The position numbers were made by a program, and so were the translations under genes. Below the pieces are notes generated by a model. The model had not been told where the DNA came from. It did no database searches and saw only the letters and a program-made list of their open reading frames with translations. A stretch of 64,000 nt of DNA. It comes from Streptomyces sp. T12 (lineage in GTDB: Bacteria > Actinomycetota > Actinomycetes > Streptomycetales > Streptomycetaceae). Positions 1-64,000 of this stretch are shown in pieces; position 1 is the stretch's first letter, and every line of letters starts with the position of its first letter. The stretch covers positions 8,907,001 to 8,971,000 of the forward strand of contig NZ_CP117866.1 in assembly GCF_028736035.1 (NCBI RefSeq), given 5' to 3'.

Positions 1-488
1 GCGTTGAGGATGTGCCCCGCCGCGGAGTCGGGGTTCGCGGCGAGGGCGCTGAGCACGTGCTCCGGGCCGATGTAACCGGCGCCGCGCGCCCGGGCCAGAT
101 CGTGCGCGTCCAGCAGGGCGCGTTTGGCGGCCGGCGTGAGGGAGAGCGACGTCGGCGGCGGGGCCTCGCCCGGCGGGTGCTGGACGGGGCCCGACCGCTC
201 GTCGATCTCCGTCGCCAGCGAGTCCGGGTCGGCGCCGGCCCGGGTGAGCAGACTCCGGGTCGGTTCGGCGGACAGCGCGGCGCGCAGCAGGTGCTGCGTG
301 TCCAGGTCGCGGCTGCCGTGCTCGGCGGCGTACTGTGCGGCGCCCCGCACCAGCTCCCGGGCCGGCTGACTGAGCAGGCGGCCGATGTCGATCTGCCGGG
401 GGCCGGGGCGCGGTCCGCCGAAGAAGCGGGCGAGGAATTCTCCGAAGGGGTCGTAGTCTTCCGGACCACCATTGAAGCCGCTGGTCAT
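1..488 (-). CDS. Clp-family ATP-dependent chaperone/protease ATPase, N-terminal part (cut by window edge)
   Basis: Seen: a minus-strand frame opens with ATG at 488 and runs off the left edge without a stop, so only the first 162 residues are visible. They start with a Gly/Phe-rich stretch (MTSGFNGGPEDYDPFGEFLA) and continue into a Clp repeat (ClpN) domain, with the double-repeat pattern ELVRGAAQYAAEHGS...LDTQHLLRAAL (about residues 45-72) and LTPAAKRALLDAHDLAR...YIGPEHVLSAL (about 115-150). Known: this domain recruits substrates or adaptors to ClpA/B/C-type AAA+ unfoldases in the cytoplasm. Inference: a ClpC-like or ClpC2-like subunit; the AAA modules needed to decide lie outside the window. 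A 6-4-6 inverted repeat CCCTGC/GCAGGG (507-522) sits in the probable leader. Confidence 0.85.
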   Translation of the reverse strand, partial: MTSGFNGGPEDYDPFGEFLARFFGGPRPGPRQIDIGRLLSQPARELVRGAAQYAAEHGSRDLDTQHLLRAALSAEPTRSLLTRAGADPDSLATEIDERSGPVQHPPGEAPPPTSLSLTPAAKRALLDAHDLARARGAGYIGPEHVLSALAANPDSAAGHILN

Positions 489-806
489 GGCGTTCCCATC
501 CGGCGTCCCTGCGCGGGCAGGGTCGCCCTCGCTGATCGACGTGCCGGAGCCGGGTAACCGGGTTCGGCCACGCTCATGCCACGATGGCACGTTCTGGCTC
601 AGGGGGCATGTGCAGGAACGCCCGGGCTTCAGCCTCCGGCTCGTGGCCAGGTCGCGGTAGAGGGGGTCGCGGACCCGGACCATGGGCAGGGCGCCCAGAG
701 CCCGTTTGTCCTGCGTCGCGGAGCCGCGCCCGCCACCACCACGCAGGCCCAGGACGCCCGGGACGCCATGTGCGCCGTCAGCCTGCGCTCCGCCGGGGTG
801 GTGTGG
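489..806. other. Intergenic region upstream of the Clp gene and downstream of map; no gene supported
   Basis: About 318 bases without a convincing gene. It holds two small inverted repeats: CCCTGC-N4-GCAGGG at 507-522 and TGCCA-CGA-TGGCA at 577-589. They lie 19-34 and 89-101 bases upstream of the Clp start and could be regulatory. No CTTGAGT-type HspR element is visible. Short minus-strand frames here have neither a ribosome binding site nor a recognisable protein. Confidence 0.4.
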
Positions 807-1583
807 TCAGAGGGCTTCCCGGGCGGTGAGAATGCGCGGTCCCGCGTCGGTGATCGCCACCGTGTGCTCCACGTGCGCCGCCCGGGAGCCGTCGTTCGTG
901 CGCAGGGTCCAGCCGTCCGGGGCCGCGTGGTAGCCGTCCTCGCCGCCCGCGATGAGCATCGGCTCGATGGCGAGGACCAGACCGGGCCGCAGCGGCATGC
1001 CCCGGCCCGGGCGGCCCTCGTTCGGCACCGACGGATCCTCGTGCATCTTGCGGCCGATGCCGTGTCCGCCGAAACCGTCCGGGATGCCGTACCCGGCGGC
1101 CCGGCACACCGAGCCGATCGCGTGCGCGATGTCGCCCAGCCGGTTGCCGACCACGGCCGCCTCGATGCCCGCCGCCAGCGCCCGTTCCGCCGTCTCGACG
1201 AGACGTGCGTCGGCCGGGCGCGGTGTGCCGACCGTGAAGCTGATCGCCGAGTCGCCCGCCCAGCCGCCCAGTTCGGCGCCGCAGTCGATGGAGACCAGGT
1301 CGCCGTCGCGCAGGCGGTAACCGGTCGGGATGCCGTGCACGATCGCGTCGTTCACCGAGGTGCAGATGACGGCGGGGAAGGGAACGGGGGCGAAGAAGGG
1401 CCGATAGCCGAGGAAGGGCGAGGTCGCGCCCGCCGCGCGCAGCACCTCACGCGCCACCTCGTCCAGCTCCAGCAGGGAAACCCCCACGTCAGCGGCCTTG
1501 CGTACGGCCGTGAGGGCCTGCCCCACGACCTGCCCCGCCGCGTACATCGCATCGATCGACGTGTCCGTCTTCAACTCCACCAT
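807..1583 (-). CDS. map: Type I methionine aminopeptidase
   Basis: Removes the initiator methionine from nascent cytoplasmic proteins. Seen: 258 residues, the usual length for a bare type I enzyme, with the pita-bread fold landmarks: the substrate His in NDAIVHGIP (about residue 83), metal Asp residues in VSIDCGAELGGWAGDSAISF (about 99 and 110), the metal His in GFGGHGIGRKMHEDP (about 173) and the metal Glu residues in VLAIEPML and HVEHTVAI (about 206 and 237). All five metal ligands of the family appear to be kept. The ATG at 1583 has no Shine-Dalgarno sequence but is preceded seven bases away by TATAGT on the same strand, so the transcript is probably leaderless. It diverges from a small XRE regulator. 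Streptomyces normally have more than one map gene, so this is likely one of several. Confidence 0.95.
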   Translation of the reverse strand: MVELKTDTSIDAMYAAGQVVGQALTAVRKAADVGVSLLELDEVAREVLRAAGATSPFLGYRPFFAPVPFPAVICTSVNDAIVHGIPTGYRLRDGDLVSIDCGAELGGWAGDSAISFTVGTPRPADARLVETAERALAAGIEAAVVGNRLGDIAHAIGSVCRAAGYGIPDGFGGHGIGRKMHEDPSVPNEGRPGRGMPLRPGLVLAIEPMLIAGGEDGYHAAPDGWTLRTNDGSRAAHVEHTVAITDAGPRILTAREAL

Positions 1584-1590
1584 GCCAATT

Positions 1591-1644
1591 ACTATACCGG
1601 TATTTGAATGGGGGTGGGCGGGGTGGGTGCGGTATTAGAATGGG
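1591..1644. promoter_or_regulatory. Divergent leaderless promoters with shared repeats between map and the XRE gene
   Basis: Seen: minus strand TATAGT at 1596-1591 followed by 7 bases and the map ATG; plus strand TAGAAT at 1636-1641 followed by 7 bases and the XRE ATG at 1649. Both are good -10 hexamers at the distance typical of leaderless actinomycete genes. A 10-bp palindrome ATACCGGTAT lies at 1594-1603. GGTATTTGAATGGG (1599-1612) is repeated with one mismatch as GGTATTAGAATGGG (1631-1644), 32 bp apart, about three helical turns. Inference: the XRE protein may bind these repeats and control both genes. Confidence 0.55.
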
Positions 1645-1648
1645 CGCC

Positions 1649-1909
1649 ATGGTGCGCACCCCTCTCACCCCCGAAGAGCGTGAACGCGGCGAGCGGCTCG
1701 GCCGGCTGCTCCGCGAGGCGCGCGGCGGCCGCAGCATGGTGGAGGTCGCGGCGAGTGCCGGCATCTCCGCCGAGACGCTGCGCAAGATCGAGACCGGCCG
1801 GGCGCCCACCCCGGCCTTCTTCACGGTGTCCGCACTGGCGCAGGCCCTCGGTCTGTCGATGGACGAACTCGCCGGGCGCTGCACACCGGTGGTCGAGGTC
1901 GCCGCCTGA
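1649..1909 (+). CDS. Small XRE-family (Cro/CI-like HTH) transcriptional regulator
   Basis: An 86-residue protein made almost entirely of one helix-turn-helix domain: RLGRLLREARGGRSMVEVAASAGISAETLRKIETGR (the HTH proper is about residues 27-50, with recognition helix SAETLRKIETG), followed by the usual LAQALGLSMDELAG helix. The start is ATG at 1649 (MVRTPLTPEE), placed 7 bases after TAGAAT, so it is probably translated from a leaderless mRNA. An upstream in-frame ATG at 1640 would sit inside that hexamer. It diverges from map, and the shared repeats suggest local autoregulation. No ligand or toxin partner is visible. Confidence 0.85.
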   Translation: MVRTPLTPEERERGERLGRLLREARGGRSMVEVAASAGISAETLRKIETGRAPTPAFFTVSALAQALGLSMDELAGRCTPVVEVAA

Positions 1910-2007
1910 CGGGCGCGCGCGTCACGTTCCGGCAGGTGCGGCGTACTCTGCGTCCATTCGGAAAACTTCCCGTAGCGCGTTCGTAACATGGCTGGTGTTG
2001 CCTAACG

Positions 2008-2025
2008 GACCGGAGTACTCCGGTC
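2008..2025. promoter_or_regulatory. 18-bp perfect palindrome in the leader of the 2042 gene
   Basis: GACCGGAGTACTCCGGTC is a perfect two-fold palindrome ending 16 bases before the ATG at 2042 and overlapping the approach to its ribosome binding site (GGGAG, 2030-2034). As DNA it would suit a dimeric repressor; as RNA it could form a hairpin hiding the translation start. The upstream XRE protein is an obvious candidate binder, but nothing proves it. Confidence 0.45.
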
Positions 2026-2041
2026 TGGCGGGAGTTGGGCG

Positions 2042-3958
2042 ATGTCAGTGGATCAACTCCCGGCCCGGGTACGGGAGTTCGTGAACTACCTGGATGGTCT
2101 TCTGGCGCGCCTTGATCAGGGCGGCGGCTGGTGCGGGGTGTTCTGGCAGCGCGACCCGGAAGGCATGCAGGCCTGCCTCGACGGACGGGAAGTGCCGCCC
2201 TGGGACGTGGTGGAAGCACTCCTGCACGACCTCGCCACCCAGTACGGACCCGGCGGCGCCGGCCCCGAGACGGAACGCGCCCGCGCCCTGCACGCCGCCG
2301 CCCTCGCCGCGTACGACTCCCGTCCCGGCGGCCGTGACGCCCTCGGCGACCGGCTCGACGTCATGCTCCGCGAGCAGCGGTACGCCGCCGAACGCCAGGC
2401 GGACCTGGGCCGATCGCTCGCCTCCGCCACCAGCCAGGAAGCGGCCGACGCCATCCGTCTCGACCTCGCCTGGGCCCGCGACGACCACGAACGCGCGACC
2501 GCGCGGTGCGCCGAACTCCGGGCCCGGATCACCGACCTGGACCGACGGACGGCGAGCGAACGGGGGCAGGCGATACGGCGGGACCGGGTGGGGGAGGGGT
2601 CCGTGTTCCGCGTCTCCGAGCGGTTCGGGGACGAGGGCCTCGCGGACGAGGCGCCCGGGGGCGAGGAATTCAGGGAAGACGGGTTCGGGGACGTCGGGCC
2701 CGGTGCGGGCCGTAGGCAGCCGAGTGCGACCGGCTCTCGCGGCGGCGGATTCCCGGGTATGCCGCATCAGCGCGACGCGCGGTCGGAGGCCCAGGCGGCG
2801 GGTCGGCCCGAAGGGCTGGGGGCAGCCCCTGCCGGGACGGCCGCCGACCGACACGACGGGCGCCGAGCGCCCACCCCGGCCGCCGAAGCGGCTGAGTGGC
2901 GCGCAGCGCGGCGACGCCCCGGTGCCGGGCCGGCGTCGGAAGGGCATGGCTCTCTCCAGGGGCGTCCTGCGGACCGTTACGCCCCGGGAGGCATCGCCGG
3001 ACCGTCCGACTGGCCGGACACACAGGGCGCGGGCGCCGGCGCCGACGTCGGCACGGCGCACCCCACCGGGCGTCCCATGGACCGCACCGCCCCGGTCGGC
3101 GCCACCGCGGCGTCCGACTGGCCGGACGTGCGGTACTCCGTCGACTCGACGCCCGAAGAACATGCCCAGGCCCCCTCGATCGCCCCCGACCCCGCCCCTG
3201 CCCCCGACCCCACCCCCAAACAACGCAAGCGCCGCCGAGGCGGCGCCCGGTTCGCCGGGATGGTCGAGGAGGAGGCGGCCCCCGTCGTCGTACCGCCGAC
3301 CGCGGACCCCACCCTTCCCGCGCGGCCCGTCTCCAGCGGCCGTACCCCGCGTGGGGCCCGGTTCGCCGGGGCCGCCGTCGAGACGCCCGCGCACACGGCC
3401 CCGGAGCCACGGCTCGAACCGACGGACCCGGCGGATCGGCGGGAGGTCGTCGGGACCGTGCAGACGCTGGTGCGGCTGCGTGGTGAGGGGCGCACCGGTG
3501 AGGCGCATGTGCTGCTCGTGGAGGCCGCGTACTGGCCCGCCGCCCGCTTCCCCCTGCTCGCCGCCGAGATGCAGCGCGCCGGACTCGGCGCCGACTGGGC
3601 CAGCCTGTTGTGGGAGGCGGCCTCGCTGCCGGCCGAGCGGCTCGTCGCCGCGGCCGACGCGCTGACCGAGGCGGGGCGTGCCGAGGACGGGGAGCAGATC
3701 CTGCGGCAGGGCGTGGCGCGGCCCGCGCACGAGATCGGGCAGGCCGTGGTGCGGCTGGTCGACGAGGGGCGGCACCGCGAAGTCCGCGCGCTGCTCGACG
3801 CGTACGTCCGCGTCCGCACCCCGGAGGAGGCCGCCCGCAGCGCCGAGCCCGCCCCGAAGAGGCTCGTACCGCTGCTGCTGGACGCCGCCCGGGGTGTCTC
3901 GGACGAGCGTTACTGGGATCTCGTCCATGCGCTGCGGGTGGCGGGCTACACGGCGTGA
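2042..3958 (+). CDS. Conserved Streptomyces protein of unknown function with disordered middle and helical C-terminus
   Basis: 638 residues. Often auto-named as a tegument-like protein in streptomycetes because of its composition, which says nothing about function. Seen: an ordered N-terminus (about 1-170, MSVDQLPARVREFVNYLDGL, with a long charged helix around 100-165 likely to form a coiled coil); a Pro/Gly/Ala/Arg-rich low-complexity middle (about 180-455) that contains the short repeat GGARFAGM / RGARFAGA and repeated PSDWPD / ASDWPD pieces; and an alpha-helical C-terminus (about 460-638) resembling TPR/PPR-like repeats (TLVRLRGEGRTGEAHVLLVE, QAVVRLVDEGRHREVRALLD). No signal peptide, membrane segment or catalytic motif. 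ATG 2042 follows GGGAG. The function is not recognised; scaffolding is the simplest guess. Confidence 0.8.
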   Translation: MSVDQLPARVREFVNYLDGLLARLDQGGGWCGVFWQRDPEGMQACLDGREVPPWDVVEALLHDLATQYGPGGAGPETERARALHAAALAAYDSRPGGRDALGDRLDVMLREQRYAAERQADLGRSLASATSQEAADAIRLDLAWARDDHERATARCAELRARITDLDRRTASERGQAIRRDRVGEGSVFRVSERFGDEGLADEAPGGEEFREDGFGDVGPGAGRRQPSATGSRGGGFPGMPHQRDARSEAQAAGRPEGLGAAPAGTAADRHDGRRAPTPAAEAAEWRAARRRPGAGPASEGHGSLQGRPADRYAPGGIAGPSDWPDTQGAGAGADVGTAHPTGRPMDRTAPVGATAASDWPDVRYSVDSTPEEHAQAPSIAPDPAPAPDPTPKQRKRRRGGARFAGMVEEEAAPVVVPPTADPTLPARPVSSGRTPRGARFAGAAVETPAHTAPEPRLEPTDPADRREVVGTVQTLVRLRGEGRTGEAHVLLVEAAYWPAARFPLLAAEMQRAGLGADWASLLWEAASLPAERLVAAADALTEAGRAEDGEQILRQGVARPAHEIGQAVVRLVDEGRHREVRALLDAYVRVRTPEEAARSAEPAPKRLVPLLLDAARGVSDERYWDLVHALRVAGYTA

Positions 3959-4092
3959 CGCCCCCGATCATGGCGCGCGCCTGAACACGGCGCGACGCCC
4001 CCAGTCATGGGCTGACACCCCTCCCACCGGCCCCATCCGTCCCCCACTGGAGTGTGAAACGTGATCGACTCAGCGGGTTAACGACGATGGTC

Positions 4093-4156
4093 TTGGCAAG
4101 GCTGTTCCAGGGGCTTACTTTCAAGCCTCTACGGCCCCCTCTACGGGCGTAGAGGC
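4093..4156 (+). promoter_or_regulatory. Promoter with overlapping inverted-repeat operator for the pyrimidine catabolism genes
   Basis: TTGGCA (4093-4098), a 17-bp spacer and TACTTT (4116-4121) make a good sigma-70-type promoter. Immediately downstream, over the expected start point, lies CCTCTACG (4126-4133) and then a perfect 8-2-8 inverted repeat CCTCTACG-GG-CGTAGAGG (4138-4155), so there are three copies of one half-site. The start codon follows at 4184 after GAAGGAG. Inference: a repressor or activator site, with the PucR protein encoded at 6330 as the first candidate. Confidence 0.65.
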
Positions 4157-4183
4157 TCTGACGTCCCGTCGAAGGAGCAGCTC

Positions 4184-5026
4184 ATGGCCAACGTCGTCCG
4201 CGCCGCTCTGGTCCAGGCCACCTGGACCGGCGACACCGAGTCCATGGTGGCGAAACACGAGGAGTACGCCCGCGAGGCGGCCCGGCAGGGCGCCAAGATC
4301 ATCGGGTTCCAGGAAGTCTTCAACGCTCCCTACTTCTGTCAGGTCCAGGAACCGGAGCACTACCGCTGGGCCGAGCCGGTACCCGACGGGCCGACCGTGC
4401 GTCGGATGCAGGAGCTCGCCCGCGAGACGGGCATGGTGGTCGTCGTCCCCGTCTTCGAGGTCGAGCAGTCCGGTTTCTACTACAACACCGCGGCCGTGAT
4501 CGACGCCGACGGCACCTTCCTCGGCAAGTACCGCAAGCACCACATCCCCCAGGTCAAGGGCTTCTGGGAGAAGTACTACTTCAAGCCCGGCAACGTCGGC
4601 TGGCCCGTCTTCGACACCGCCGTCGGCAAGGTCGGCGTCTACATCTGCTACGACCGCCACTTCCCGGAGGGCTGGCGGCAACTCGGCCTGAACGGCGCCC
4701 AGTTGGTGTACAACCCGTCAGCGACCTCGCGGGGGCTGTCCGCGTACCTGTGGCAGTTGGAGCAGCCCGCGGCCGCCGTCGCCAACGAGTACTTTGTCGC
4801 CGCGATCAACCGCGTCGGGCAGGAGCCGTACGGGGACAACGACTTCTACGGGACGTCGTACTTCGTCGACCCGCGCGGCCAGTTCGTCGGTGAGGTCGCC
4901 AGCGACAAGGGCGAGGAACTCGTCGTCCGGGACCTCGACTTCGACCTGATCGAAGAAGTGCGGCAGCAGTGGGCCTTCTACCGCGACCGCCGCCCCGACG
5001 CCTACGAAGGACTGGTGCAGCCGTGA
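4184..5026 (+). CDS. Nitrilase-superfamily amidohydrolase, beta-ureidopropionase-like (copy 1)
   Basis: Hydrolyses an N-carbamoyl group, most likely N-carbamoyl-beta-alanine to beta-alanine, CO2 and ammonia in reductive pyrimidine breakdown. Seen: 280 residues spanning the complete carbon-nitrogen hydrolase fold, with the catalytic triad Glu44 (GFQEVF), Lys118 (KYRKHHIP) and Cys155 (YICYDRHFPEG). The family Glu-Lys-Cys chemistry is established; the exact substrate is inferred from the adjacent aminotransferase and dihydropyrimidinase. ATG 4184 has GAAGGAG 7 bases upstream. The stop overlaps the next start (GTGA), so the two genes are translationally coupled. A close paralogue of identical length lies at 8094-8936; N-carbamoyl-putrescine or D-carbamoylase activity is possible for either. 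Confidence 0.9.
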   Translation: MANVVRAALVQATWTGDTESMVAKHEEYAREAARQGAKIIGFQEVFNAPYFCQVQEPEHYRWAEPVPDGPTVRRMQELARETGMVVVVPVFEVEQSGFYYNTAAVIDADGTFLGKYRKHHIPQVKGFWEKYYFKPGNVGWPVFDTAVGKVGVYICYDRHFPEGWRQLGLNGAQLVYNPSATSRGLSAYLWQLEQPAAAVANEYFVAAINRVGQEPYGDNDFYGTSYFVDPRGQFVGEVASDKGEELVVRDLDFDLIEEVRQQWAFYRDRRPDAYEGLVQP

Positions 5027-6306
5027 CCAAGGACCTGCTGGGACGCCACCGTGACGTCATGCCGGACTGGCTCGCCCTCTACTACGAGGACCCGCTGGAG
5101 ATCACCCACGGCGAGGGCCGGTACGTGTGGGACTCCGAGGGCCACCGCTACCTCGACTTCTTCGGCGGCATCCTGACGACGATGACCGCGCACGCGCTGC
5201 CCGAGGTGACGAAGGCGGTGAGCGAGCAGGCCGGGCGGATCATCCACTCCTCCACCCTGTACCTCAACCGGCCCATGGTCGAACTCGCCGAGCGCATCGC
5301 CCAGTTGAGCGGCATCCCGGACGCCCGCGTCTTCTTCACCACCTCCGGCACCGAGGCCAACGACACCGCCCTGCTGCTCGCGACGACCTACCGGCAGAGC
5401 AACACGATCCTCGCCATGCGCAACAGCTACCACGGCCGCTCGTTCAGCGCGGTCGGCATCACCGGCAACCGCGGCTGGTCGCCGACCTCGCTGTCACCGC
5501 TGCAGACGCTGTACGTCCACGGCGGGGTGCGCACGCGTGGGCCGTACGCGCAGCTGAGCGACGACGACTTCATCGCGGCCTGCGTCGAGGATCTGGTGGA
5601 CGTCCTCGGCCACACCCGCCCGCCCGCGGCCCTCATCGCCGAGCCCATCCAGGGCGTCGGCGGCTTCACCTCGGGGCCGGACGGGCTGTACGCCGCGTTC
5701 CGGGAGGTGCTCGCCGAGCGCGGCATCCTGTGGATCGCCGACGAGGTGCAGACCGGCTGGGGCCGCACCGGTGAGCACTTCTGGGGCTGGCAGGCGCACG
5801 CGCAGTCCGGTCCGCCGGACATCCTGACCTTCGCCAAGGGCATCGGCAACGGCATGTCCATCGGCGGTGTCGTCGCCCGCGCCGAGATCATGAACTGCCT
5901 GGACGCCAACAGCATCTCCACCTTCGGCGGCACCCAGATCACCATGGCGGCCGGCCTCGCCAACCTCAACTACCTGCTGGAACACGACCTCCAGGGCAAC
6001 GCCCGGCGCGTCGGCGGACTGCTCGTCGAGCGGCTGCGGGCCGTCGCGGCGCACGTGCCGCACGTACGCGAGGTGCGCGGTCGGGGCCTGATGCTGGGCA
6101 TCGAGATCACCAGGCCCGGCACGGACGAGGCCGACCCGGCCGCAGCGTCGGCCGTGCTGGAGGCGGCCCGCGAGGGCGGCCTCCTCATCGGCAAGGGAGG
6201 CGGGCACAACACCACGTCCCTGCGCGTCGCCCCGCCCCTGTCCCTCACCGTCGCGGAGGCCGAGGAAGGCGCCGCGATCCTCGAGAGCGCTCTGAGGAGC
6301 ATCTGA
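5023..6306 (+). CDS. Class III PLP-dependent aminotransferase (beta-alanine / omega-amino acid type)
   Basis: Likely transfers the amino group of beta-alanine (or 3-aminoisobutyrate) to a keto acid, giving malonate semialdehyde. Seen: 427 residues; the PLP Lys sits in TFAKGIGNGMSIGG (about residue 271), the cofactor Asp in WIADEVQTGWGRTG (about 244), and a phosphate-binding TSGTEAND motif is near 108. These are class III hallmarks. The start is GTG at 5023, overlapping the TGA of the upstream amidohydrolase by three bases (GTGA), which fits the family start (VTKDLLGRHRDVMPDW) better than more upstream codons. It resembles the alanine-glyoxylate/AGXT2 branch. Substrate assignment rests on gene context. 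Confidence 0.88.
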   Translation: MTKDLLGRHRDVMPDWLALYYEDPLEITHGEGRYVWDSEGHRYLDFFGGILTTMTAHALPEVTKAVSEQAGRIIHSSTLYLNRPMVELAERIAQLSGIPDARVFFTTSGTEANDTALLLATTYRQSNTILAMRNSYHGRSFSAVGITGNRGWSPTSLSPLQTLYVHGGVRTRGPYAQLSDDDFIAACVEDLVDVLGHTRPPAALIAEPIQGVGGFTSGPDGLYAAFREVLAERGILWIADEVQTGWGRTGEHFWGWQAHAQSGPPDILTFAKGIGNGMSIGGVVARAEIMNCLDANSISTFGGTQITMAAGLANLNYLLEHDLQGNARRVGGLLVERLRAVAAHVPHVREVRGRGLMLGIEITRPGTDEADPAAASAVLEAAREGGLLIGKGGGHNTTSLRVAPPLSLTVAEAEEGAAILESALRSI

Positions 6307-6329
6307 ACCAGCTGAGCAAGGGAACCACC

Positions 6330-7913
6330 ATGACCACCACCGCCAAGACCTGGGAGCGCCTCGAACCGGTCCTGTCCGTCCGGCAGGTCCTCACCCTGGA
6401 GCGGGTGCTGGCCGGGGAGCCCGAGGTGGTGGCCGGTGCCGGTCAGCTCGACCGTCCGGTGCGCTGGGTGCATGTCGCCGAGGCGCCGGACGTCGGGGTG
6501 ATGCTCAGCGGCGGCGAGATGGTGCTGACCACCGGGGTGCTGCTCGCCGGGGACGAGGAGAAGCAGGCCGAGTACATCCGGTCCCTGCACCGGGCGGAGG
6601 CCGCGGCCGTCGTGCTGGGCCTGGGCCGTGCGTTTCCCGCCCCGCCGGACGTGATGCGCCGGGCGGCCGAGCGGTGCGGGCTGCCGATGGTCGTCCTGCA
6701 CCGGCCCTTCCCGTTCGCCGAGCTGACAGAAGAGGTGCAGTCCCGGCTCGTACGGCGCAAGTTCGCCGCCGTCAGCCTCTCGGAGGCCGTACGCACCGCG
6801 CTCACCGGACTCATCACCGCGGGCGCCCCGCTCCAGCGGCTCCTCGACGAGGTCGCCGCGCACAGCGCCTGCCCCGTCGTCGTCACCAACCTCGCTCACC
6901 GCGTCCTCGCCACGGCGGGGGAGCGGTCGGCGGTGGACGACGTGCTGCGCGACTGGGAGCGCATCGCCCGCCAGGCCGGCGGCAGCGAGGGCGACGGCTG
7001 GATCCGCGCCGAACTGGGCGGACGCGGGGAGCGCTGGGGCCAGATCATGCTCTGCGGGCACCGCGGCGACACCGCCACCGGACGGCTCCTCGCCGAACGC
7101 GCCGCCGAGGCCCTCGTCCTGCACCGCATGCTCGGCGGCAACTCCGCGCACACCTGGGAGGAGCAGTCCGCGCAGAGCCTGCTGACCGACCTCGTCAGCG
7201 GGGTCGTACCGGCGCGGCAGCTGCTGCCACGCGCGCGTGCCGCCGGACTGCCGGTCAACCGGCGCACCTTCGTGCCGCTGGTCGTGCGCGACGGTGAACC
7301 GGTCCAACTGGAGCGTGTGCTGCGGATGCTGGGGCTGTCCGGGATCGTCGCCGAGCTCGCCGACGGGGCCACCGCCGTCCTGCTCAGCCTCGCCCGGGAC
7401 CAGGACGCCGTCGTGCTCGCCGCGAACTTCGCCGCGCGGGTGCGCTCGGAGTCGGGGGCCGCCCGGACCGTCGTGGCGGCCGCCGACGCGCGTACCGCCT
7501 GGGACGACGTACCCGCCGGGCTGCGCGAGGCCCAGCATGTCGCCGATGCCGTCGCCGACTCCTCGACCGTCCTCGACCCACCGGCCGTCGTACGCCTCAA
7601 GGACGTCCATCTGCGGGGCCTGATCCGGCTGCTGCGGGACGATCCGCAGGTGCAGTCGTTCGCGGAGCGCGAGCTGGACGGGCTGCTGTGCGGACGGGAC
7701 GACGAGGCGGGCGCCCTGCTGGCCGTACTGCGGACGTACCTCGCCACCGGCCGCAACAAGTCCCGCACCGCCCAGCTCCACCACGTCTCCCGGCCCGCGC
7801 TCTACCGCCGCATCGAGGCGATACAGACACGGCTCGGCGTCGACCTCGACGACTTCGAGCAGGCTGCCTCGGTGCATATCGCGCTCCTCGCGCACGACGC
7901 GCAACTGGGCTGA
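6330..7913 (+). CDS. PucR-family transcriptional regulator
   Basis: 527 residues. The N-terminal PucR ligand-type domain (about 20-140) contains the family pattern ...RPVRWVHVAEAPDVG...LSGGEMVLTTG; a central GGDEF-like degenerate region follows (about 290-420); the C-terminus carries the PucR HTH_30 helix-turn-helix (YLATGRNKSRTAQLHHVSRP then LYRRIEAIQTRLGVDLDD, about 470-515). Known: family members respond to purine or pyrimidine catabolites and are usually activators. It sits in the same direction 23 bases after the aminotransferase, so it is probably in the same operon and regulates this catabolic block, perhaps through the inverted repeats at 4126-4155. ATG 6330 is preceded by an AAGGGA-type site. 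Confidence 0.9.
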   Translation: MTTTAKTWERLEPVLSVRQVLTLERVLAGEPEVVAGAGQLDRPVRWVHVAEAPDVGVMLSGGEMVLTTGVLLAGDEEKQAEYIRSLHRAEAAAVVLGLGRAFPAPPDVMRRAAERCGLPMVVLHRPFPFAELTEEVQSRLVRRKFAAVSLSEAVRTALTGLITAGAPLQRLLDEVAAHSACPVVVTNLAHRVLATAGERSAVDDVLRDWERIARQAGGSEGDGWIRAELGGRGERWGQIMLCGHRGDTATGRLLAERAAEALVLHRMLGGNSAHTWEEQSAQSLLTDLVSGVVPARQLLPRARAAGLPVNRRTFVPLVVRDGEPVQLERVLRMLGLSGIVAELADGATAVLLSLARDQDAVVLAANFAARVRSESGAARTVVAAADARTAWDDVPAGLREAQHVADAVADSSTVLDPPAVVRLKDVHLRGLIRLLRDDPQVQSFAERELDGLLCGRDDEAGALLAVLRTYLATGRNKSRTAQLHHVSRPALYRRIEAIQTRLGVDLDDFEQAASVHIALLAHDAQLG

Positions 7914-7988
7914 CAAGGCGCCGCGGAAACCGCGTAGAAACACACGACGACCTGGGAAAACGGCGGTGAAACATGGTTCCTGCAGAGG

Positions 7989-8031
7989 GTGACACCGTGA
8001 CACGCCGCACGCCCGCAGACGTGACACCGTG
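7989..8031 (+). repeat. Direct repeat GTGACACCGTG x2, 32 bp apart, upstream of amidohydrolase copy 2
   Basis: GTGACACCGTG occurs at 7989-7999 and again at 8021-8031. The 32-bp centre distance places both on the same face of the helix (about three turns). It lies 60-100 bases before the ATG at 8094. It may be an activator site for that gene. No strong -35/-10 pair is visible between it and the start; TAGCCT at 8058-8063 is the best -10 candidate. Confidence 0.45.
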
Positions 8032-8093
8032 CAACTCAAAGGCGGCTTTCGGACTTCCTAGCCTTCTCGCACACCGAGCGACCGGAGGTCCCG

Positions 8094-8936
8094 ATGAGCC
8101 AAGTGATCCGTGCCGCCCTCTTCCAGACCGCCTGGACCGGCGACAAGGAATCGATGATCCAGGTACACGAGCAGGCGGCCCGCGACGCGGCCGCGCAGGG
8201 TGCTCAGGTCCTGTGCTTCCAGGAGCTGTTCTACGGGCCGTACTTCTGCCAGGTCCAGGACAAGGCGTTCTACGAGTACGCCGAGCAGATCCCGGACGGC
8301 CCGATCGTCAAGCGCTTCCAGGCGCTCGCCAAGGAACTGGGGCTCGTCCTGATCCTGCCGATGTACGAGGAGGAGCAGCCCGGCGTCCTCTACAACACGG
8401 CCGCGGTGATCGACGCGGACGGCTCGTACCTCGGCAAGTACCGCAAGCACCACATTCCCCAAGTGCCGGGATTCTGGGAGAAGTTCTACTTCCGTCCGGG
8501 CAACCTGGGCTGGCCGGTCTTCGACACCAAGGTCGGCAGGATCGGCGTCTACATCTGCTACGACCGGCACTTCCCCGAAGGCTGGCGGGCGCTGGGGCTC
8601 GCGGGTGCGGAGATCGTGTTCAACCCGTCGGCCACCTCGCGGGGTCTGTCCGCCTACCTGTGGCAGCTGGAGCAGCCGGCGGCCGCGGTCGCCAACGAGT
8701 ACTTCGTCGGTGCGATCAACCGGGTCGGCGTCGAGGAGCTGGGCGACAACGACTTCTACGGAACGACCTACTTCGTCGACCCGGAAGCCCAGTTCGTGGG
8801 CGAGGTGGCCAGCGACAAGGAGACCGAGCTGGTCGTCCGCGACCTGGACATGGCCAAGCTGCGCGAGGTGCGCGACCGCTGGCAGTTCTACCGCGACCGC
8901 CGTCCCGACGCGTACCCGCCGCTGACCGCGCCGTAG
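8094..8936 (+). CDS. Nitrilase-superfamily amidohydrolase, beta-ureidopropionase-like (copy 2)
   Basis: 280 residues, collinear without gaps with the protein at 4184 and, by eye, identical at about two thirds of positions. The same triad is kept: Glu44 (CFQELF), Lys118 (KYRKHHIP) and Cys155 (YICYDRHF). It is expected to open N-carbamoyl-beta-amino acids made by the dihydropyrimidinase encoded 98 bases downstream. Differences cluster around residues 22-60 and 73-98, near the entrance of the pocket, so the copies may have different substrate ranges (for example uracil- versus thymine- or hydantoin-derived). ATG 8094 follows GGAGG. A strong hairpin (8946-8986) follows the stop. Confidence 0.9.
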   Translation: MSQVIRAALFQTAWTGDKESMIQVHEQAARDAAAQGAQVLCFQELFYGPYFCQVQDKAFYEYAEQIPDGPIVKRFQALAKELGLVLILPMYEEEQPGVLYNTAAVIDADGSYLGKYRKHHIPQVPGFWEKFYFRPGNLGWPVFDTKVGRIGVYICYDRHFPEGWRALGLAGAEIVFNPSATSRGLSAYLWQLEQPAAAVANEYFVGAINRVGVEELGDNDFYGTTYFVDPEAQFVGEVASDKETELVVRDLDMAKLREVRDRWQFYRDRRPDAYPPLTAP

Positions 8937-8945
8937 CGGATCCGT

Positions 8946-8986
8946 GCACCGCCGGCCCGGCACACGGGGGGCCGGGCCGGCGGTGC
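8946..8986. terminator. Strong 16-bp hairpin between amidohydrolase copy 2 and dihydropyrimidinase
   Basis: GCACCGCCGGCCCGGC (8946-8961) pairs perfectly with GCCGGGCCGGCGGTGC (8971-8986) around a 9-base loop, starting 9 bases after the stop at 8936. There is no T-run, as is usual for Streptomyces terminators. It either ends the upstream transcript or attenuates readthrough into the gene at 9034. Confidence 0.7.
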
Positions 8987-9033
8987 CGGACGACTTGCAC
9001 GAACCCAGTGTCGACCACGGTAGGAGAAGGAGC

Positions 9034-10437
9034 ATGAGCAGCCGTACCGTCATCCGCGGTGGTCTCGTCATCACCGCGTCCGACGAAATGCACGCCGACG
9101 TCCTGATCGAGGACGGCCGCATCGCCGCACTCGCCGCGAGCGGCACCCCGGCCGCCGAGGCCTGGACGGCCGAGCGGACCATCGACGCGACCGGGAAGTA
9201 CGTGATCCCGGGCGGCGTCGACGCCCACACCCACATGGAGCTGCCGTTCGGCGGCACCTTCGCCTCCGACACCTTCGAGACCGGCACCCGGGCCGCCGCC
9301 TGGGGCGGCACGACCACGATCATCGACTTCGCCGTGCAGAGCGTCGGCCACTCGCTGCGTGAGGGCCTCGACGCCTGGCACGCGAAGGCCGAGGGCACCT
9401 GCGCGATCGACTACGGCTTCCACCTGATCGTCTCCGATGTGAACCAGGAGACGCTCAAGGAGATGGATCTGCTGGTCGAGGAAGGCGTGACCAGCTTCAA
9501 GCAGTTCATGGCCTACCCGGGGGTGTTCTACTCCGACGACGGCCAGATCCTGCGCGCCATGCAGCGCTCCGCCGAGAACGGCGGCCTGATCATGATGCAC
9601 GCCGAGAACGGCATCGCGATCGACGTACTGGTCGAGCAGGCGCTGGCGAGGGGGGAGACCGACCCGCGCTACCACGGGGAGGTGCGCAAGTCGCTCCTCG
9701 AGGCCGAGGCCACCCACCGTGCCATCCGGCTCGCCCAGGTCGCGGGAGCTCCCCTGTACGTCGTGCACGTCTCGGCGATGGAGGCGGTCGCCGAGCTGGC
9801 CAGGGCGCGCGACGAGGGGCTGAACGTCTTCGGCGAGACCTGCCCGCAGTACCTGTTCCTGTCCACCGACAACCTCGCCGAGCCGGACTTCGAGGGCGCG
9901 AAGTACGTGTGCTCGACGCCGCTGCGGCCCAAGGAGCACCAGGCCCAGCTGTGGAAGGGGCTGCGGACGAACGACCTCCAGGTCGTCTCCACCGACCACT
10001 GCCCCTTCTGCTTCGTGGGCCAGAAGGAGCTGGGGCGAGGGGACTTCTCCAAGATCCCCAACGGCCTTCCCGGCGTCGAGAACCGTATGGACCTGCTCCA
10101 CCAGGCCGTCGTCGACGGCCACATCTCACGCCGCCGCTGGATCGAGATCGCCTGCGCGACCCCGGCCCGGATGTTCGGCATGTACCCGAAGAAGGGCACG
10201 ATCGCGCCGGGCGCGGACGCCGACGTCGTGATCTACGACCCGGGAGCCGAGCAGGTCATGTCCGCCGTCACGCACCACATGAACGTCGACTACTCGGCGT
10301 ACGAGGGCAAGCGCACCACCGGCCGGGTCGAGACGGTCCTCTCGCGCGGCGAACTCGTCATCACCGAGCGGGAGTACACCGGGCGCGCCGGGCACGGCGT
10401 CTACACCCCCCGTTCCACCTGTCAGTACCTCAATTAG
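9034..10437 (+). CDS. hydA: Dihydropyrimidinase (D-hydantoinase)
   Basis: Opens 5,6-dihydrouracil or hydantoins to N-carbamoyl amino acids in the cytoplasm. Seen: 467 residues of the amidohydrolase superfamily. It has the metal HxH motif GGVDAHTHMELPFGG (about residues 61-66), the lysine that is carbamylated in the family in TSFKQFMAYPG (about 155), metal and substrate histidines in MMHAENG (about 187) and VVHVSAMEA (about 244), and the metal Asp region VSTDHCPF (about 320). ATG 9034 is preceded by AGGAGAAGGAG, an excellent ribosome binding site, which decides against earlier in-frame codons. It is followed 11 bases later by the LLM oxidoreductase gene, probably cotranscribed. Confidence 0.95.
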   Translation: MSSRTVIRGGLVITASDEMHADVLIEDGRIAALAASGTPAAEAWTAERTIDATGKYVIPGGVDAHTHMELPFGGTFASDTFETGTRAAAWGGTTTIIDFAVQSVGHSLREGLDAWHAKAEGTCAIDYGFHLIVSDVNQETLKEMDLLVEEGVTSFKQFMAYPGVFYSDDGQILRAMQRSAENGGLIMMHAENGIAIDVLVEQALARGETDPRYHGEVRKSLLEAEATHRAIRLAQVAGAPLYVVHVSAMEAVAELARARDEGLNVFGETCPQYLFLSTDNLAEPDFEGAKYVCSTPLRPKEHQAQLWKGLRTNDLQVVSTDHCPFCFVGQKELGRGDFSKIPNGLPGVENRMDLLHQAVVDGHISRRRWIEIACATPARMFGMYPKKGTIAPGADADVVIYDPGAEQVMSAVTHHMNVDYSAYEGKRTTGRVETVLSRGELVITEREYTGRAGHGVYTPRSTCQYLN

Positions 10438-10448
10438 GAGCGGAGTAC

Positions 10449-11471
10449 ATGGACTTCGGACTCGTCCTGCAGACCGACCCGCCGGCCTCGCGGGTCGTCA
10501 GCCTGATGAAGCGCGCCGAGCGCAGCGGCTTCACGTACGGCTGGACCTTCGACTCCGCCGTGCTGTGGCAGGAGCCGTTCGTGATCTACAGCCAGATCCT
10601 GGCGAACACGCAGAAGCTGAAGGTCGGCACGATGGTCACCAACCCGGGCACCCGCACCTGGGAGGTCACCGCCTCCACCTTCGCCACCCTCAACGACATG
10701 TTCGGCAACCGCACGGTCTGCGGCATCGGCCGCGGTGACTCGGCCATGCGCGTCGCCGGCCGCAAGCCCAACACGCTCGCCCGCATCAGCGACGCCATGA
10801 AGGTCATCCGGGCACTGGGGCGCGGCGACGAGGCCGACCTCGGCGGCGGCACGGTCGTCAGGTTCCCGTGGATCAAGGAGGGCGCCGAACTCCCCGTATG
10901 GATGGCGGCGTACGGGCCCAAGGCCCTGAAGATGACCGGCGAGGAGGCCGACGGGTTCATCCTGCAGCTCGCCGACCTCTATCTGACCGAGTACATGGTC
11001 AAGGCCGTGAAGGACGCGGCGGTCGCGGCCGGGCGCAACCCCGACGACGTCAAGATCTGCGTCGCCGCCCCCGCGTACGTCACCGAGGACGACTCGCCCG
11101 AGGCGCTCGCCCACGCACGCGAGCAGTGCCGCTGGTTCGGCGGGATGGTCGGCAACCACGTCGCCGACCTGGTCGCCAAGTACGGGGAGCACTCCGCCGC
11201 CGTACCCGACGAACTCACCGACTACATCAAGGCGCGCGAGGGGTACGACTACTCCCATCACGGGCGCGCCGACAACCCGGACACCCAGTTCGTGCCCGAC
11301 GAGATCGTCGACCGGTTCTGCCTCATCGGACCGGCCGAGAAACACATCGAGAAGCTGAACGCGCTGCGTGAGCTGGGCGTCGACCAGTTCGCCGTCTACG
11401 ACATGCACGACGCGCAGGAAGCCGTCATCGACGCGTACGGATCGACGGTCATCCCCGCGATCAACGCCTGA
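10449..11471 (+). CDS. LLM-class flavin-dependent oxidoreductase linked to dihydropyrimidinase
   Basis: 340 residues of the luciferase-like TIM-barrel family (bacterial luciferase / F420-dependent tetrahydromethanopterin reductase relatives). Seen: N-terminal DFGLVLQTDPPASRVVSLMK, the core RTVCGIGRGDSAMRVAGRKP (about 92-111) and ELPVWMAAYGPKALKMTGEEADG (about 145-167), typical of the branch that TIGR-type models call F420-dependent. ATG 10449 follows GGAGCGGAG. It is tightly coupled to the dihydropyrimidinase. Inference: it may catalyse a redox step on the pyrimidine or hydantoin ring, since no dihydropyrimidine dehydrogenase is present in this window. The cofactor (FMN or F420) cannot be told from sequence alone. 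Confidence 0.85.
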   Translation: MDFGLVLQTDPPASRVVSLMKRAERSGFTYGWTFDSAVLWQEPFVIYSQILANTQKLKVGTMVTNPGTRTWEVTASTFATLNDMFGNRTVCGIGRGDSAMRVAGRKPNTLARISDAMKVIRALGRGDEADLGGGTVVRFPWIKEGAELPVWMAAYGPKALKMTGEEADGFILQLADLYLTEYMVKAVKDAAVAAGRNPDDVKICVAAPAYVTEDDSPEALAHAREQCRWFGGMVGNHVADLVAKYGEHSAAVPDELTDYIKAREGYDYSHHGRADNPDTQFVPDEIVDRFCLIGPAEKHIEKLNALRELGVDQFAVYDMHDAQEAVIDAYGSTVIPAINA

Positions 11472-11534
11472 TCGCAGCCGACGAGTTCGACACACACCCA
11501 GTCCCTCCGCTCCACTGACCCCCCACCTTGTTCC

Positions 11535-11560
11535 CCCCTCCCCGCCGTCCCGGGGAGGGG
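11535..11560. terminator. Hairpin between the LLM oxidoreductase and the permease
   Basis: CCCCTCCCCG (11535-11544) and CGGGGAGGGG (11551-11560) form a perfect 10-bp stem with a 6-base loop, 64 bases after the stop at 11471. It is likely a factor-assisted terminator that separates the catabolic operon from the permease gene. Confidence 0.6.
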
Positions 11561-11616
11561 TCCAAGGCCCCCGCACGGCCTATCCATCCCGTCCCGCATT
11601 GTCGATTGGCCTGCCC

Positions 11617-13164
<1,548 letters not shown>

Positions 13165-13188
13165 GCCCGCCGTGAAAGGACGTGAGGA

Positions 13189-13213
13189 GGACGGTCAGCC
13201 CTGCTGGCCGTCC
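13189..13213. terminator. Bidirectional terminator between the permease and the DUF3558-like gene
   Basis: GGACGG-t-CAG (13189-13198) pairs with CTG-g-CCGTCC (13204-13213) around a 5-base loop. The hairpin overlaps the stop codon of the minus-strand gene and follows the permease stop by 24 bases, so it can serve both converging genes. Confidence 0.5.
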
Positions 13214-13857
13214 TCCAGCGCGGCCACCGCCTCCTTGGCCGCCTTGATGGCGCCCTTGTTGATGTCGTCCGTGCTGGGCGCCTCTTTCGACTCGAAGTCG
13301 CTTCCGCTGTAGGTGATGGAGACCAGCGCGTTGGATGCGCGGATCATCACCACGCCCTCTCGGGTCTGCTGCTTGTCCTCGGTGGTGAGGTTCACGACGG
13401 AGTACCCGGCGTCGCCGATGCCGGGGACGGCGCCTCCGCCGCTCTTGTTCGCGACGCGCTCCTTGTAGGACTTCTCCGCCGCGTCGTCCGACGCGGTGAT
13501 CTCGAAGGACACGTCCAGCCAGCGGTAGTCGTAGCCCTTGAGCGCGTTCCACGAGCAGGTGCGGCGCAGCTTGGAGTCCGTCGAGGGGATCTCCTTGCCG
13601 GCCGTCTTGGCGCCCGGAACGAGCGACTTGATCGTTTTCGTGCTCAGGCTGTCGCACGGCGCGGGAGCGGCGGCGTACGTCTTCGAGACCGCCGCCGTCG
13701 CGGGGGCCGAGGGCGAGTCGTCGCCGCTCTTCTGCGCCGCCGGTTGGTCGGCGGCCTGCGTCGCTGGTCCGGACGACAGTGCCCAGCCCGCCGCGGCGAG
13801 CACGACGACGGGCGACAGGCGCGCGGTGAGGGCGAGCGGCAAGGGAAGAGAACGCAC
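13195..13857 (-). CDS. Secreted DUF3558-like protein
   Basis: 220 residues. Seen: an N-terminal signal sequence (MRSLPLPLALTARLSPVVVL followed by AAAGWALSSGPATQAA), then a Ser/Ala/Pro linker and a compact domain with CDSLSTKTIKSLVPG (about 68-82) and RRTCSWNALKG (about 95-105). The paired cysteines of this pattern are typical of actinobacterial DUF3558 exported proteins. Most relatives are lipoproteins, but no lipobox cysteine is present here, so this one is probably released or cleaved by signal peptidase I. GTG at 13857 is the only start that keeps the charged n-region. The function is unknown; a cell-surface role is likely. Confidence 0.8.
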   Translation of the reverse strand: MRSLPLPLALTARLSPVVVLAAAGWALSSGPATQAADQPAAQKSGDDSPSAPATAAVSKTYAAAPAPCDSLSTKTIKSLVPGAKTAGKEIPSTDSKLRRTCSWNALKGYDYRWLDVSFEITASDDAAEKSYKERVANKSGGGAVPGIGDAGYSVVNLTTEDKQQTREGVVMIRASNALVSITYSGSDFESKEAPSTDDINKGAIKAAKEAVAALEDGQQG

Positions 13858-14007
13858 GGCGCACTTTTCGTGGGGGACGGTGCGGAGGGAGTCCGCACTG
13901 CGGACGGGACGCCAGTGTCACATGACTCTCTGTGGGGCGGAAGTGCCAACTCGCTCCGTGCTGACGCCGTTACGGGAGGGGCGCAATTACGTGGTGCCCT
14001 GGGTGAG

Positions 14008-15015
14008 TTACGTGGCCTCCCGGGCGATTTGGCCGGAAAGTGAGCTTTCGATGCGGTCGACGGCCACGAAGGCGCCGTACGCGACGAGATGCACCAGGCA
14101 GTGGTCGGTGTGCTCCGGTCGGCGCCAGGCCGCAACGTCCTCGGCCGTGATGCGGTACGGCGCGAGGGCGGCCAGCAGGGCCAGGCGCGCCGCCGGACGC
14201 TCCCGGCGGTCCGGGAACCCGTCCGGGGTGAGCGGCGGATGTGTTCCGTCCCAGTCCTGGAGGGTTTGCTCCACGAGGTGATGGTCGTCGGTGTCGAGCA
14301 GGCCCGCGCCCCTCATGGCCGCCCTGAGCAGCGCCGCGTACGCGAGACCGACGGGCGTGCCGCCCGCCCATGCGGGAGCTTCGCCGGGATCGACGTCGTC
14401 GAGCAGCGCGAGGGAGATGCCGGGCCGGGCGGGGCGGCGCACGGTCCGGGCGAGCGTGCGGCCCGCGAGGCTGCGCACCGCCCGGAAGCGCTGGGCGCCC
14501 GCGGGGAGCAGGTTCTCGGTCAGCAGGGCCGACGCGATCCGATTGATGAAGTGGAAGGTGAGCGCGGTGCCGAGATAGGCGGGGGCGTGCTCGCGCGGGA
14601 AGGGATACGGCTCCAGGGCGGCGCCGGGCACGCGTGTGTGCCGCCCCCAGGCGAGCAGGCGCGCGTGCTCCTCGTTCCGCGGTTGCTCCCCGCGGGCCAG
14701 GCGTTCGGCGAGCGCGTGGTCGCCGGTGGCGTGCAGCAGCACGGTGTGCGCGTCCACGCAGAACGGGCACTTGTTGGCGAGCGAGACCCCGAGGGCCACC
14801 AGTTCCTTGCCGGTCCGGCTGCCCGCCCCCGCGATGAGCGACTCGCGCATCAACGCCCAGGTGGGGGCGAGGAGTTCGGGTGCGGAGGACAGGACCACGA
14901 AGGTGACGGGCTCGGCGATGCCGAAGTCCAGGGCGATCTGGGCGTACACCTCGGCGACGGTGCCGGTGGCCGACTTCGGGGGGAGGGGTTCGGTGTGACG
15001 GAAGGGTGTGGACAT
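14008..15015 (-). CDS. AhpD-like / carboxymuconolactone decarboxylase-family protein
   Basis: 335 residues. Seen: an AhpD core with the redox motif ANKCPFCVDAHTVLLHATGD (about 84-103), which contains the CxxC...H arrangement used for thiol-disulfide peroxidase activity. Relatives act as alkylhydroperoxidases. The C-terminal half (about 150-335) is alpha-helical and is not part of the classical AhpD domain, so the protein is about twice the usual length of a single AhpD domain. ATG 15015 (MSTPFRHTEPL). It diverges from the two-component kinase. The substrate is not known. Confidence 0.8.
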   Translation of the reverse strand: MSTPFRHTEPLPPKSATGTVAEVYAQIALDFGIAEPVTFVVLSSAPELLAPTWALMRESLIAGAGSRTGKELVALGVSLANKCPFCVDAHTVLLHATGDHALAERLARGEQPRNEEHARLLAWGRHTRVPGAALEPYPFPREHAPAYLGTALTFHFINRIASALLTENLLPAGAQRFRAVRSLAGRTLARTVRRPARPGISLALLDDVDPGEAPAWAGGTPVGLAYAALLRAAMRGAGLLDTDDHHLVEQTLQDWDGTHPPLTPDGFPDRRERPAARLALLAALAPYRITAEDVAAWRRPEHTDHCLVHLVAYGAFVAVDRIESSLSGQIAREAT

Positions 15016-15105
15016 GGGCAGCAGCGTGCGCTGCCGGGGTGGGCCGGGTCGTCGTACCGCCGAAGGCAGTCGGTGCTGCGTCGGCCGGTCGGGCCGGGGC
15101 CGGGC

Positions 15106-15176
15106 ACTACTGCGTGGGGAGTAGTCCGGGAGCCGTCCACAGGGGTGACGTCGCTGTCGGTGGGGCGGTCTAGTGT
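15106..15176 (+). promoter_or_regulatory. Inverted repeat and leaderless -10 element upstream of the histidine kinase
   Basis: ACTACT-N8-AGTAGT (15106-15125) is a perfect 6-8-6 inverted repeat in the divergent region. TAGTGT (15171-15176) is followed by 6 bases and the ATG at 15183, which fits a leaderless transcript. The response regulator encoded downstream could bind the repeat. A convincing -35 box is not visible. Confidence 0.45.
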
Positions 15177-15182
15177 GCGGGC

Positions 15183-16286
15183 ATGAGCGGGCTTCGGATC
15201 ACACGCGGGCGGCTCGTCGACCTGGCCGTGGCGGTCGTGGTCGGCGTGATCGTCGTGCTCGCCGCCGTGGCGGACGGACGCGCCGGACCCGTCGACTGCG
15301 CGCTGATCGCGGTCGGTTCGCTGGCCCTGGCCGCGCACCGCACGGCTCCGCGCGTGGTGCTCGCGGTCACCACCGCCGGCCTGCTCGCCGCAGTCGTCCA
15401 CGCCGGGCCCGCGAGCAGCCTGGCCGTCCCCGTCGTGGGCGCGGTGCACACGGCGTCGCGGACCGGACACCGGGGCACGGCCGCGGCGGCCGCCGCCGTC
15501 TTCCTCGGCGGCTACGTGGCGGCGGGCTCGGCGGGCTCGGACGTCACGCGGGAGGCGCTGCTGCTCGCCGGCTGGTTCCTGTGCGCGGTGGTGACGGGCC
15601 TGGCCGACCGCAACTGGCAGGCGTATCTGCGCCAGACCGAGCAGCGCGCCCTGGAGGCCGAACGCACCCGGGAGGAGGCGGCGCTGCGCAGAGCGGGCGA
15701 GGAACGTCTGCGCATAGCACGGGAGTTGCACGACTCCCTCACCCACAGCATCTCGATCGTCAAGCTCCAGGCGGGCGTCGCCGTGCACCTGGCCCGCAAG
15801 CGTGGCGAGGAGGTGCCGCCCGCGCTGCTCGCCATCCAGGAGGCGAGCGGGGAGGCGATGCGGGAGCTGCGCGCCACGCTGGAGGTGCTGCGCACGGACG
15901 AGCCCACCGGCACGCCCGCGCTGCTCGTGGAGCGGGCGCGGGCGGCGGGTCTCGCGGTCGAACTGACGGTGACGGGGGAGGAGCGGCCGCTGGCGGCGAC
16001 GGTCGACCGGGCGATGTACCGCATCGTCCAGGAGGCCTTGACGAACGCGGCGCGGCACGCGGGCCCGGCGAAGGTGACCGTTCAACTCGGCTACAGCGAG
16101 GGCGAGTTGACGGTCCGTGTCGAGGACGACGGCACCGCCGACCCGGCCGTCCCGCCCACCCCCGGCATCGGTCTGACCGGCATGCGCGAACGCGTCACGG
16201 CCCTCGGCGGCACCCTGCACGCCGCCCCGCGCGCCGAGGGCGGATTCGCGGTGCGGGCACGGCTGCCGCTGGGGGAGACGGGATGA
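15183..16286 (+). CDS. NarL-type two-component sensor histidine kinase
   Basis: 367 residues. Seen: four to five hydrophobic membrane segments (about 10-150), a short coiled linker (QTEQRALEAERTREEAALRR), the HisKA_3 dimerisation motif RIARELHDSLTHSISIVKLQ with the phospho-accepting His at about residue 184, and a HATPase domain with N box IVQEALTNAARHAG (about 281-294) and G boxes VEDDGTADP and GIGLTGMRERV. No extracellular sensor domain is evident, so the signal is probably membrane-borne. It pairs with the response regulator at 16339. The two are separated only by a duplicated 23-nt stretch. Confidence 0.93.
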   Translation: MSGLRITRGRLVDLAVAVVVGVIVVLAAVADGRAGPVDCALIAVGSLALAAHRTAPRVVLAVTTAGLLAAVVHAGPASSLAVPVVGAVHTASRTGHRGTAAAAAAVFLGGYVAAGSAGSDVTREALLLAGWFLCAVVTGLADRNWQAYLRQTEQRALEAERTREEAALRRAGEERLRIARELHDSLTHSISIVKLQAGVAVHLARKRGEEVPPALLAIQEASGEAMRELRATLEVLRTDEPTGTPALLVERARAAGLAVELTVTGEERPLAATVDRAMYRIVQEALTNAARHAGPAKVTVQLGYSEGELTVRVEDDGTADPAVPPTPGIGLTGMRERVTALGGTLHAAPRAEGGFAVRARLPLGETG

Positions 16287-16287
16287 G

Positions 16288-16338
16288 GACGGGGCGACGG
16301 GGGCGGCGGGACAAGGACGGGGCGACGGGGGCGGCGGC
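16288..16338 (+). repeat. 23-nt perfect direct repeat between kinase and response regulator genes
   Basis: The 23-base segment 16288-16310 (beginning GGACGGGGCGACGGGG) recurs exactly at 16316-16338, separated by 5 bases. The second copy ends directly before the ATG of the response regulator and contributes its G-rich ribosome binding region. It looks like a recent tandem duplication that spaced two genes which were formerly closer. Confidence 0.7.
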
Positions 16339-17013
16339 ATGACGGATGACGTGATCAGGGTGGCGCTCGTCGACGACCAGGCGCTGATGCGGGCGGGATT
16401 CCGGGCCCTGCTGGACGCCGAGGACGGCATCGAGGTGGTCGGCGAGGCGGCGGACGGCGAGCGGGGCGTGGAACTGATCCGCGCGCAGGTCCCCGACATC
16501 GCGCTGATCGACGTACAGATGCCGGTGATGACGGGCATCGAGGCGACGCGCAGGATCGCCGCGGACCCGGCCCTGGCACCGGTCCGCGTGGTCATCCTGA
16601 CGAACTACGGCCACGACGAGTACGTCTTCGAGGCCCTGCGGGCCGGCGCCAGCGGCTTCCTGCTGAAGGACACCGAACCGGCCGACCTGCTCCAGGCGAT
16701 CGAAGTGGTGGCACGCGGCGAGGCGCTGCTGTCCCCGTCGGTGACCCGCACTCTGATCGGCGAGTTCGTCTCCCGCCCACCCGACCGGGCCACCGCGCCC
16801 GGCCTGGAGTGCCTGACGCGCCGCGAACGCGAGGTGACGGCTCTGGCGGCGCGGGGGCTGACGAACGAGGAGATCGCCGAGCACATGGTGATCAGCCCCT
16901 TCACGGCGAAGACCCACATCAGCAGGGCGATGACGAAGCTGGGGGCGCGGGATCGGGCGCAGTTGGTGGTGTTCGCCTATGAGTCGGGGCTGGTGACGGC
17001 GCGCGGGGCATAA
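16339..17013 (+). CDS. NarL/LuxR-family response regulator
   Basis: 224 residues. The receiver domain (1-120) keeps the acidic pair in VALVDDQALMRAGF, the phospho-acceptor Asp in DIALIDVQMPVMTG (about residue 55) and the conserved Lys in GASGFLLKD (about 106). The C-terminal LuxR-type HTH (about 155-220) reads LTRREREVTALAARGLTNEE and KTHISRAMTKLGARDRAQLV. It is thus a complete, phosphorylatable partner of the kinase at 15183. Regulated genes cannot be named. A likely target is its own divergent promoter region with the ACTACT/AGTAGT repeat. Confidence 0.93.
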   Translation: MTDDVIRVALVDDQALMRAGFRALLDAEDGIEVVGEAADGERGVELIRAQVPDIALIDVQMPVMTGIEATRRIAADPALAPVRVVILTNYGHDEYVFEALRAGASGFLLKDTEPADLLQAIEVVARGEALLSPSVTRTLIGEFVSRPPDRATAPGLECLTRREREVTALAARGLTNEEIAEHMVISPFTAKTHISRAMTKLGARDRAQLVVFAYESGLVTARGA

Positions 17014-17053
17014 CCCGTTGCGCTGGGCGGACGGCGATCAGCAATCTGAGGTG

Positions 17054-17884
17054 ATGACCGAGACGACGGACGCGAAACGGCCTGCCCTGCGCGAGGAGAT
17101 CCTCGCCTACTACACACAAGGCAAGGAGGACGACCGGCTCAGAGAGGGCGGAGCCCCAGCCGGGCGGCTGGAGTTCTGGCGTACGCAGGACGTGCTGCGA
17201 CGGTTGTTACCCGCGGCACCCGCGTGCGTGCTGGACGTCGGAGGCGGCAGCGGGGTGCATGCGGAGTGGCTCGCGCAGGACGGCTACGAGGTCGAGCTCA
17301 TCGATCCCGTGCCGCTCCATGTCGAGCAGGCCGCCCGGATACCCGGCGTCACCGCCCGCGCCGGCGACGCGCGCGAGTTGCCCGCCTCCGATGCCGCGTA
17401 CGACGTGGTGCTCATGCTGGGCCCGCTCTACCACCTGCCTGAACGGGCGGACCGGGTAGGGGCGTTGACCGAGGCGTACCGGGCGGTCCGGCCGGGCGGG
17501 CTGGTGGTCGCGGCCACCATCAACCGCTTCGCACAGCTGCACGACCTCCTGCGTGAGGAGCGCTACTTCATCCCCCTGCACCGCGAACGGACCGATGCCG
17601 TCCTGGCGGACGGCCGACACCCCTACCACGAGGACGGGTTCTTCACCGTCGCCCACTTCGCCCAACCCGACGAGGTGCCCACGGAGTTCGCCGGGGCCGG
17701 ACTCACCGTCGAGGGTCAGTACGGCATCGAGGGCGTCGCCTGGCTCATGGGCGGCGTCGAGGACTGGCTCGACGACCCGGACCGTCGTGAGGCCGTCCTG
17801 GCGGCGAGTCGGCGCATCGAGTCCGAGCCCAGCCTCCTCGGCACCAGCGGGCACCTGCTGACCGCGGGCAGACGGTTGCCGTAG
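17054..17884 (+). CDS. Class I SAM-dependent methyltransferase
   Basis: 276 residues with the SAM-binding motif I VLDVGGGSGVHAEWL (about 57-71), the acidic motif ELIDPVP after strand 2 (about 81-87), motif II-like YDVVLMLGPLYHLPE (about 115-129) and motif III RPGGLVVAA. These are typical of UbiE/Methyltransf_11-type small-molecule methyltransferases. ATG 17054 (MTETTDAKRP) is preceded by the weak purine run CTGAGGTG. It stands alone between the response regulator and the gamma-glutamyltransferase. The substrate is unknown. Confidence 0.88.
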   Translation: MTETTDAKRPALREEILAYYTQGKEDDRLREGGAPAGRLEFWRTQDVLRRLLPAAPACVLDVGGGSGVHAEWLAQDGYEVELIDPVPLHVEQAARIPGVTARAGDARELPASDAAYDVVLMLGPLYHLPERADRVGALTEAYRAVRPGGLVVAATINRFAQLHDLLREERYFIPLHRERTDAVLADGRHPYHEDGFFTVAHFAQPDEVPTEFAGAGLTVEGQYGIEGVAWLMGGVEDWLDDPDRREAVLAASRRIESEPSLLGTSGHLLTAGRRLP

Positions 17885-17931
17885 GTGCGTACGATCGCAA
17901 GATCGGCTGCCGTCCATTGAGGAGTCCGCCC

Positions 17932-19758
17932 GTGTTCACCACCCGACCCACCCTCCAGGGCACCTTCGGCATGGTGTCCTCCACCCACTGGCTCGCCTCG
18001 CAGTCGGCGATGGCCGTGCTGGAGAGCGGCGGCAACGCGTACGACGCGGCCGTTGCGGGCGCGTTCGTGCTGCACGTCGTCGAGCCGCACCTCAACGGGC
18101 CGGCCGGCGAGGTGCCGATCCTGCTCGCGCCGGCGGGCGGTGAGGTGCGGGTGCTGTGCGGGCAGGGAGTCGCGCCCGCCGGGGCGACGGTCGCGCACTA
18201 CCGGGGGCTCGGCCTGGAGCTCGTGCCGGGGACGGGGCCGCTCGCCGCCGCCGTGCCCGGGGCGTTCGACGCCTGGATGCTGCTGCTGCGGGACTACGGG
18301 ACCAGGACGCTCGCCGAGGTGCTCGCATACGCCATCGGGTACGCCGAACACGGGCACGCGCCCGTGGAGCGCGTCGGGGAGACCGTCGAGACCGTGCGGG
18401 AGCTGTTCGAGACGGAGTGGACCTCGTCGGCCGAGGTGTATCTGCCGGGCGGGGAGGCCCCCCGGCCCGGGGAGCTGCTGCGCAATCCCGCCCTCGCCGC
18501 CACCTGGAAACGGCTGCTCGACGAGGTCGCCGGGGCCGGGGACCGGGTCGCGCAGATCGAGGCCGCACGCGAGGTGTGGCGCACCGGGTTCATCGCCGAG
18601 GCCCTCGTACGGCAGGCCCAGCGGCCCACCATGGACACCAGCGGCGAGCGGCGCTCCGGCACACTCACGGCCGCCGACCTCGCCGGCTGGTCCGCGACCT
18701 ACGAGGCGCCGGCGACGTACGACTTCAACGGCTGGACCGTGTGCAAGGCCGGCCCCTGGAGTCAGGGCCCGGTCCTCCTCCAGCAGCTCGCGCTGCTCCC
18801 GCCGGAGCTGCCCCGGTACGGGTCCGCCGAGTACGTCCATCTGCTGATCGAGGGCTGCAAGCTGGCCATGGCCGACCGGGAGGCCTGGTACGGCGACGCG
18901 GCCGGGGTACCGCTCGCCGAGCTGCTGTCGCAGCGGTACAACGCGGCCCGGCGGGAGCTGATCGGCGACAAGGCCTCCCACGAGCTGCGGCCCGGCAGCC
19001 CGGACGGACGCGCCCCGCGGCTGTGCGCGCACGCGCGCGTGGTGGCCTCCGACGATCCCGGCTTCGACGTGCTGGGCGTCGGCGAGCCGACGGTCGCCAA
19101 GCGCCCGACGTCCCCGGTGCCGGGCGAGCCCGACGTGGCCGTCGACGGGGGCACCCGCGGCGACACCTGCCACCTCGACGTCGTCGACCGCTGGGGCAAC
19201 ATGATCGCGGCCACCCCGAGCGGCGGCTGGCTGCAGTCCAACCCCGTCGTGCCCGAACTGGGCTTCCCGCTCGGCACCCGGCTGCAGATGACCTGGCTGG
19301 AAGAGGGCCTGCCGAACTCGCTGACGCCGGGACGGCGGCCGCGTACGACGCTCACGCCCTCGATCGCCCTGCGCGACGGTGTGCCCGTCATGGCCTTCGG
19401 CACGCCCGGCGGGGACCAGCAGGACCAGTGGCAGCTGCACTTCTTCCTCGCGGTCGCCCTGCGGGAGCCGGTCCGCGGCGGCCTTGACCTCCAGGGCGCG
19501 ATCGACGCCCCGAACTGGCACAACGACAGCTTCCCGGGCTCCTTCTACCCGCGCGGGATGCGGCCGGGGAGCGTCACCGTGGAGTCACGGATGGACGCCG
19601 AGGTGGTGGAGGAGCTGCGGCGGCGTGGTCATGACGTGACCGTCGGTGACGCCTGGTCGGAGGGGCGGCTGTGCGCGGTCGCGAGGGATCCGGAGACCGG
19701 GGTTCTGTCGGCGGCTGCGAATCCGCGGGGGATGCAGGGGTACGCGGTCGGACGCTGA
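17932..19758 (+). CDS. Gamma-glutamyltransferase-family Ntn-hydrolase
   Basis: 608 residues. Seen: N-terminal GMVSSTHWLASQSAMAVLES typical of the large-subunit start; the autoproteolysis and nucleophile site is in RGDTCHLDVVDRWGNMIAAT (about residues 408-427), where the first Thr of the family TT pair is kept and the second is Cys. The small subunit includes PSIALRDGVPVMAFGTPGGD. No signal peptide is present, unlike classical periplasmic GGT, so this is probably a cytoplasmic gamma-glutamyl or acylase-like member. GTG 17932 is chosen because GAGGAG lies 8 bases upstream; the TTG at 17917 would start inside the region before it. The substrate is unknown (glutathione is not made by Streptomyces). 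Confidence 0.88.
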   Translation: MFTTRPTLQGTFGMVSSTHWLASQSAMAVLESGGNAYDAAVAGAFVLHVVEPHLNGPAGEVPILLAPAGGEVRVLCGQGVAPAGATVAHYRGLGLELVPGTGPLAAAVPGAFDAWMLLLRDYGTRTLAEVLAYAIGYAEHGHAPVERVGETVETVRELFETEWTSSAEVYLPGGEAPRPGELLRNPALAATWKRLLDEVAGAGDRVAQIEAAREVWRTGFIAEALVRQAQRPTMDTSGERRSGTLTAADLAGWSATYEAPATYDFNGWTVCKAGPWSQGPVLLQQLALLPPELPRYGSAEYVHLLIEGCKLAMADREAWYGDAAGVPLAELLSQRYNAARRELIGDKASHELRPGSPDGRAPRLCAHARVVASDDPGFDVLGVGEPTVAKRPTSPVPGEPDVAVDGGTRGDTCHLDVVDRWGNMIAATPSGGWLQSNPVVPELGFPLGTRLQMTWLEEGLPNSLTPGRRPRTTLTPSIALRDGVPVMAFGTPGGDQQDQWQLHFFLAVALREPVRGGLDLQGAIDAPNWHNDSFPGSFYPRGMRPGSVTVESRMDAEVVEELRRRGHDVTVGDAWSEGRLCAVARDPETGVLSAAANPRGMQGYAVGR

Positions 19759-19884
19759 GGGCTGGTCGACGCCCCTGGGGTGGGCCTCTGACCTGCCCGT
19801 ACCCGCCCCACGTGTTCACGCCGATGCCATCCGGCGGCCACCGGGCGGGCGGGGATTGTCAGTGGGGCGTGTTCTTATTGACAC

Positions 19885-20730
19885 GTGATCGAAAACAACG
19901 AAACCATCGACGAGTTTCTCGCACAGCACTCCGCCGACGTGGAGGAAGCGGTCCGCAAGGCGGCCGCGGCCGAGATCATGCCCCGCTTCCGGCAGCTTTC
20001 CGCGCACGAGGTCGACCAGAAGGCCGGACCGCACGACCTGGTGACCGACGCCGACCGACTCGCCGAGCAGTACCTCACCGAGGCGCTCGGCGCCCTCCTG
20101 CCCGGCTCGGTCGTGGTCGGCGAGGAGGCGGTGCACGCCGACCCGGCGTCGTACGACGCGCTCCAGGGCGACGCCCCGGTCTGGATCGTCGACCCCGTCG
20201 ACGGCACCCGCCAGTTCGTACACGGAGACTCCGGCTTCTGCACGCTGGTGGCGCTCGCACAGCGCGGCGTCCTGCTGGCGTCCTGGACCTACGCGCCCGC
20301 CCGCGACCAGCTGGCCACGGCGATACGGGGCCGGGGCGCCTTCCTCGACGGCGAGCAGCTGCACTCCGGCGCGCCGGAGCCCGGCCGGGATCTGGAAGTC
20401 GCCACGTCCCACCCTGACTACACGACCGACGAGCAGAAGCGCGCGCTGCTCGGCCTGTGGACCGAGGGCGTGCGACCCCGCCCCTGCGGGTCCGCGGGGC
20501 TGGAGTATCTCGCCGTCGCCCGGGGCGAGTTGGACGCCACGGCGTTCTCCTGGGAGGCCGCCTGGGACCACGCCGCGGGCCTGCTCCTGGTCGAGGAGGC
20601 GGGCGGCGCCCACCTGACCCGCGCGGGCGAGCCGTTCCGCATCACCGGCGGCAATGTCCTGCCGTTCACGACGGCCCGTGACGCGGCCACGGCTCGCCGA
20701 GTGCGGGAACTGCTGTCGGTCGCAGTCTGA
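19885..20730 (+). CDS. Inositol-monophosphatase-family phosphatase (HisN-like)
   Basis: 281 residues. Seen: IMPase metal motifs [10 protein letters not shown] (about 73), [16 protein letters not shown] (about 94-109) and [22 protein letters not shown] (about 219-240). Known: this fold removes phosphate from inositol phosphates, histidinol phosphate or sugar phosphates using Mg2+. In actinomycetes this branch is often annotated as histidinol-phosphatase, but it does not lie in a his operon here. The start is GTG 19885. The 3' end overlaps by 65 bases the converging gene at 20666. Confidence 0.88.
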
Positions 20731-21268
20731 TCTGAGGGCGGCCCCCGCCGACGCGGAGGTCGACCACCTCGAACTCGGCGGGGGTGCCCTCCGCGGGCCA
20801 CTCGCATTCCGCCCGCAGCAGCACCAGGGCGTCCACGAAGCCGACGGCGGGCAGACCGACGTCGACGAACACGCCGGTGACACCGGGACCCCACGGCGAG
20901 ACGGTGAACGTCCCGGTCAGGCGCGTACCGACCGGCAGGGGACCGGTGTCGTGGCGGACGTCGCACTGGCGGAAGGACCGGGCCCGGCCCCACGCCACAT
21001 CGAACTCCCGCGGGTCGACCGACCGGGCGCCCGGCGGCTCCACGAGAGGTTCTGGCACCGGCAGCCCGTACACGACCTCGTACAGGCGCACGCCCCACTC
21101 CCCGCACGCCTGCCGTGTCTGCGCCACCTCGACCGGTTCGGCGGCCACCACGGGTACGGAACCCGGCCCCCGGAAGGTGATCTGCCGCAACACCTGCCCG
21201 GCGTCCCCCACCTCGAACCAGTGCCACAGGCCGTCCTCGGGTACGGGGAAGCGGAAGCGGCGTGTCAC
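20666..21268 (-). CDS. Conserved hypothetical protein (Streptomyces)
   Basis: 200 residues, no signal peptide or membrane helix. Sequence landmarks are [20 protein letters not shown] at the start, [20 protein letters not shown] (about 37-56), and a C-terminal half rich in beta strands ([20 protein letters not shown]). Coding bias and a plausible ATG at 21268 support a real gene, although it overlaps the phosphatase gene end-to-end by 65 bases. The function is not recognised. It diverges from the FAD oxidoreductase gene at 21365. Confidence 0.7.
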
Positions 21269-21364
21269 CCGGCGGACTTTACCCGCGCCCCTGCGCTGTC
21301 AGTGGCCCGGCATATCCTGATCCTTCAAGGCCGTCGGCTGACGAAGGGGTCCGAGGTGCCGTCG

Positions 21365-22777
21365 ATGCTCGATGCGGTCGTGGTGGGTGCGGGGCCGAAC
21401 GGACTGACCGCTGCCGTGGAGCTGGCCCGGCGTGGCTTCTCCGTGGCCGTGTTCGAGGCGCGTGACACCGTCGGCGGGGGTGCCCGCACGGAAGAGCTGA
21501 CCCTGCCCGGCTTCCGGCACGACCCGTGCTCCGCCGCGCACCCCCTCGGCATCAACTCGCCCGTGTTCCGGACCATGCCGCTCGACCGCTACGGCCTTCA
21601 GTGGCTGCACGCCGAGCTGCCCATGGCGCACCCCTTCACCGACGGCACCGCCGCCGTGCTGTCCCGTTCCGTCGCCGAGACCGCCGCCTCCTTCGGCCCG
21701 CGCGACGCGGGGACGTACCGCAGGCTGGTCGAGCCGTTCCTGACCAAGTGGGACACGCTGGCCCGCGACTTCATGTCCCTGCCCCTCACCGCGCTGCCAC
21801 GCGACCCGGTCACCCTCGCCCGGTTCGGCCTCGTCGGGCTGCCCCCGTCCACATGGCTGATGCGCCGCTTCCGCGACGAGCGGGCCAAGGCCCTGTTCTC
21901 CGGCCTCGTCGCCCACGTCATCGCGCCGCTGGGCGGCTTCGCCACCAGCGCCATCGGTCTGGTCTTCGCCCTCGCCGCCCACGCCCGCGGCTGGCCCGTG
22001 GCCCGCGGCGGGTCCCAGTCCATCTCCGACGCCCTCACCGCCTATCTCGAGGACCTCGGCGGCGCCGTCCACACCGACTACGAGGTCAAGCGGCTCGACG
22101 ACCTGCCGCCCGCGCGCGCGTACATCTTCGACACCTCGCCGACCGCGCTGGCCCGTATCGCCGGGCTCGGCCGGTACTACGAGGGCTACCGCTACGGCGC
22201 CGCCGCATTCAAGATCGACTATGCATTGGACGGCCCGGTGCCGTGGACCGCGCCGGAGGCCCGGCGGGCCGGCACCGTGCAGATCGGCGGGGACAGCGCG
22301 GAGATCGGCGCCGCGCTGCGCGCCGCGTCCCGGGAGGGCCGGGCGCCCGACAAGCCGTTCATGATCACGGTGCAGCCCAGCGTCGTCGACCCCACCCGGG
22401 CTCCCGACGGCAAGCACGCCTTCTGGGCGTACGGGCATGTGCCGAACGGCTGGACCGGAGACCTCACGGACGCCATCGAACGCCAACTGGAGCGCTTCGC
22501 CCCGGGGTTCCGCGACCGCGTCCTCGCCCGCGCCACGGCCGGCCCGGCCGAACTCGCCGCCCGCAACGCCAACTACGTCGGCGGAGACATCGCCTCCGGC
22601 GCGGCCTCCGGACTCCAACTCCTGCTGCGCCCCAAGCTGTCGCTCTTCCCCTACACCACCCCGCACCCGGCGGTCTTCATCTGCTCGTCGGCCACCCCAC
22701 CCGGACCGGGCGTGCACGGCATGTCGGGGCACAACGCGGCCAAGGCGGTGTGGCGGCGGCTGCGTCAGGAGCCGTGA
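21365..22777 (+). CDS. FAD/NAD(P)-dependent oxidoreductase of the phytoene-desaturase/CrtI-like type
   Basis: 470 residues. Seen: the dinucleotide-binding motif [20 protein letters not shown] (residues 3-22) with the acidic strand end [16 protein letters not shown] (about 30-45), and the C-terminal FAD motif [20 protein letters not shown] (about 440-459). Known relatives include phytoene dehydrogenases and amine-oxidase-like enzymes; no carotenoid genes are nearby. ATG 21365 follows GAGG with an 8-base gap. A GTG at 21356 preceded by GAAGGGG is a possible longer start adding three residues. A 130-base gap with its own promoter signals separates it from the ebo operon. Confidence 0.85.
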
Positions 22778-22843
22778 AGCTGCTCAAACGACCCACGTTT
22801 ACCGGCAGTTGGGGCCCGACGGTAAGAAAAATCTGTGTCTTCT

Positions 22844-22901
22844 TTGTCACTCCCCTTACTGGGGGGTAGGTACCTGAATGCTAAACAGCCGCGAGTAAGG
22901 T
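22844..22901 (+). promoter_or_regulatory. Candidate promoters of the ebo operon
   Basis: Two overlapping possibilities are visible. TTGTCA (22844-22849), a 17-bp spacer and TAGGTA (22867-22872) would give a leader of about 30 bases. TAAGGT (22896-22901), 6 bases before the ATG at 22908, fits a leaderless start. The 22908 ATG has no good Shine-Dalgarno sequence, which favours the second. The local sequence is notably A/T-richer than its surroundings (GTAAGAAAAATCTG nearby). Confidence 0.45.
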
Positions 22902-22907
22902 GCGGCC

Positions 22908-24044
22908 ATGAAAGATCGGAAAGCGGTTGCCCGCTTCGGATCCCGGTCTGCCGTGCGCCTCGCCGACCTCGCCCTGCTCGTCAGAGCTCCGGCCGCGTTG
23001 AGTGTCCCCGGTGACGTGATCGCGGGAGCGGCCGCTGCCGGACGCCCGCTGGGCGCCCGCACCCTCGGAGTGATCGGTTCCTCCGTGTGCCTCTACTGGG
23101 CCGGCATGGCCCTGAACGACTACGCCGACGCCACGGTCGACTCCGTCGAGCGGCCCGAGCGACCGGTGCCCTCGGGGCGCGTTCCGCGCCGTACGGCGCT
23201 CGCCGTGGCCGGGTCGTTGACCGCGGCGGGGATCGGTCTCGCCGCCGCCGCGGGAGGTCGGCGCAGTGTGGGCACCGCGCTTCCATTGGCTGGGCTGGTC
23301 TGGGCGTATGACCTGAAGCTCAAGTCCACGCCGGTGGGCTCAGTCGCCATGGCGGGAGCCCGGGTTCTGGACGTCCTGGCCGGAGCGGTTGTGCCTGGGG
23401 TCGGTGCGGAGCCGGTCGGGGTTGCGCTGCGGCGTGCCGCGGTGCCTGCCGGGCTGGTCGGGGTGCATACCGGTACGTTGATGGCGCTCAGTCGGCATGA
23501 GATCGCCGGGGCGCCGGCGCGGGTTCCGGCTGCGACTCTTGCCGTGTCTGCGGCGACGGCGGTCGCGACGGCCCTTCCGGTCGCCCGAGTCGCCGCAGGA
23601 CGTGCCGCGAACGGCCGTCTGGCGTCTGCTGCGCCGATGTGGCTGGTCGCGCCCCGCGGCGGAGCCGCTGTTCGACACAGCCCCGCGCCCCTTGAGGGCG
23701 TTGGCGGCACCGCTCCTTCGAAGAAGCTCGGCATCGCCCTCACCGCGACCGCCCCGGCGAAATTCCGCACCGCCCTCACCGCCACCTCCCCGGCGAAGCT
23801 CCGCACCGCCCTTACCGCCGCCGGTGCTCTCGCCTACCTCGGTACCTACGGGGCCGCCCAAGTCCGTGCCGTACGGGAGCCGTCGGGGGAGAACCTGCGG
23901 CGGGCCGTAGGGGCCGGGATCCTTGGGCTGATGCCCCTGCAGGCGGCGCTGACCGCGCGTGGCGGGGCTGCGGGTGTCGCCGCGGCACTTGGCGTCGTCC
24001 ACCCCCTCGCGCGGCGGCTGGCCCGGCGCATATCGCCCACCTGA
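22908..24044 (+). CDS. eboC: UbiA-like prenyltransferase-fold membrane protein, EboC of the ebo cluster
   Basis: 378 residues, about eight to nine hydrophobic segments. Seen: a first Asp motif in ALNDYADATVDSVERPERPV (about 66-85) followed by PSGRVPRRTALAVAG, and a second motif WAYDLKLKSTPVGSVAMAGA (about 132-151), the two metal-diphosphate sites of UbiA proteins. Known: EboC homologues occur in the conserved ebo cluster, where their substrate is unknown. The operon continues with a TIM-barrel isomerase, EboA, EboB, EboE, EboF and P450. Odd: residues of about 240-305 form a low-complexity insert (APRGGAAVRHSPAP, then tandem ALTATAPAKFRT / ALTATSPAKLRT), which is encoded by a palindromic repeat element and a 36-nt tandem repeat. 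Confidence 0.85.
   Translation: MKDRKAVARFGSRSAVRLADLALLVRAPAALSVPGDVIAGAAAAGRPLGARTLGVIGSSVCLYWAGMALNDYADATVDSVERPERPVPSGRVPRRTALAVAGSLTAAGIGLAAAAGGRRSVGTALPLAGLVWAYDLKLKSTPVGSVAMAGARVLDVLAGAVVPGVGAEPVGVALRRAAVPAGLVGVHTGTLMALSRHEIAGAPARVPAATLAVSAATAVATALPVARVAAGRAANGRLASAAPMWLVAPRGGAAVRHSPAPLEGVGGTAPSKKLGIALTATAPAKFRTALTATSPAKLRTALTAAGALAYLGTYGAAQVRAVREPSGENLRRAVGAGILGLMPLQAALTARGGAAGVAAALGVVHPLARRLARRISPT
23637..23816 (+). repeat. Streptomyces palindromic repeat-like element plus 36-nt tandem repeat inside the eboC frame
   Basis: The stretch from about 23637 to 23700 (TGGCTGGTCGCGCCCCGCGG..., ...GCCCCGCGCCCCTTGAGGGC) strongly resembles the palindromic elements that recur between genes in Streptomyces chromosomes. 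Here it is read through in frame. It is followed by 36-nt units starting at 23736, 23772 and, partially, 23808, each encoding a 12-residue unit. Together they lengthen the protein in a loop between membrane segments. Confidence 0.6.
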
Positions 24045-24078
24045 GACCCACCACACCTCCGTGTGAGGAACCGGCACC

Positions 24079-24939
24079 ATGAGACCTCCCCCCACCGATC
24101 TCAAATTCGGCTACGGCACCAACGGCTTCACCCACCACCGGCTGACCGACGTCCTGGTCGTCCTCGCCGATCTCGGCTACGACGGCGTCGCCCTCACCCT
24201 CGACCACGGCCACCTCGACCCGTACGCCGACGATCTGCCCCGGCGCGTCACCGCCCTCGCCCGGCAACTCACGCGGCACGGGCTGGACGTGACGGTGGAG
24301 ACCGGCGCGCCGTACTTCCTCGACCCCTGGGGCAAGCACCTGCCCACGCTGATGTCGGACGGCTCCGAGGTCAGGGTCGACCTGCTGCGCCGCGCCCTGC
24401 GCATCGCGGCCGATCTCGGCTCGCCCACCGTCCACCTGTGCAGCGGCCCGGCGCCGGACGGGCTGCCGGAGCGGGACGCGTGGAAGCGGCTCGCGGCCGG
24501 GGTGGAGACCGTGCTGGAGACGGCGGAGGAGTACGGGGTGGCGCTGGCCTTCGAGCCGGAGCCGTACATGTTCGTCGACACCGTGGAGCGCTGCCTGCAC
24601 CTCGCCCAACTGGTCGACGGGCACGAGCTGTTCGGGATCACCCTGGACGTCGGCCACGCGCACTGCGTGGAGAGACGTTCCGTGCTCGACTGCGTGAGCC
24701 GGGCGGCACCGCTGCTGCGCAACGTGCAGATCGAGGACATGCGGCGCGGCATCCACCAGCACCTCGAATTCGGCGCGGGTGAGATCGACTTCCCGCCCGT
24801 ACTGGCCGCCTTGCGTGACCTCGGGCATCGCGGCCTGGTCTCCGTCGAGATCCAGGGCGGCTCGCTCGACGCGCCCGACGTGGCCCGTCGCTCGATCGAG
24901 TTCCTGCGTGCGGCCGTACAGACCGCGGCGCACCGATAG
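24079..24939 (+). CDS. Sugar-phosphate isomerase/epimerase-like TIM-barrel protein (ebo cluster)
   Basis: 286 residues of the xylose-isomerase-like TIM-barrel family (AP endonuclease 2 superfamily). Seen: KFGYGTNGFTHHRLTDVLVV at the start, strand motifs LAFEPEPYMFVD (about 157-168), ITLDVGHAHCVERR (about 190-203) with the expected metal Asp and His, QIEDMRRGIHQHLEFGAGEID (about 217-236) and VSVEIQGGS (about 254-262). The Glu/Asp/His/Glu metal set seems intact. ATG 24079 follows GTGAGGAACC. Known only as an ebo-type neighbour; substrate unknown. A second TIM barrel (EboE) occurs further down the operon. Confidence 0.85.
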   Translation: MRPPPTDLKFGYGTNGFTHHRLTDVLVVLADLGYDGVALTLDHGHLDPYADDLPRRVTALARQLTRHGLDVTVETGAPYFLDPWGKHLPTLMSDGSEVRVDLLRRALRIAADLGSPTVHLCSGPAPDGLPERDAWKRLAAGVETVLETAEEYGVALAFEPEPYMFVDTVERCLHLAQLVDGHELFGITLDVGHAHCVERRSVLDCVSRAAPLLRNVQIEDMRRGIHQHLEFGAGEIDFPPVLAALRDLGHRGLVSVEIQGGSLDAPDVARRSIEFLRAAVQTAAHR

Positions 24940-25001
24940 ACACCGCCCGGCCCTTTCCTGCCGGCTCGACTCCTCCCACATCTCCGGAAGTTGCTCCCCC
25001 C

Positions 25002-25679
25002 ATGGCTGTCACGACTGCCTCCCTCTCGGCTCCGCCGGACCCCCACCCCGCCCTGATCGCCGGCCTGGACCCCACGGCCCGCACCTGGCTGGACGACAGC
25101 GCCGCCGAGGTCACCGCCGAACCCGCCGCCGTACGACGGCTCTTCCCCGCCGCCCGAAGGCGCTGCGGGCACGGCCGCCTCGACGCGTACTGGACCGTCG
25201 ACGAGGCCGCCCGGGCCGTCCTGCTCACCGCACTGCCCCTGCGCGGCCAGGCCCTCGCCGACGAGGTCACCCGCCTCCACCGCCACGGCGACCCGGCGGA
25301 ACAACGCGCCGTCCTGCGCGCCCTGCCGCTGCTCGACCTGGCCGACCTCGCCCTGCCCCTCGTACGGGAAACCCTGCGCGGCAACGACACCAGCCTGATC
25401 GAGGCCGCCCTCGGCCCGTACGCCGCCGCGCACCTCCCGGACGCCGAGTACCGCCAGGCCGTACTGAAGTGCGTGTTCTGCGAGATCCCGCTGGACCGCG
25501 TCACCGGCCTCGACACCCGCGCCGACCGCGAACTGGCCCGTATGCTCGCCGACTTCGCCCATGAGCGGATCGTCGCGGGACGGGACGTACCCCAGGACAT
25601 CCTGCCCTTCGTCCGCGCCTTCCCGGACGTCGTCGGCGGCCGAGCAGAACTCCAGCACGCACTCAAGGAAGAGGGCTGA
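25002..25679 (+). CDS. eboA: EboA-domain protein
   Basis: 225 residues, mostly alpha-helical with HEAT-like pairs (ALPLRGQALADEVTRLHRHG, LPLLDLADLALPLVRETLRG). The landmark is YRQAVLKCVFCEIPLDRVTG (about 150-169), then RADRELARMLADFAHERIVA and a C-terminal RDVPQDILPFVRAFPDV, matching the EboA family that defines the ebo cluster. It is not an enzyme by any motif I can see. ATG 25002 lies 62 bases after the isomerase stop; the stop is 2 bases before the TatD-like gene. Known: EboA is required with the other Ebo proteins for export of scytonemin precursors in Nostoc; its biochemical role is undefined. Confidence 0.8.
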   Translation: MAVTTASLSAPPDPHPALIAGLDPTARTWLDDSAAEVTAEPAAVRRLFPAARRRCGHGRLDAYWTVDEAARAVLLTALPLRGQALADEVTRLHRHGDPAEQRAVLRALPLLDLADLALPLVRETLRGNDTSLIEAALGPYAAAHLPDAEYRQAVLKCVFCEIPLDRVTGLDTRADRELARMLADFAHERIVAGRDVPQDILPFVRAFPDVVGGRAELQHALKEEG

Positions 25680-25681
25680 CC

Positions 25682-26536
25682 GTGCGCATCTTCGACCCCC
25701 ATATCCACATGACCTCCCGCACGACCGACGACTACGAGGCGATGTACGCGGCCGGGGTGCGCGCCGTCGTCGAGCCCGCCTTCTGGCTAGGGCAGCCCCG
25801 CACCTCGCCCGAGAGCTTCTACGACTACTTCGACGGGCTGCTGGGCTGGGAGCCGTACCGCGCCGCCCAGTTCGGCATCCAGCACTTCTGCACCATCGCG
25901 CTCAACCCGAAGGAGGCGAACGACCCCCGCTGCCTCCCGGTCCTCGACGAACTGGACCGCTACCTCGCCAAGGACCGCGTCGTCGCCGTCGGCGAGATCG
26001 GCTACGACTCGATGACCCCCGAGGAGGACGAGGCGCTCGCGCGCCAGCTCCAGCTCGCCATCGAGCACGAGCTGCCCGCCCTCGTGCACACCCCGCACCG
26101 CGACAAGGCGGCCGGTACCCGCCGCACCCTGGACGTCGTACGGGAGTCGGGCATCGCCCCCGAACTGGTCGTCCTCGACCACCTCAACGAGCTCACCGTC
26201 GGCATGGTCCTGGACAGCGGCTGCTGGGCCGGGTTCTCGATCTACCCGAAGACCAAGATGAGCGAGGACCGGATGGTGGAGATCCTCAAGGAGCACGGGA
26301 CGGAGCGGGTGCTCGTCAACTCGGCTGCCGACTGGGGGCGTTCGGATCCACTGAAGACCCGTAAGACCGCCGACGCCATGCTCGCCGCCGGGTTCGACGA
26401 CGACGCCGTGGACGAGGTGCTGTGGCGCAACCCGGTCGCCTTCTACGGCCAGAGCGGGCGGCTGGAGCTGGAGGAGTCCAAGCCGGACGAGGAGGCCACC
26501 TTCCGGGGCAACTCCATACGTCGCGGGGGAGCGTGA
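25682..26536 (+). CDS. eboB: TatD-like metal-dependent hydrolase, EboB
   Basis: 284 residues of the amidohydrolase/TatD fold. Seen: the metal motif RIFDPHIHMTSR (residues 2-13), VAVGEIGYDSM (about 102-112) with the bridging Glu, LVHTPHRDKA (about 138-147), VLDHLNELT (about 162-170), and the last metal Asp in NSAADWGRSDP (about 217-227). All the usual ligands are present. GTG 25682 is the only start compatible with the N-terminal strand and follows the EboA stop by two bases. It belongs to the ebo operon; relatives in TatD nucleases act on DNA, but EboB substrates are unknown. Confidence 0.85.
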   Translation: MRIFDPHIHMTSRTTDDYEAMYAAGVRAVVEPAFWLGQPRTSPESFYDYFDGLLGWEPYRAAQFGIQHFCTIALNPKEANDPRCLPVLDELDRYLAKDRVVAVGEIGYDSMTPEEDEALARQLQLAIEHELPALVHTPHRDKAAGTRRTLDVVRESGIAPELVVLDHLNELTVGMVLDSGCWAGFSIYPKTKMSEDRMVEILKEHGTERVLVNSAADWGRSDPLKTRKTADAMLAAGFDDDAVDEVLWRNPVAFYGQSGRLELEESKPDEEATFRGNSIRRGGA

Positions 26537-26543
26537 ACATCCC

Positions 26544-27701
26544 ATGCGCTTTCTGCACCCGGACGGCACCACCGTCCACCTCGGCTACTGCAGCAACGTC
26601 CACCAGGCGGAGGACCTCCAGGGCGTGATCGCCCAGCTCGCCGACTACGCCGAGCCCGTGCGCGACCGGCTCGGGGTCGACCGGCTCGGCATCGGCCTGT
26701 GGCTGGCGCGCCCCGTCGTCACCGAACTCGCCGATGACGAGGGCGCGTTGACGCGTCTGAAGACCGAACTGCGGGCGCGCGGCCTGGAGACCGTCACCCT
26801 CAACGCCTTCCCGTACGCCGGGTTCCACCGCGAGGTCGTCAAGAAGGACGTGTACGAACCCGACTGGGCCGACGAGGCCCGGCTGAAGTACACCCTGGAC
26901 TGCGCCCGCGTCCTCGCCGCCCTCCTCCCGGACGACGTCGACCGCGGAAGCGTCTCCACGCTGCCGCTCGCGTGGCGCACCCCGTGGACTCCCGCCTGTG
27001 CCGAGGAGGCCCGGCACGCCGTGGACCGGCTGGCCACCGGGCTCGCCGCGCTGGAGGCGTGGACGGGTCGCCGTATCCGCGTCGGGTTCGAGCCGGAACC
27101 CGGGTGCGTCGTCGAGACCACCACGCAGGCGGTGCGGGAACTGGGCGGGCTGGACTCCGACCGGCTCGGCATCTGCCTCGACGCGTGCCATCTCGCCGTC
27201 CAGTTCGAGGACCCTGCCGAGGCCCTGCGGCGGCTCTCGGAAGCCGGGATGCCCGTGGTCAAACTCCAGGCGTCCTGCGCCGTGGAGGCCGCGAACCCGG
27301 CCGCCCCCGCCGCCCGCGCGGCCCTGCACCGGCTCGCCGAACCCCGGTTCCTGCACCAGACCCGGACGACGAGCGACGGTGACGTCCTCGGCGTGGACGA
27401 CCTCCCGGACGCCCTCGACGGCGACCTTCCCGCCGACGGCGGCCCCTGGCGCGTCCACTTCCACGCCCCGCTGCACACCGAGCCCGAACCTCCGCTGCGT
27501 ACGACGGCCGGCCAGCTCGACCAGGTCCTCGCCGGGCTGCTGGGCGGGGCCTCGGCCCACTGCGACCACATCGAGGTCGAGACCTACACCTGGTCCGTCC
27601 TCCCCGAACCGCCCGCCGACCTGCCCGGCGGCATCGCCGCCGAACTCGCCTGGGCCCGCGACCGGTTGACCGGCCTCGGCCTCAAGGAGGACCCGTCATG
27701 A
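26544..27701 (+). CDS. eboE: EboE, xylose-isomerase-like TIM-barrel protein
   Basis: 385 residues, the length expected for EboE. Seen: N-terminal MRFLHPDGTTVHLGYCSNVH, characteristic of the family; RIRVGFEPEPGCVVET (about 174-189), LGICLDACHLAVQFED (about 209-224), and the C-terminal SAHCDHIEVETYTWSVLP (about 336-353). The Glu/Asp/His residues of the TIM-barrel metal site recur in these strands. The 3' end overlaps the next gene by four bases (ATGA). Annotated in databases as metabolite traffic protein EboE on the basis of cyanobacterial work; the reaction is unknown. Confidence 0.85.
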   Translation: MRFLHPDGTTVHLGYCSNVHQAEDLQGVIAQLADYAEPVRDRLGVDRLGIGLWLARPVVTELADDEGALTRLKTELRARGLETVTLNAFPYAGFHREVVKKDVYEPDWADEARLKYTLDCARVLAALLPDDVDRGSVSTLPLAWRTPWTPACAEEARHAVDRLATGLAALEAWTGRRIRVGFEPEPGCVVETTTQAVRELGGLDSDRLGICLDACHLAVQFEDPAEALRRLSEAGMPVVKLQASCAVEAANPAAPAARAALHRLAEPRFLHQTRTTSDGDVLGVDDLPDALDGDLPADGGPWRVHFHAPLHTEPEPPLRTTAGQLDQVLAGLLGGASAHCDHIEVETYTWSVLPEPPADLPGGIAAELAWARDRLTGLGLKEDPS

Positions 27702-29128
27702 CGACCGACCCATCGAACCGCGTTGTCGTCCTCGACATCGTCGGCCTCACCCCGAACCTTCTGCGGCATATGCCGGCCGTCGCCGCCCTCGGCGACCGCG
27801 GCTTCCGGGCCCGGCTCGACACCGTGCTGCCCGCCGTGACCTGCACCGTCCAGTCCACCCTCCTCACCGGCGAACCCCCGTCCACGCACGGCGCGGTGGC
27901 GAACGGCTGGTACTTCCGCGACCTCGGCGAAGTCATGCTGTGGCGCCAGCACAACGCCCTCGTCGGCGGCGAGAAGATCTGGGAGACGGCCCGGAAGGCC
28001 AAGCCCGACTACAAGGTCGCCAACATCTGCTGGTGGTACGCGATGGGCGCCGACGTCGACTGGACGGTCACCCCGCGCCCCGTCTACTACTCCGACGGCC
28101 GCAAGGAACCCGACTGCTACACCTGGCCGCCCTCCCTGCACGACGAACTCACCGACCGGCTGGGCCCGTTCCCCCTCTTCACCTACTGGGGCCCGAACGC
28201 CGGCATGCCCTCCACCCAGTGGATCCTGGCCGCTTCCCGGCAGATCTTCGACGAACACCGCCCCGACCTCACGCTCGTCTACATCCCGCAGATGGACTAC
28301 GAGCCCCAGCGCTCCGGCCCGGACTCACCGGAAACCCTCCGCGCCGCACGCCAACTCGACCACGCCCTGCGCCCGTTGATCGACCACTTCCTGAGCGAGG
28401 GAGCCACCGTCGTCGCGCTCAGCGAGTACGGCATCACGCCCGTCTCCCGCCCGGTCGACATCAACCGCGCCCTGCGCCGGGCAGGGCTGCTGGAGGTCTA
28501 CACACAGGACGGCATGGAGTACCTCGACCCGTGGACGTCACGCGCCTTTGCGGTCGCCGACCACCAGGTCGCCCACGTGTACGTCCGCGACCCGGCCGAC
28601 GTCGACACGGTCGCCAAGCTCGTCGCCGAACTCGACGGCGTGGAGCAGGTGCTGGACGCCGACGGCAAGTCCGCCCACGGCCTGGACCACGAGCGCTCCG
28701 GCGAACTCGTCGCACTCGCCGACCCCGACGCCTGGTTCACGTACTACTACTGGCTGGACGACGAGCGCGCCCCCGACTTCGCCCGCCAGGTCGAGATCCA
28801 CCGCAAGCCCGGCTACGACCCCGCCGAGCTCCTCTACGACGAGGCCGTCCCCGCGGTGAAGCTGCGCGCCGTCGGCCAGGTGGCCCGCAAGAAGCTCGGC
28901 TTCCGCTACCGCCTCAAGACCGTCCCCCTCGACCCCTCCGGCGTCCGCGGCAGCCACGGCCGCCTGCCCGCCGACCCCGACCACGGCCCCGTACTGCTGT
29001 GTTCGCAGCCCTCGCCGGAGTCGGCACCGGCGAAGGAGGCGTACGCGGCCACCGAGGTCAAGTCCCTGCTGCTGGGCCTCGCGGGCCTGCACGAGACGCC
29101 CGACGCAATGGAAGGCACGGAGAAGTGA
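27698..29128 (+). CDS. eboF: Alkaline-phosphatase-superfamily phosphodiesterase (nucleotide pyrophosphatase type), EboF-like
   Basis: 476 residues. Seen: N-terminal VVVLDIVGLTPNLLRHMPAV with the first metal Asp (about residue 14), the Thr nucleophile in PAVTCTVQSTLLTG (about 47-60), STHGAVANGWYFRD (about 64-77), IPQMDYEPQRSGP (about 196-208) with a metal Asp, and SEYGITPVSRPVDINRALR (about 244-262). This is the type I phosphodiesterase/nucleotide pyrophosphatase arrangement. No signal peptide is visible, so it appears cytoplasmic. It starts inside the EboE stop (ATGA) and ends inside the P450 start (GTGA), which ties it tightly to both. Confidence 0.85.
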   Translation: MTTDPSNRVVVLDIVGLTPNLLRHMPAVAALGDRGFRARLDTVLPAVTCTVQSTLLTGEPPSTHGAVANGWYFRDLGEVMLWRQHNALVGGEKIWETARKAKPDYKVANICWWYAMGADVDWTVTPRPVYYSDGRKEPDCYTWPPSLHDELTDRLGPFPLFTYWGPNAGMPSTQWILAASRQIFDEHRPDLTLVYIPQMDYEPQRSGPDSPETLRAARQLDHALRPLIDHFLSEGATVVALSEYGITPVSRPVDINRALRRAGLLEVYTQDGMEYLDPWTSRAFAVADHQVAHVYVRDPADVDTVAKLVAELDGVEQVLDADGKSAHGLDHERSGELVALADPDAWFTYYYWLDDERAPDFARQVEIHRKPGYDPAELLYDEAVPAVKLRAVGQVARKKLGFRYRLKTVPLDPSGVRGSHGRLPADPDHGPVLLCSQPSPESAPAKEAYAATEVKSLLLGLAGLHETPDAMEGTEK

Positions 29129-30312
29129 CGACCCACCCGCCCCTGCCCACGATCCGCCCGCTGCTCGACCCGGCCCCCGAGTACGCCAAGTGGCAGTCCG
29201 AGGAGCCGATCCGCCGGGTGACGATCTGGGGCGACAACAGCCCCTGGCTGATCACCGGTTACGAGGACGCCCGTACGGTGCTCGCCGACCCCCGCTTCAG
29301 CGCGGACGCCAATCACCCCGACTTCCCCCACACTCGCCCCGGAGCACCGCCGCAAGCTCCCGGCCTCTTCCACCAGATGGACCCGCCGGACCACACCCGG
29401 CTGCGCCGCATGCTGATCCCCGACTTCACCTTCCGGCGCATCGAGCAGATGGAAGGTGCCGTACAGCGGATCTGCGACGACCTGCTGGACGCGATGACGG
29501 ACGGCGACGCGACGCAGGCGGACCTGGTCGCGTCGTACGCACTGCCCCTGCCCACCCTCGCCATCTGCGAACTGCTCGGTGTTCCCTACGAGGACCACGG
29601 CTTCTTCCGCGCGAAGTCCAACGCCCTCACCAGCGTCGCCGGCGACCCGGCCGAGGCGATGTCGGCCCGCATGGCGCTCTACGGCTATCTGCGCGCCCTC
29701 ATCGAGCGCCGTACGCACGACCCCGCCGACGACCTCGTCTCCCGCCTGGCCACCGAGCGCGTCGCGACCGGCGAGGCCACGCTCGACGAGGCCACGGGCA
29801 TGGTCTCCCTGCTCCTGCTGGCGGGTCACGAGACCACGGCGAACATGTTCCCGCTGGCCGTGATCGCCCTGCTGCAGAACCCGGCCCAACTGGACGCACT
29901 GCGGGCCGACGGCTCCCTGTGGCCGGGGGCGGTGGAGGAACTCCTGCGCCATCTGACCGTCATCCACTCCGGGATACGCCGGGTCGCCACGGAGGACGTC
30001 GACCTGTCCGGCGTCCGTATCCGCGCGGGGGAGGGCGTGGTGGTGGCGTTGCAGGCCGCCAACCGCGACCCGTCCGTGTACGCCGCCCCCGACGCCCTCG
30101 ACGTCCGCCGCGACGCCGGCGGCCACCTCGCCTTCGGACACGGACTGCACCAGTGCCTCGGCCAGTCGCTGGCCCGCACCGAACTCCGCCTGGGCCTGTC
30201 CACCCTGTTCCGCAGGCTCCCGTCCCTGCGCGTGACGGCCCCGCTCGATTCGCTGGCCCTGTCGGCCAGCACGGTCCACGGGGTGCGCTCGTTGCCGGTC
30301 GCCTGGAAATAA
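29125..30312 (+). CDS. Cytochrome P450 at the end of the ebo operon
   Basis: 395 residues, soluble bacterial type. Seen: the I-helix LLLLAGHETTANMF (about 229-242), K-helix EELLRHLTVIHSGIRR with the ExxR pair (about 271-286), the haem-binding loop HLAFGHGLHQCLGQSLARTE (about 333-352) with the axial Cys in HQCLG, and MDPPDHTRLRRML in the C-helix (about 87-99). All catalytic signatures are intact. GTG 29125 overlaps the EboF stop (GTGA), implying cotranslation with the ebo genes. Ferredoxin and reductase partners are not encoded nearby. Its presence suggests that the ebo-linked metabolite is oxidised; the substrate is unknown. Confidence 0.93.
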   Translation: MTTHPPLPTIRPLLDPAPEYAKWQSEEPIRRVTIWGDNSPWLITGYEDARTVLADPRFSADANHPDFPHTRPGAPPQAPGLFHQMDPPDHTRLRRMLIPDFTFRRIEQMEGAVQRICDDLLDAMTDGDATQADLVASYALPLPTLAICELLGVPYEDHGFFRAKSNALTSVAGDPAEAMSARMALYGYLRALIERRTHDPADDLVSRLATERVATGEATLDEATGMVSLLLLAGHETTANMFPLAVIALLQNPAQLDALRADGSLWPGAVEELLRHLTVIHSGIRRVATEDVDLSGVRIRAGEGVVVALQAANRDPSVYAAPDALDVRRDAGGHLAFGHGLHQCLGQSLARTELRLGLSTLFRRLPSLRVTAPLDSLALSASTVHGVRSLPVAWK

Positions 30313-30349
30313 CCGGTCATCGGTGGTCAGGGCTGCTATAGAGGCAGTC

Positions 30350-30859
30350 ATGACCACCATCAGGCTCGTTCAGGGCGACATCACGCGAGAGAGCGCCGAC
30401 GCGATCGTCAACGCCGCGAACTCCTCCCTCCTGGGCGGGGGAGGAGTCGACGGCGCGATCCACCGCCGCGGTGGCCCCGCGATCCTCGACGAGTGCCGCA
30501 AGCTGCGCGCTTCCCAGTACGGCAAGGGCCTGCCCACCGGGCAGGCGGTCGCCACGACGGCCGGGGAGCTGGACGCGCGGTACGTGATCCACACGGTGGG
30601 CCCGGTCTGGTCGTCCACCGAGGACCGCTCGCAGCTGCTGTCCTCCTGCTACCGGGAGTCGCTGCGCGTGGCCGACGAACTGGGCGCCAGGACGGTCGCG
30701 TTCCCGGCGATCTCCACCGGCGTCTACGGCTGGCCGATCGACGACGGTGCCCGGATCGCAGTGGAGACGGTGCGGGCGGCGGACACGGCGGTCGAGGAGG
30801 TCCGGTTCGTGCTCTTCGACGAGCGGGCGTACGAGGCGTTCGCCGGGCACGTGCGCTGA
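30350..30859 (+). CDS. Macrodomain ADP-ribose-binding protein (O-acetyl-ADP-ribose deacetylase type)
   Basis: 169 residues, a single macrodomain. Seen: IRLVQGDITRESADAIVNAA with the adenine Asp and the Asn of the catalytic NAAN motif (about 4-27), LLGGGGVDGAIHRRGG (about 29-44), and the phosphate loop FPAISTGVYGWPID (about 118-131). This MacroD/YmdB-type set is expected to hydrolyse O-acetyl-ADP-ribose or mono-ADP-ribosyl esters. ATG 30350 follows TATAGA by 7 bases, so the mRNA may be leaderless. It sits between the P450 and the lanthipeptide regulator with no obvious link to either. Sir2, Nudix and ADP-ribosylglycohydrolase genes occur 13-17 kb downstream. Confidence 0.9.
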   Translation: MTTIRLVQGDITRESADAIVNAANSSLLGGGGVDGAIHRRGGPAILDECRKLRASQYGKGLPTGQAVATTAGELDARYVIHTVGPVWSSTEDRSQLLSSCYRESLRVADELGARTVAFPAISTGVYGWPIDDGARIAVETVRAADTAVEEVRFVLFDERAYEAFAGHVR

Positions 30860-30959
30860 TCGCGGAGCGGCCGGATAATTGGCTCCGAAGGCGTCTGGAG
30901 AGTGCGGCACGCAGGGTGAGGTGTCTCGGCAGGCCGCGTAGCGCCAGGTGGGAGCGACA

Positions 30960-31565
30960 TTGATCCGCGTGCTTCTGATCGGGAAAGCCCGCCTCATGAG
31001 GGGAGCGGTCGCCGCCCTCCTGTCTCGCGAAGAGGACATCGAAGTCGTCGCCGAAGTCGAAGGCAACGGGCAGGTGATCGCGCGGGCACTGATGTGCCGC
31101 CCCGACGTGTTGGTGATCGACGTCGACTCCAAGGAGGGCGAGGAACTCGCCGCGCACCGTGAGCTGAGGGTGCGGCTGCCGGACTGCCGGATGCTGCTGC
31201 TGATGGCCTCGACGACACCCGAGCGGCTCCGCCGCATCCTCGACCTGCACGCTGCCGGGGTCATCAGCACGAACGCGCCGGCGGACCGCTTGGTCCACGG
31301 CGTCCGCAAGCTGGTCAGGGGGCAGCGGTTCATCGACCCCGAGTTCGCACTGGTCGCGCTCGACGCCGGAGAGAACCCGCTGACCCCGCGGGACGTGGAA
31401 ATCCTGAGAATGACCGCCGACGGCACGCCCACCCGTGAGATCGCCGAGCGGTTGTCCCTGTCCGTGGCCACGGTCCGCAACCATCTGTCGGCGATCACCA
31501 GGAAGACGGGCGGACGTAATCGGATCGACGCGATCCGCATCGCCAGGGAGTCGGGCTGGGTGTGA
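30960..31565 (+). CDS. amfR: Atypical NarL-family response regulator of the lanthipeptide locus (AmfR/RamR)
   Basis: 201 residues from TTG 30960, chosen because GGGAG ends 6 bases upstream (a GTG at 30948 has none). The C-terminal LuxR HTH is intact (LTPRDVEILRMTADGTPTRE then SVATVRNHLSAITRKTGGRN, about 141-185). The receiver is degenerate: where active receivers have an acidic pair after IRVLLV, this reads IRVLLIGKAR, and the conserved Lys motif is replaced by AAGVISTN; only the Asp in VLVIDVDS remains. Known: RamR/AmfR activates the amf/ram operon in an unphosphorylated or atypical manner. It is convergent with the exporter genes, 25 bases from stop to stop. GATAAT at 30874-30879 is a possible -10. 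Confidence 0.85.
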   Translation: MIRVLLIGKARLMRGAVAALLSREEDIEVVAEVEGNGQVIARALMCRPDVLVIDVDSKEGEELAAHRELRVRLPDCRMLLLMASTTPERLRRILDLHAAGVISTNAPADRLVHGVRKLVRGQRFIDPEFALVALDAGENPLTPRDVEILRMTADGTPTREIAERLSLSVATVRNHLSAITRKTGGRNRIDAIRIARESGWV

Positions 31566-31590
31566 CCGTTCGGAGGCGAGCGGTGAGCGT

Positions 31591-33429
31591 TCAAAGGTGA
31601 GCGGTGAGCCGCAGGAGGACACGGACGGCATCCCGTACCCGTCCCGCACGTGTCATCGCTCCGACCGTCGGCGCAGAGGCGTTCGCGGCGCCCCAGTGGC
31701 CGACCAGGTCACGGTAGAGAGCGGAGTCGGCGAGCAACTCCTCGTGGGTGCCGAGGGCGACCCGCGTACCGTCCATGACGAGGATCCGGTCGGCCCGCAG
31801 TGCCGAACTGATGCGGTGGGCGACTACGACCAGGGTGCCCGGGCGGCGGGCGAAGGCCTCCTCGGCGACCGCTTCGGCGACCGGATCGAGATGACAGGTG
31901 GCCTCGTCCAGCAGGGCCAGTCGTGGTGCCGGGAGCAAGGCGCGGGCCAGGGCGACGAGCTGGCGCTCCCCGGCCGAGAGGTCTCGCGGGTCCACCGGCG
32001 CGTCGTAGCCGCCCAGCCGCTCCACGAGCGGTGCCGCGCCCACGGCACGGACCGCCGCCTGCACGTGCGCCGGGGCGGCGCCCGGTACCAGGTAGGTGAG
32101 GTTCTCCTCCAGGGTGCCGGCGAAGACGTACGCCTCCTGCGGGATCAGCACGCGGTGCCGGGCCAGGTCGTCGCCGCCCCCCAGCGCGAGGACCGGCGCG
32201 TCGTCGAGGCGCACCTGCCCCGCCCGCGGTTCGAGCACCCCCGCGAGCAGCGCGGCGAGGGTGGACTTCCCGGCGCCGCTCGGTCCCACCACGGCGAGGT
32301 GCTCGCCCGGGCGCAGGACGAGGTCCAGGTCGCGGATCACCGGCTCCGCGGACTGTGCGTAACCGAAGGTGAGACCGCGGGCCTCCACGCGTGCACCACC
32401 GGGCCGTACCGGACTACGCCCCGTCGCCGCGCCGGTCCCCGCTTCGGCGTCCTCGGGTGCCGTCGCCTCGGGTTCGTCGGGCTTCACCGCGATCTCGGCC
32501 ATCCGGCCGACGGTGACCAGGAGCCACAGCCCGCTGCTGCCAAGCCCCTGGACAAAGCCCTGCAGGGCGGGCTGGAGGGCCTGCGACACATAGGTCACCG
32601 CCCCCAGGATCGCCCCCGTCGTCACCCCGCTCCGCACCAGCCAGGGCGCCGCGATCAGGATCAGCAGGAGGGGCACCCAGCCGCTGATGCCCAGAGCGGC
32701 GGTCCGTACCGCGGTGAGCCGCGCCAGCGACACGGTCGCCCGGGCCGCGGCGTCGACCTGCCCACCCGTCTCGGCGCGTACGCGGTCCTCGGCGCCGCAG
32801 GCCACCACGTCCCGCAGCCCGCCGCTCAGGGCGCTCGCGGACTCGGCGATGCGCTCGTCCGCCAGGATGACCTCCCGCTGTCGTGCGGCCATCGCCCGCA
32901 GTGCCGCGGCGAACAGGGCGAGGCCGATCAGGAGCGGCGGCACGACGAGGGCGAGCAGCACCGGGTCGAGGCCGGCCAGACCCAGCAGCACGCCCCCGGC
33001 GGTGACCAGGAAGCCCTGGACGAACAGCACGATCGCGCCGTAGGCGTCGCGGGCCCGCTCCACATGCTCGGTGAGCCGGGCCACGCCCGCGGTGTCGGCC
33101 GGCTCGCCCAGCCGGGCGGACCGGTGCAGCGTGCCCGTGGTCACGAGCGTGACCAGCTCGTCCCGGAACGGTTCGATGAGTGAGGCCAGTCCCTGCACGG
33201 CGTGCCGGGTGCCCCAGGCTCCGACGAGGAAGGCGCCCGCCAGCGCGCCCAGCCAGAGGAAGCCGATGCCGGGCCGGTCGGCCAGGAACCCGCGGTCGAC
33301 GGCGCGGGCCACGATCCACCCGGAGAGAAAGGCGGGCGCGGCCTGCACCAGTGACCAGGCCACGAGTCGGCGGTATTCCCGACGCCGACGACTGAGCGAG
33401 GAGCGCAGGATCTGCACGGACCGCCGCAT
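31591..33429 (-). CDS. amfA: ABC exporter subunit with canonical ATPase site (lanthipeptide export)
   Basis: 612 residues: a six-helix exporter domain (about 1-300) fused to an ATPase domain (about 355-590). Seen: Walker A VVGPSGAGKSTLAALL, signature LSAGERQLVALARALL, Walker B with catalytic Glu LALLDEATCHLD and switch His in VVVAHRISSALRAD. ATG 33429 shares its A with the TGA of the upstream exporter gene (TGATG), so the two subunits are translated together and should form a heterodimer. It is expected to export the mature class III lanthipeptide. The symbol A/B assignment between the two subunits is by gene order only. Confidence 0.85.
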   Translation of the reverse strand: MRRSVQILRSSLSRRRREYRRLVAWSLVQAAPAFLSGWIVARAVDRGFLADRPGIGFLWLGALAGAFLVGAWGTRHAVQGLASLIEPFRDELVTLVTTGTLHRSARLGEPADTAGVARLTEHVERARDAYGAIVLFVQGFLVTAGGVLLGLAGLDPVLLALVVPPLLIGLALFAAALRAMAARQREVILADERIAESASALSGGLRDVVACGAEDRVRAETGGQVDAAARATVSLARLTAVRTAALGISGWVPLLLILIAAPWLVRSGVTTGAILGAVTYVSQALQPALQGFVQGLGSSGLWLLVTVGRMAEIAVKPDEPEATAPEDAEAGTGAATGRSPVRPGGARVEARGLTFGYAQSAEPVIRDLDLVLRPGEHLAVVGPSGAGKSTLAALLAGVLEPRAGQVRLDDAPVLALGGGDDLARHRVLIPQEAYVFAGTLEENLTYLVPGAAPAHVQAAVRAVGAAPLVERLGGYDAPVDPRDLSAGERQLVALARALLPAPRLALLDEATCHLDPVAEAVAEEAFARRPGTLVVVAHRISSALRADRILVMDGTRVALGTHEELLADSALYRDLVGHWGAANASAPTVGAMTRAGRVRDAVRVLLRLTAHL

Positions 33430-35150
33430 CACCGTGCGCCCCCCACCATCTCGGCGGCGGCAAGGCTGAACGGCTGGAACGTGGCACGGTACTCGGGATC
33501 CGCCCACAGCGCCCGATGCGGTCCCCGCCCCCGGACCGCGCCGTCGGCCAGCCAGACCACGATGTCCGCCCGTGCCGCCATGGAGGCCCGGTGCGCCACG
33601 ACGATCCGCGTGCGGGCGGCGAGCGCACTGGTCAGGACCTGGCTGATGTGGTGCTCGGTCACGGTGTCCAGGCTGGCGGCCACGTCGTCGAGCACGAGCA
33701 CCCGCCCGGCCTGGACGAACGCGCGGGCCAGCCCGACCCGCTGCGCCTCGCCGCCGGAGATCGGGGTGTCGGCGACGCGGCTCGCGTATCCGGCGGGCAT
33801 GTGGCGGATGAACGCGTCGGCACGGGCCGCCCTGGCCTGCGCCACGAGTACCTCGGCAGAGGGCATCCGCGGGCCGAACCCGATGGCGTCGGCGAAGGTC
33901 TCGCCGAGCAGCACCGGGCGTTCGAAGCCGTACGCCACCGCCTGCCTGAGCTCCTCGCGGCCGAGGCTGCGCAGCGGCACGCCGTCGAGCAGCACCTCAC
34001 CCTCGTCCGGGTCGACGAGACGCCCCGCCAGCGCGGCCAGCAGCGACTTGCCGGCCCCGGACCGGCCCACGACGGCGACGAGGGCGCCGCCCGGGACGAT
34101 CAGGCTGAGGTCCTGGAGCACGGGGCCGTCCGTCCCCTGAACGGTCACGTGCCGGAACTCCAGCCTTCCGGGGCCTTCGGCAAGGCGCTTCCGGCCGTAC
34201 GCCACGGGTGGTTCGGCGATCACCTCGGCGATCCGCCCCGCTGTCGTACGGGCCTGGGCCAGCTGGCTCAGCGACGACAGCACGCCGCCGATGCCGGCCG
34301 CCATGACCACGTACTCGCTCGCCGCGAGCACGTCGCCGGGCGTGATCCGGCCCTGGGTGAGCCCCAGTCCGGCCACTGCCAGGACGGCGACCACCAGCAG
34401 GGGGACGACCAGTTCGCCGCGCGCCGAGATCCGCGCGATCGCGTCCCACGCGCTCAGTCCGTGCCGACGCAGCTCGGGAAGGGGCGCGAGGACACGGCGC
34501 GCCTCGCGGTCGACGGTCCGGGCCGCGGTGATCGTCCGGATTCCGCCCAGGGCATCGACGAGCCGTGCGGCGATGGTGCCCTGCACGCGGAAGTAGCCCT
34601 CGTTGGCGTCGGAGATGTCGCGGAGGAAGGCCCGCACCAGGAGCACCACGATCGGCATCCCGGCCAGGAAGGTGAGACACAGCCAGTAGTCGATGAACGC
34701 CAGGGCGACGATCGCGCCGAGCGGAGGGACCAGGCCCATGACGACCCACACCAGGCCCGACGCGCTGTTCCCGGTCCGGGCGGCGTTGCCGACCAGACGA
34801 CTGACCAGGTCGCCCGGCGTGAACCTGCGGGTGGCCCGGGTGCCCAGCGCCAGCACGTGCCCCAGCAGTGTGTGCCGCAGCCAGGCGGTCGACCGGGCCT
34901 CGGCGATCTGCCCGACGAGATCGTCCACGGCGTCGACGGCCACCAGGACGAAGATCAGCACTCCGGTGAAAGCGAGCCAGCGCGCCGAGTCGCCCCCACT
35001 GAGGACGGCGTCAAGGGTGCGGCCCATGACGGCCGGCAGTGCGAGTCCGGCGCCGGTGAGCAGCAACGAGGTGACCACCGTGACGCCCACCCAGACACCG
35101 CCCCGCCGGGCTGACGCCAGCAGAAGGCGGTCCGCCGCGCCAAGGCTCAT
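33429..35150 (-). CDS. amfB: ABC exporter subunit with degenerate ATPase site (lanthipeptide export)
   Basis: 573 residues: transmembrane domain (about 15-310, with motifs FTPGDLVSRLVGNAARTG) and ATPase domain (about 330-560). Seen: Walker A VVGRSGAGKSLLAALAG, signature PISGGEAQRVGLARAFV, but Walker B ends LVLDDVAASLD, so the catalytic Glu is replaced by Asp; the switch His remains in VVAHRASMAARADI. Such asymmetry is characteristic of heterodimeric exporters in which only one ATP site hydrolyses. ATG 35150 follows GGGAGGTG. It lies 117 bases downstream of the precursor peptide gene and directly upstream of the partner subunit. Confidence 0.85.
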   Translation of the reverse strand: MSLGAADRLLLASARRGGVWVGVTVVTSLLLTGAGLALPAVMGRTLDAVLSGGDSARWLAFTGVLIFVLVAVDAVDDLVGQIAEARSTAWLRHTLLGHVLALGTRATRRFTPGDLVSRLVGNAARTGNSASGLVWVVMGLVPPLGAIVALAFIDYWLCLTFLAGMPIVVLLVRAFLRDISDANEGYFRVQGTIAARLVDALGGIRTITAARTVDREARRVLAPLPELRRHGLSAWDAIARISARGELVVPLLVVAVLAVAGLGLTQGRITPGDVLAASEYVVMAAGIGGVLSSLSQLAQARTTAGRIAEVIAEPPVAYGRKRLAEGPGRLEFRHVTVQGTDGPVLQDLSLIVPGGALVAVVGRSGAGKSLLAALAGRLVDPDEGEVLLDGVPLRSLGREELRQAVAYGFERPVLLGETFADAIGFGPRMPSAEVLVAQARAARADAFIRHMPAGYASRVADTPISGGEAQRVGLARAFVQAGRVLVLDDVAASLDTVTEHHISQVLTSALAARTRIVVAHRASMAARADIVVWLADGAVRGRGPHRALWADPEYRATFQPFSLAAAEMVGGAR

Positions 35151-35267
35151 GGCACCTCCCGGTCGTCCCGGTCGTCCTGGTCGTCCTGGTTGTGCGGGAC
35201 CGGAGTCGTACGTGATCGAAGAGAACGGCTATTGCGGGGACGCACGAGGCGCCCCCGCGCCGGACAA

Positions 35268-35408
35268 CTACTTGCCACTGCAGAGCGCGATGCTGAGGGC
35301 GCTCGCTCCTCCGTCACACAGCACTACGCTCAAGTTGCTGTGCCTCTTCGGCGGCTTGCCGCCAGTGGCGACAGTCGGATCGATTGCCTGCAGTTCGAGG
35401 AGTGTCAT
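35268..35408 (-). CDS. amfS: Class III lanthipeptide precursor peptide (AmfS/SapB-type)
   Basis: A 46-residue frame from ATG 35408 to TAG 35268. Leader: MTLLELQAIDPTVATGG, with the LLELQ box that class III synthetases recognise (others have FDLQ-type). Core: two exact copies of Ser-x2-Ser-x3-Cys, namely SNLSVVLC (residues 24-31) and SALSIALC (36-43), joined by DGGA and followed by SGK. This is the labionin/lanthionine pattern of SapB, AmfS and labyrinthopeptins. Its ATG overlaps the LanKC stop (ATGA) and has AGGAGG 11 bases upstream within the LanKC gene, so translation is coupled. Known: SapB and AmfS peptides lower surface tension and allow aerial growth. The leader cleavage site is not determinable here. 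Confidence 0.93.
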   Translation of the reverse strand: MTLLELQAIDPTVATGGKPPKRHSNLSVVLCDGGASALSIALCSGK

Positions 35409-38044
35409 GGAAGTTCACCTCCTCCCTGACCTCGTGGGGACGGGGGTATGTGGCCGTGCCGCGCGGCGCGTCGCTCGCTGGGAGCGAGGAACGGCAGTCG
35501 CACGGGGCTGTCGTGCAGCGCGGAGCCCACGGCGAGCAGGACGCCCGCGCTGCCGGTGGCCAGGTCGGTGGACAGGCGCATCAGCTGATCGCCGGGGAAC
35601 GCCAGGTGGCCCTGGTAGGTGAGCGCGTGCCGTGACAGCAGGCGTATGCGCTCGGCGACCACCGGGTCCCGCTGTGCGGCCGTGCCCGGAGGATACGGCC
35701 GGCTGAGACAGAGGATCATCCCGGCCATGCCCTGGAAGAGCCCCGACTGGATGAAGAACCGGGCTGTGGTCGCCTGGCGGATCGCGTCGGCGGCGGCCTC
35801 ATGGAACAGGGCGTCCTCGCGATGGGCGACGTAGTCGTCGAGCACGAGGCCGATACCCGCGCTGCCGACCCCCAGATACGGCAGGGTCCGCCAGCCCTCG
35901 TCGACTTCCATGGCCCCGCCCTCACGGACCACGCAGTGGCGCAGGTCCTGACGGAGCGCCCGGTCGGCCAGGTCGAGGAACTCCGGGTCGCCGGTGTACT
36001 CGTGCAGCCGCAGGAACATCAGGGCGGGCCCGGTCGCGCCGCGCAGCAGTCCGGCGTACGGGCTCCCGCCGTCGGCGCCCGCCGATCCGAGCCGGTCGGC
36101 GACGATGCCCGCCACCGAGAAGGCCGCGTCACGCAGCGCGGGGTCACCGGTGGCCGCGGCGAAGTGCTGGAGGTTCAGGCCGATGCCCGCCAGGCCTCCG
36201 TAGAGGTCGGTCCCCAGCTGCTGCCACTGCTCGCCCAGAGCCATGTCGAGGACCTTCATCGCCACGTCGCGGTGGCCGAGGCGGTCGAGCACGTAGGCGA
36301 TGCCGTGCAGGCCGTCGTAGAAGCCGAGGCGCATTCCGGGCTCGGGGTGCAGGGCATGCCGTACGAGCCACTCCTCGTGGTCCGGGTAGCGGCCGGCACC
36401 GACGGCGTCCAGCGCGTACAGCACGCCCGCCGCGCCGTGCGCGAGGCCCAGGCCCCCGCCCGAGGTGGCGAACTGCTCGACGTCACCCGGGAAGAGCCGG
36501 TCGTCACGGTCCGGTGTGGCGGACGCCAGGATGGCCGCGGTCATGGACTCGCGTGTGCGTATCCAGCCCTGGCGGTCCGGTTCCAGCCACGCCTGCGTGC
36601 CGGAGCCTGCCCGTGTGCCGGCGCCTTCCCCGGCGATCACTCGCACCGCGTCGTCGAAGAATCCACGGGGAACCGGGAAGGTCCGGGAGATCTCGTCGGC
36701 GAACTGCCGTGCCTTTCCCGCGTCGATCGGGAACAGGCCGGTGAGCGGCAGGAACAAGAAGAAGCGCAGGCAGGCGAATGCGTAGCGGTCGATGTCGATA
36801 CCGGTCCGGCCACTGGGGACCACGAAGCCGGGGGCGGCGAGGCGCTGGTCCCCCTGGTCGGTCACGTCAGCCGCGCCCTCGAAGTCGATCAGCACCACCC
36901 GGCCGTCGGGGCGGACCAGCATGTTGTCGGCATGGAGATCGCCGACGATCATGCCCCTGCCGTGCACGGCGTCGACGGCGCTCTCGACCTTGTCCAGCAT
37001 GTCGACGGCCCACGAGGTGTAGGCGACGGTGTCCATGTCCTCGGTCTCCGGCAGGACCAGGGGACATCGCTCGACGAAGAGGCTGTTGAGCGTCGGCCCG
37101 TCGACGAACTCCTCGACCAGGAAGTGATGTTCCCCCAGGACGAAGTGGTCGAGCAGAGCGGGCACGCAGTCGAGCCCGCGCAGTCGTTCGAGGGCTTCCC
37201 GCTCGCGGCGTTGCCTGGTGACCGCGTCCGCGCAGTCCAGGGTCAGCCCCGCGTACGGCCGGGCCTCCTTGAGCACGACCCGCTGTCCCGTTCGTATGTC
37301 CTGACCGGTGTAGAGGCCACCCCCATTGGAGAAATGCAGGGCGCTCTCGATGCGGTAGGGCAGGCCGGCGACGGTCGTGCTGTTGCGTGCGGTGAGGTGG
37401 GGTTCGAGGAAGGCGGGCAGCGTCACCCAGTCCGGCACCCGGAACGCGGGTCCGCGCACATCGGGCACGAGCCGGCCGGACGCGTCCTCGATCGCCGGCA
37501 CCAGCTCCCCGTCGGGGGACACACAGGTCCGGAGGGCGAACCCGCCGTACCTGACGTACAGCGGACCGGATCCCCAGCGCAGATCACTGAGGACGTACGG
37601 GCCTGGCCGGCCGGCCAGGACGGAGCCCAGCTCGTGGAGGACCGTCTCGAGCTGGGCCTCGTCCGCCGGATAGATCGTCACGAACTTGCCGCTGGCTTCA
37701 CGCGGGGCGTACTTCGCGTTGGAGAGGAGGAGGTTGTCCTCGCTGGGAAGAAACTTGAAGGCGACCCGGCGGGGGACGCAGTAGTCCCACACGGCGGTGA
37801 GGGTGTTCCGCGCGTCGTCGAGGCACGCCGATACGTGGATCTTCCAGCCCTGTAGGGGGAGGTCCACACCCTCGGGAGTGAGAACCACCCAGCTGTCCAG
37901 ATCCGACCGCACCCACCCGTCCGGAGCCGGACACCGGGCCAGCTCGAAGTCGTCACTGCCACCCTTCGCACGAGCAGGCGTGTCGTAGAAGTCCGGGTCG
38001 ATGAGGCAGTAGGCCTCGTAGCGCATATCCACGGGGGTCACCAC
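35405..38044 (-). CDS. amfT: Class III lanthipeptide synthetase LanKC (AmfT/RamC)
   Basis: 879 residues in three parts: N-terminal phosphothreonine/serine lyase (about 1-225, starting near MRYEAYCLIDPDFYD), Ser/Thr kinase (about 230-500) with the ATP Lys in RVVLKEARPY (residue 259), catalytic MIVGDLHADNMLV (Asp369) and metal LIDFEGAAD (Asp387), and a LanC-like cyclase (about 530-870) with repeated GG-type helical hairpins (LAHGAAGVLYAL, DGLHGIAYVLD, GGLAGIGLNL, GSAGIGLVLD). The zinc Cys-His-Gly motif of class I/II LanC is absent, as expected for class III. It phosphorylates, eliminates and cyclises Ser/Cys in AmfS. GTG 38044 is the longest start; GTG 38032 or ATG 38026 fit the family N-terminus equally well. 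Confidence 0.92.
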   Translation of the reverse strand: MVTPVDMRYEAYCLIDPDFYDTPARAKGGSDDFELARCPAPDGWVRSDLDSWVVLTPEGVDLPLQGWKIHVSACLDDARNTLTAVWDYCVPRRVAFKFLPSEDNLLLSNAKYAPREASGKFVTIYPADEAQLETVLHELGSVLAGRPGPYVLSDLRWGSGPLYVRYGGFALRTCVSPDGELVPAIEDASGRLVPDVRGPAFRVPDWVTLPAFLEPHLTARNSTTVAGLPYRIESALHFSNGGGLYTGQDIRTGQRVVLKEARPYAGLTLDCADAVTRQRREREALERLRGLDCVPALLDHFVLGEHHFLVEEFVDGPTLNSLFVERCPLVLPETEDMDTVAYTSWAVDMLDKVESAVDAVHGRGMIVGDLHADNMLVRPDGRVVLIDFEGAADVTDQGDQRLAAPGFVVPSGRTGIDIDRYAFACLRFFLFLPLTGLFPIDAGKARQFADEISRTFPVPRGFFDDAVRVIAGEGAGTRAGSGTQAWLEPDRQGWIRTRESMTAAILASATPDRDDRLFPGDVEQFATSGGGLGLAHGAAGVLYALDAVGAGRYPDHEEWLVRHALHPEPGMRLGFYDGLHGIAYVLDRLGHRDVAMKVLDMALGEQWQQLGTDLYGGLAGIGLNLQHFAAATGDPALRDAAFSVAGIVADRLGSAGADGGSPYAGLLRGATGPALMFLRLHEYTGDPEFLDLADRALRQDLRHCVVREGGAMEVDEGWRTLPYLGVGSAGIGLVLDDYVAHREDALFHEAAADAIRQATTARFFIQSGLFQGMAGMILCLSRPYPPGTAAQRDPVVAERIRLLSRHALTYQGHLAFPGDQLMRLSTDLATGSAGVLLAVGSALHDSPVRLPFLAPSERRAARHGHIPPSPRGQGGGELP

Positions 38045-38320
38045 ATTCTCTGCTCATGGGCTCGCGGGCCCGTGGACAGACAATTGCTCCGACGGTCCGA
38101 GGACCGTTTTCGGGAGCTCAGGGGGGACATTCACCCGGGATCACTACCGAGGATTGCAGACTCCGCCCGCAGTGGAACACCACCGTTCCTCACGCCTGCG
38201 CGGTGAGACCGTCTCCTCGGGGCCGGGAGAAACGAGGGCCCACCCCGGCCGTTCGTATGCGGTGGGTTACGGTCTCGCGGTCGTTGGCTGTGCTCGCGGC
38301 CTGGCTTCTACCGTGGATGC
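38045..38320. promoter_or_regulatory. Divergent control region of the lanthipeptide operon and the FAD monooxygenase
   Basis: 276 bases without a gene. ACGGTCC-GA-GGACCGT (38092-38107) is a perfect 7-2-7 inverted repeat, 48 bases upstream of the LanKC start, and is the best operator candidate for the regulator encoded at 30960 or a global developmental regulator. On the plus strand, TTGGCT (38284-38289), a 19-bp spacer and TACCGT (38309-38314) lead, 6 bases later, directly into the monooxygenase ATG at 38321 (leaderless type). No clear -10 is visible for the LanKC side. Confidence 0.5.
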
Positions 38321-39850
38321 ATGCCGGTATCGCTGGATGTACTGCTGGTGGGCGCGGGGCCCACAGGGCTCGCGCTCGCCGCGCAACTGCGCGCCTACGG
38401 CATCACGTTCCGCCTCGTCGACCGCTCCCTCGACCGGGTGCGCGAGTCCCGGGCGCTCGGCATCCAGCCCCGCACCCTGGAGGCACTGGCGGGCTTCGGC
38501 GTGACCGAGCGGCTGGTGGCCCGCGGCAACCCGGCGATGCGTGTGCGCCTGCACCTGCCCCGGCGCACGGTGTCGGTACCGCTCTTCGACATCGGGCTCA
38601 CGGACACTCCGTACCCCTTCCTGCTGTTCCTCTCGCAGGCCGAGACGGAGAGCGTCCTCGGAGAGCACCTGGCCACGCGGGGCGTGTCTGTCGAACGCGG
38701 CACGGAGCTGGTCCGGCTGGATCAGCAGGGTCCACATGCCCTCTGCCGGCTGCGCGGCCGCGACGGCACGGAGGAAGACGTGGTGGCGCGCTACGTCGTC
38801 GGCTGCGACGGCGCCCACAGCACCGTGCGAGCCCAGGCAGGCATCGACTTCGAGGGCTACGCCTATCCGCAGACGTACCTGCTCGCCGACCTGGACGTCG
38901 ACGGGCTGGAGCCGGGTGCCGTGCACACGTACATGACGGGGGCCGGCATGCTGTTCTTCTTCCCGCTCGGCTCGCCGGCACCCTGGCGGATGCTCGCCAT
39001 CCGGCCGTCCGACGCCCCGGCCGGCGAGGTGACGCTGCCGCTCCTGCAGCAGATCGCCGACCGGTACGGGGCTCGGGGACTGGTGCTGCGGGATCCGGTC
39101 TGGATGACCGACTTCCGGCTCCACAACCGCGGTGCCGCCCGCTACCGCTCCGGGCCCTGCTTCCTGGCCGGCGACGCGGCCCACATCCACAGCCCGGCCG
39201 GGGCGCAGGGCATGAACACCGGCATCCAGGACGCCCTCAACCTGGGCTGGAAGATCGCCCTCGTGTGCCGGGGCGCCGCACCGGAGGAACTGCTGGAGAC
39301 GTACGGCATCGAACGCGCCCCGGTCGGCCGCGCGGTACGGCGGTTCACCGACCGCGCGTTCGCCATCGGAGCCGGCCCCCACCCTCTCCTCCGCTTCGCC
39401 CGGGCCCGGCTCGTCCCGCGCATCGCCCCGTTGGCGGTGCGTGCGACGGCGCCCCGCAGGCGGGTCTTCCGTACCGTCTCCGAACTCGCCATCCACTACC
39501 GGCGCAGCCCGGCCTCCACCACGGGCGGACGACCACCCCGCCACGGCCCGCGAGCCGGTGACCGGCTGCCGGACCTGCCGCAGGGGCTCCAGGCCCGGAC
39601 CGCCGCCCCCGGCTGGCACCTGCTCCTCACCGGCCCACCGCACCTCTGGCCGGACCAGCGGCTCGCCCCCGTCCTGGACGGCCGGGCCGGCCTGATCACC
39701 GTGCACCGCCTCGACGACCGCGGCCCCTGGCCGGACGTCGCCCAGGGCCTCGTACGGCCCGACGGCCATGTCGGTTACGTCGCACGCGGTGCCGACCTGG
39801 AGGGGCTGCGGGCCTATGCCGCCCGCTGGCTGCCGACCGATACCGCGTGA
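38321..39850 (+). CDS. FAD-dependent aromatic monooxygenase (PheA/TfdB-like)
   Basis: 509 residues. Seen: the FAD motif DVLLVGAGPTGLALAAQLRA (about 6-25), the DG motif YVVGCDGAHSTVRAQAG (about 159-175) and the GD motif CFLAGDAAHIHSPAGAQGMN (about 280-299), in the order of class A flavin hydroxylases. The last about 150 residues form the thioredoxin-like tail found in the aromatic polyketide hydroxylase group (TAAPGWHLLLTGPP...). It is expected to hydroxylate an aromatic compound with NAD(P)H and O2. It diverges from the lanthipeptide operon; whether it contributes to that product is unknown, and class III lanthipeptides normally need no such enzyme. Confidence 0.9.
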   Translation: MPVSLDVLLVGAGPTGLALAAQLRAYGITFRLVDRSLDRVRESRALGIQPRTLEALAGFGVTERLVARGNPAMRVRLHLPRRTVSVPLFDIGLTDTPYPFLLFLSQAETESVLGEHLATRGVSVERGTELVRLDQQGPHALCRLRGRDGTEEDVVARYVVGCDGAHSTVRAQAGIDFEGYAYPQTYLLADLDVDGLEPGAVHTYMTGAGMLFFFPLGSPAPWRMLAIRPSDAPAGEVTLPLLQQIADRYGARGLVLRDPVWMTDFRLHNRGAARYRSGPCFLAGDAAHIHSPAGAQGMNTGIQDALNLGWKIALVCRGAAPEELLETYGIERAPVGRAVRRFTDRAFAIGAGPHPLLRFARARLVPRIAPLAVRATAPRRRVFRTVSELAIHYRRSPASTTGGRPPRHGPRAGDRLPDLPQGLQARTAAPGWHLLLTGPPHLWPDQRLAPVLDGRAGLITVHRLDDRGPWPDVAQGLVRPDGHVGYVARGADLEGLRAYAARWLPTDTA

Positions 39851-39894
39851 CATACGAGGTGAACGGCTCCCGGCGTTGATCCGTACCACTTTTC

Positions 39895-40389
39895 GTGCAG
39901 TCACACCGAGGAATCAGCCAAAGAATCGACCGAGGAAGCATCGGCCGTATCGCGACGGCGGCCGGCAGTCTGGGTCTTCTCCTCCTGGCAACCGCGTGCG
40001 GCGGGAGCGGGAGTGACGACGCGGGCACCGCCGCGAAGAGCAGCCCGACGAACGTCTCCGCCACCGTGGCCGGCGTCGTGGCGCCGGCGAAGGTCGAGGT
40101 GATCGCCGACCTGACGGGCTGCAAGGTCAAGATCCGGACCGACGCGGACGAACTGCGCGAGGGTGTCTGCCACACGAAGAAGGGCGACTACCTCATCACC
40201 ACGTTCCCCCAGGAGAAGTACAAGCTGACCTGGCTGGACGCGGCTGCCGTCTACGGCGGCAAGTACCTCGTCGGCCCCCGCTGGGTGGTCAGCGCGAAAC
40301 CGGCGCTGTTGGAGCGGCTCCGTCCTCAACTGGGCGGAAAGATCCAGCAGTTGCGGGGCGTGGGCCCGGCTCCCGCGCCGACCGAGTAA
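39895..40389 (+). CDS. Small secreted lipoprotein of unknown function
   Basis: 164 residues. Seen: a basic n-region (MQSHRGISQRIDRGSIGRIA), hydrophobic core TAAGSLGLLLL and a lipobox LATAC with the lipidated Cys at about residue 35, followed by a Gly/Ser/Asp linker (GGSGSDDAGTAAKSSP) and a small beta-rich domain (KVEVIADLTGCKVKIRTDAD, GVCHTKKGDYLITTFPQEKY). Two further cysteines (about 76 and 91) may form a disulfide. The start is GTG 39895. Relatives occur widely in Streptomyces without known function. The stop lies one base before the end of the converging ArsR gene. Confidence 0.8.
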   Translation: MQSHRGISQRIDRGSIGRIATAAGSLGLLLLATACGGSGSDDAGTAAKSSPTNVSATVAGVVAPAKVEVIADLTGCKVKIRTDADELREGVCHTKKGDYLITTFPQEKYKLTWLDAAAVYGGKYLVGPRWVVSAKPALLERLRPQLGGKIQQLRGVGPAPAPTE

Positions 40390-40390
40390 C

Positions 40391-40777
40391 TCACTCGGCC
40401 TCGGCCGCGTCGCTGATGCCCAGCCGCAGATGCTCCACGTGGTACACGGCCTGGTCGAGCAGCTCGGCGACATGGTGGTCATGCAGCGCGTACACGACCG
40501 ACCGGCCGCGCCGTTCACCCACCACCAGGCCCAGATTGCGCAGCAGTCGCAGCTGGTGCGAGCAGGCGGACTGCTCCATGCCCACCTCGGCGGCCAACTC
40601 CGTGGCGGGCAGCGGACCTTCGCGCAGCCGCGCCAGGATCAGCAGGCGGGAGGGGGTGGAGAGGGCCTGGAGGGTGGTGGCCACCTTGGCTACGTTGGCC
40701 GCGTCCAGGCGTACGCGCTCGGTGGCGTCCTGCGCGGTGGTGACGGCTCCATGACCCATGCCGGGTATCTTACTCAT
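40391..40777 (-). CDS. ArsR/SmtB-family metal-sensing repressor, CzrA-like
   Basis: 128 residues. The winged HTH spans about 38-97 (LQALSTPSRLLILARLREGP, ATELAAEVGMEQSACSHQLR, LVVGERRGRSVVYAL). The C-terminal helix carries LHDHHVAELLDQAVYHVEH, giving Asp100-x-His102-x10-His113-x2-His116, exactly the alpha-5 site of CzrA (Zn/Co sensor). ATG 40777 (MSKIPGMGHG) is preferred over the long upstream extension, which has no conserved sequence. The start is preceded by a matching operator (40790-40807). No metal transporter lies next to it, so its target may be itself or a distant gene. The inferred metal is Zn(II) or Co(II)/Ni(II). Confidence 0.9.
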   Translation of the reverse strand: MSKIPGMGHGAVTTAQDATERVRLDAANVAKVATTLQALSTPSRLLILARLREGPLPATELAAEVGMEQSACSHQLRLLRNLGLVVGERRGRSVVYALHDHHVAELLDQAVYHVEHLRLGISDAAEAE

Positions 40778-40781
40778 CGTA

Positions 40782-40807
40782 CATGAACGCATGAATGCCT
40801 CTTCATG
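40782..40807. promoter_or_regulatory. ArsR/CzrA-type operator
   Basis: CATGAA-N6-TTCATG at 40790-40807 is a perfect 6-6-6 inverted repeat and contains TGAA-N6-TTCA, the core of known SmtB/CzrA operators. An extra half-site CATGAA sits at 40782-40787. It is centred about 20 bases upstream of the ArsR start codon (40777) and about 130 bases upstream of the divergent Ada/AlkA gene. Confidence 0.75.
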
Positions 40808-40925
40808 TGTCGCCGGGTTCGGCTCGCGTGATCGGGCTCGGGCGATCCGGCAGCTCCCAGTACAGCCGAGGTCGATGTCGGATTCTTGCCAGCCCTGGTC
40901 GCCCCCCGTGGCCGATGCTGGACGC

Positions 40926-42416
40926 ATGCAGAAGGGGATGCACATCGACACGGAGCGCTGCGTGCGCGCCGTCCAGTCCAAGGACGCCCGCTTCGACGGC
41001 TGGTTCTTCACGGCGGTCGTGACGACCGGGATCTACTGCCGGCCCAGCTGCCCGGTGGTCCCGCCCAAGCCGGAGAACATGCGGTTCTATCCGAGCGCGG
41101 CCGCCTGTCAGCAGGCGGGGTTCCGGGCGTGCAAGCGGTGCCGCCCGGACACCAGCCCCGGTTCCCCGGAGTGGAACCAGCGCGCCGACCTCGTGGCCCG
41201 CGCGATGCGGCTGATCGCCGACGGCGTCGTGGACCGCGAGGGCGTGCCCGGCCTCGCCGACCGGCTCGGCTACAGCACCCGGCAGATCGAACGCCAGCTC
41301 CTCGCCGAACTGGGCGCGGGCCCCCTCGCCCTGGCCCGGGCCCAGCGCGCCCAGGCGGCCCGCCTCCTCATCGAGACGACGCCCCTGCCCATGGCGGACA
41401 TCGCCTTCGCGGCCGGCTTCGCCTCCATCCGCACCTTCAACGACACGGTGCGCGAGGTCTTCGCCCTCGCCCCGACCGACCTGCGCGCCCGCGCCCCCCG
41501 CAGCAAACCGGGGGCCCCGGCGAACACGGCGGGCGCCCTGACCCTGCGCCTGCCGTTCCGCGCCCCCCTCAACCCCGACAACCTCTTCGGCCACCTCGCG
41601 GCGACCGCCGTCCCCGGCGTCGAGGAATGGCGGGACGGCGCGTACCGGCGCACGCTCAGGCTGCCGTACGGCCACGGCATCGTGGCCCTGACCCCGCAGC
41701 CCGACCACATCGCCTGCCGCCTCACCCTCGGTGACCTGCGCGATCTGACCGTCGCGATCAGCCGGTGCCGCCGGATGCTCGACCTGGACGCCGATCCGGT
41801 CGCCATCGACGACCAGTTGCGTACGGATCCGCTGCTCGCCCCCCTGGTCGACAAGGCGCCCGGCCGCCGGGTCCCGCGCACGGTCGACGAGGCGGAGTTC
41901 GCCGTCCGGGCCGTGCTCGGCCAGCAGGTCTCCACGGCGGCCGCCCGCACCCACGCGGCCCGCCTGGTCACCGCCCACGGCGAGCGGGTCGACGACCCGG
42001 AGGGTGGCCTCACGCACCTCTTCCCGGCCCCTGAGGCGCTGGCTTCCGTGGCCCCGGAGTCGCTGGCGATGCCCCGCACCCGCCGCACGACATTCACGAC
42101 GCTGGTGCGTCAACTAGCTGATGGCGAAGTGCGTTTGGGGCCCGACAGTGACTGGCCGGAGACCCGAGCCCGGCTCCTCGCCCTCCCCGGCTTCGGCCCC
42201 TGGACGGTCGACGTCATCGCGATGCGCGCCCTCGGCGACCCCGACGCCTTCCTCCCGACCGACCTCGGAATCCGCCGTGCCGCCCAGGAGTTGGGCCTCC
42301 CGTCGACTCCGGCGGCCCTCACGGCCCGGGCAGCCGCGTGGCGCCCCTGGCGGGCGTACGCCGTCCAGTACCTGTGGGCGACGGACAGCCACCCGATCAA
42401 CTTCCTTCCCGTGTAA
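40926..42416 (+). CDS. alkA: Ada/AlkA fusion: adaptive-response regulator and 3-methyladenine DNA glycosylase
   Basis: 496 residues in three domains. N-terminal Ada zinc domain (about 1-80) with VTTGIYCRPSCPVVPPKPEN and FRACKRCRPDTSP, the four zinc Cys, the first of which accepts methyl groups from phosphotriesters. AraC-type HTH (about 85-185; GLADRLGYSTRQIERQLLAE, PMADIAFAAGFASIRTFND). AlkA glycosylase (about 200-490) with the helix-hairpin-helix LPGFGPWTVDVIAMRALGDP and catalytic Asp in FLPTDLGIRRAAQ. It senses and repairs alkylated DNA. ATG 40926 is used; an ATG four codons later has no spaced ribosome site. It is followed 9 bases later by Ogt, forming a repair operon. The fusion is common in actinobacteria. 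Confidence 0.93.
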   Translation: MQKGMHIDTERCVRAVQSKDARFDGWFFTAVVTTGIYCRPSCPVVPPKPENMRFYPSAAACQQAGFRACKRCRPDTSPGSPEWNQRADLVARAMRLIADGVVDREGVPGLADRLGYSTRQIERQLLAELGAGPLALARAQRAQAARLLIETTPLPMADIAFAAGFASIRTFNDTVREVFALAPTDLRARAPRSKPGAPANTAGALTLRLPFRAPLNPDNLFGHLAATAVPGVEEWRDGAYRRTLRLPYGHGIVALTPQPDHIACRLTLGDLRDLTVAISRCRRMLDLDADPVAIDDQLRTDPLLAPLVDKAPGRRVPRTVDEAEFAVRAVLGQQVSTAAARTHAARLVTAHGERVDDPEGGLTHLFPAPEALASVAPESLAMPRTRRTTFTTLVRQLADGEVRLGPDSDWPETRARLLALPGFGPWTVDVIAMRALGDPDAFLPTDLGIRRAAQELGLPSTPAALTARAAAWRPWRAYAVQYLWATDSHPINFLPV

Positions 42417-42425
42417 GGAAAGCCA

Positions 42426-42908
42426 GTGAAACAGCACACCGTGATCGACAGCCCGTACGGCCCGCTCACCCTCGTCGCCGAGGACGGCATCCTGTGCGGC
42501 CTCTACATGACCGACCAACGCCACCGCCCGCCCGAGGAGTCCTTCGGTGCCCGCGACGAGTCCCCCTTCGCCGAGGCCGAGGACCAGCTGGCGGCCTATT
42601 TCGCGGGCGAGTTGAAGGAGTTCACCCTCGAACTGAGCCTGCGCGGAACGCCGTTCCAGCGCCGCGTCTGGGAGCGACTGCGGGAGATCCCGTACGGCGA
42701 GACCCGCTCCTACGGCCAACTCGCCGACGCCCTCGGCAACTCCGGTGCCTCCCGCGCGGTCGGCCTCGCCAACGGCAAGAACCCGATCGGCATCATCGTC
42801 CCCTGCCACCGCGTCGTCGGCGCCAACGGCAGCCTCACCGGCTACGGCGGCGGCCTGGACCGCAAGCAGCGGCTGCTCGACTTCGAGAGCGCGGCGGTGT
42901 TGTTCTGA
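42426..42908 (+). CDS. ogt: Methylated-DNA-[protein]-cysteine S-methyltransferase
   Basis: 160 residues. Removes O6-alkyl groups from guanine by stoichiometric transfer to its own cysteine. Seen: FQRRVWERLREIPYGETRSY (about 77-96), the DNA-binding region with the Arg finger in GASRAVGLANGKNPIGIIVP (about 108-127) and the acceptor motif PCHRVVG (Cys at about residue 128). The length fits the Ogt family. GTG or ATG: the frame starts GTGAAACAGC at 42426 after AAGGAAAGCC, a good ribosome site. It is the partner of the upstream Ada/AlkA protein in alkylation defence. Confidence 0.95.
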   Translation: MKQHTVIDSPYGPLTLVAEDGILCGLYMTDQRHRPPEESFGARDESPFAEAEDQLAAYFAGELKEFTLELSLRGTPFQRRVWERLREIPYGETRSYGQLADALGNSGASRAVGLANGKNPIGIIVPCHRVVGANGSLTGYGGGLDRKQRLLDFESAAVLF

Positions 42909-42920
42909 ACCGGCGCCCGC

Positions 42921-43292
42921 TCAGCCGGCCGCCCGCTCCACCGCACCGCGCTCCACACAGAACTCATTGCCCTCCGGATCGGCGAGGACCGCCCAGCCCC
43001 TGCCGTCCGGGTTGCGGCGGTCGTCGACCAGCGTGGCCCCGAGGGCGAGCAGCCGCTCGACCTCCTCGTCCCGGGTGCGGTCCTGCGGCTGGAGGTCCAG
43101 GTGCACCCGGTTCTTGACGGTCTTGGGCTCCGGGACAGTCACGAACAGCAGGCCCGCGCCCTCGATCAGCACGTCCTCGTCACCCGGCTTGTCGTCCTCG
43201 TGCACGGGCAGGTCCAGCACCTGGGACCAGAAGCCGGCCAGGGCGTAGGCGTCGGCGGAGTCGATCGTCACATGGCGGATCGCAGAAGTCAT
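42921..43292 (-). CDS. Glyoxalase/bleomycin-resistance (VOC) family protein
   Basis: 123 residues, one pair of beta-alpha-beta-beta-beta modules. Seen: AIRHVTIDSADAYALAGFWS (about 4-23) with the first metal His, NRVHLDLQPQDRTRDEEVER (about 61-80) and WAVLADPEGNEFCVERGAVE (about 100-119) with the last Glu, a usual VOC metal triad (His, His, Glu). ATG 43292 is preceded by CAGAAT 7 bases away and by no Shine-Dalgarno sequence, so it is probably leaderless. This VOC subgroup (glyoxalase_6-like) has no assigned substrate. Convergent with ogt. Confidence 0.88.
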   Translation of the reverse strand: MTSAIRHVTIDSADAYALAGFWSQVLDLPVHEDDKPGDEDVLIEGAGLLFVTVPEPKTVKNRVHLDLQPQDRTRDEEVERLLALGATLVDDRRNPDGRGWAVLADPEGNEFCVERGAVERAAG

Positions 43293-43339
43293 GGCACGGA
43301 TTCTGATGTGTGCAGCGAGCCCCCGCACCAGCATTTCCC

Positions 43340-44062
43340 CTAGGCGAGTTCGCGCAGCAGCTTGGGCAGCGCCGTGCCGATGGGTTCCCTTACGACCTCG
43401 TCGGCTCGGTCGTCGTACGGCGTCGGCTCGGCGTTGACGATGACGAGCCGGGCGCCGTGGTCGGCGGCGACGCCCGCGAGGCCGGCGGCGGGCTGGACCT
43501 GGAGGCTGCTGCCGACGGCGATGAACACCTGGCAGGCCTTGGTGATCGCGACCGCCTCGCCGAGGACCACGGGATCGAGCCGCTCGCCGAACATCACCGT
43601 CGCCGACTTGAGGATCCCGCCGCACTCCAGGCACGGCGGGTCGTCCTCGCCGGCCTCGACGCGCGCGAGGGCGTCCTCCATCGGACCGCGCGCATGGCAC
43701 TTCGTGCAGAGCACACTCCGTGCGCTGCCGTGCAGTTCGAGCACCTTGCGGGCGGGCATCCCGGCGAGCTGGTGCAGCCCGTCCACGTTCTGCGTGATCA
43801 CCCGCACCGGCACCCCGGCCCGCTCCAGCTCGGCCACCGCCCGGTGCGCCGCGTTGGGCTCGGCCTTGAGCGTCCGGTTCTTCCGCCGCATCTGCCACGA
43901 GCGCCGCCGGATCTCCGGATCGCCCATGTAGTACTCGTACGTCACGAGCTTCTCGGCCTCCGGATCCCGCCGCCACAGCCCGTTCGGCCCGCGATAATCA
44001 GGGATCCCGGAATCTGTGGAGATGCCTGCGCCACTGAGGATGGCTACGAGGGGCCTGTTCAT
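43340..44062 (-). CDS. Sirtuin (Sir2) NAD-dependent protein deacylase
   Basis: 240 residues. Seen: NAD loop AILSGAGISTDSGIPDYRGP (about 7-26), TQNVDGLHQLAG (about 93-104), catalytic His in LELHGSARSVLC (about 112-123), four zinc Cys (VLCTKCHARG and PPCLECGG), and MFGERLDP / AVGSSLQVQPAAG (about 162 and 187). It removes acetyl or longer acyl groups from Lys while producing O-acyl-ADP-ribose, for example to reactivate acyl-CoA synthetases. ATG 44062 is preceded by TACCCT 6 bases away (leaderless type). Note the nearby ADP-ribose-handling genes (macrodomain, Nudix, ADP-ribosylglycohydrolase). Streptomyces commonly has two sirtuins. Confidence 0.93.
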   Translation of the reverse strand: MNRPLVAILSGAGISTDSGIPDYRGPNGLWRRDPEAEKLVTYEYYMGDPEIRRRSWQMRRKNRTLKAEPNAAHRAVAELERAGVPVRVITQNVDGLHQLAGMPARKVLELHGSARSVLCTKCHARGPMEDALARVEAGEDDPPCLECGGILKSATVMFGERLDPVVLGEAVAITKACQVFIAVGSSLQVQPAAGLAGVAADHGARLVIVNAEPTPYDDRADEVVREPIGTALPKLLRELA

Positions 44063-44164
44063 GGGCCGAGGGTAGGACGCGCGACCGCCCTGGGGCGAGC
44101 GAGTAATCCCTCCACTCCCGGTTCGGGGTGGACAGCCGTATGGCTCCGAAGGAATCAGGACTCG

Positions 44165-44791
44165 TCAGTCCGTGACGACGGCGTCGCGGTGGATCCACTC
44201 GGGGCTGTGGGCCGCCTTGTACAGGAAGTCGGCGACGTCCGCGCGGCTGATCGTCGGGTTGCCCTTCATCGGGAGACGCTCGCCGACGAGGTAGCTGCCC
44301 TTGGCGGGGCCCTTGGTGAGCATGGTCGGGTAGACCAGTGTCCAGTCCAGGCCGCTGGAGCGGATCGCCTTCTCGGAGATCCCCTTGTTCGCGTAGATGT
44401 TACGGAGAAACGTGCTGTATATGACCTTCTGCACGGCGCTCGCCGACCGGTAGGTGTCACCCACACCGAACGAGGACAGCCACACCAGGCGGGATACGCC
44501 CTTTTCCTTGGCCGCGCCGATCACGGCCGCTGCGGCGCGGGTGAACAGGTCGTCGGCGCGCACGGATGTGCTCCTGCCGAGAGCCGAGATGACGACCTCC
44601 TGCCCGATCATGGCCTTCGCGACATCGTTGTGCGAGGTGGCGTCTCCGGCGACGACGGTGACCTGGTCTGCCAGATCGTCCAGCGCCTCCGGCCTGCGGG
44701 CCAGGACTGTGACCGTGTCGCCGGCCTCGATGGCCAGGTCGACGACGTGGCGACCGGTGGGGCCGGTCGCACCGAGGATCAAGAGCTTCAT
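44165..44791 (-). CDS. NAD(P)-binding atypical short-chain dehydrogenase
   Basis: 208 residues. Seen: KLLILGATGPTGRHVVDLAI with the Gly-rich dinucleotide loop GATGPTG (residues 7-13), EVVISALGRSTSVR (about 64-77), SRLVWLSSFGVGDT (about 99-112) and LDWTLVYPTMLTKGPAKG (about 148-165). This is the NAD(P)H-binding (NmrA/BlvrB-like) atypical SDR family; the active-site Tyr-x3-Lys of classical SDRs is not evident. ATG 44791 follows GAAGGATGC. It diverges from the regulator at 44967, which may control it. Substrate unknown. Confidence 0.85.
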   Translation of the reverse strand: MKLLILGATGPTGRHVVDLAIEAGDTVTVLARRPEALDDLADQVTVVAGDATSHNDVAKAMIGQEVVISALGRSTSVRADDLFTRAAAAVIGAAKEKGVSRLVWLSSFGVGDTYRSASAVQKVIYSTFLRNIYANKGISEKAIRSSGLDWTLVYPTMLTKGPAKGSYLVGERLPMKGNPTISRADVADFLYKAAHSPEWIHRDAVVTD

Positions 44792-44966
44792 GGAATGTGC
44801 ATCCTTCGTCAGGAAAGTGGGATGAGCCGGTACTCAGGCAAGGTCGGCCCGGTTCCGATCCAGGTCGCCACCGAGGCGGAATCTGTTGCTCATGGATGTG
44901 AGCCTGCGGCGCGCGTGCCCTTGGGGCGAGCTCGTGGCACCTTGCTGCCAACGGCACAATGGACGT

Positions 44967-45632
44967 ATGCCACAGGTCATGGAGCTCCGCGGTGATGTCG
45001 AGTTCTGGGCTCGGATCAAGCCCTTGGCGGAGTCGGACGACGTGGAATGGGTCCATATCGCCCGCGATCTCGACACCTGGCCCGGAGCCCGTGAGGCCGC
45101 CCGCCGCCAGGCCCGCCGCGGCAGGGCACCCCGGGCACGCAAGCTGTACAGCCCCGCGGTTCTCGCCGACGAGCGCGACCGGGACGCTCTGCGGGAGATG
45201 GCTGCCCATGGCTTCCAGGTGCGGATCGCCACCGCTCCGCTCCCGCAAGGAACCGTCATCATCGACCGGCGGACCATGATCCTCACCGGGCCGGTGCCCT
45301 CCGCCCCGGCCGCTCAGGGCCCGCGCACCTACACCATGAGTGCCTCGCCTGCCTTGATCGGCGGGGCCTATGCGCTGTTCGAAGCCGCTTGGGAAAGTGC
45401 GGCCGACCTGGCCACGTTCCTCGATTCAAGACGGCCCCGCATGGATGACCAGACCTCCAAGGTGCTGCACGCCCTGTGCTCCGGCGCCACGGACGAGACA
45501 GCCGCACGGGAACTGGGCATGTCCCTGCGCACCTACCGTCGCCGGGTCGCGGAGCTGCTCGTCGGCCTCGACGCGGCCTCACGTTTCCAAGCCGGTGTAC
45601 GTGCGGGGGAGTTGGGCCTGATCCGCCGCTGA
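44967..45632 (+). CDS. LuxR-type HTH regulator, shortened relative of TrmB/PLD-domain regulators
   Basis: 221 residues. Seen: an alpha/beta domain (about 10-125; VHIARDLDTWPGAREAARRQ, KLYSPAVLADERDRDALREM, TVIIDRRTMILTGPVPS) like the PLD-type C-terminal half of TrmB-like regulators, then a LuxR-type HTH (about 155-210; VLHALCSGATDETAARELGM, SLRTYRRRVAELLVGLDAAS). Most Streptomyces relatives are about 100 residues longer and begin with a TrmB winged helix; that part is missing, and no remnant is visible upstream. ATG 44967 or 44979 could start translation. It is divergent from the SDR gene, suggesting local control. Confidence 0.75.
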   Translation: MPQVMELRGDVEFWARIKPLAESDDVEWVHIARDLDTWPGAREAARRQARRGRAPRARKLYSPAVLADERDRDALREMAAHGFQVRIATAPLPQGTVIIDRRTMILTGPVPSAPAAQGPRTYTMSASPALIGGAYALFEAAWESAADLATFLDSRRPRMDDQTSKVLHALCSGATDETAARELGMSLRTYRRRVAELLVGLDAASRFQAGVRAGELGLIRR

Positions 45633-45757
45633 TCGACACGGCGCGGGACGAGCCGGTGCGCAGGGTGAGCGCGGCGACCGACGCGACGATCGACCGGCGA
45701 CGCCCCGCACCGGATGCGAAGCCCCGGGACGTCGAGGGCTGATCCCGCCCCGCCGCC

Positions 45758-45777
45758 GGTCACCCCACCCGGTGACC
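45758..45777. terminator. Bidirectional hairpin at the end of the Nudix gene
   Basis: GGTCACC (45758-45764) and GGTGACC (45771-45777) form a 7-bp stem with a 6-base loop that overlaps the Nudix stop codon. The gene at 44967 ends 126 bases earlier. The intervening 45633-45757 shows no gene. Confidence 0.45.
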
Positions 45778-46254
45778 GTTCTCCAGTTCCGCAGTCCCCC
45801 CGCCGCCCGAGAGGACGTCCAGGGCGGCCAGGACACGGCGGCCCAGGGCGCCGGGCAGATGACCGGTGATCTCCTCGCGCGGGACCAGCCGCCAGGACAG
45901 CAGCTCCTCCTCCTGCAACCGGATCGCCTTGAAGTCGTCCTCGCCGAGGACCCCGCCGTCGTACAGGTACGCCACCAGCGGCGGCCGCCCCGTCCCGTGC
46001 ACCCAGTCCACCGCGAGCAGCGGGCCCAGCTCGCGGTCGAGGCCGATCTCCTCGGCCGTCTCACGGCGCGCGCCCTGCCGTGGGGTCTCACCGTCGTCGG
46101 ACTCGATCGTGCCGCCCGGAAGCGCCCAGCCCTCACGGTAGTTGGGCTCCACGAGCAGCACGCGGCCTTCCTCGTCACGGAAGAGGGCAGCGGCCCCGGC
46201 GAGGACGCGGGGGAGACCCGCGATGTACGTGGCGAAATCTGGCGTGGTGGTCAT
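45760..46254 (-). CDS. Nudix hydrolase
   Basis: 164 residues. Seen: VEPNYREGWALPGGTIESDD (about 35-54) and the Nudix box continuation ETPRQGARRETAEEIGL, with the REx2EE metal cluster intact; the first half of the box has two extra residues between the Gly and the first Glu. It cleaves nucleoside diphosphates linked to another moiety (for example ADP-ribose, NADH or damaged nucleotides). ATG 46254 has TACCCT 6 bases upstream and no ribosome site, so it is probably leaderless with its own promoter, although it also follows the ADP-ribosylglycohydrolase gene by 40 bases on the same strand. ADP-ribose is therefore an attractive candidate substrate. Confidence 0.88.
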   Translation of the reverse strand: MTTTPDFATYIAGLPRVLAGAAALFRDEEGRVLLVEPNYREGWALPGGTIESDDGETPRQGARRETAEEIGLDRELGPLLAVDWVHGTGRPPLVAYLYDGGVLGEDDFKAIRLQEEELLSWRLVPREEITGHLPGALGRRVLAALDVLSGGGGTAELENGHRVG

Positions 46255-46294
46255 CGAGGAAGGGTAACCAGCCTGCCCGAACCGCGCCTCGGCC

Positions 46295-47419
46295 TCACGC
46301 CCCGCGCAGGGAAGCGTCCCCCCGGCGCACCGTCGCCTGGGCCTCCGCCGCCTCCACCTCCGCCAGCCGCACCGTCCGCTCCGCCAGCTCGCTGATCCGC
46401 ACCCCGTCGAACCCGAACACCGCACTGCGCACCGTGTCCTCCAGCGGCTCGGTCCACTGGCCCGGAATCGCCTGCGCCCCGGTCAGCACACCCGCCACCG
46501 AACCGGCCGTCGCCCCGTTGGAGTCGGTGTCCAGGCCGCCGCGCACGGTGAGCGTGATGGTGCGGGTGAAGTCGCCGTCGCCGTACAGGAGCCCGGCGGT
46601 GAGCACGGCGGCGTTCGGGATGGTGTGGATCCAGCCGAGCCCGGCGGTCTCCTCGGCGACCGTGGTCAGAGTGTCCTCCCAGGTCATCCGGGTGTCATGG
46701 AGCGAGACGACCCGGCGTACGGTGCGGGCGAGGCGGCTGCTCGCCGGGATGACGGCGAGCGCCTGGTCGACGGCCTGCCGGACCGTGGACGCCGTGAACG
46801 CCGCCGCGATCAGCGCCGCCGCCCACATCGCGCCGTACACCCCGTTGCCGGTGTGTGACAGCACCGCGTCCCGGCGGGCGAGGGAGGCGGCGCGGCGCGG
46901 GGCGCCCGGGCAGGTCCAGCCGTAGATGTCGGCGCGGATGAGGGCGCCGATCCACTCCTGGTACGGGTTGTCGTACGTGGCCGTCAGCGGCGGTTTCAGA
47001 CCGTTGGCGAGATTGCGGTACGCGGCCCGCTCCGCCGTGAAGGTCTGCAGGTACGGCAGCCGCAGCAGCCACAGGTCGCCGACCTGCTCGGTGCTGAAGC
47101 CGAAGCCGTGGGTCTCCAGCAGGTCGAGGCCGAGGATGGCGTAGTCGACGTCGTCGTCGCGGCAGCTGCCGTGGATCCGGCCGCGCACGCACTGGCGCCA
47201 CTCGGGGCGCAGCTCGAAGCCGTCGCTCTCGCTGATCGGCTCGGGCAGATAGTCGGTGAGGGGCAGGGCTGCGGCCTGCCGCAGATAGCGGTCGATACGG
47301 TCCCGCGTCCACAGGTCGCCCTGCTCGACCGGCTTGCCGAGCATGTTGCCCGCGATCCGGCCCAGCCAGCCTCCGAGGACGCGGTCGGCGAGCTCTGACT
47401 CAGTGCCCACAGGGGTCAT
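46295..47419 (-). CDS. ADP-ribosylglycohydrolase-family protein
   Basis: 374 residues. Seen: LGGWLGRIAGNMLGKPVEQG (about 15-34), CRDDDVDYAILGLDLLETHG (about 86-105) with the first metal Asp cluster, VLSHTGNGVYGAMWAAALIA (about 186-205), and GGLDTDSNGATAGSVAGVLTG (about 300-320) with the second metal Asp pair. These are the dinuclear Mg sites of the DraG/ARH family, which removes ADP-ribose from proteins or other acceptors. ATG 47419 (MTPVGTESELADRVLGG). It is divergent from glycerate kinase and followed by a Nudix gene, which may process the released ADP-ribose. Confidence 0.9.
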   Translation of the reverse strand: MTPVGTESELADRVLGGWLGRIAGNMLGKPVEQGDLWTRDRIDRYLRQAAALPLTDYLPEPISESDGFELRPEWRQCVRGRIHGSCRDDDVDYAILGLDLLETHGFGFSTEQVGDLWLLRLPYLQTFTAERAAYRNLANGLKPPLTATYDNPYQEWIGALIRADIYGWTCPGAPRRAASLARRDAVLSHTGNGVYGAMWAAALIAAAFTASTVRQAVDQALAVIPASSRLARTVRRVVSLHDTRMTWEDTLTTVAEETAGLGWIHTIPNAAVLTAGLLYGDGDFTRTITLTVRGGLDTDSNGATAGSVAGVLTGAQAIPGQWTEPLEDTVRSAVFGFDGVRISELAERTVRLAEVEAAEAQATVRRGDASLRGA

Positions 47420-47533
47420 AGGACCGGTTTACCCAATTCCGGCCGTGGTCGCTCGCGGTTCGGCGGCTCGCACAGGGGTTTCCCAGGGCGCTCGTACGTT
47501 GTTCCCACCTCCTTCTCAGGGTCCGGGCAGCGC

Positions 47534-47563
47534 ATGACGGCGGGGGCGTCCTCCGGTTAAGGT
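47534..47563 (+). promoter_or_regulatory. Candidate promoter of glycerate kinase
   Basis: ATGACG (47534-47539), an 18-bp spacer and TAAGGT (47558-47563) match the sigma-70-type consensus well, giving a leader of about 50 bases before the GTG at 47622. The rest of 47420-47621 holds only the divergent leader of the ADP-ribosylglycohydrolase gene. Confidence 0.5.
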
Positions 47564-47621
47564 CGCAGCGGCGCGACTGGCCTTGGCGTGCGCGAGGCCC
47601 GGAGAGCAAGGGGAAAATCAG

Positions 47622-48752
47622 GTGACACAGCGCGTGCTCATCGCCGCGGACAAGTTCAAGGGCTCGCTCACGGCCGTGCAGGTCGCCGAGCGGGTGACGG
47701 CCGGTCTGCGCCGGGTCGCGCCGGGCATCGAGGTCGAGGCCATGCCTGTGGCCGACGGCGGCGACGGGACCGTGGACGCGGCGGTCGCGGCCGGCTTCGA
47801 GCGGCGGGAGGTACGGGTCGCCGGGCCCCTCGGGCACGAGGTGACGGCGGCCTTCGCGCTGCGCGGCGACACGGCGGTCGTGGAGATGGCGGAGGCGAGC
47901 GGCCTGCAACGGCTGCCCGCGGGCGTCTTCGCGCCGCTCACGGCATCCACGTACGGCTCCGGCGAACTCCTGCGGGCCGCGCTGGACGCGGGCGCCCGCA
48001 CCATCGTGTTCGGCGTGGGTGGCAGCGCCACCACGGACGGTGGCGCCGGCATGCTGACCGCGCTCGGCGCGCGCTTCCTGGACGCCGACGGGGAGCCGGT
48101 GGGGCCGGGCGGCGGGGGCCTGGGTGACCTGGCCACCGCAGATCTTTCCGGCCTGGACCCGAGGCTGTCCGCCATCGACCTGGTGCTCGCCAGCGACGTC
48201 GACAACCCGCTGACCGGCCCGAAGGGCGCGCCGGCGGTGTACGGCCCGCAGAAGGGCGCCTCGCCGGACGACGTGGAGACGCTGGACGCGGCGCTCGCGC
48301 ACTTCGCGAAGATCCTGGAGGAGTCGGCCGGCCCCAAGGCGGCGGAGCACGCCGCCGCACCGGGCGCGGGCGCCGCCGGCGGCATCGGCTACGGCGCCCT
48401 CCTCCTCGGCGCCCGTTTCCGCCCCGGCATCGAGGTCATGCTCGACGTCCTGGGCTTCGCGCCCGCGCTCGACCGGGCTGACCTCGTCATCACCGGCGAG
48501 GGCTCCCTGGACGAGCAGACGCTGCACGGCAAGGCCCCGGCAGGCGTCGCGGCCGCCGCCCGCGCGGCCGGCAAGGAGGTCGTCGCGGTGTGCGGCCGCC
48601 TCGCGCTGGCGCCGGAGGCCCTCGGCCGGGCCGGGATCCGGCGGGCGTACCCGCTGACGGAGATCGAGCCGGACGTGGCCAAGTGCATCGCGGACGCGGG
48701 CCCGATCCTGGAGCGGTCGGCGGAGCGGATCGCGCGCGATTTCCTGAGCTGA
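47622..48752 (+). CDS. glxK: Glycerate kinase (GK type 1)
   Basis: 376 residues. Phosphorylates D-glycerate to 2-phosphoglycerate (type-1 family), connecting glyoxylate metabolism to glycolysis. Seen: RVLIAADKFKGSLTAVQVAE (about 4-23), MPVADGGDGTVDAAVAAG (about 44-61), IVFGVGGSATTDGGAGMLTA (about 128-147), LASDVDNPLTGPKGAPAVYG (about 189-208) and ADLVITGEGSLDEQTLHGKA (about 286-305), all signature blocks of the family. GTG 47622 (VTQRVLIAA) is preceded by CAAGGGG-type purines. Glyoxylate generated by the ethylmalonyl-CoA genes 4 kb downstream could feed this step through glycerate; that link is inference. Confidence 0.93.
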   Translation: MTQRVLIAADKFKGSLTAVQVAERVTAGLRRVAPGIEVEAMPVADGGDGTVDAAVAAGFERREVRVAGPLGHEVTAAFALRGDTAVVEMAEASGLQRLPAGVFAPLTASTYGSGELLRAALDAGARTIVFGVGGSATTDGGAGMLTALGARFLDADGEPVGPGGGGLGDLATADLSGLDPRLSAIDLVLASDVDNPLTGPKGAPAVYGPQKGASPDDVETLDAALAHFAKILEESAGPKAAEHAAAPGAGAAGGIGYGALLLGARFRPGIEVMLDVLGFAPALDRADLVITGEGSLDEQTLHGKAPAGVAAAARAAGKEVVAVCGRLALAPEALGRAGIRRAYPLTEIEPDVAKCIADAGPILERSAERIARDFLS

Positions 48753-48787
48753 GCCGACCACGGTACGTCCATCGAACATCGAACATC

Positions 48788-48821
48788 GAAGGGCCCCGAA
48801 CCAGTCGGTTCGGGGCCCTTC
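48788..48821. terminator. Bidirectional terminator between glxK and pssA
   Basis: GAAGGGCCCCGAACC (48788-48802) and GGTTCGGGGCCCTTC (48807-48821) form a perfect 15-bp stem with a 4-base loop between two converging genes. Just before it, CATCGAA is repeated three times in tandem (48770-48790). Confidence 0.85.
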
Positions 48822-48859
48822 GTGTTGTCGTACGACCGCTTACAGCCGCGTACGGCCGC

Positions 48860-49714
48860 TTACGGCAGCTGTGCCGCCCGCGCCTCACGACGGTTGTCGC
48901 GGAAGTTGTTCACCCGGCGGGCCGTGGCGAACAGCGGGATGACCGCGCCCATGACCAGCTGCAGCGCACAGCCCGTCTGGAGCAGCAGCTGGCCGCTGGG
49001 GGCACCGAAGGCCCAGGCGGCCAGGAGGCCCATCGCCAGGACGATCCAGGAGAGCATCGCCACCGCGAGACGGCCCCGCGGCTTCGGGTACTCGACCCGG
49101 CTCACCATGAGCCACGCCGTACCCAGGATCGCCAGCAGTGTCGCCACGAAGGGCAGCTCCAGCAGCACGATCGCGACCACCGTCAGCGCGCCGAACGGCG
49201 ACGGCATCCCCTGGAACATGCCGTTCGGAGGCGTCACACAGGAGAATCTCGCGAGCCGCAGCACCACCGCGAGCAGCACGACGATCGCGCCGACCGCCGC
49301 CACCCTCTGGTGCGCGTCGTCGGCGACCATGCCGTAGACCAGGACGAAGTACGCCGGAGCCAGGCCGAAGCTGATCAGGTCCGAGAGGTTGTCCAGCTCC
49401 GCGCCCATGGGGGAGGAGCGCAGCTTGCGCGCCACCAGGCCGTCGAAGAGGTCGAAGACCGCCGCGCACAGCATCAGGATGACCGCAGTGGCCGCGCTGT
49501 GGCGGGCCATGCCGGACTCCTGGCTTCCGGTGAGGGCCGGGATCAGGATGCCGGTGGTGGTGAAGTACACCGCCATGAAGCCGCACGTGGCGTTGCCGAG
49601 GGTGAGGGTGTCCGCTATCGACAAGCGAAGAGAAAGAGGCATCTCCTCCTCTTCGTCGACCTCGTCGGCCTCGGGCACCCAGCCCGGCTGGGTCTCAGGA
49701 TCAATCACGGTCAA
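48860..49714 (-). CDS. pssA: CDP-diacylglycerol-serine O-phosphatidyltransferase
   Basis: 284 residues, membrane protein with six to eight hydrophobic segments. Makes phosphatidylserine from CDP-diacylglycerol and serine. Seen: the CDP-alcohol phosphotransferase motif in FDLFDGLVARKLRSSPMGAE followed by LDNLSDLISFG (about 98-128), with the D-x2-DG-x2-AR-x8-G-x3-D-x3-D spacing complete. The N-terminus is acidic (EADEVDEEEEMP). TTG 49714 is chosen because GGGGTGA ends 6 bases upstream inside psd; GTG 49708 is an alternative. It overlaps the end of psd by 14 bases, so the two phosphatidylethanolamine genes are translationally coupled. Confidence 0.93.
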   Translation of the reverse strand: MTVIDPETQPGWVPEADEVDEEEEMPLSLRLSIADTLTLGNATCGFMAVYFTTTGILIPALTGSQESGMARHSAATAVILMLCAAVFDLFDGLVARKLRSSPMGAELDNLSDLISFGLAPAYFVLVYGMVADDAHQRVAAVGAIVVLLAVVLRLARFSCVTPPNGMFQGMPSPFGALTVVAIVLLELPFVATLLAILGTAWLMVSRVEYPKPRGRLAVAMLSWIVLAMGLLAAWAFGAPSGQLLLQTGCALQLVMGAVIPLFATARRVNNFRDNRREARAAQLP

Positions 49715-50357
49715 TGCGAGTCACCCCAGCCACGGTCTTCTGGCCGACCTCGACCGCGACCTCCACGCCCTCGGGCAGGTAGATGTCGACGCGCGAGCCG
49801 AAGCGGATCAGACCGATGCGGTCACCCTGCTCGACCTTCGTGCCCTGCGGGATGTACGGCACGATGCGGCGGGCCACCGCGCCGGCGATCTGGATCATCT
49901 CGATGTCGCCGAGTTCGGTGTCGAAATGCCAGACTACGCGCTCGTTGTTCTCGCTCTCCTTGTTGAACGCCGGAACGAACCCGCCGGGGATGTGCTCCAC
50001 GGACGTGACCGTGCCGGAGAGCGGCGCGCGGTTCACGTGGACGTTGAGCGGGCTCATGAAGATCGCGACGCGGGTGCGGCCGTCCTTCCACGGCATGATG
50101 CTCTGCACCACACCGTCGGCGGGCGAGATGACCCGGCCCTGGGCGATCTCGCGCTCGGGGTCGCGGAAGAACCACAGCATGCCCGCCGCGAGAGCGGTGG
50201 CGGGCACGGCAACGGCCTTGGCGACGCCGGAGCGGCGTGCGCGCAGCAGGCTGACGGCTGCGGTGGCGACGGTCGGGAGAAGCCACGGCGATGCTCCGCG
50301 CGCGAGGCGTACGCCGGCCCGGCTGTCGCGTGGTGCAGAGGTTTGGCTGTGGGGCAT
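49701..50357 (-). CDS. psd: Phosphatidylserine decarboxylase proenzyme (short type)
   Basis: 218 residues; converts phosphatidylserine to phosphatidylethanolamine. Seen: an N-terminal hydrophobic region (about 18-62, WLLPTVATAAVSLL), the active-site landmarks VISPADGVVQSIMPWKDG (about 75-92) and FMSPLNVHVNRAPLSG (about 100-115), and the self-cleavage/pyruvoyl site in LIRFGSRVDIYLP (about 182-194), where Gly-Ser is the expected cut. The short length is that of the phosphatidylserine-decarboxylase-related type common in actinobacteria. ATG 50357 (MPHSQTSAPRD). First gene of the psd-pssA pair. Confidence 0.93.
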   Translation of the reverse strand: MPHSQTSAPRDSRAGVRLARGASPWLLPTVATAAVSLLRARRSGVAKAVAVPATALAAGMLWFFRDPEREIAQGRVISPADGVVQSIMPWKDGRTRVAIFMSPLNVHVNRAPLSGTVTSVEHIPGGFVPAFNKESENNERVVWHFDTELGDIEMIQIAGAVARRIVPYIPQGTKVEQGDRIGLIRFGSRVDIYLPEGVEVAVEVGQKTVAGVTRIDRD

Positions 50358-50480
50358 GGATGACCTTCGTAGCGGATGATGCCGCGCGGTATCAGGGGAC
50401 GGCGGCTTTCCCGGGATCGTACCGGTCGCAGGCCACAACTGGGCAAGCCAGGAAGTCGAGTCGGCGGCTGAAGAGCGCTG

Positions 50481-50517
50481 ACGGGGTGTGATCTTCTTCT
50501 CCAAGAAAACACCCCGT
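50481..50517. terminator. Terminator of the ethylmalonyl-CoA operon
   Basis: ACGGGGTGT (50481-50489) pairs with ACACCCCGT (50509-50517), and inside the loop TTCTT (50494-50498) pairs with AAGAA (50503-50507), making a two-step hairpin 11 bases beyond the stop of the acyl-CoA dehydrogenase gene (50528). It probably also insulates the downstream psd gene. Confidence 0.65.
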
Positions 50518-50527
50518 ATACGGACAA

Positions 50528-51733
50528 TCAGCCCTGGAACCGATACTCTTCGAGCAACCTGCGACCAATGATCATTTTCTGGATCTCGGCGGTACCTTCA
50601 CCGATAAGCAGCATCGGAGCCTCTCGGTAGAGGCGCTCGATCTCGTACTCCTTGGAGAAGCCGTAGCCGCCGTGGATTCGGAAGGCATCCTCCACGACCT
50701 CCTTGCAGTACTCGGAGGCGAGGTACTTCGCCATCCCAGCCTCAAGGTCGTTTCGTTCCCCAGAGTCCTTTTTGCGTGCCGCGTTCACCATCATGGCATG
50801 CGCGGCCTCGACCTTGGTAGCCATCTCGGCCAGCTTGAACTGGATGGCCTGGTGCTGGGCGATCGGCTTGCCGAAGGTGTGCCGCTGCTGGGCGTACTGG
50901 ACACCCAGCTCGAACGCACGCTGAGCGACGCCGCAGCCACGCGCCGCCACATTGACGCGCCCGACCTCGACGCCGTCCATCATCTGGTAAAAACCTCGGC
51001 CCGTTTCGCCACCGAGCACCCGATTGGCCGGAATTCGCAGGCCGTCCATGATGAGCTCGGTCGTGTCGACGCCCTTGTAACCCATCTTGTCGATCTTGCC
51101 CGGGATGGTGAGGCCGGGGCGGACCTCGCCGAAGCCGGGCTCCTTCTCGACGAGGAAGGTGGTCATCGACTTGTGGGGCGCGGTGCCCTCGGGGTGTCCT
51201 TCGTCACTTCGGACGAGGACGGCGACCAGACTTGACGTTCCGCCGTTCGTCAGCCACATCTTCTGGCCGTTCAGGACGTACTCCTCGCCGTCCTTCACCG
51301 CCTTCGACGTGATGGCCGACACATCGGAGCCCAGGCCCGGCTCCGACATCGAGAAGGCGCCGCGGATGTCGCCGGCCGCCATGCGGGGCAGGAAGTGGTC
51401 CTTCTGCTCCTGTGTGCCGTGCTGCTTGAGCATGTACGCCACGATGAAGTGCGTGTTGATGATGCCGGAGACCGACATCCAGCCGCGGGCGATCTCCTCG
51501 ACGCACAGGGCGTACGTCAGGAGCGACTCGCCCAGACCGCCGTACTCCTCGGGGATCATCAGGCCGAAGAGGCCCAACTCCTTGAGGCCGTCGACGATCT
51601 GCTGCGGGTACTCGTCGCGGTGCTCCAGCTCGGTGGCGACCGGGATGATCTCCTTGTCCACGAAGTCGCGGACGGTGGAGAGGATCTCCTGCTGAATGTC
51701 GGTCAGACCGGCGGTCTGGGCGAGACGGGCCAT
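50528..51733 (-). CDS. mcd: Acyl-CoA dehydrogenase, probable methylsuccinyl-CoA dehydrogenase
   Basis: 401 residues. In this operon the expected reaction is (2S)-methylsuccinyl-CoA to mesaconyl-CoA with FAD. Seen: an N-terminal helical domain (LGLFGLMIPEEYGGLGESLL, about 52-71), FAD-binding SEPGLGSDVSAITSKAVKDG (about 135-154) and MWLTNGGTSSLVAVLVRSDE, and the C-terminal helical domain ending with GYGFSKEYEIERLYREAPML then LIGEGTAEIQKMIIGRRLLE. Known: the Rhodobacter enzyme of this pathway has an N-terminal extension (about 150 residues) that is absent here. ATG 51733, 3 bases after the hydratase stop. Last gene of the operon, followed by a terminator. Confidence 0.85.
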   Translation of the reverse strand: MARLAQTAGLTDIQQEILSTVRDFVDKEIIPVATELEHRDEYPQQIVDGLKELGLFGLMIPEEYGGLGESLLTYALCVEEIARGWMSVSGIINTHFIVAYMLKQHGTQEQKDHFLPRMAAGDIRGAFSMSEPGLGSDVSAITSKAVKDGEEYVLNGQKMWLTNGGTSSLVAVLVRSDEGHPEGTAPHKSMTTFLVEKEPGFGEVRPGLTIPGKIDKMGYKGVDTTELIMDGLRIPANRVLGGETGRGFYQMMDGVEVGRVNVAARGCGVAQRAFELGVQYAQQRHTFGKPIAQHQAIQFKLAEMATKVEAAHAMMVNAARKKDSGERNDLEAGMAKYLASEYCKEVVEDAFRIHGGYGFSKEYEIERLYREAPMLLIGEGTAEIQKMIIGRRLLEEYRFQG

Positions 51734-51736
51734 GGC

Positions 51737-52261
51737 CTACTTCTCCGTCTTTTCCGTAGGTGCGTTCAGTTCCGGGCGGCCCGGCTGCTCGCCGCCGCGC
51801 TCCTTGATGTACGTCTCGGTGGGGACCATGACCTTGCGGCGGAACACGCAGACCAGCGTGCCGTCCTGCTTGTAGCCCTTGGTCTCGACGTAGACGATGC
51901 CGCGGTCGTTCTTCGACTTCGACGGCCACTTGTCGAGCACGGTCGTCTGGCCGTAGATCGTGTCGCCGTGGAAGGTCGGCGCCACGTGCTTGAGCGACTC
52001 GATCTCCAGGTTGGCGATCGCCTTGCCGGAGATGTCCGGCACGCTCATGCCGAGCAGGAGGGAGTAGATGTAGTTGCCCACGACGACGTTCTTGCCGAAG
52101 TCCGTCGTCTTCTCCGCATAGTTCGTGTCCATGTGGAGCGGGTGGTGGTTCATGGTGAGGAGACAGAACAGGTGGTCGTCGTACTCCGTGACCGTCTTGC
52201 CCGGCCAGTGCTTGTACGTCGCCCCGACCTCGAACTCCTCGTAGGTGCGTCCGAACTGCAT
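51737..52261 (-). CDS. mch: MaoC-family hydratase, probable mesaconyl-CoA hydratase
   Basis: 174 residues, single hot-dog fold. Seen: YEEFEVGATYKHWPGKTVTE (about 7-26), the catalytic loop LLTMNHHPLHMDTNYAEKTT (about 34-53) with the Asp/Asn and His residues of MaoC hydratases, and VVGNYIYSLLLGMSVPDISG (about 60-79). Expected reaction: mesaconyl-C1-CoA plus water to beta-methylmalyl-CoA. Known mesaconyl-CoA hydratases are double-hot-dog proteins of about 340 residues in Rhodobacter, so this single-domain form presumably works as a dimer. ATG 52261, 5 bases after the lyase stop. Confidence 0.82.
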   Translation of the reverse strand: MQFGRTYEEFEVGATYKHWPGKTVTEYDDHLFCLLTMNHHPLHMDTNYAEKTTDFGKNVVVGNYIYSLLLGMSVPDISGKAIANLEIESLKHVAPTFHGDTIYGQTTVLDKWPSKSKNDRGIVYVETKGYKQDGTLVCVFRRKVMVPTETYIKERGGEQPGRPELNAPTEKTEK

Positions 52262-52266
52262 CGCGC

Positions 52267-53241
52267 TCAGGCCTCCGGGATCTCGAACTTGCTGGTGCGC
52301 TGCATGCCGGCGGCGCGGCCCTTGCCGGAGATGACCAGGGCCATCTTGCGGCTGGCCTCGTCGATCATCTCGTCGCCGAGCATCGCGGAGCCCTTCTTGC
52401 CGCCCGCCTCGGACGTGTAGTAGTCGTACGCGTCCAGGATCAGCTCGGCGTGGTCGTAGTCCTCCTGGGAGGGCGAGAAGATCTCGTTGGACGCCTCGAC
52501 CTGGCCCGGGTGCAGCACCCACTTGCCGTCGAAGCCGAGGGCCGCGGCGCGCTGGGCGACCTCGCGGTAGCCGTCGATGTTGCGGATCTGGAGGTAGGGG
52601 CCGTCGATCGCCTGGAGGTTGTTGGCGCGGGCGGCCATCAGGATCTTCATCAGGATGTAGTGGTAGGCGTCCGCCGGGTAGCCGGGCGGCTGCTCGCCCA
52701 CGACCAGCGACTTCATGTTGATCGACGCCATGAAGTCGGCCGGGCCGAAGATGATCGTCTCGACGCGCTGGGAGGCCGTCGCGATCTCGTTGACGTTGTT
52801 CAGGCCCTGGGCGTTCTCGATCTGCGCCTCGATGCCGATCTTGCCGACCTCGAAGCCCATCGTCTTCTCGATCTGGGTCAGCAGGAGGTCGAGGGCGACG
52901 ACCTGCTGGGCCGTCTGCACCTTCGGCAGCATGATGCAGTCGAGGTTCTGGCCGGCGCCCTCGACGACGGTCACGACGTCCCGGTACGTCCACTCGGTCG
53001 TCCAGTCGTTGACGCGCACGACCCTCGTCTTGCCCGTCCAGTCGCCCTCGTTGAGGAACTTGACGATGGTGTGCCGCGCCTCGGGCTTGGCGAGCGGCGC
53101 GCACGCGTCCTCCAGGTCCAGGAAGACCTGGTCCGCGGGGAGGCCCTGGGCCTTCTCCAGGAAGCGCGGGTTGCTTCCCGGCACGGCGAGGCAGGAGCGC
53201 CGCGGGCGAAGGCGGTTGACCTGCGGGGCGGGCGTGGTCAT
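52267..53241 (-). CDS. mcl: HpcH/HpaI-family CoA lyase, probable beta-methylmalyl-CoA / malyl-CoA lyase
   Basis: 324 residues. Seen: RRSCLAVPGSNPRFLEKAQG (about 14-33), VFLDLEDACAPLAKPEARHT (about 39-58) with the metal Asp/Glu, TRVVRVNDWTTEWTYRDVVT (about 71-90) with the substrate Arg, IEAQIENAQGLNNVNEIATA (about 136-155) with the catalytic Glu, and IIFGPADFMASINM (about 165-178) with the second metal Asp. Cleaves beta-methylmalyl-CoA to glyoxylate and propionyl-CoA. ATG 53241 overlaps the mutase stop by four bases (ATGA). Confidence 0.88.
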   Translation of the reverse strand: MTTPAPQVNRLRPRRSCLAVPGSNPRFLEKAQGLPADQVFLDLEDACAPLAKPEARHTIVKFLNEGDWTGKTRVVRVNDWTTEWTYRDVVTVVEGAGQNLDCIMLPKVQTAQQVVALDLLLTQIEKTMGFEVGKIGIEAQIENAQGLNNVNEIATASQRVETIIFGPADFMASINMKSLVVGEQPPGYPADAYHYILMKILMAARANNLQAIDGPYLQIRNIDGYREVAQRAAALGFDGKWVLHPGQVEASNEIFSPSQEDYDHAELILDAYDYYTSEAGGKKGSAMLGDEMIDEASRKMALVISGKGRAAGMQRTSKFEIPEA

Positions 53242-55286
53242 GCGGGGACCTCCAGGGGGTCGAGCTTGTTCGCTTTCCGGATCTCGTCGACGATGCGGCC
53301 GATGATGCCGGTGATGTCGAAGTCCTTCGGGGTGAAGACGGCGGCCACTCCGGCGGCCCTGAGCTGCTCGGCGTCACCATTGGGGATGATGCCACCGGCG
53401 ATCACCGGTATATCTGTGGCACCGGCCACACGGAGCCGCTCCAGCACGTCCGGCACGAGCTGGGCGTGCGAGCCGGAGAGGATCGACAGGCCGACCGCGT
53501 GCACGTCCTCCGCGAGGGCCGCGTCCACGATCTGTTCCGGGGTGAGCCGGATGCCCTGGTAGACCACCTCGAACCCGGCGTCACGGGCCCGCACGGCGAT
53601 CTGCTCGGCGCCGTTGGAGTGCCCGTCGAGACCGGGCTTGCCGACGAGGAAGCGGAGCTTGCCGACACCGAGGTCCTTGGCCGTCAGGTCGACCTTGCGG
53701 CGCACCTCGGACATGGCCGAGCCCTCCTCGGCGGGGACCGCCACCGGCGCCGACGACACACCGGTCGGCGCCCGGAACTCGCCGAACACCTCGCGCAGGG
53801 CCCCGGCCCACTCGCCGGTCGTGACCCCGGCGCGGGCGCACTCCAGGGTGGCCTCCATGAGGTTGCCGGTGCCCTTGGCGGCCTCCTTCAGCCGCTCCAG
53901 CGCCTTGCAGGGGCGCGGGTGGTTGAAGGGCGGCTGGTAGCGGGTGTCGCGCCAGTGCTGCAGCCCGGCGATCACCCGGGCCTCAACCGCCGGGTCGACC
54001 GTCTGGATGGCCGTGTCGAGATCCGCCGTCAGGGGATTCGGCTCGGTCGTCTCGAAGATGTTGACGCCGATGATCTTTTCCTGCCCGGACTCGATACGGG
54101 CCCGGCGCTCGGCGTGCGAGGAGACGAGCTGCGACTTGAGGTAGCCGGACTCGACGGCGGCCATCGCGCCGCCCATCTCCTGGATGCGGTCGATCTCCGC
54201 GAGGGACTCCTCGACGAGCTTCGTGACCTTCGCCTCGATGACGTGCGAGCCCTCGAAGATGTCCTCGTACTCCAGCAGGTCGCTCTCATGGGCGAGCACC
54301 TGCTGGATGCGCAGCGACCACTGCTGGTCCCAGGGCCGGGGGAGACCGAGGGCCTCGTTCCAGGCCGGCAGCTGCACGGCACGCGCGCGTGCGTCCTTCG
54401 AGAGGGTCACGGCCAGCATCTCGAGGACGATCCGCTGGACGTTGTTCTCCGGCTGCGCCTCGGTCAGACCGAGGGAGTTGACCTGGACGCCGTACCGGAA
54501 GCGGCGCTGCTTGGGGTTCTCGATGCCGTACCGCTCGCGCGTGACCTTGTCCCAGATCCGCCCGAACGCCCGCATCTTGCACATCTCCTCGATGAAGCGG
54601 ACGCCCGCGTTCACGAAGAAGGAGATACGGGCCACGACGTCCCCGAACTTCTCGGCGGGGACCTGCCCCGAGTCGCGTACGGCATCGAGAACCGCGATCG
54701 CGGTGGACATCGCGTAGGCGATCTCCTGGACCGGCGTGGCGCCCGCCTCCTGCAGGTGGTAGCTGCAGATGTTGATCGGGTTCCACTTCGGGATGTGGGA
54801 GACCGTGTACGCGATCATGTCCGTCGTCAGCCGGAGTGAGGGCCCCGGCGGGAAGACATGGGTCCCCCGCGACAGGTACTCCTTGACGATGTCGTTCTGG
54901 GTCGTGCCCTGGAGCTTGGTGATGTCCGCGCCCTGCTCCTCGGCGACGACCTGGTAGAGCGCCAGCAGCCACATGGCGGTGGCGTTGATCGTCATCGAGG
55001 TGTTCATCTGCTCCAGGGGGATGTCCTGGAACAGCCGGCGCATGTCACCGAGGTGCGCGATCGGCACGCCGACCCGGCCGACCTCGCCGCGGGCGAGGAT
55101 GTGGTCGGAGTCGTAGCCGGTCTGGGTCGGCAGGTCGAACGCCACCGACAGGCCGGTCTGCCCCTTGGCGAGGTTGCGCCGGTACAGCTCGTTGGACGCC
55201 TCGGCCGTGGAGTGACCGGCGTAGGTCCGCATGAGCCACGGCCGGTCCTTCTCCCGCTTGCCTTCGGCGGGCTGACGCTCAGTCAT
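53238..55286 (-). CDS. ecm: Ethylmalonyl-CoA mutase (coenzyme B12-dependent)
   Basis: 682 residues. Rearranges (2R)-ethylmalonyl-CoA to (2S)-methylsuccinyl-CoA. Seen: the TIM-barrel substrate domain with [20 protein letters not shown] (about 20-39), [16 protein letters not shown] (about 47-62), [20 protein letters not shown] (about 98-117) and [20 protein letters not shown] (about 278-297), and the cobalamin-binding C-terminus [20 protein letters not shown] (about 542-561) with the DxHxxG Asp-His pair, then [17 protein letters not shown]. It is a single-chain, homodimer-type mutase (MeaA-like). Gene order with ccr upstream and the lyase downstream makes the assignment firm. ATG 55286. Confidence 0.93.
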
Positions 55287-55303
55287 CTATGACCTCGGGT
55301 GTC

Positions 55304-56647
55304 TCAGATGTTGCGGAAGCGGTTGATGGCGTCGATGTGCTTGGCGCGCATCTCCTCGTCGCGCACGCCGAGGCCCTCCTCGGGGGCCAGGCAGAGCACG
55401 CCGACCTTGCCCTGGTGGAGGTTGCGGTGCACGTCGAACGCGGCCTGGCCGGTCTCCTCCAGGGAGTAGACCTTCGACAGCGTCGGGTGGATCTTGCCCT
55501 TCGCGATGAGCCGGTTGGCCTCCCAGGCCTCGCGGTAGTTGGCGAAGTGCGAGCCGATGATCCGCTTCAGGGACATCCACAGGTAGCGGTTGTCGTACTC
55601 GTGGTTGTAGCCCGAGGTCGAGGCGCAGGTGACGATGGTGCCGCCCTTGCGCGTGACGTAGACCGAGGCGCCGAAGGTCTCGCGGCCCGGGTGCTCGAAG
55701 ACGATGTCCACGTCCTCGCCGCCGGTGAGCTCGCGGATGCGCTTGCCGAAGCGCTTCCACTCCTTCGGGTCCTGGGTGTGCTCGTCCTTCCAGAACTTGT
55801 AGCCCTCGGCGTTGCGGTCGATGATCGCCTCGGCGCCCATCGCCCGGCAGATGTCCGCCTTCTGGTCGCTGGAGACGACACAGATCGGGTTGGCGCCACC
55901 GGCCAGCGCGAACTGGGTGGCGTACGAGCCGAGTCCGCCGCTCGCGCCCCAGATCAGGACGTTGTCGCCCTGCTTCATGCCGGCGCCGTTGCGGGAGACC
56001 AGCTGGCGGTACGCCGTGGAGTTCACGAGCCCGGGGGCCGCGGCCTCCTCCCAGCTCAGGTGGTCCGGCTTCGGCATCAGCTGGTTGGACTTGACGAGGG
56101 CGATCTCCGCGAGGCCGCCGAAGTTGGTCTCGAAGCCCCAGATGCGCTGCTCGGGGTCGAGCATCGTGTCGTTGTGGCCGTCCGAGGACTCCAGCTCCAC
56201 GCTCAGACAGTGCGCGACGACCTCGTCACCGGGCTTCCAGGAGTTGACGCCCGGGCCGGTGCGCAGGACGACGCCCGCGAGGTCGGAGCCGATGATGTGG
56301 TACGGCAGGTCGTGGCGCTTGGTGAGCTCGCTGAGCCGGCCGTAGCGCTCCAGGAAGCCGAAGGTCGACAGCGGCTCGAAGATCGACGTCCAGACCGAGT
56401 TGTAGTTGACCGAGGAGGCCATGACGGCCACCAAGGCCTCGCCCGGTCCGAGTTCCGGCACCGGCACGTCGTCCAGGTGGATCGACTTGCGCGGGTCCTT
56501 GTCGCGCGTCTCCAGGCCCGCGAACATCTCCGTCTCGTCCTTGTGCACGGTGATCGCGCGGTACGACTCGGGGAGCGGCAGGGCGGCGAAGTCGGCCGGG
56601 GTCGATTCCGGCGACTGGATCGCGTCCAGAATGTCCTTCACGGTCAC
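55304..56647 (-). CDS. ccr: Crotonyl-CoA carboxylase/reductase
   Basis: 447 residues of the zinc-less medium-chain reductase family. Carboxylates crotonyl-CoA reductively (NADPH, CO2) to ethylmalonyl-CoA, a polyketide extender unit. Seen: MASSVNYNSVWTSIFEPLST (about 77-96), DLPYHIIGSDLAGVVLRTGP (about 112-131), NADPH loop LIWGASGGLGSYATQFALAG (about 225-244), and DIVFEHPGRETFGASVYVTR (about 313-332) in the CO2/His region, all diagnostic of Ccr. GTG 56647 follows GGAGG by 7 bases; upstream codons are not conserved. First gene of the ethylmalonyl-CoA operon with a long leader. Confidence 0.95.
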   Translation of the reverse strand: MTVKDILDAIQSPESTPADFAALPLPESYRAITVHKDETEMFAGLETRDKDPRKSIHLDDVPVPELGPGEALVAVMASSVNYNSVWTSIFEPLSTFGFLERYGRLSELTKRHDLPYHIIGSDLAGVVLRTGPGVNSWKPGDEVVAHCLSVELESSDGHNDTMLDPEQRIWGFETNFGGLAEIALVKSNQLMPKPDHLSWEEAAAPGLVNSTAYRQLVSRNGAGMKQGDNVLIWGASGGLGSYATQFALAGGANPICVVSSDQKADICRAMGAEAIIDRNAEGYKFWKDEHTQDPKEWKRFGKRIRELTGGEDVDIVFEHPGRETFGASVYVTRKGGTIVTCASTSGYNHEYDNRYLWMSLKRIIGSHFANYREAWEANRLIAKGKIHPTLSKVYSLEETGQAAFDVHRNLHQGKVGVLCLAPEEGLGVRDEEMRAKHIDAINRFRNI

Positions 56648-57042
56648 GGTGTTGCCTCCGGCGGTGAGCACCCTGAGGGAGGGGTGCTGAGGGTTACGTC
56701 GGTGCTGCTGAGGGTTTGGGGGTTGCCGTCGGTTCGGCGGGTGGTGCTGTTCGGCAGCGCTTTGTGGCGCGGGAGGTTGCCTGTGACGCAGGCGCCCGGG
56801 CGCGCACGCCCCGGAGGGGGCTTGCGGGGACAGCCGGCGTACGAATGGTCTCTGCACGCCGGCCGCCCGGACTCTTTCAACGTATGGCACCGCGTGTCAC
56901 CTGGCAAGGCACTGGGTGCCAGAACTTGCTCTCAGATGAAATCTTTACGTAACAAATGAGCGATGATCGATCAAAGCTACCGACGAGTAGGTGCTAAACG
57001 GGCGCTATCGGTCAGGGATCGAGCAGCTGCCGTGGAGGAGTC
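56648..57042. promoter_or_regulatory. ccr upstream region with promoter candidate and palindromes
   Basis: No gene in these 395 bases. On the minus strand TTGCCA (56907-56902), a 17-bp spacer and TACGTT (56884-56879) form a plausible promoter whose transcript would carry a leader of about 225 bases before ccr. Further upstream, TTACGTAA (56945-56952) and TGATCGATCA (56964-56973) are perfect palindromes in an unusually A/T-rich patch and may be regulator sites. Confidence 0.5.
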
Positions 57043-57420
57043 GAGGTCCGTACCGGTGCGGGGACCTGCCAGGCGGATGCGGTGGTGATCGGCCGCGGGC
57101 GTCTGGTCCCGGGAGGTGAGCGCCTCGCTGGGTGTACGGATCGAGGCGGCTGCGGGGAAGGGCTACGGCTTCGCCATGGCGGCCGAGTCGCTACCGAGAC
57201 GGCTGGTGCACCTGGGCTCGGCGAAGGCGGGCGGTGCCGGCGCCGCTGGGCAAGGGGGTGCGGGTCGCCGGGACGACGGAGTTCGACCGGGACCCGGGCC
57301 GCTTCCGGCAGGGCCGCGTGGAGGCGCTGGTGGCGGCCGCGCGGCCGCATCTGCCGGGGCCGACTGGGAGCGGCGGGGGCAGGAGTGGATGGGGCCCCGC
57401 CCGATGACCCCGGACGGGAG
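57043..57420 (+). pseudogene. Decayed fragment of a DAO-family FAD dehydrogenase (DadA-like)
   Basis: Translating the plus strand in successive frames gives a coherent family segment: EVRTGAGTCQADAVVIGRG from 57043, then GVWSREVSASLGVRIEAAAG and KGYGFAM from 57098 in a second frame, then LGKGVRVAGTTEFDRDPGRF and QGRVEALVAAARPHLPG in a third frame, then ADWERRGQEWMGPRPMTPDG back in the second. This is the C-terminal half of D-amino-acid dehydrogenase/glycine-oxidase-type proteins, with at least three frameshifts. The N-terminal FAD domain and the C-terminal end are absent. It is not translatable as one protein. Confidence 0.75.
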
Positions 57421-57486
57421 GGGCGGACGCTGGGCCGGCGGCCCGGTTCGTGCCGGGCCGCTCCGTCCGCGTCTTCGGCGTCGGCG

Positions 57487-57705
57487 CTAGGCGCCCAGGC
57501 CGAGCAGCGCCACCTGCAGGGGGAGCGCCGGCTCCTCGGGGAGGGCGGGAGGCTCCTCCCCGCGGCCCGTGTGCGTGGGCGGCACGGCGCGCAGGCCCTT
57601 GATGCCGTCGGCGGCCCACTTCGCGTCCGTCGCCGGGAGGGACAGGGTCATGCGCCGCCCGTCGGCCAGTGTGGCTTCGAGCTTGTTCGGGTCGTCCGCC
57701 TGCAT
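57487..57705 (-). CDS. Small hypothetical protein
   Basis: 72 residues from ATG 57705, which has GGAAGTGAG 5 bases upstream. The first half is polar and ordered-looking (MQADDPNKLEATLADGRRMT, then LSLPATDAKWAADGIKGLRA); the second half is Pro-rich. There are no membrane segments, cysteines or known motifs. Its stop codon (57487-57489) abuts the end of the decayed dehydrogenase on the other strand. The coding potential is moderate; it could be an orphan gene or a chance frame. Confidence 0.5.
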   Translation of the reverse strand: MQADDPNKLEATLADGRRMTLSLPATDAKWAADGIKGLRAVPPTHTGRGEEPPALPEEPALPLQVALLGLGA

Positions 57706-57799
57706 GGCAACTCACTTCCGTCGCGCACCATGAAGATCGTGCTTCGATATGGAGGACGGACGTGCCTGCGCGATGGTTCCCCCCGGGGGATTCCTTGAG

Positions 57800-57838
57800 G
57801 GATCTCTGAGGTATCTCTGAGGGACCCCTCAGAGATCC
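57800..57838. terminator. Hairpin with repeated ATCTCTGAGG downstream of the TetR gene
   Basis: GGATCTCTGAGG (57800-57811), ATCTCTGAGGG (57813-57823) and the inverted CCCTCAGAGAT / CCTCAGAGATCC (57826-57838) can form alternative hairpins 51 bases past the TetR stop (57889). The middle and last units make an 11-bp stem with a 2-base loop. Likely a terminator. Confidence 0.5.
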
Positions 57839-57888
57839 ACGACGAAGCCCTCGGCCTTGCGCCCCGGCCTGGGCCCCGCGCCCGCGCC

Positions 57889-58701
57889 CTAGGCCCGCTC
57901 CTTCAGCGCCTGCTCGATGGTCCGCATCACCTCGTCGAGCGGCGCGTCGGTCCTGGCCACCGTCACCAGCACCTCGCCCTGCGTCGCCACGGAGGCCGGC
58001 GCCGTACGCGGCGTGGTCTCCCGGCCCGCCCCGATCCCCGTCCCGAACGTCCTCCGAACGATCGCGAAGGCGTGGTCGAGCTGTGCCTCCACGTCGCCCT
58101 GACCCCCGGCCCGCAGCCAGCGCCGCAGGACGTGGTTGTGCGCGGTGACCACCGCGGACGCGGCGACCTCCGCCAGCAGCGGGTCGTCGTTGGCGTCGTC
58201 GTCGTGCGCGTGCTCGTCGAAGTGGCCGAGGAGATACCGGGTGAAGAGGCGCTCGTAACGGGCCACCGACGCGATCTCGGCCTCGCGCAGGGTGGGCACC
58301 TCGCGCGTGAGCTTGTAGCGGGCGACCGAGATCTCCGGACGGGCCGCGTACATCCGCATGACTTCCTTGATGCCGCGGCACACCGTGTCGAGCGGGTGCT
58401 CATGGGCCGGTGCCGCGTTGAGTACCGCCTCGGCGCGGATCAGGGTGTCGTCGTGGTCCGGGAAGATCGCCTCTTCCTTGGAGCGGAAGTGGCGGAAGAA
58501 CGTGCGCCGGGCGACCCCGGCCGCGGCCGCGATCTCGTCGACGGTGGTCGCCTCGTACCCCTTGGTCGCGAACAGCTCCATCGCCGCGGCCGCCAGTTCG
58601 CGGCGCATCTTGAGCCGTTGGGCGGCCGCGCGACTGCCTGCGGCACTTTCCGGCGCGTCGGGCGTGGCTGGTGTACGTGAGGACTTGGCGGGCTGGGGCA
58701 T
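57889..58701 (-). CDS. TetR-family transcriptional regulator
   Basis: 270 residues. Seen: a Pro/Ala-rich N-terminus (MPQPAKSSRTPATPDAPESA), then the TetR HTH (about 32-80; RRELAAAAMELFATKGYEAT, TVDEIAAAAGVARRTFFRHF, RSKEEAIF) and a helical ligand domain with PLDTVCRGIKEVMRMYAARP and ISVARYKLTREVPTLREAEI. Known: this regulator sits beside the ethylmalonyl-CoA genes in streptomycetes. ATG 58701 is used (an ATG at 58719 would add six residues). A perfect inverted repeat immediately upstream (58715-58742) supports autoregulation, and the protein may also govern the 3-hydroxybutyryl-CoA dehydrogenase gene or ccr; an acyl-CoA or fatty acid ligand is plausible. Confidence 0.9.
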   Translation of the reverse strand: MPQPAKSSRTPATPDAPESAAGSRAAAQRLKMRRELAAAAMELFATKGYEATTVDEIAAAAGVARRTFFRHFRSKEEAIFPDHDDTLIRAEAVLNAAPAHEHPLDTVCRGIKEVMRMYAARPEISVARYKLTREVPTLREAEIASVARYERLFTRYLLGHFDEHAHDDDANDDPLLAEVAASAVVTAHNHVLRRWLRAGGQGDVEAQLDHAFAIVRRTFGTGIGAGRETTPRTAPASVATQGEVLVTVARTDAPLDEVMRTIEQALKERA

Positions 58702-58714
58702 GACCCGAACGTAC

Positions 58715-58742
58715 TGCATGCGCGCAGTTTGATGCGCATGCA
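58715..58742. promoter_or_regulatory. Probable TetR autoregulatory operator
   Basis: TGCATGCGC (58715-58723) and GCGCATGCA (58734-58742) are perfect 9-bp inverted arms with a 10-bp centre. The element covers the region from 14 to 41 bases upstream of the TetR start, where its promoter should be. Length and symmetry suit a TetR dimer. Confidence 0.7.
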
Positions 58743-58750
58743 CGGGGTTC

Positions 58751-58874
58751 CCCCCGCCCTGGACGGGCGGGGGAGTGCCGGGTCGGGCGGGTGGCGGCGA
58801 GCTGCTTCGGTCGGCTGGGGGAGAGCTGCGCGGGGCGGGCGGGGGCGGGCTGCCGGGGTCCAGCAGCCCGCCCC
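58751..58874. terminator. Two hairpins between the TetR gene and the 3-hydroxybutyryl-CoA dehydrogenase gene
   Basis: CCCCCGCCC (58751-58759) with GGGCGGGGG (58765-58773), and GGGGCGGGCTGC (58842-58853) with GCAGCCCGCCCC (58863-58874), are perfect stems of 9 and 12 bp. Both genes run leftwards, so the second hairpin, 36 bases after the dehydrogenase stop, is the probable terminator of that gene. Confidence 0.6.
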
Positions 58875-58909
58875 ACTCCTGACCGCTGCTGAACCAGTCG
58901 CCGGGCCGC

Positions 58910-60727
58910 TCAGCGCCGGGCATATTCGCGGAAGCCGCGGCCCGTCTTGCGGCCGAGGCAGCCCGCGGCCACCAGGTGCTCCAGGAGCGGCGCCGGAGCG
59001 AGGCCGGGGTCGCGGAACTCGCGGTGCAGGACCTTCTCGATCGCCAGGGAGACATCGAGCCCGACGACGTCCAGCAGCTCGAACGGGCCCATCGGGTAGC
59101 CGCCGCCCAGCTTCATCGCCGCGTCGATGTCGTCGAGCGTCGCGTAGTGCTCCTCCACCATCTTGATCGCGTTGTTCAGGTACGGGAACAGCAGCGCGTT
59201 CACGATGAATCCGGCACGGTCACCGCAGTCCACGGCGTGCTTCTTGATCCTGGCGCAGACCTCGCGGACCGTGGAGTGGACGTCGTCGGCGGTCAGCACC
59301 GTGCGGACGACCTCGACCAGCTTCATCGCCGGCGCCGGGTTGAAGAAGTGCATGCCGATCACGTCCTGCGGACGCGAGGTGGCGCGGGCGCAGGCGACGA
59401 CGGGCAGCGACGAGGTGGTGGTGGCCAGCACCGCGCCCGGTTTGCAGACCTTGTCCAGCGTCGCGAACAGCTGCCGCTTGATCTCCAGGTCCTCGGCGAC
59501 GGCCTCGACGGCCAGATCGACGTCGGCGAACGCGTCGTACGAACCCGCCGCGGTGATCAGGTCCAGGGTCTGCGCGGCGGCCTCGGCGGTCATCCGCCCC
59601 TTGTCGACAGAGCGGGAAAGCGACTTGCCGATACGGGCCTTCGCGGCCTGCGCCTTCTCCTCGCTGCGGGCGGCGAGCACGACCTCGTACTCGGCCTTGG
59701 CGAAGACCTCGGCGATCCCGGACGCCATGGTGCCGGAGCCCGCGACGCCGACCGAGCGGACCGTGCGGCCGGGGGCCAGGGCGGCGCCGTCCAGCGGCGT
59801 CAGCGCGTCCCGCACGACGGTGGCGCTGCCCGGCGCCTCGTACGTGTAGAAGCCGCGGCCCGACTTACGGCCTGTCAGGCCCGCCTCGCTGAGCTGCTTG
59901 AGGATCGGCGCGGGGGCGTGCAGCCGGTCGCGGGACTCGGCGTACATGGCCTCCAGGACCCTGCGCGCGGTGTCGATGCCGATCAGGTCGAGCAGGGCCA
60001 GCGGTCCCATCGGCAGTCCGCAGCCCAGCCGCATCGCGGCGTCGATGTCCTCGCGGGAGGCGTACTTCGCCTCGTACATCGCGGCCGCCTGGTTCAGGTA
60101 GCCGAACAACAGCCCGTCGGCGACGAAACCGGGCCGGTCGCCGACCGCGACGGGCTCCTTGCCGAGGTCGAGGGCGAGGTTCGTGACCGCGGTGACGGCC
60201 GTCGGCGCGGTCAGCACGGAGGAGACGACCTCGACCAGCCGCATCGCCGGCGCCGGGTTGAAGAAGTGCAGACCGAGCACGCGCTCGGGGCGGGCCGAGT
60301 CGGCGGCCAGCCGCGTGACCGACAGGGCGTTGGTGCCGGTCGCCAGGATCGTCTCGGGGCGCACGATCCCGTCCAGCTCGCGGAAGATCTGCTGCTTGAT
60401 CTCGTACGACTCCGGCGCCACCTCGATGACCAGGTCCGCGTCGGCCGCGGCCCGCAGGTCCGTGGAGGTGCGGATGCGGGCGAGGGCCTCCGCGCGCTCC
60501 TGCTCGGTCAGCCGGCCGCGCTCCACGGCACGGGCGGTCGAGGTCTCCAGGGTGGCGACGGCCTTGGCGGCAGCGGCCTCGCTGATGTCGATGCCGATGA
60601 CCTCGCGACCGGCCTTGGCCAGGACCTCGGCGATGCCGGTGCCCATGGTGCCGAGGCCGACCACGGCAACGGTCTTGAGCGGGGACAGAGGGGTGTCGGA
60701 CGAGGTGTCGGACAGGGGAGTGGCCAT
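58910..60727 (-). CDS. Tandem-fused 3-hydroxybutyryl-CoA dehydrogenase
   Basis: 605 residues made of two full copies of the about 285-residue enzyme. Copy 1 (about 15-300): NAD loop VAVVGLGTMGTGIAEVLAKA, catalytic GLHFFNPAPAMRLVEVV and RPGFVADGLLFGYLNQA. Copy 2 (about 318-603): VGVAGSGTMASGIAEVFAKA, GMHFFNPAPAMKLVEVV and RAGFIVNALLFPYLNNA. The His-Asn active-site elements occur in both. Expected reaction: acetoacetyl-CoA to 3-hydroxybutyryl-CoA or the reverse, feeding crotonyl-CoA into Ccr. ATG 60727 (MATPLSDTSS). Preceded by a stable hairpin (60771-60791). Confidence 0.92.
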   Translation of the reverse strand: MATPLSDTSSDTPLSPLKTVAVVGLGTMGTGIAEVLAKAGREVIGIDISEAAAAKAVATLETSTARAVERGRLTEQERAEALARIRTSTDLRAAADADLVIEVAPESYEIKQQIFRELDGIVRPETILATGTNALSVTRLAADSARPERVLGLHFFNPAPAMRLVEVVSSVLTAPTAVTAVTNLALDLGKEPVAVGDRPGFVADGLLFGYLNQAAAMYEAKYASREDIDAAMRLGCGLPMGPLALLDLIGIDTARRVLEAMYAESRDRLHAPAPILKQLSEAGLTGRKSGRGFYTYEAPGSATVVRDALTPLDGAALAPGRTVRSVGVAGSGTMASGIAEVFAKAEYEVVLAARSEEKAQAAKARIGKSLSRSVDKGRMTAEAAAQTLDLITAAGSYDAFADVDLAVEAVAEDLEIKRQLFATLDKVCKPGAVLATTTSSLPVVACARATSRPQDVIGMHFFNPAPAMKLVEVVRTVLTADDVHSTVREVCARIKKHAVDCGDRAGFIVNALLFPYLNNAIKMVEEHYATLDDIDAAMKLGGGYPMGPFELLDVVGLDVSLAIEKVLHREFRDPGLAPAPLLEHLVAAGCLGRKTGRGFREYARR

Positions 60728-61107
60728 CGCGGGACTCCAGGAATGAGGGTGACGACTGGAAACGCGCCCGGGTGCGCCGAGAAGGCGCACCGGGTGCGGA
60801 AAGGAGTGAGTGCGGGTGTTGCCGGGCTACTGGCGCACACGCCCGGTGCCGTCACCGAGCGCGTGCACACGCGCCGGGGAACGGCGGATCCGATCGGCCC
60901 TGTCCCGGAGCCGAGTCGTACTACTGAGGTACCTGATGTACCGAACCGACCAGCACTCGCAGTGGCTGCGTCACCAGGCCGCTGCAAGTAAATGTGCGAG
61001 TGGGTGAACTCGCTCGTATGAGCTTAACCGGTGGGTAACGAGCACGCCAGACCTCGTCTTTGTGATGTAGGTCCCGCGCGGCGCGCCGCTTGCATACGCT
61101 CGGCTTC
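60728..61107. promoter_or_regulatory. Divergent region upstream of the fused dehydrogenase and the HEAT-repeat gene
   Basis: 380 bases without a gene. GGTGCGCC (60771-60778) with GGCGCACC (60784-60791), flanked by CCC and GGG, forms a strong hairpin about 45-65 bases upstream of the dehydrogenase start and would lie in its leader. GGTAC-N5-GTACC (60928-60942) and GCGAGT-N6-ACTCGC (60996-61013) are further inverted repeats. TACGCT (61095-61100), 7 bases before the ATG at 61108, fits a leaderless promoter for the HEAT-repeat gene. Confidence 0.45.
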
Positions 61108-61683
61108 ATGGACGAAGAGTTGCGATCACTCACGGAGCGCTTACGGCAGGAGTCCGGAGCGTCGGCCGCGTACGACCGCCTCGTGGCGACCGAGGACCTC
61201 GACGAACTCGCCGATGTGCTCACCGCGCCCGGACAGCCGCTGTGGGCCAGGGAGTTGGCCGCGTTCCGGCTGGGCCTCGCCGGGGACCGCCGGTCCTTCG
61301 AGTCTCTCGTCCTGCTCCTTAACCACCGTGACCCGGAGCGCTGTGTCTCCGCCGCCCACGCCCTCGCCCGGCTCGGGGACCCGCGCACGGCCCGCGCGGC
61401 GGCCGCCCTCGCCACAAACGAACTCCGCGTCGCCTACGCCCTGCACCCGGTCCGGCTCCTGGTCGAGCTGCGCGCCCCCGAGGCCGTGCCCGCCCTCATC
61501 ACCACCCTGGAGCGACGCCTGCGCCCGCACGACCCCTACCGCCGCGTGGCCCTCGCCTGCGTGGAGGGCCTCGGCACACTGGGCGACACCCGGGCCAGAC
61601 GCGTCCTGAACGAGGCGCTGGCCCACCCGGCACTCGCGGAGGCGGCGGTACACGCGCTGGCGCGGATCCCGAGACAGCGGTGA
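61108..61683 (+). CDS. HEAT-repeat protein
   Basis: 191 residues, wholly alpha-helical. Seen: paired helices of HEAT/PBS-lyase type such as LWARELAAFRLGLAGDRRSF, RCVSAAHALARLGDPRTARA, RVALACVEGLGTLGDTRARR and VLNEALAHPALAEAAVHALA. No catalytic residues; such modules serve as binding scaffolds. ATG 61108 (MDEELRSLTERLRQES) is preferred over TTG 61090 because it follows a -10-like TACGCT by 7 bases. The stop is followed directly by an 18-bp tandem repeat. Confidence 0.85.
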   Translation: MDEELRSLTERLRQESGASAAYDRLVATEDLDELADVLTAPGQPLWARELAAFRLGLAGDRRSFESLVLLLNHRDPERCVSAAHALARLGDPRTARAAAALATNELRVAYALHPVRLLVELRAPEAVPALITTLERRLRPHDPYRRVALACVEGLGTLGDTRARRVLNEALAHPALAEAAVHALARIPRQR

Positions 61684-61750
61684 AACGCTGGGCGGCGGTG
61701 AATCCCTGGGCGGCGCCGAAGCCCTGGGGAGTGGTGAAGCCCGGGCCGAC
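61679..61750. repeat. 18-bp tandem repeat, four imperfect copies
   Basis: Units starting GGTGAAACGCTGGGCGGC (61679), GGTGAATCCCTGGGCGGC (61697), GCCGAAGCCCTGGGGAGT (61715) and GGTGAAGCCCGGGCCGAC (61733) repeat with an exact 18-bp period. They span the stop codon of the HEAT-repeat gene and fill the gap before the converging GNAT gene. The period is a multiple of three, so it may be the remains of a coding repeat. Confidence 0.7.
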
Positions 61751-61795
61751 CGTCGGTGGCTTCGGACTGGCCGTCGGTGACCTCGGGCTGACCCC

Positions 61796-62329
61796 TCACC
61801 CGGACGGCAGCTCCCGCGCGTACCGCACCTCGGGCACCTCCATGCCGTCCACCTCGAAGGGCTCCTCGGCGCCGTCCGGGCGGAAACCCGCCCGCTCGTA
61901 GAAGCGCCGGGCACGGGTGTTGTGCTCCAGGACCCAGAGCAGCATGCGAGCGTGCCCGGCGGCCGTGCACCGGCGTACCGACTCCTGCAGCAGGGCGTGG
62001 CCGATGCCGTCGCCGTACCGTCCGGGGTCCACGTAGAGGGCGTACAACTCGGCGTCCTCGGTGCGCACCTCGCCGTCGCGGTACGGGCCGTGGCAGGCCC
62101 AGCCGACGATCTTGTCGTCCCGCTCGGCGACCAGGTTCACCACACTCCCGTCGGCCTGCGAGAAGTGGGCGCGACGGCGCTCGGCGTCCTGTGCCACGTC
62201 CAGGGCGTCCAAGTAGGGCTGCGGTATCAGGCCCTTGTACGCGCTCTGCCAGCCGCCGACGCGGATCTCGGCGACGCGCTCGCAGTCGGCCAGGGTCATG
62301 GGGCGGATCAGTATGCCGTCGTCGTCCAT
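61796..62329 (-). CDS. GNAT-family N-acetyltransferase
   Basis: 177 residues. Seen: ILIRPMTLADCERVAEIRVG (about 5-24), VGWACHGPYRDGEVRTEDAE (about 75-94), the acetyl-CoA motif LYALYVDPGRYGDGIGHALL (about 95-114) with the RxGxG-type loop, and EHNTRARRFYERAGFRPDG (about 136-154). A complete single-domain acetyltransferase of the RimI-like branch. ATG 62329 has TACGGT 6 bases upstream and no ribosome site, so it is probably leaderless. Substrate unknown. Confidence 0.9.
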   Translation of the reverse strand: MDDDGILIRPMTLADCERVAEIRVGGWQSAYKGLIPQPYLDALDVAQDAERRRAHFSQADGSVVNLVAERDDKIVGWACHGPYRDGEVRTEDAELYALYVDPGRYGDGIGHALLQESVRRCTAAGHARMLLWVLEHNTRARRFYERAGFRPDGAEEPFEVDGMEVPEVRYARELPSG

Positions 62330-62369
62330 GACGGCACCGTAGACACCGCCCACCTGGTAGCGCCTGCGA

Positions 62370-62768
62370 TTATCCCGGCAGCACCGCGAACGCCTCGACC
62401 TCCATCAGGAACTCCGGCCGCACCAGCCCGGCGACCTGCACCGCCGACGCGGCCGGCAGCCGGTCGTCGGGTATGTGCTCGGCGCGGGCCGCACGGATCG
62501 CGGGCATGTGCGCCATGTCCGTCACGAAGTAGGTGAGTTTGACGACGTCGTCGAAGGTCGCGCCCGCCGCGGCCAGGCAGCGCCGCAGGTTTACGAAGAC
62601 CTGGCGGGCCTGGGCCGCCGGGTCGCCCTCGCCGACGAGCTTGCCGTCCTCGTCCAGGGCGAGCTGGCCGGAGACGGCGACGAAACGGCCGGTGCCGAGC
62701 ACGACATGCGTGTACTGGGCGGCGGGGGCGACCCCGTCGGGGGCGGGAATCCTGGTCAGCTCACTCAT
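62370..62768 (-). CDS. RidA (YjgF/YER057c/UK114) family protein
   Basis: 132 residues. Seen: HVVLGTGRFVAVSGQLALDE (about 21-40), VFVNLRRCLAAAGATFDDVV (about 58-77), KLTYFVTDMAHMPAIRAARA (about 78-97) and a C-terminal VQVAGLVRPEFLMEVEAFAV with the conserved Arg and Glu of the RidA site. Canonical RidA hydrolyses reactive enamine/imine intermediates made by PLP enzymes. ATG 62768 (MSELTRIPAPD). It lies downstream of the secreted hydrolase and 40 bases before the GNAT gene on the same strand, possibly an operon. Confidence 0.9.
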   Translation of the reverse strand: MSELTRIPAPDGVAPAAQYTHVVLGTGRFVAVSGQLALDEDGKLVGEGDPAAQARQVFVNLRRCLAAAGATFDDVVKLTYFVTDMAHMPAIRAARAEHIPDDRLPAASAVQVAGLVRPEFLMEVEAFAVLPG

Positions 62769-62821
62769 GCGTCCATGGTGGACCATGAGTCTGACAACGC
62801 CCCCGACGGACCGTCAGGCGC

Positions 62822-64000
62822 TCAGGGGCGGAAGCCGAGCAGCCTGTGCAGTTCGGCGCCGCGCGACGACGTGGACGCGACCTTGGAGCTCAGCGGCTTG
62901 GGGTCGGGCCGCGCCTCGCACACCGCGTCGACCGCGCCTCGGCCGTGCGGCACCGTGCCGTCGGCCAGGTAGGCCGCGAGGTGTTTGTCCAGGCAGGCGT
63001 TCCCGCCCAGCGTGATGCCGTGGTTACCGCCCCCCTGCTCGACCACCAGACTGGAGCGGGCCAGCAGCCGGTGCACCGTGACGGCACCCGCGTACGGGGT
63101 GGCCGCGTCCTCGGTCGCCTGGAACAGCAGCATCGGCGGGACCGTGCCGTTGGCGACGCTGACCGAGGGGAGCGAACTCGTCGGCCAGAATGCGCACGGC
63201 GCGTTGTACCAGGCGTTGCTCCAGGTCATGAACGGCGCCTTCGCGTAGACGGCCCAGTTGTCCGTCCGCCACTCGCGCCAGTCGCGCGGCCAGGCGGCGT
63301 CACGGCACTGCACCGAGGTGTAGATGCTGTAGCCGTTGTCGTCGGACGCGTCGGCGGCGCCGAACCTCTCGTACGCCTCGACCAACGGTTCGGCGTTCTT
63401 GCCGTTCACGTACGCCGCGAACGCCTCGGCGAGGTAGGGCCAGTAGCCGTTGTAGTAGCCGCCGGGGATGTAGGTGTCCTCCAGCTCGGAGGCGCCCACC
63501 TTGCCGTCGGCCGCCTTCCTGGCCAGGGCCGCCCGCATCGCGTACCACTTGGCCTCGACCTTCGCCGGATCGCTGCCGAGCCGGTAGACCGTGTCGTGCT
63601 TGGCGATCCATGCCATGAAGGCGCGGTGCCGGTCGTTGAAGGCGTGGTCCTGCGCGAGGTTGTCGTCGTACCAGACGCCGGTGGGGTCGACGACCGAGTC
63701 CAGGACCGCGCGCCGCACCCGCTCCGGGAAGAGCTTGGCGTAGACCGCGCCGAGATAGGTGCCGTACGAGTAACCGAAGTAATTGATCCGCCGCGCGCCG
63801 AGCGCCGCACGGATCCGGTCCATGTCCCGCACGGCGCTGACCGTGTCGATGTACGGCAGTACGTCCCCGTACTTCTCGCCGCAGGCCCGGGCGAAGGCCT
63901 TGGCGCGCGCGAGGTTGGCCTGCTCGATCCGCGAGGTGCTCGGCACGGCGTCCCGGCGCACCGCGGCGAAGTGGCCGGGCCTGCAGTCGAGGGCGGGCTT
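62822..64000 (-). CDS. Secreted tripeptidyl aminopeptidase-like alpha/beta hydrolase, C-terminal part (cut by window edge)
   Basis: 392 residues visible; the 5' end with any signal peptide lies beyond 64000. Seen: the nucleophile elbow YFGYSYGTYLGAVYAKLFPE (Ser about residue 96 of the visible part), VRRAVLDSVVDPTGVWYDDN, and a C-terminal TAP-like domain with MLLFQATEDAATPYAGAVTV (acid Asp) and QGGGNHGITLGGNACLDKHL (catalytic His). Known relatives (SlpD/E, Tap of Streptomyces) are exported and cut tripeptides from peptide N-termini. Two cysteines near the C-terminus may form a disulfide. Confidence 0.9.
   Translation of the reverse strand, partial: KPALDCRPGHFAAVRRDAVPSTSRIEQANLARAKAFARACGEKYGDVLPYIDTVSAVRDMDRIRAALGARRINYFGYSYGTYLGAVYAKLFPERVRRAVLDSVVDPTGVWYDDNLAQDHAFNDRHRAFMAWIAKHDTVYRLGSDPAKVEAKWYAMRAALARKAADGKVGASELEDTYIPGGYYNGYWPYLAEAFAAYVNGKNAEPLVEAYERFGAADASDDNGYSIYTSVQCRDAAWPRDWREWRTDNWAVYAKAPFMTWSNAWYNAPCAFWPTSSLPSVSVANGTVPPMLLFQATEDAATPYAGAVTVHRLLARSSLVVEQGGGNHGITLGGNACLDKHLAAYLADGTVPHGRGAVDAVCEARPDPKPLSSKVASTSSRGAELHRLLGFRP

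Follow-up and report, generated by a model that had tools for sequence, protein, structure and literature searches.

Published accounts describe the ebo gene cluster in plastids and in bacteria, cyanobacteria included, and the available portions of the ebo literature cited here (PMC5133447, PMC6282210, PMC9235831) leave its product unnamed. In the eboA-F operon of eustigmatophyte plastids and bacteria, according to the available parts of two reports (Yurchenko 2016, PMC5133447; Klicki 2018, PMC6282210), EboA, EboB, EboE, EboF and an EboC-type UbiA enzyme are encoded on one strand, as they are in the locus described here. For Nostoc, the available text links the ebo genes to the movement of a scytonemin precursor to the periplasm (PMC6282210). 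EboA-TIM hybrid proteins in Actinobacteria are mentioned by Yurchenko 2016 (PMC5133447), the main text of which contains neither the word inositol nor the word P450.

The ebo locus of Streptomyces sp. T12 lies within a window (the whole stretch of DNA analysed) of 64,000 nucleotides and comprises seven same-strand ORFs at positions 22908-30312, a span that the first-pass annotation had given exactly. They encode, in order, a UbiA prenyltransferase, a TIM-barrel isomerase-like protein, EboA, EboB, EboE, EboF and a cytochrome P450, with lengths of 378, 286, 225, 284, 385, 476 and 395 amino acids (aa). The genes and their flanks are as follows.

21365..22777, + strand: FAD oxidoreductase, left flank, outside the pathway (near-universal, 194 of 199 genus genomes)
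22908..24044, + strand: EboC-type UbiA prenyltransferase, SCO3242 family, 378 aa (PF01040, 58 bits; NF045897, 339 bits, cut-off 260)
24079..24939, + strand: xylose-isomerase-like TIM barrel (isomerase/epimerase-like), 286 aa (PF01261, 136 bits)
25002..25679, + strand: EboA, 225 aa (NF035938, 169 bits, cut-off 50; all-helical, solenoid-like model)
25682..26536, + strand: EboB, TatD-like metal-dependent hydrolase, 284 aa, HxH at residues 7-9 (PF01026, 55 bits, cut-off 27)
26544..27701, + strand: EboE, TIM-barrel protein, 385 aa (NF035939, 429 bits, cut-off 250)
27698..29128, + strand: EboF, type I phosphodiesterase / nucleotide pyrophosphatase-like, 476 aa (PF01663, 207 bits, cut-off 23; ATGA overlap with the eboE stop)
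29125..30312, + strand: cytochrome P450, 395 aa (PF00067, 98 bits; GTG start overlapping the eboF stop, GTGA)
30350..30859, + strand: macro-domain gene, right flank, outside the pathway (PF01661; empty-site comparison)

The genes had been described as joined by overlaps of the GTGA/ATGA type, and 4-base overlaps were found at two of the six junctions, eboE/eboF (ATGA) and eboF/P450 (GTGA); the remaining four are gaps, of 34, 62, 2 and 7 bases from 5' to 3'. Similarly, the P450 described as fused to the cluster does adjoin eboF, but as a separate protein. The FAD oxidoreductase gene lies on the same strand, 130 bases upstream, and was considered as a pathway member; it was placed outside the pathway because it is near-universal in the genus and adjoins the macro gene at insert-free loci. 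At 22 of the 30 loci taken from the genus search, the macro gene follows it within about 260 bases, which represents the empty site, while seven of the other eight carry the insert and one ends at a contig edge.

The first-pass calls of EboA, EboB, EboE, EboF and the P450 were borne out by the family matches given above. The call of EboC held as to the UbiA prenyltransferase, which has the UbiA fold and the first Asp-rich motif; as to the subgroup, in the profile search this protein remained below the EboC model (96 bits, cut-off 250) and passed the SCO3242-family model. Its motif ND-x2-D-x3-D at residues 70-78, together with Y134 and E198, is invariant in 33 sequences, and its motifs recur in the UbiA proteins of the Azospirillum and Deinococcus ebo clusters; a variable loop, in which repeat growth is seen, covers roughly residues 225-300. 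The predicted fold is nearest to 4od5 and 6m31, and dN/dS is 0.17-0.31. EboA falls below the stricter EboA_family model (90 bits versus 320), and its structural model (pLDDT 94) gave weak fold matches. For EboB, the profile search gave no match to an Ebo-specific model; its residues H7, H9, E105, H136, H167 and D217 are at least 98% conserved over the two cluster types described below, with dN/dS of 0.02-0.18. In the TIM barrel, E159, D190, Q217 and E257, which we take to be the metal ligands of the family, are kept in all 76 TIM sequences of both types.

The absence of EboD from the cluster was confirmed, as two EboD queries gave no tblastn match (E <= 1e-3) in the window or in loci L006-L092. 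However, lack of EboD and possession of a further TIM barrel, which had been put forward as distinguishing marks, are both usual in the actinobacterial clusters examined. As to whether EboD or an inositol-phosphate synthase is encoded elsewhere, which the first-pass annotation had proposed to check, the answer is divided. The only dehydroquinate (DHQ) synthase of the genome, 33-36% identical to two EboDs over 217-272 residues, is aroB-like, and a neighbouring ORF looks by eye like a shikimate kinase; two myo-inositol-phosphate-synthase-like (MIPS) genes were found, one of them inside a second ebo cluster (L006) 200 kb away. This second cluster is of type I. Such clusters (e.g., L006 and L009, the latter on a Streptomyces camelliae plasmid) have the same order as the window, UbiA-TIM-EboA-EboB-EboE-EboF, and the window proteins are 45-77% identical to those of L006 over the aligned stretches. 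A MIPS gene stands first in type I clusters, which lack the P450 and have a TIM barrel with ELxRHxH, while the lineage of our locus, type II, has EIQxxxL; type II is set apart by the absent MIPS gene, the P450 and the altered TIM stretch. MIPS heads the cluster in 32 of 35 assessable type I loci versus none of 29 in type II, and in the window the UbiA gene is preceded by the FAD oxidoreductase gene, not by MIPS. The type I loci without MIPS are L047, L069 and L091. MIPS and the TIM barrel are not strictly paired, since L048, L049 and L054 have MIPS without a TIM match. Among four EboD clusters read, one (Ketogulonicigenium) adjoins an isomerase-like gene.

The change in the TIM barrel, from ELxRHxH in 42 of 43 type I sequences to EIQ in 32 of 33 type II sequences, adjoins a metal-ligand column; in the window, the stretch 257-263 reads EIQGGSL, without the type I ELxRHxH at E257. 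Type-specific sites are more numerous in the TIM barrel than in any other cluster protein. For this excess, the other proteins of the same clusters are the fairest yardstick, because the control clades, smaller than type II, may also be shorter in the stem; the group of L046 and L051, with a single TIM sequence carrying 8 private TIM sites, was left out as a control. Several loci were awkward to place. The odd TIM row among type II belongs to a neighbouring type I gene in L086, where type I and type II genes occur on one contig. L086 is very likely genome G063, as the coordinates match; the P450 of G063 lies at the edge of another contig, and the L086 arrangement reflects either real recombination or misassembly. 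The nearest relative of type II is L063, which has no P450 and whose TIM signature, EIQDGSA, resembles that of type II; we grouped it with type I, and its contig begins too late to show MIPS. Loci L025, L047, L049, L050, L054 and L091 were left out of the ebo tree, as they have missing genes.

From these comparisons, we would put at roughly even the chance that the locus represents a cyclase-free, P450-bearing type II branch of the actinobacterial ebo pathway, most likely making a prenylated metabolite of the polyol or cyclitol type at the membrane. The TIM barrel and EboE would act as isomerases or epimerases on a head group of sugar or cyclitol origin drawn from general metabolism, to which the EboC-type enzyme might attach a prenyl chain, by analogy with the archaeal digeranylgeranylglyceryl phosphate (DGGGP) synthase acting on a glycerol phosphate. 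EboF and EboB may hydrolyse a phosphate ester or other bonds, EboA could serve as a helical scaffold, and a late, dispensable oxidation of the product by the P450, probably on its lipophilic prenyl portion, would follow. A MIPS-like enzyme would supply a cyclitol phosphate in type I. We infer the order of these steps. The type II head group probably differs from that of type I, because type II has lost both MIPS and the TIM-barrel stretch RHxH. Regarding the distinct small-molecule pathway suggested by the first-pass annotation, the altered TIM barrel is consistent with it, but neither the lack of EboD nor the further TIM barrel serves as its mark.

An alternative hypothesis, possible though we consider it rather unlikely, is that type II continues to draw on inositol phosphate, provided in trans by a housekeeping-like MIPS or by a type I cluster, so that the missing MIPS gene would reflect redundancy and the product would be the P450-oxidised product of type I. 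Type II eboF was found in 15 of the 199 genus genomes; a high-scoring, housekeeping-like MIPS is present in all 15, and inositol phosphate is therefore available to type II. A second MIPS in 13 of these genomes and the conserved polar residues retained in the downstream ebo enzymes also favor this hypothesis. On the other hand, the RHxH beside E257 is absent from 32 of 33 type II TIM rows, the exception being the neighbouring type I gene. G014 and G068 carry the housekeeping-like MIPS only, so the type I MIPS is dispensable in trans and a need for it in type II was rejected, although the housekeeping-like supply is unaffected by this argument. Most type II genomes also have a type I cluster, and type I is common in the genus.

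It is also conceivable, but unlikely, that the ebo proteins move or modify a metabolite for export, in the way suggested for the scytonemin monomer of Nostoc, with the P450 acting on the cargo and with no free product. The five ebo deletions generated in Nostoc punctiforme keep the scytonemin monomer in the cytoplasm, according to the available text (PMC6282210), and in two type I clusters on Streptomyces plasmids, genes annotated as ScyD/ScyE family lie just upstream of MIPS. However, MIPS, the isomerase and the phosphodiesterase resemble metabolic enzymes, and the transport effect could be secondary, arising when a prenylated compound that the cluster produces is lost.

That the P450 follows eboF by chance, as a bystander, appears improbable, despite its absence from 10 of the 33 assessable type II loci, which indicates that it is not essential to type II. 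It directly follows eboF in the other 23, versus none of 42 assessable type I loci (a full P450 was defined by at least 300 aligned aa and at least 50% identity), and a possible 4-base overlap with eboF was observed in 16 of these 23. The ebo-linked P450s form one group in the tree (support 0.999), their distances correlate with those of the ebo genes (Mantel r 0.88, n=23; none of 2000 permutations reached this value), and the P450 stays with the cluster at other chromosomal sites. No close non-ebo P450 was found in the 15 genomes searched, the best being 51% identical to the window P450, compared with at least 58% for the ebo P450s. Among the 21 ebo-linked P450s compared, T238, E272, R275 and C344 show conservation of at least 98%, and E237 is conserved as well; E272/R275 correspond to the ExxR motif, C344 to the haem cysteine and E237/T238 to the acid-alcohol pair. 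The dN/dS values of 0.12-0.41 indicate purifying selection. In L018, the P450 match begins at residue 68 and may be damaged; under the alignment rule it was counted as full. These comparisons support the assignment of the P450 to the ebo unit of the type II lineage, in agreement with the first-pass annotation, which had tied this assignment to whether most orthologous clusters lack the P450: most type II clusters carry it, and all of the assessable type I clusters are without it.

That type II arose by duplication of type I and is decaying, as the absent MIPS, the broken or missing P450 in several strains (an inner deletion in L042, a remnant in L025) and the repeat growth in the prenyltransferase loop might suggest, is hardly credible given dN/dS of 0.02-0.51 across the seven genes (up to eight comparisons per gene, seven for the P450), the intact ligand columns in every TIM barrel and the occurrence of type II eboF in 15 of the 199 genomes.

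Returning to the type II branch proposed here, we tentatively suggest, at distinctly less than even confidence, that the ebo pathway is modular and that its head-group maker has been exchanged from lineage to lineage: EboD in the clusters that were described first; in Actinobacteria a MIPS-like enzyme, usually with a TIM isomerase; and in type II a re-targeted TIM barrel without a cyclase. The P450 would decorate the prenylated product, and the type II product would be a new, oxidised prenyl-polyol unlike the type I product of the same cell. That a MIPS gene heads the actinobacterial operons suggests an inositol-type cyclitol as the head group in these bacteria. Where one genome contains a cluster of each type, the two offer a natural comparison, with the same prenyltransferase family, a probably different head-group step and a putative extra oxidation, and they bring the question of the ebo product within reach of a test in ordinary Streptomyces strains, by deleting genes and profiling metabolites.

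Compared to known systems, the archaeal DGGGP synthase of the UbiA superfamily (6m31) is the best PDB sequence-profile match of the prenyltransferase and among its top fold matches, although the protein reaches only 53 bits with the DGGGP synthase family model, far under the curated cut-off of 296. The closest solved structure to the window P450 is P450-SU1 (335 bits), which we take to be CYP105A1, with pentalenic acid synthase among the next (322 bits); the ebo P450s form a group apart from such Streptomyces P450s. In the available parts of PMC9235831, the UbiA-297 prenyltransferases of Maribacter, Zobellia and Algoriphagus are EboC members that lie inside ebo clusters, as does the EboC-type enzyme here, and they farnesylate quinoline acids in vitro, an activity that speaks against a cyclitol acceptor. 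The clusters described there, that of Saccharomonospora included, are eboA-E with EboD, whereas the Saccharomonospora locus in our set (L059) has MIPS and no EboD match. Finally, relative to the eboA-F operon as presented in the available parts of PMC5133447 and PMC6282210, the window has no EboD (sugar phosphate cyclase) and instead combines an extra TIM barrel, a terminal P450 and a prenyltransferase of the SCO3242 family.

The seven-gene ebo cluster belongs to a host genome of 11.46 Mb (window, G000:C1:8907001-8971000), and its EboE is 95% identical to that of S. cyaneus, one of the nearest named loci, which place the genome in Streptomyces by inference. The following features were located:

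22908-30312, + strand: seven open reading frames, in the order UbiA prenyltransferase, TIM barrel, EboA, EboB, EboE, EboF and P450
23723-23823: 36-base tandem repeat of 2.8 copies within the prenyltransferase loop
30948-31565, + strand: LuxR-type regulator gene
31591-33507, - strand: gene for an ABC-transporter-domain protein

Four-base overlaps occur at the eboE/eboF (ATGA) and eboF/P450 (GTGA) junctions, the remaining junctions being gaps of 34, 62, 2 and 7 bases; a search at the cluster for a sigma-70-type promoter or a terminator found none. The prenyltransferase scores over the cut-off of the SCO3242-family model and under that of the EboC model. The same loop repeat reaches 6.6 copies in Streptomyces cyaneus (L013:7037-7275), and residues 235-277 of the predicted structure, just before and into the repeat, have pLDDT < 50. 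The last two genes listed lie 3' of the macro-domain gene, and their relation to ebo was examined by position alone.

Relatives were taken from one GTDB genome scan with the window EboE (80 loci used of 225) and divided by EboE identity to the window into type II, the window's lineage (at least 75%; 36 loci), and type I, comprising the rest (44 loci). Of the type I loci, 32 of 35 have a gene resembling myo-inositol-phosphate synthase (MIPS), against 0 of 29 in type II (loci with 6 kb or more available 5' of eboE). The P450, counted from 300 aligned residues and 50% identity upwards, accompanied 23 of 33 loci in type II (those with 2.5 kb or more available 3' of eboF) and 0 of 42 in type I. When EboB, EboE and EboF were placed in a FastTree tree (79 loci plus the window; 6 loci omitted for missing genes), type II together with locus L063 was supported at 1.0, and type II without it at 0.48; L046 and L051, both with MIPS, join next (0.99).

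As the first-pass annotation had noted, EboD is missing: neither the window nor loci L006-L092 gave a tblastn match (E <= 1e-3) to two EboD queries, the search of L013-L092 covering at most 10 kb on each side of eboE. The single dehydroquinate (DHQ) synthase of the genome is most likely aroB, since the adjoining reading frame resembles shikimate kinase by eye and identity to the two EboDs is 33-36%. In four non-actinobacterial clusters (Azospirillum, Deinococcus, Ketogulonicigenium and Roseivivax), an annotated 3-dehydroquinate synthase adjoins eboE or precedes it by a few genes, and the stretch examined held no inositol synthase. The window EboE also matches 48 plasmid records, 29 of them from Streptomyces; all four Streptomyces plasmid clusters examined start with an annotated inositol-3-phosphate synthase, followed by SCO3242-family UbiA, isomerase, EboA, TatD, EboE and a phosphodiesterase or alkaline-phosphatase-family protein. 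The same MIPS-headed arrangement is found about 200 kb from the window in its own genome (L006), which has another MIPS at 5.30 Mb. The L006 MIPS-like protein best matches Archaeoglobus Ino1 (199 bits) and keeps the lysine replaced by alanine in mutant entry 3qvw. Its MIPS activity is putative: the mycothiol INO1 model (cut-off 638) gives it only 28 bits, and its relatives include a five-membered-cyclitol-phosphate synthase (45 bits).

Around the L006 cluster lie more TIM-barrel genes and a ThuA / 3-keto-disaccharide hydrolase protein (L006:1997-2995, 5636-7024, 15385-16461), flanking genes that suggest sugar metabolism. In two Streptomyces plasmid type I clusters, a gene annotated as ScyD/ScyE family, named from scytonemin genes, stands directly 5' of MIPS (L009:2221-3423, L010:2207-3406). 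With window proteins as tblastn queries, partial clusters were seen in Herbidospora (L049, L054) and Sphaerisporangium (L047), either MIPS-EboA-EboB-EboE without prenyltransferase, TIM barrel and EboF, or prenyltransferase-EboE-EboF alone.

The two types differ most in the TIM barrel. Columns at least 90% uniform within each type and different between types numbered 13 (of 276) in this protein, 7 in EboF, 4 each in EboA and EboE, 3 in EboB and 2 in UbiA; three control clades of 6-10 TIM sequences gave 1, 0 and 0. Columns E159, D190, Q217 and E257, which we take to be metal ligands, are kept in all 76 sequences, and five of the 13 type-specific columns fall at residues 258-263, immediately following E257. 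Over residues 257-263, ELxRHxH is the sequence of 42 of 43 rows in type I, and EIQ opens the stretch in 32 of 33 rows in type II. One row deviates in each type: L063 (EIQDGSA), the closest relative of type II, and L086, whose TIM row is the adjoining type I gene. Type II thus lacks one arginine and two histidines by the putative metal site, as would be expected if its substrate differed in a charged group.

Within the genus, EboE was matched in 137 of 199 genomes (134 above cut-off) and type II eboF (at least 80%) in 15. The ebo P450 (E <= 1e-120) occurred in 12 genomes, all among these 15, and lay within 0.5 kb of eboF in 11, that of G063 being at a contig edge; the other three (G107, G139, G176) had no P450 above 48%. 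Across the 15 genomes, ebo P450s were 58-100% identical to the query and other P450s (E <= 1e-60) at most 51%. A high-scoring MIPS was found in all 15 and a second in 13, G014 and G068 having one only. Another MIPS cluster, in G117, has aligned ebo proteins 50-75% identical and the type I TIM motif.

The ebo-linked P450s (36 rows, including some genomes entered via two tools and the window twice) separated from 18 others with support 0.999. P450 and ebo distances correlated over 23 loci (r 0.88; none of 2000 permutations as high), a four-base-overlap start with eboF is possible in 16 of the 23, and dN/dS of the P450 was 0.12-0.41 in seven comparisons. At least some absences are losses, as the P450 of L042 is internally deleted and only 21 residues of one remain in L025. 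No P450 accompanies the early branch L033/L039/L045, so the gene may be an acquisition later than this divergence; L039 and L045 showed no MIPS in the available upstream DNA. From these comparisons we read the P450 as part of the ebo unit, a probable tailoring enzyme often retained and sometimes lost. In Streptomyces sp. uw30 (L086, very likely the genome surveyed as G063), ebo genes of both types are interleaved on one contig (4274-13992), with two matches each for EboA, EboB, EboE and EboF; the P450 of G063 lies at a contig edge elsewhere (G063:C78) and starts with residue 83.

The FAD oxidoreductase on the left flank is present in 194 of 199 genomes. Among 30 such loci, the macro-domain gene follows within about 260 bases in 22, the ebo cluster lies between in 7, and one meets a contig end. 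G068 and G079 belong to the group of 22 without an insert and carry type II and its P450 elsewhere; thus the cluster with its P450 is a unit of about 7.4 kb present at more than one site. Gene order is unchanged across all seven genes in G068 and G124, where the roughly 4 kb upstream contained no MIPS.

On the observed gene content, linkage, selection and conserved columns, a pathway can be proposed in which the TIM barrel and EboE would isomerise a head group, the EboC-type enzyme would transfer a prenyl chain, EboF and EboB would hydrolyse, EboA may serve as scaffold and the P450 would perform a late oxidation. An isoprenoid-cyclitol product was proposed by Yurchenko et al. (PMC5133447, section 3.7), and the type I MIPS gene provides independent support for a cyclitol in Actinobacteria. 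Acceptor and role should not be taken as settled, since two reports describe farnesylation of quinoline acids in vitro by Bacteroidetes enzymes (PMC9235831) and an ebo transport phenotype in Nostoc (PMC6282210). In the literature searched, neither the replacement by MIPS nor an ebo cluster variant with P450 was described. Already known are the SCO3242 prenyltransferase family, named by NCBI, and the MIPS arrangement, visible in plasmid annotations; in S. coelicolor, a transcript table (PMC3610822) assigns SCO3242/SCO3243 to the CDA cluster, as its transferase and MIPS.
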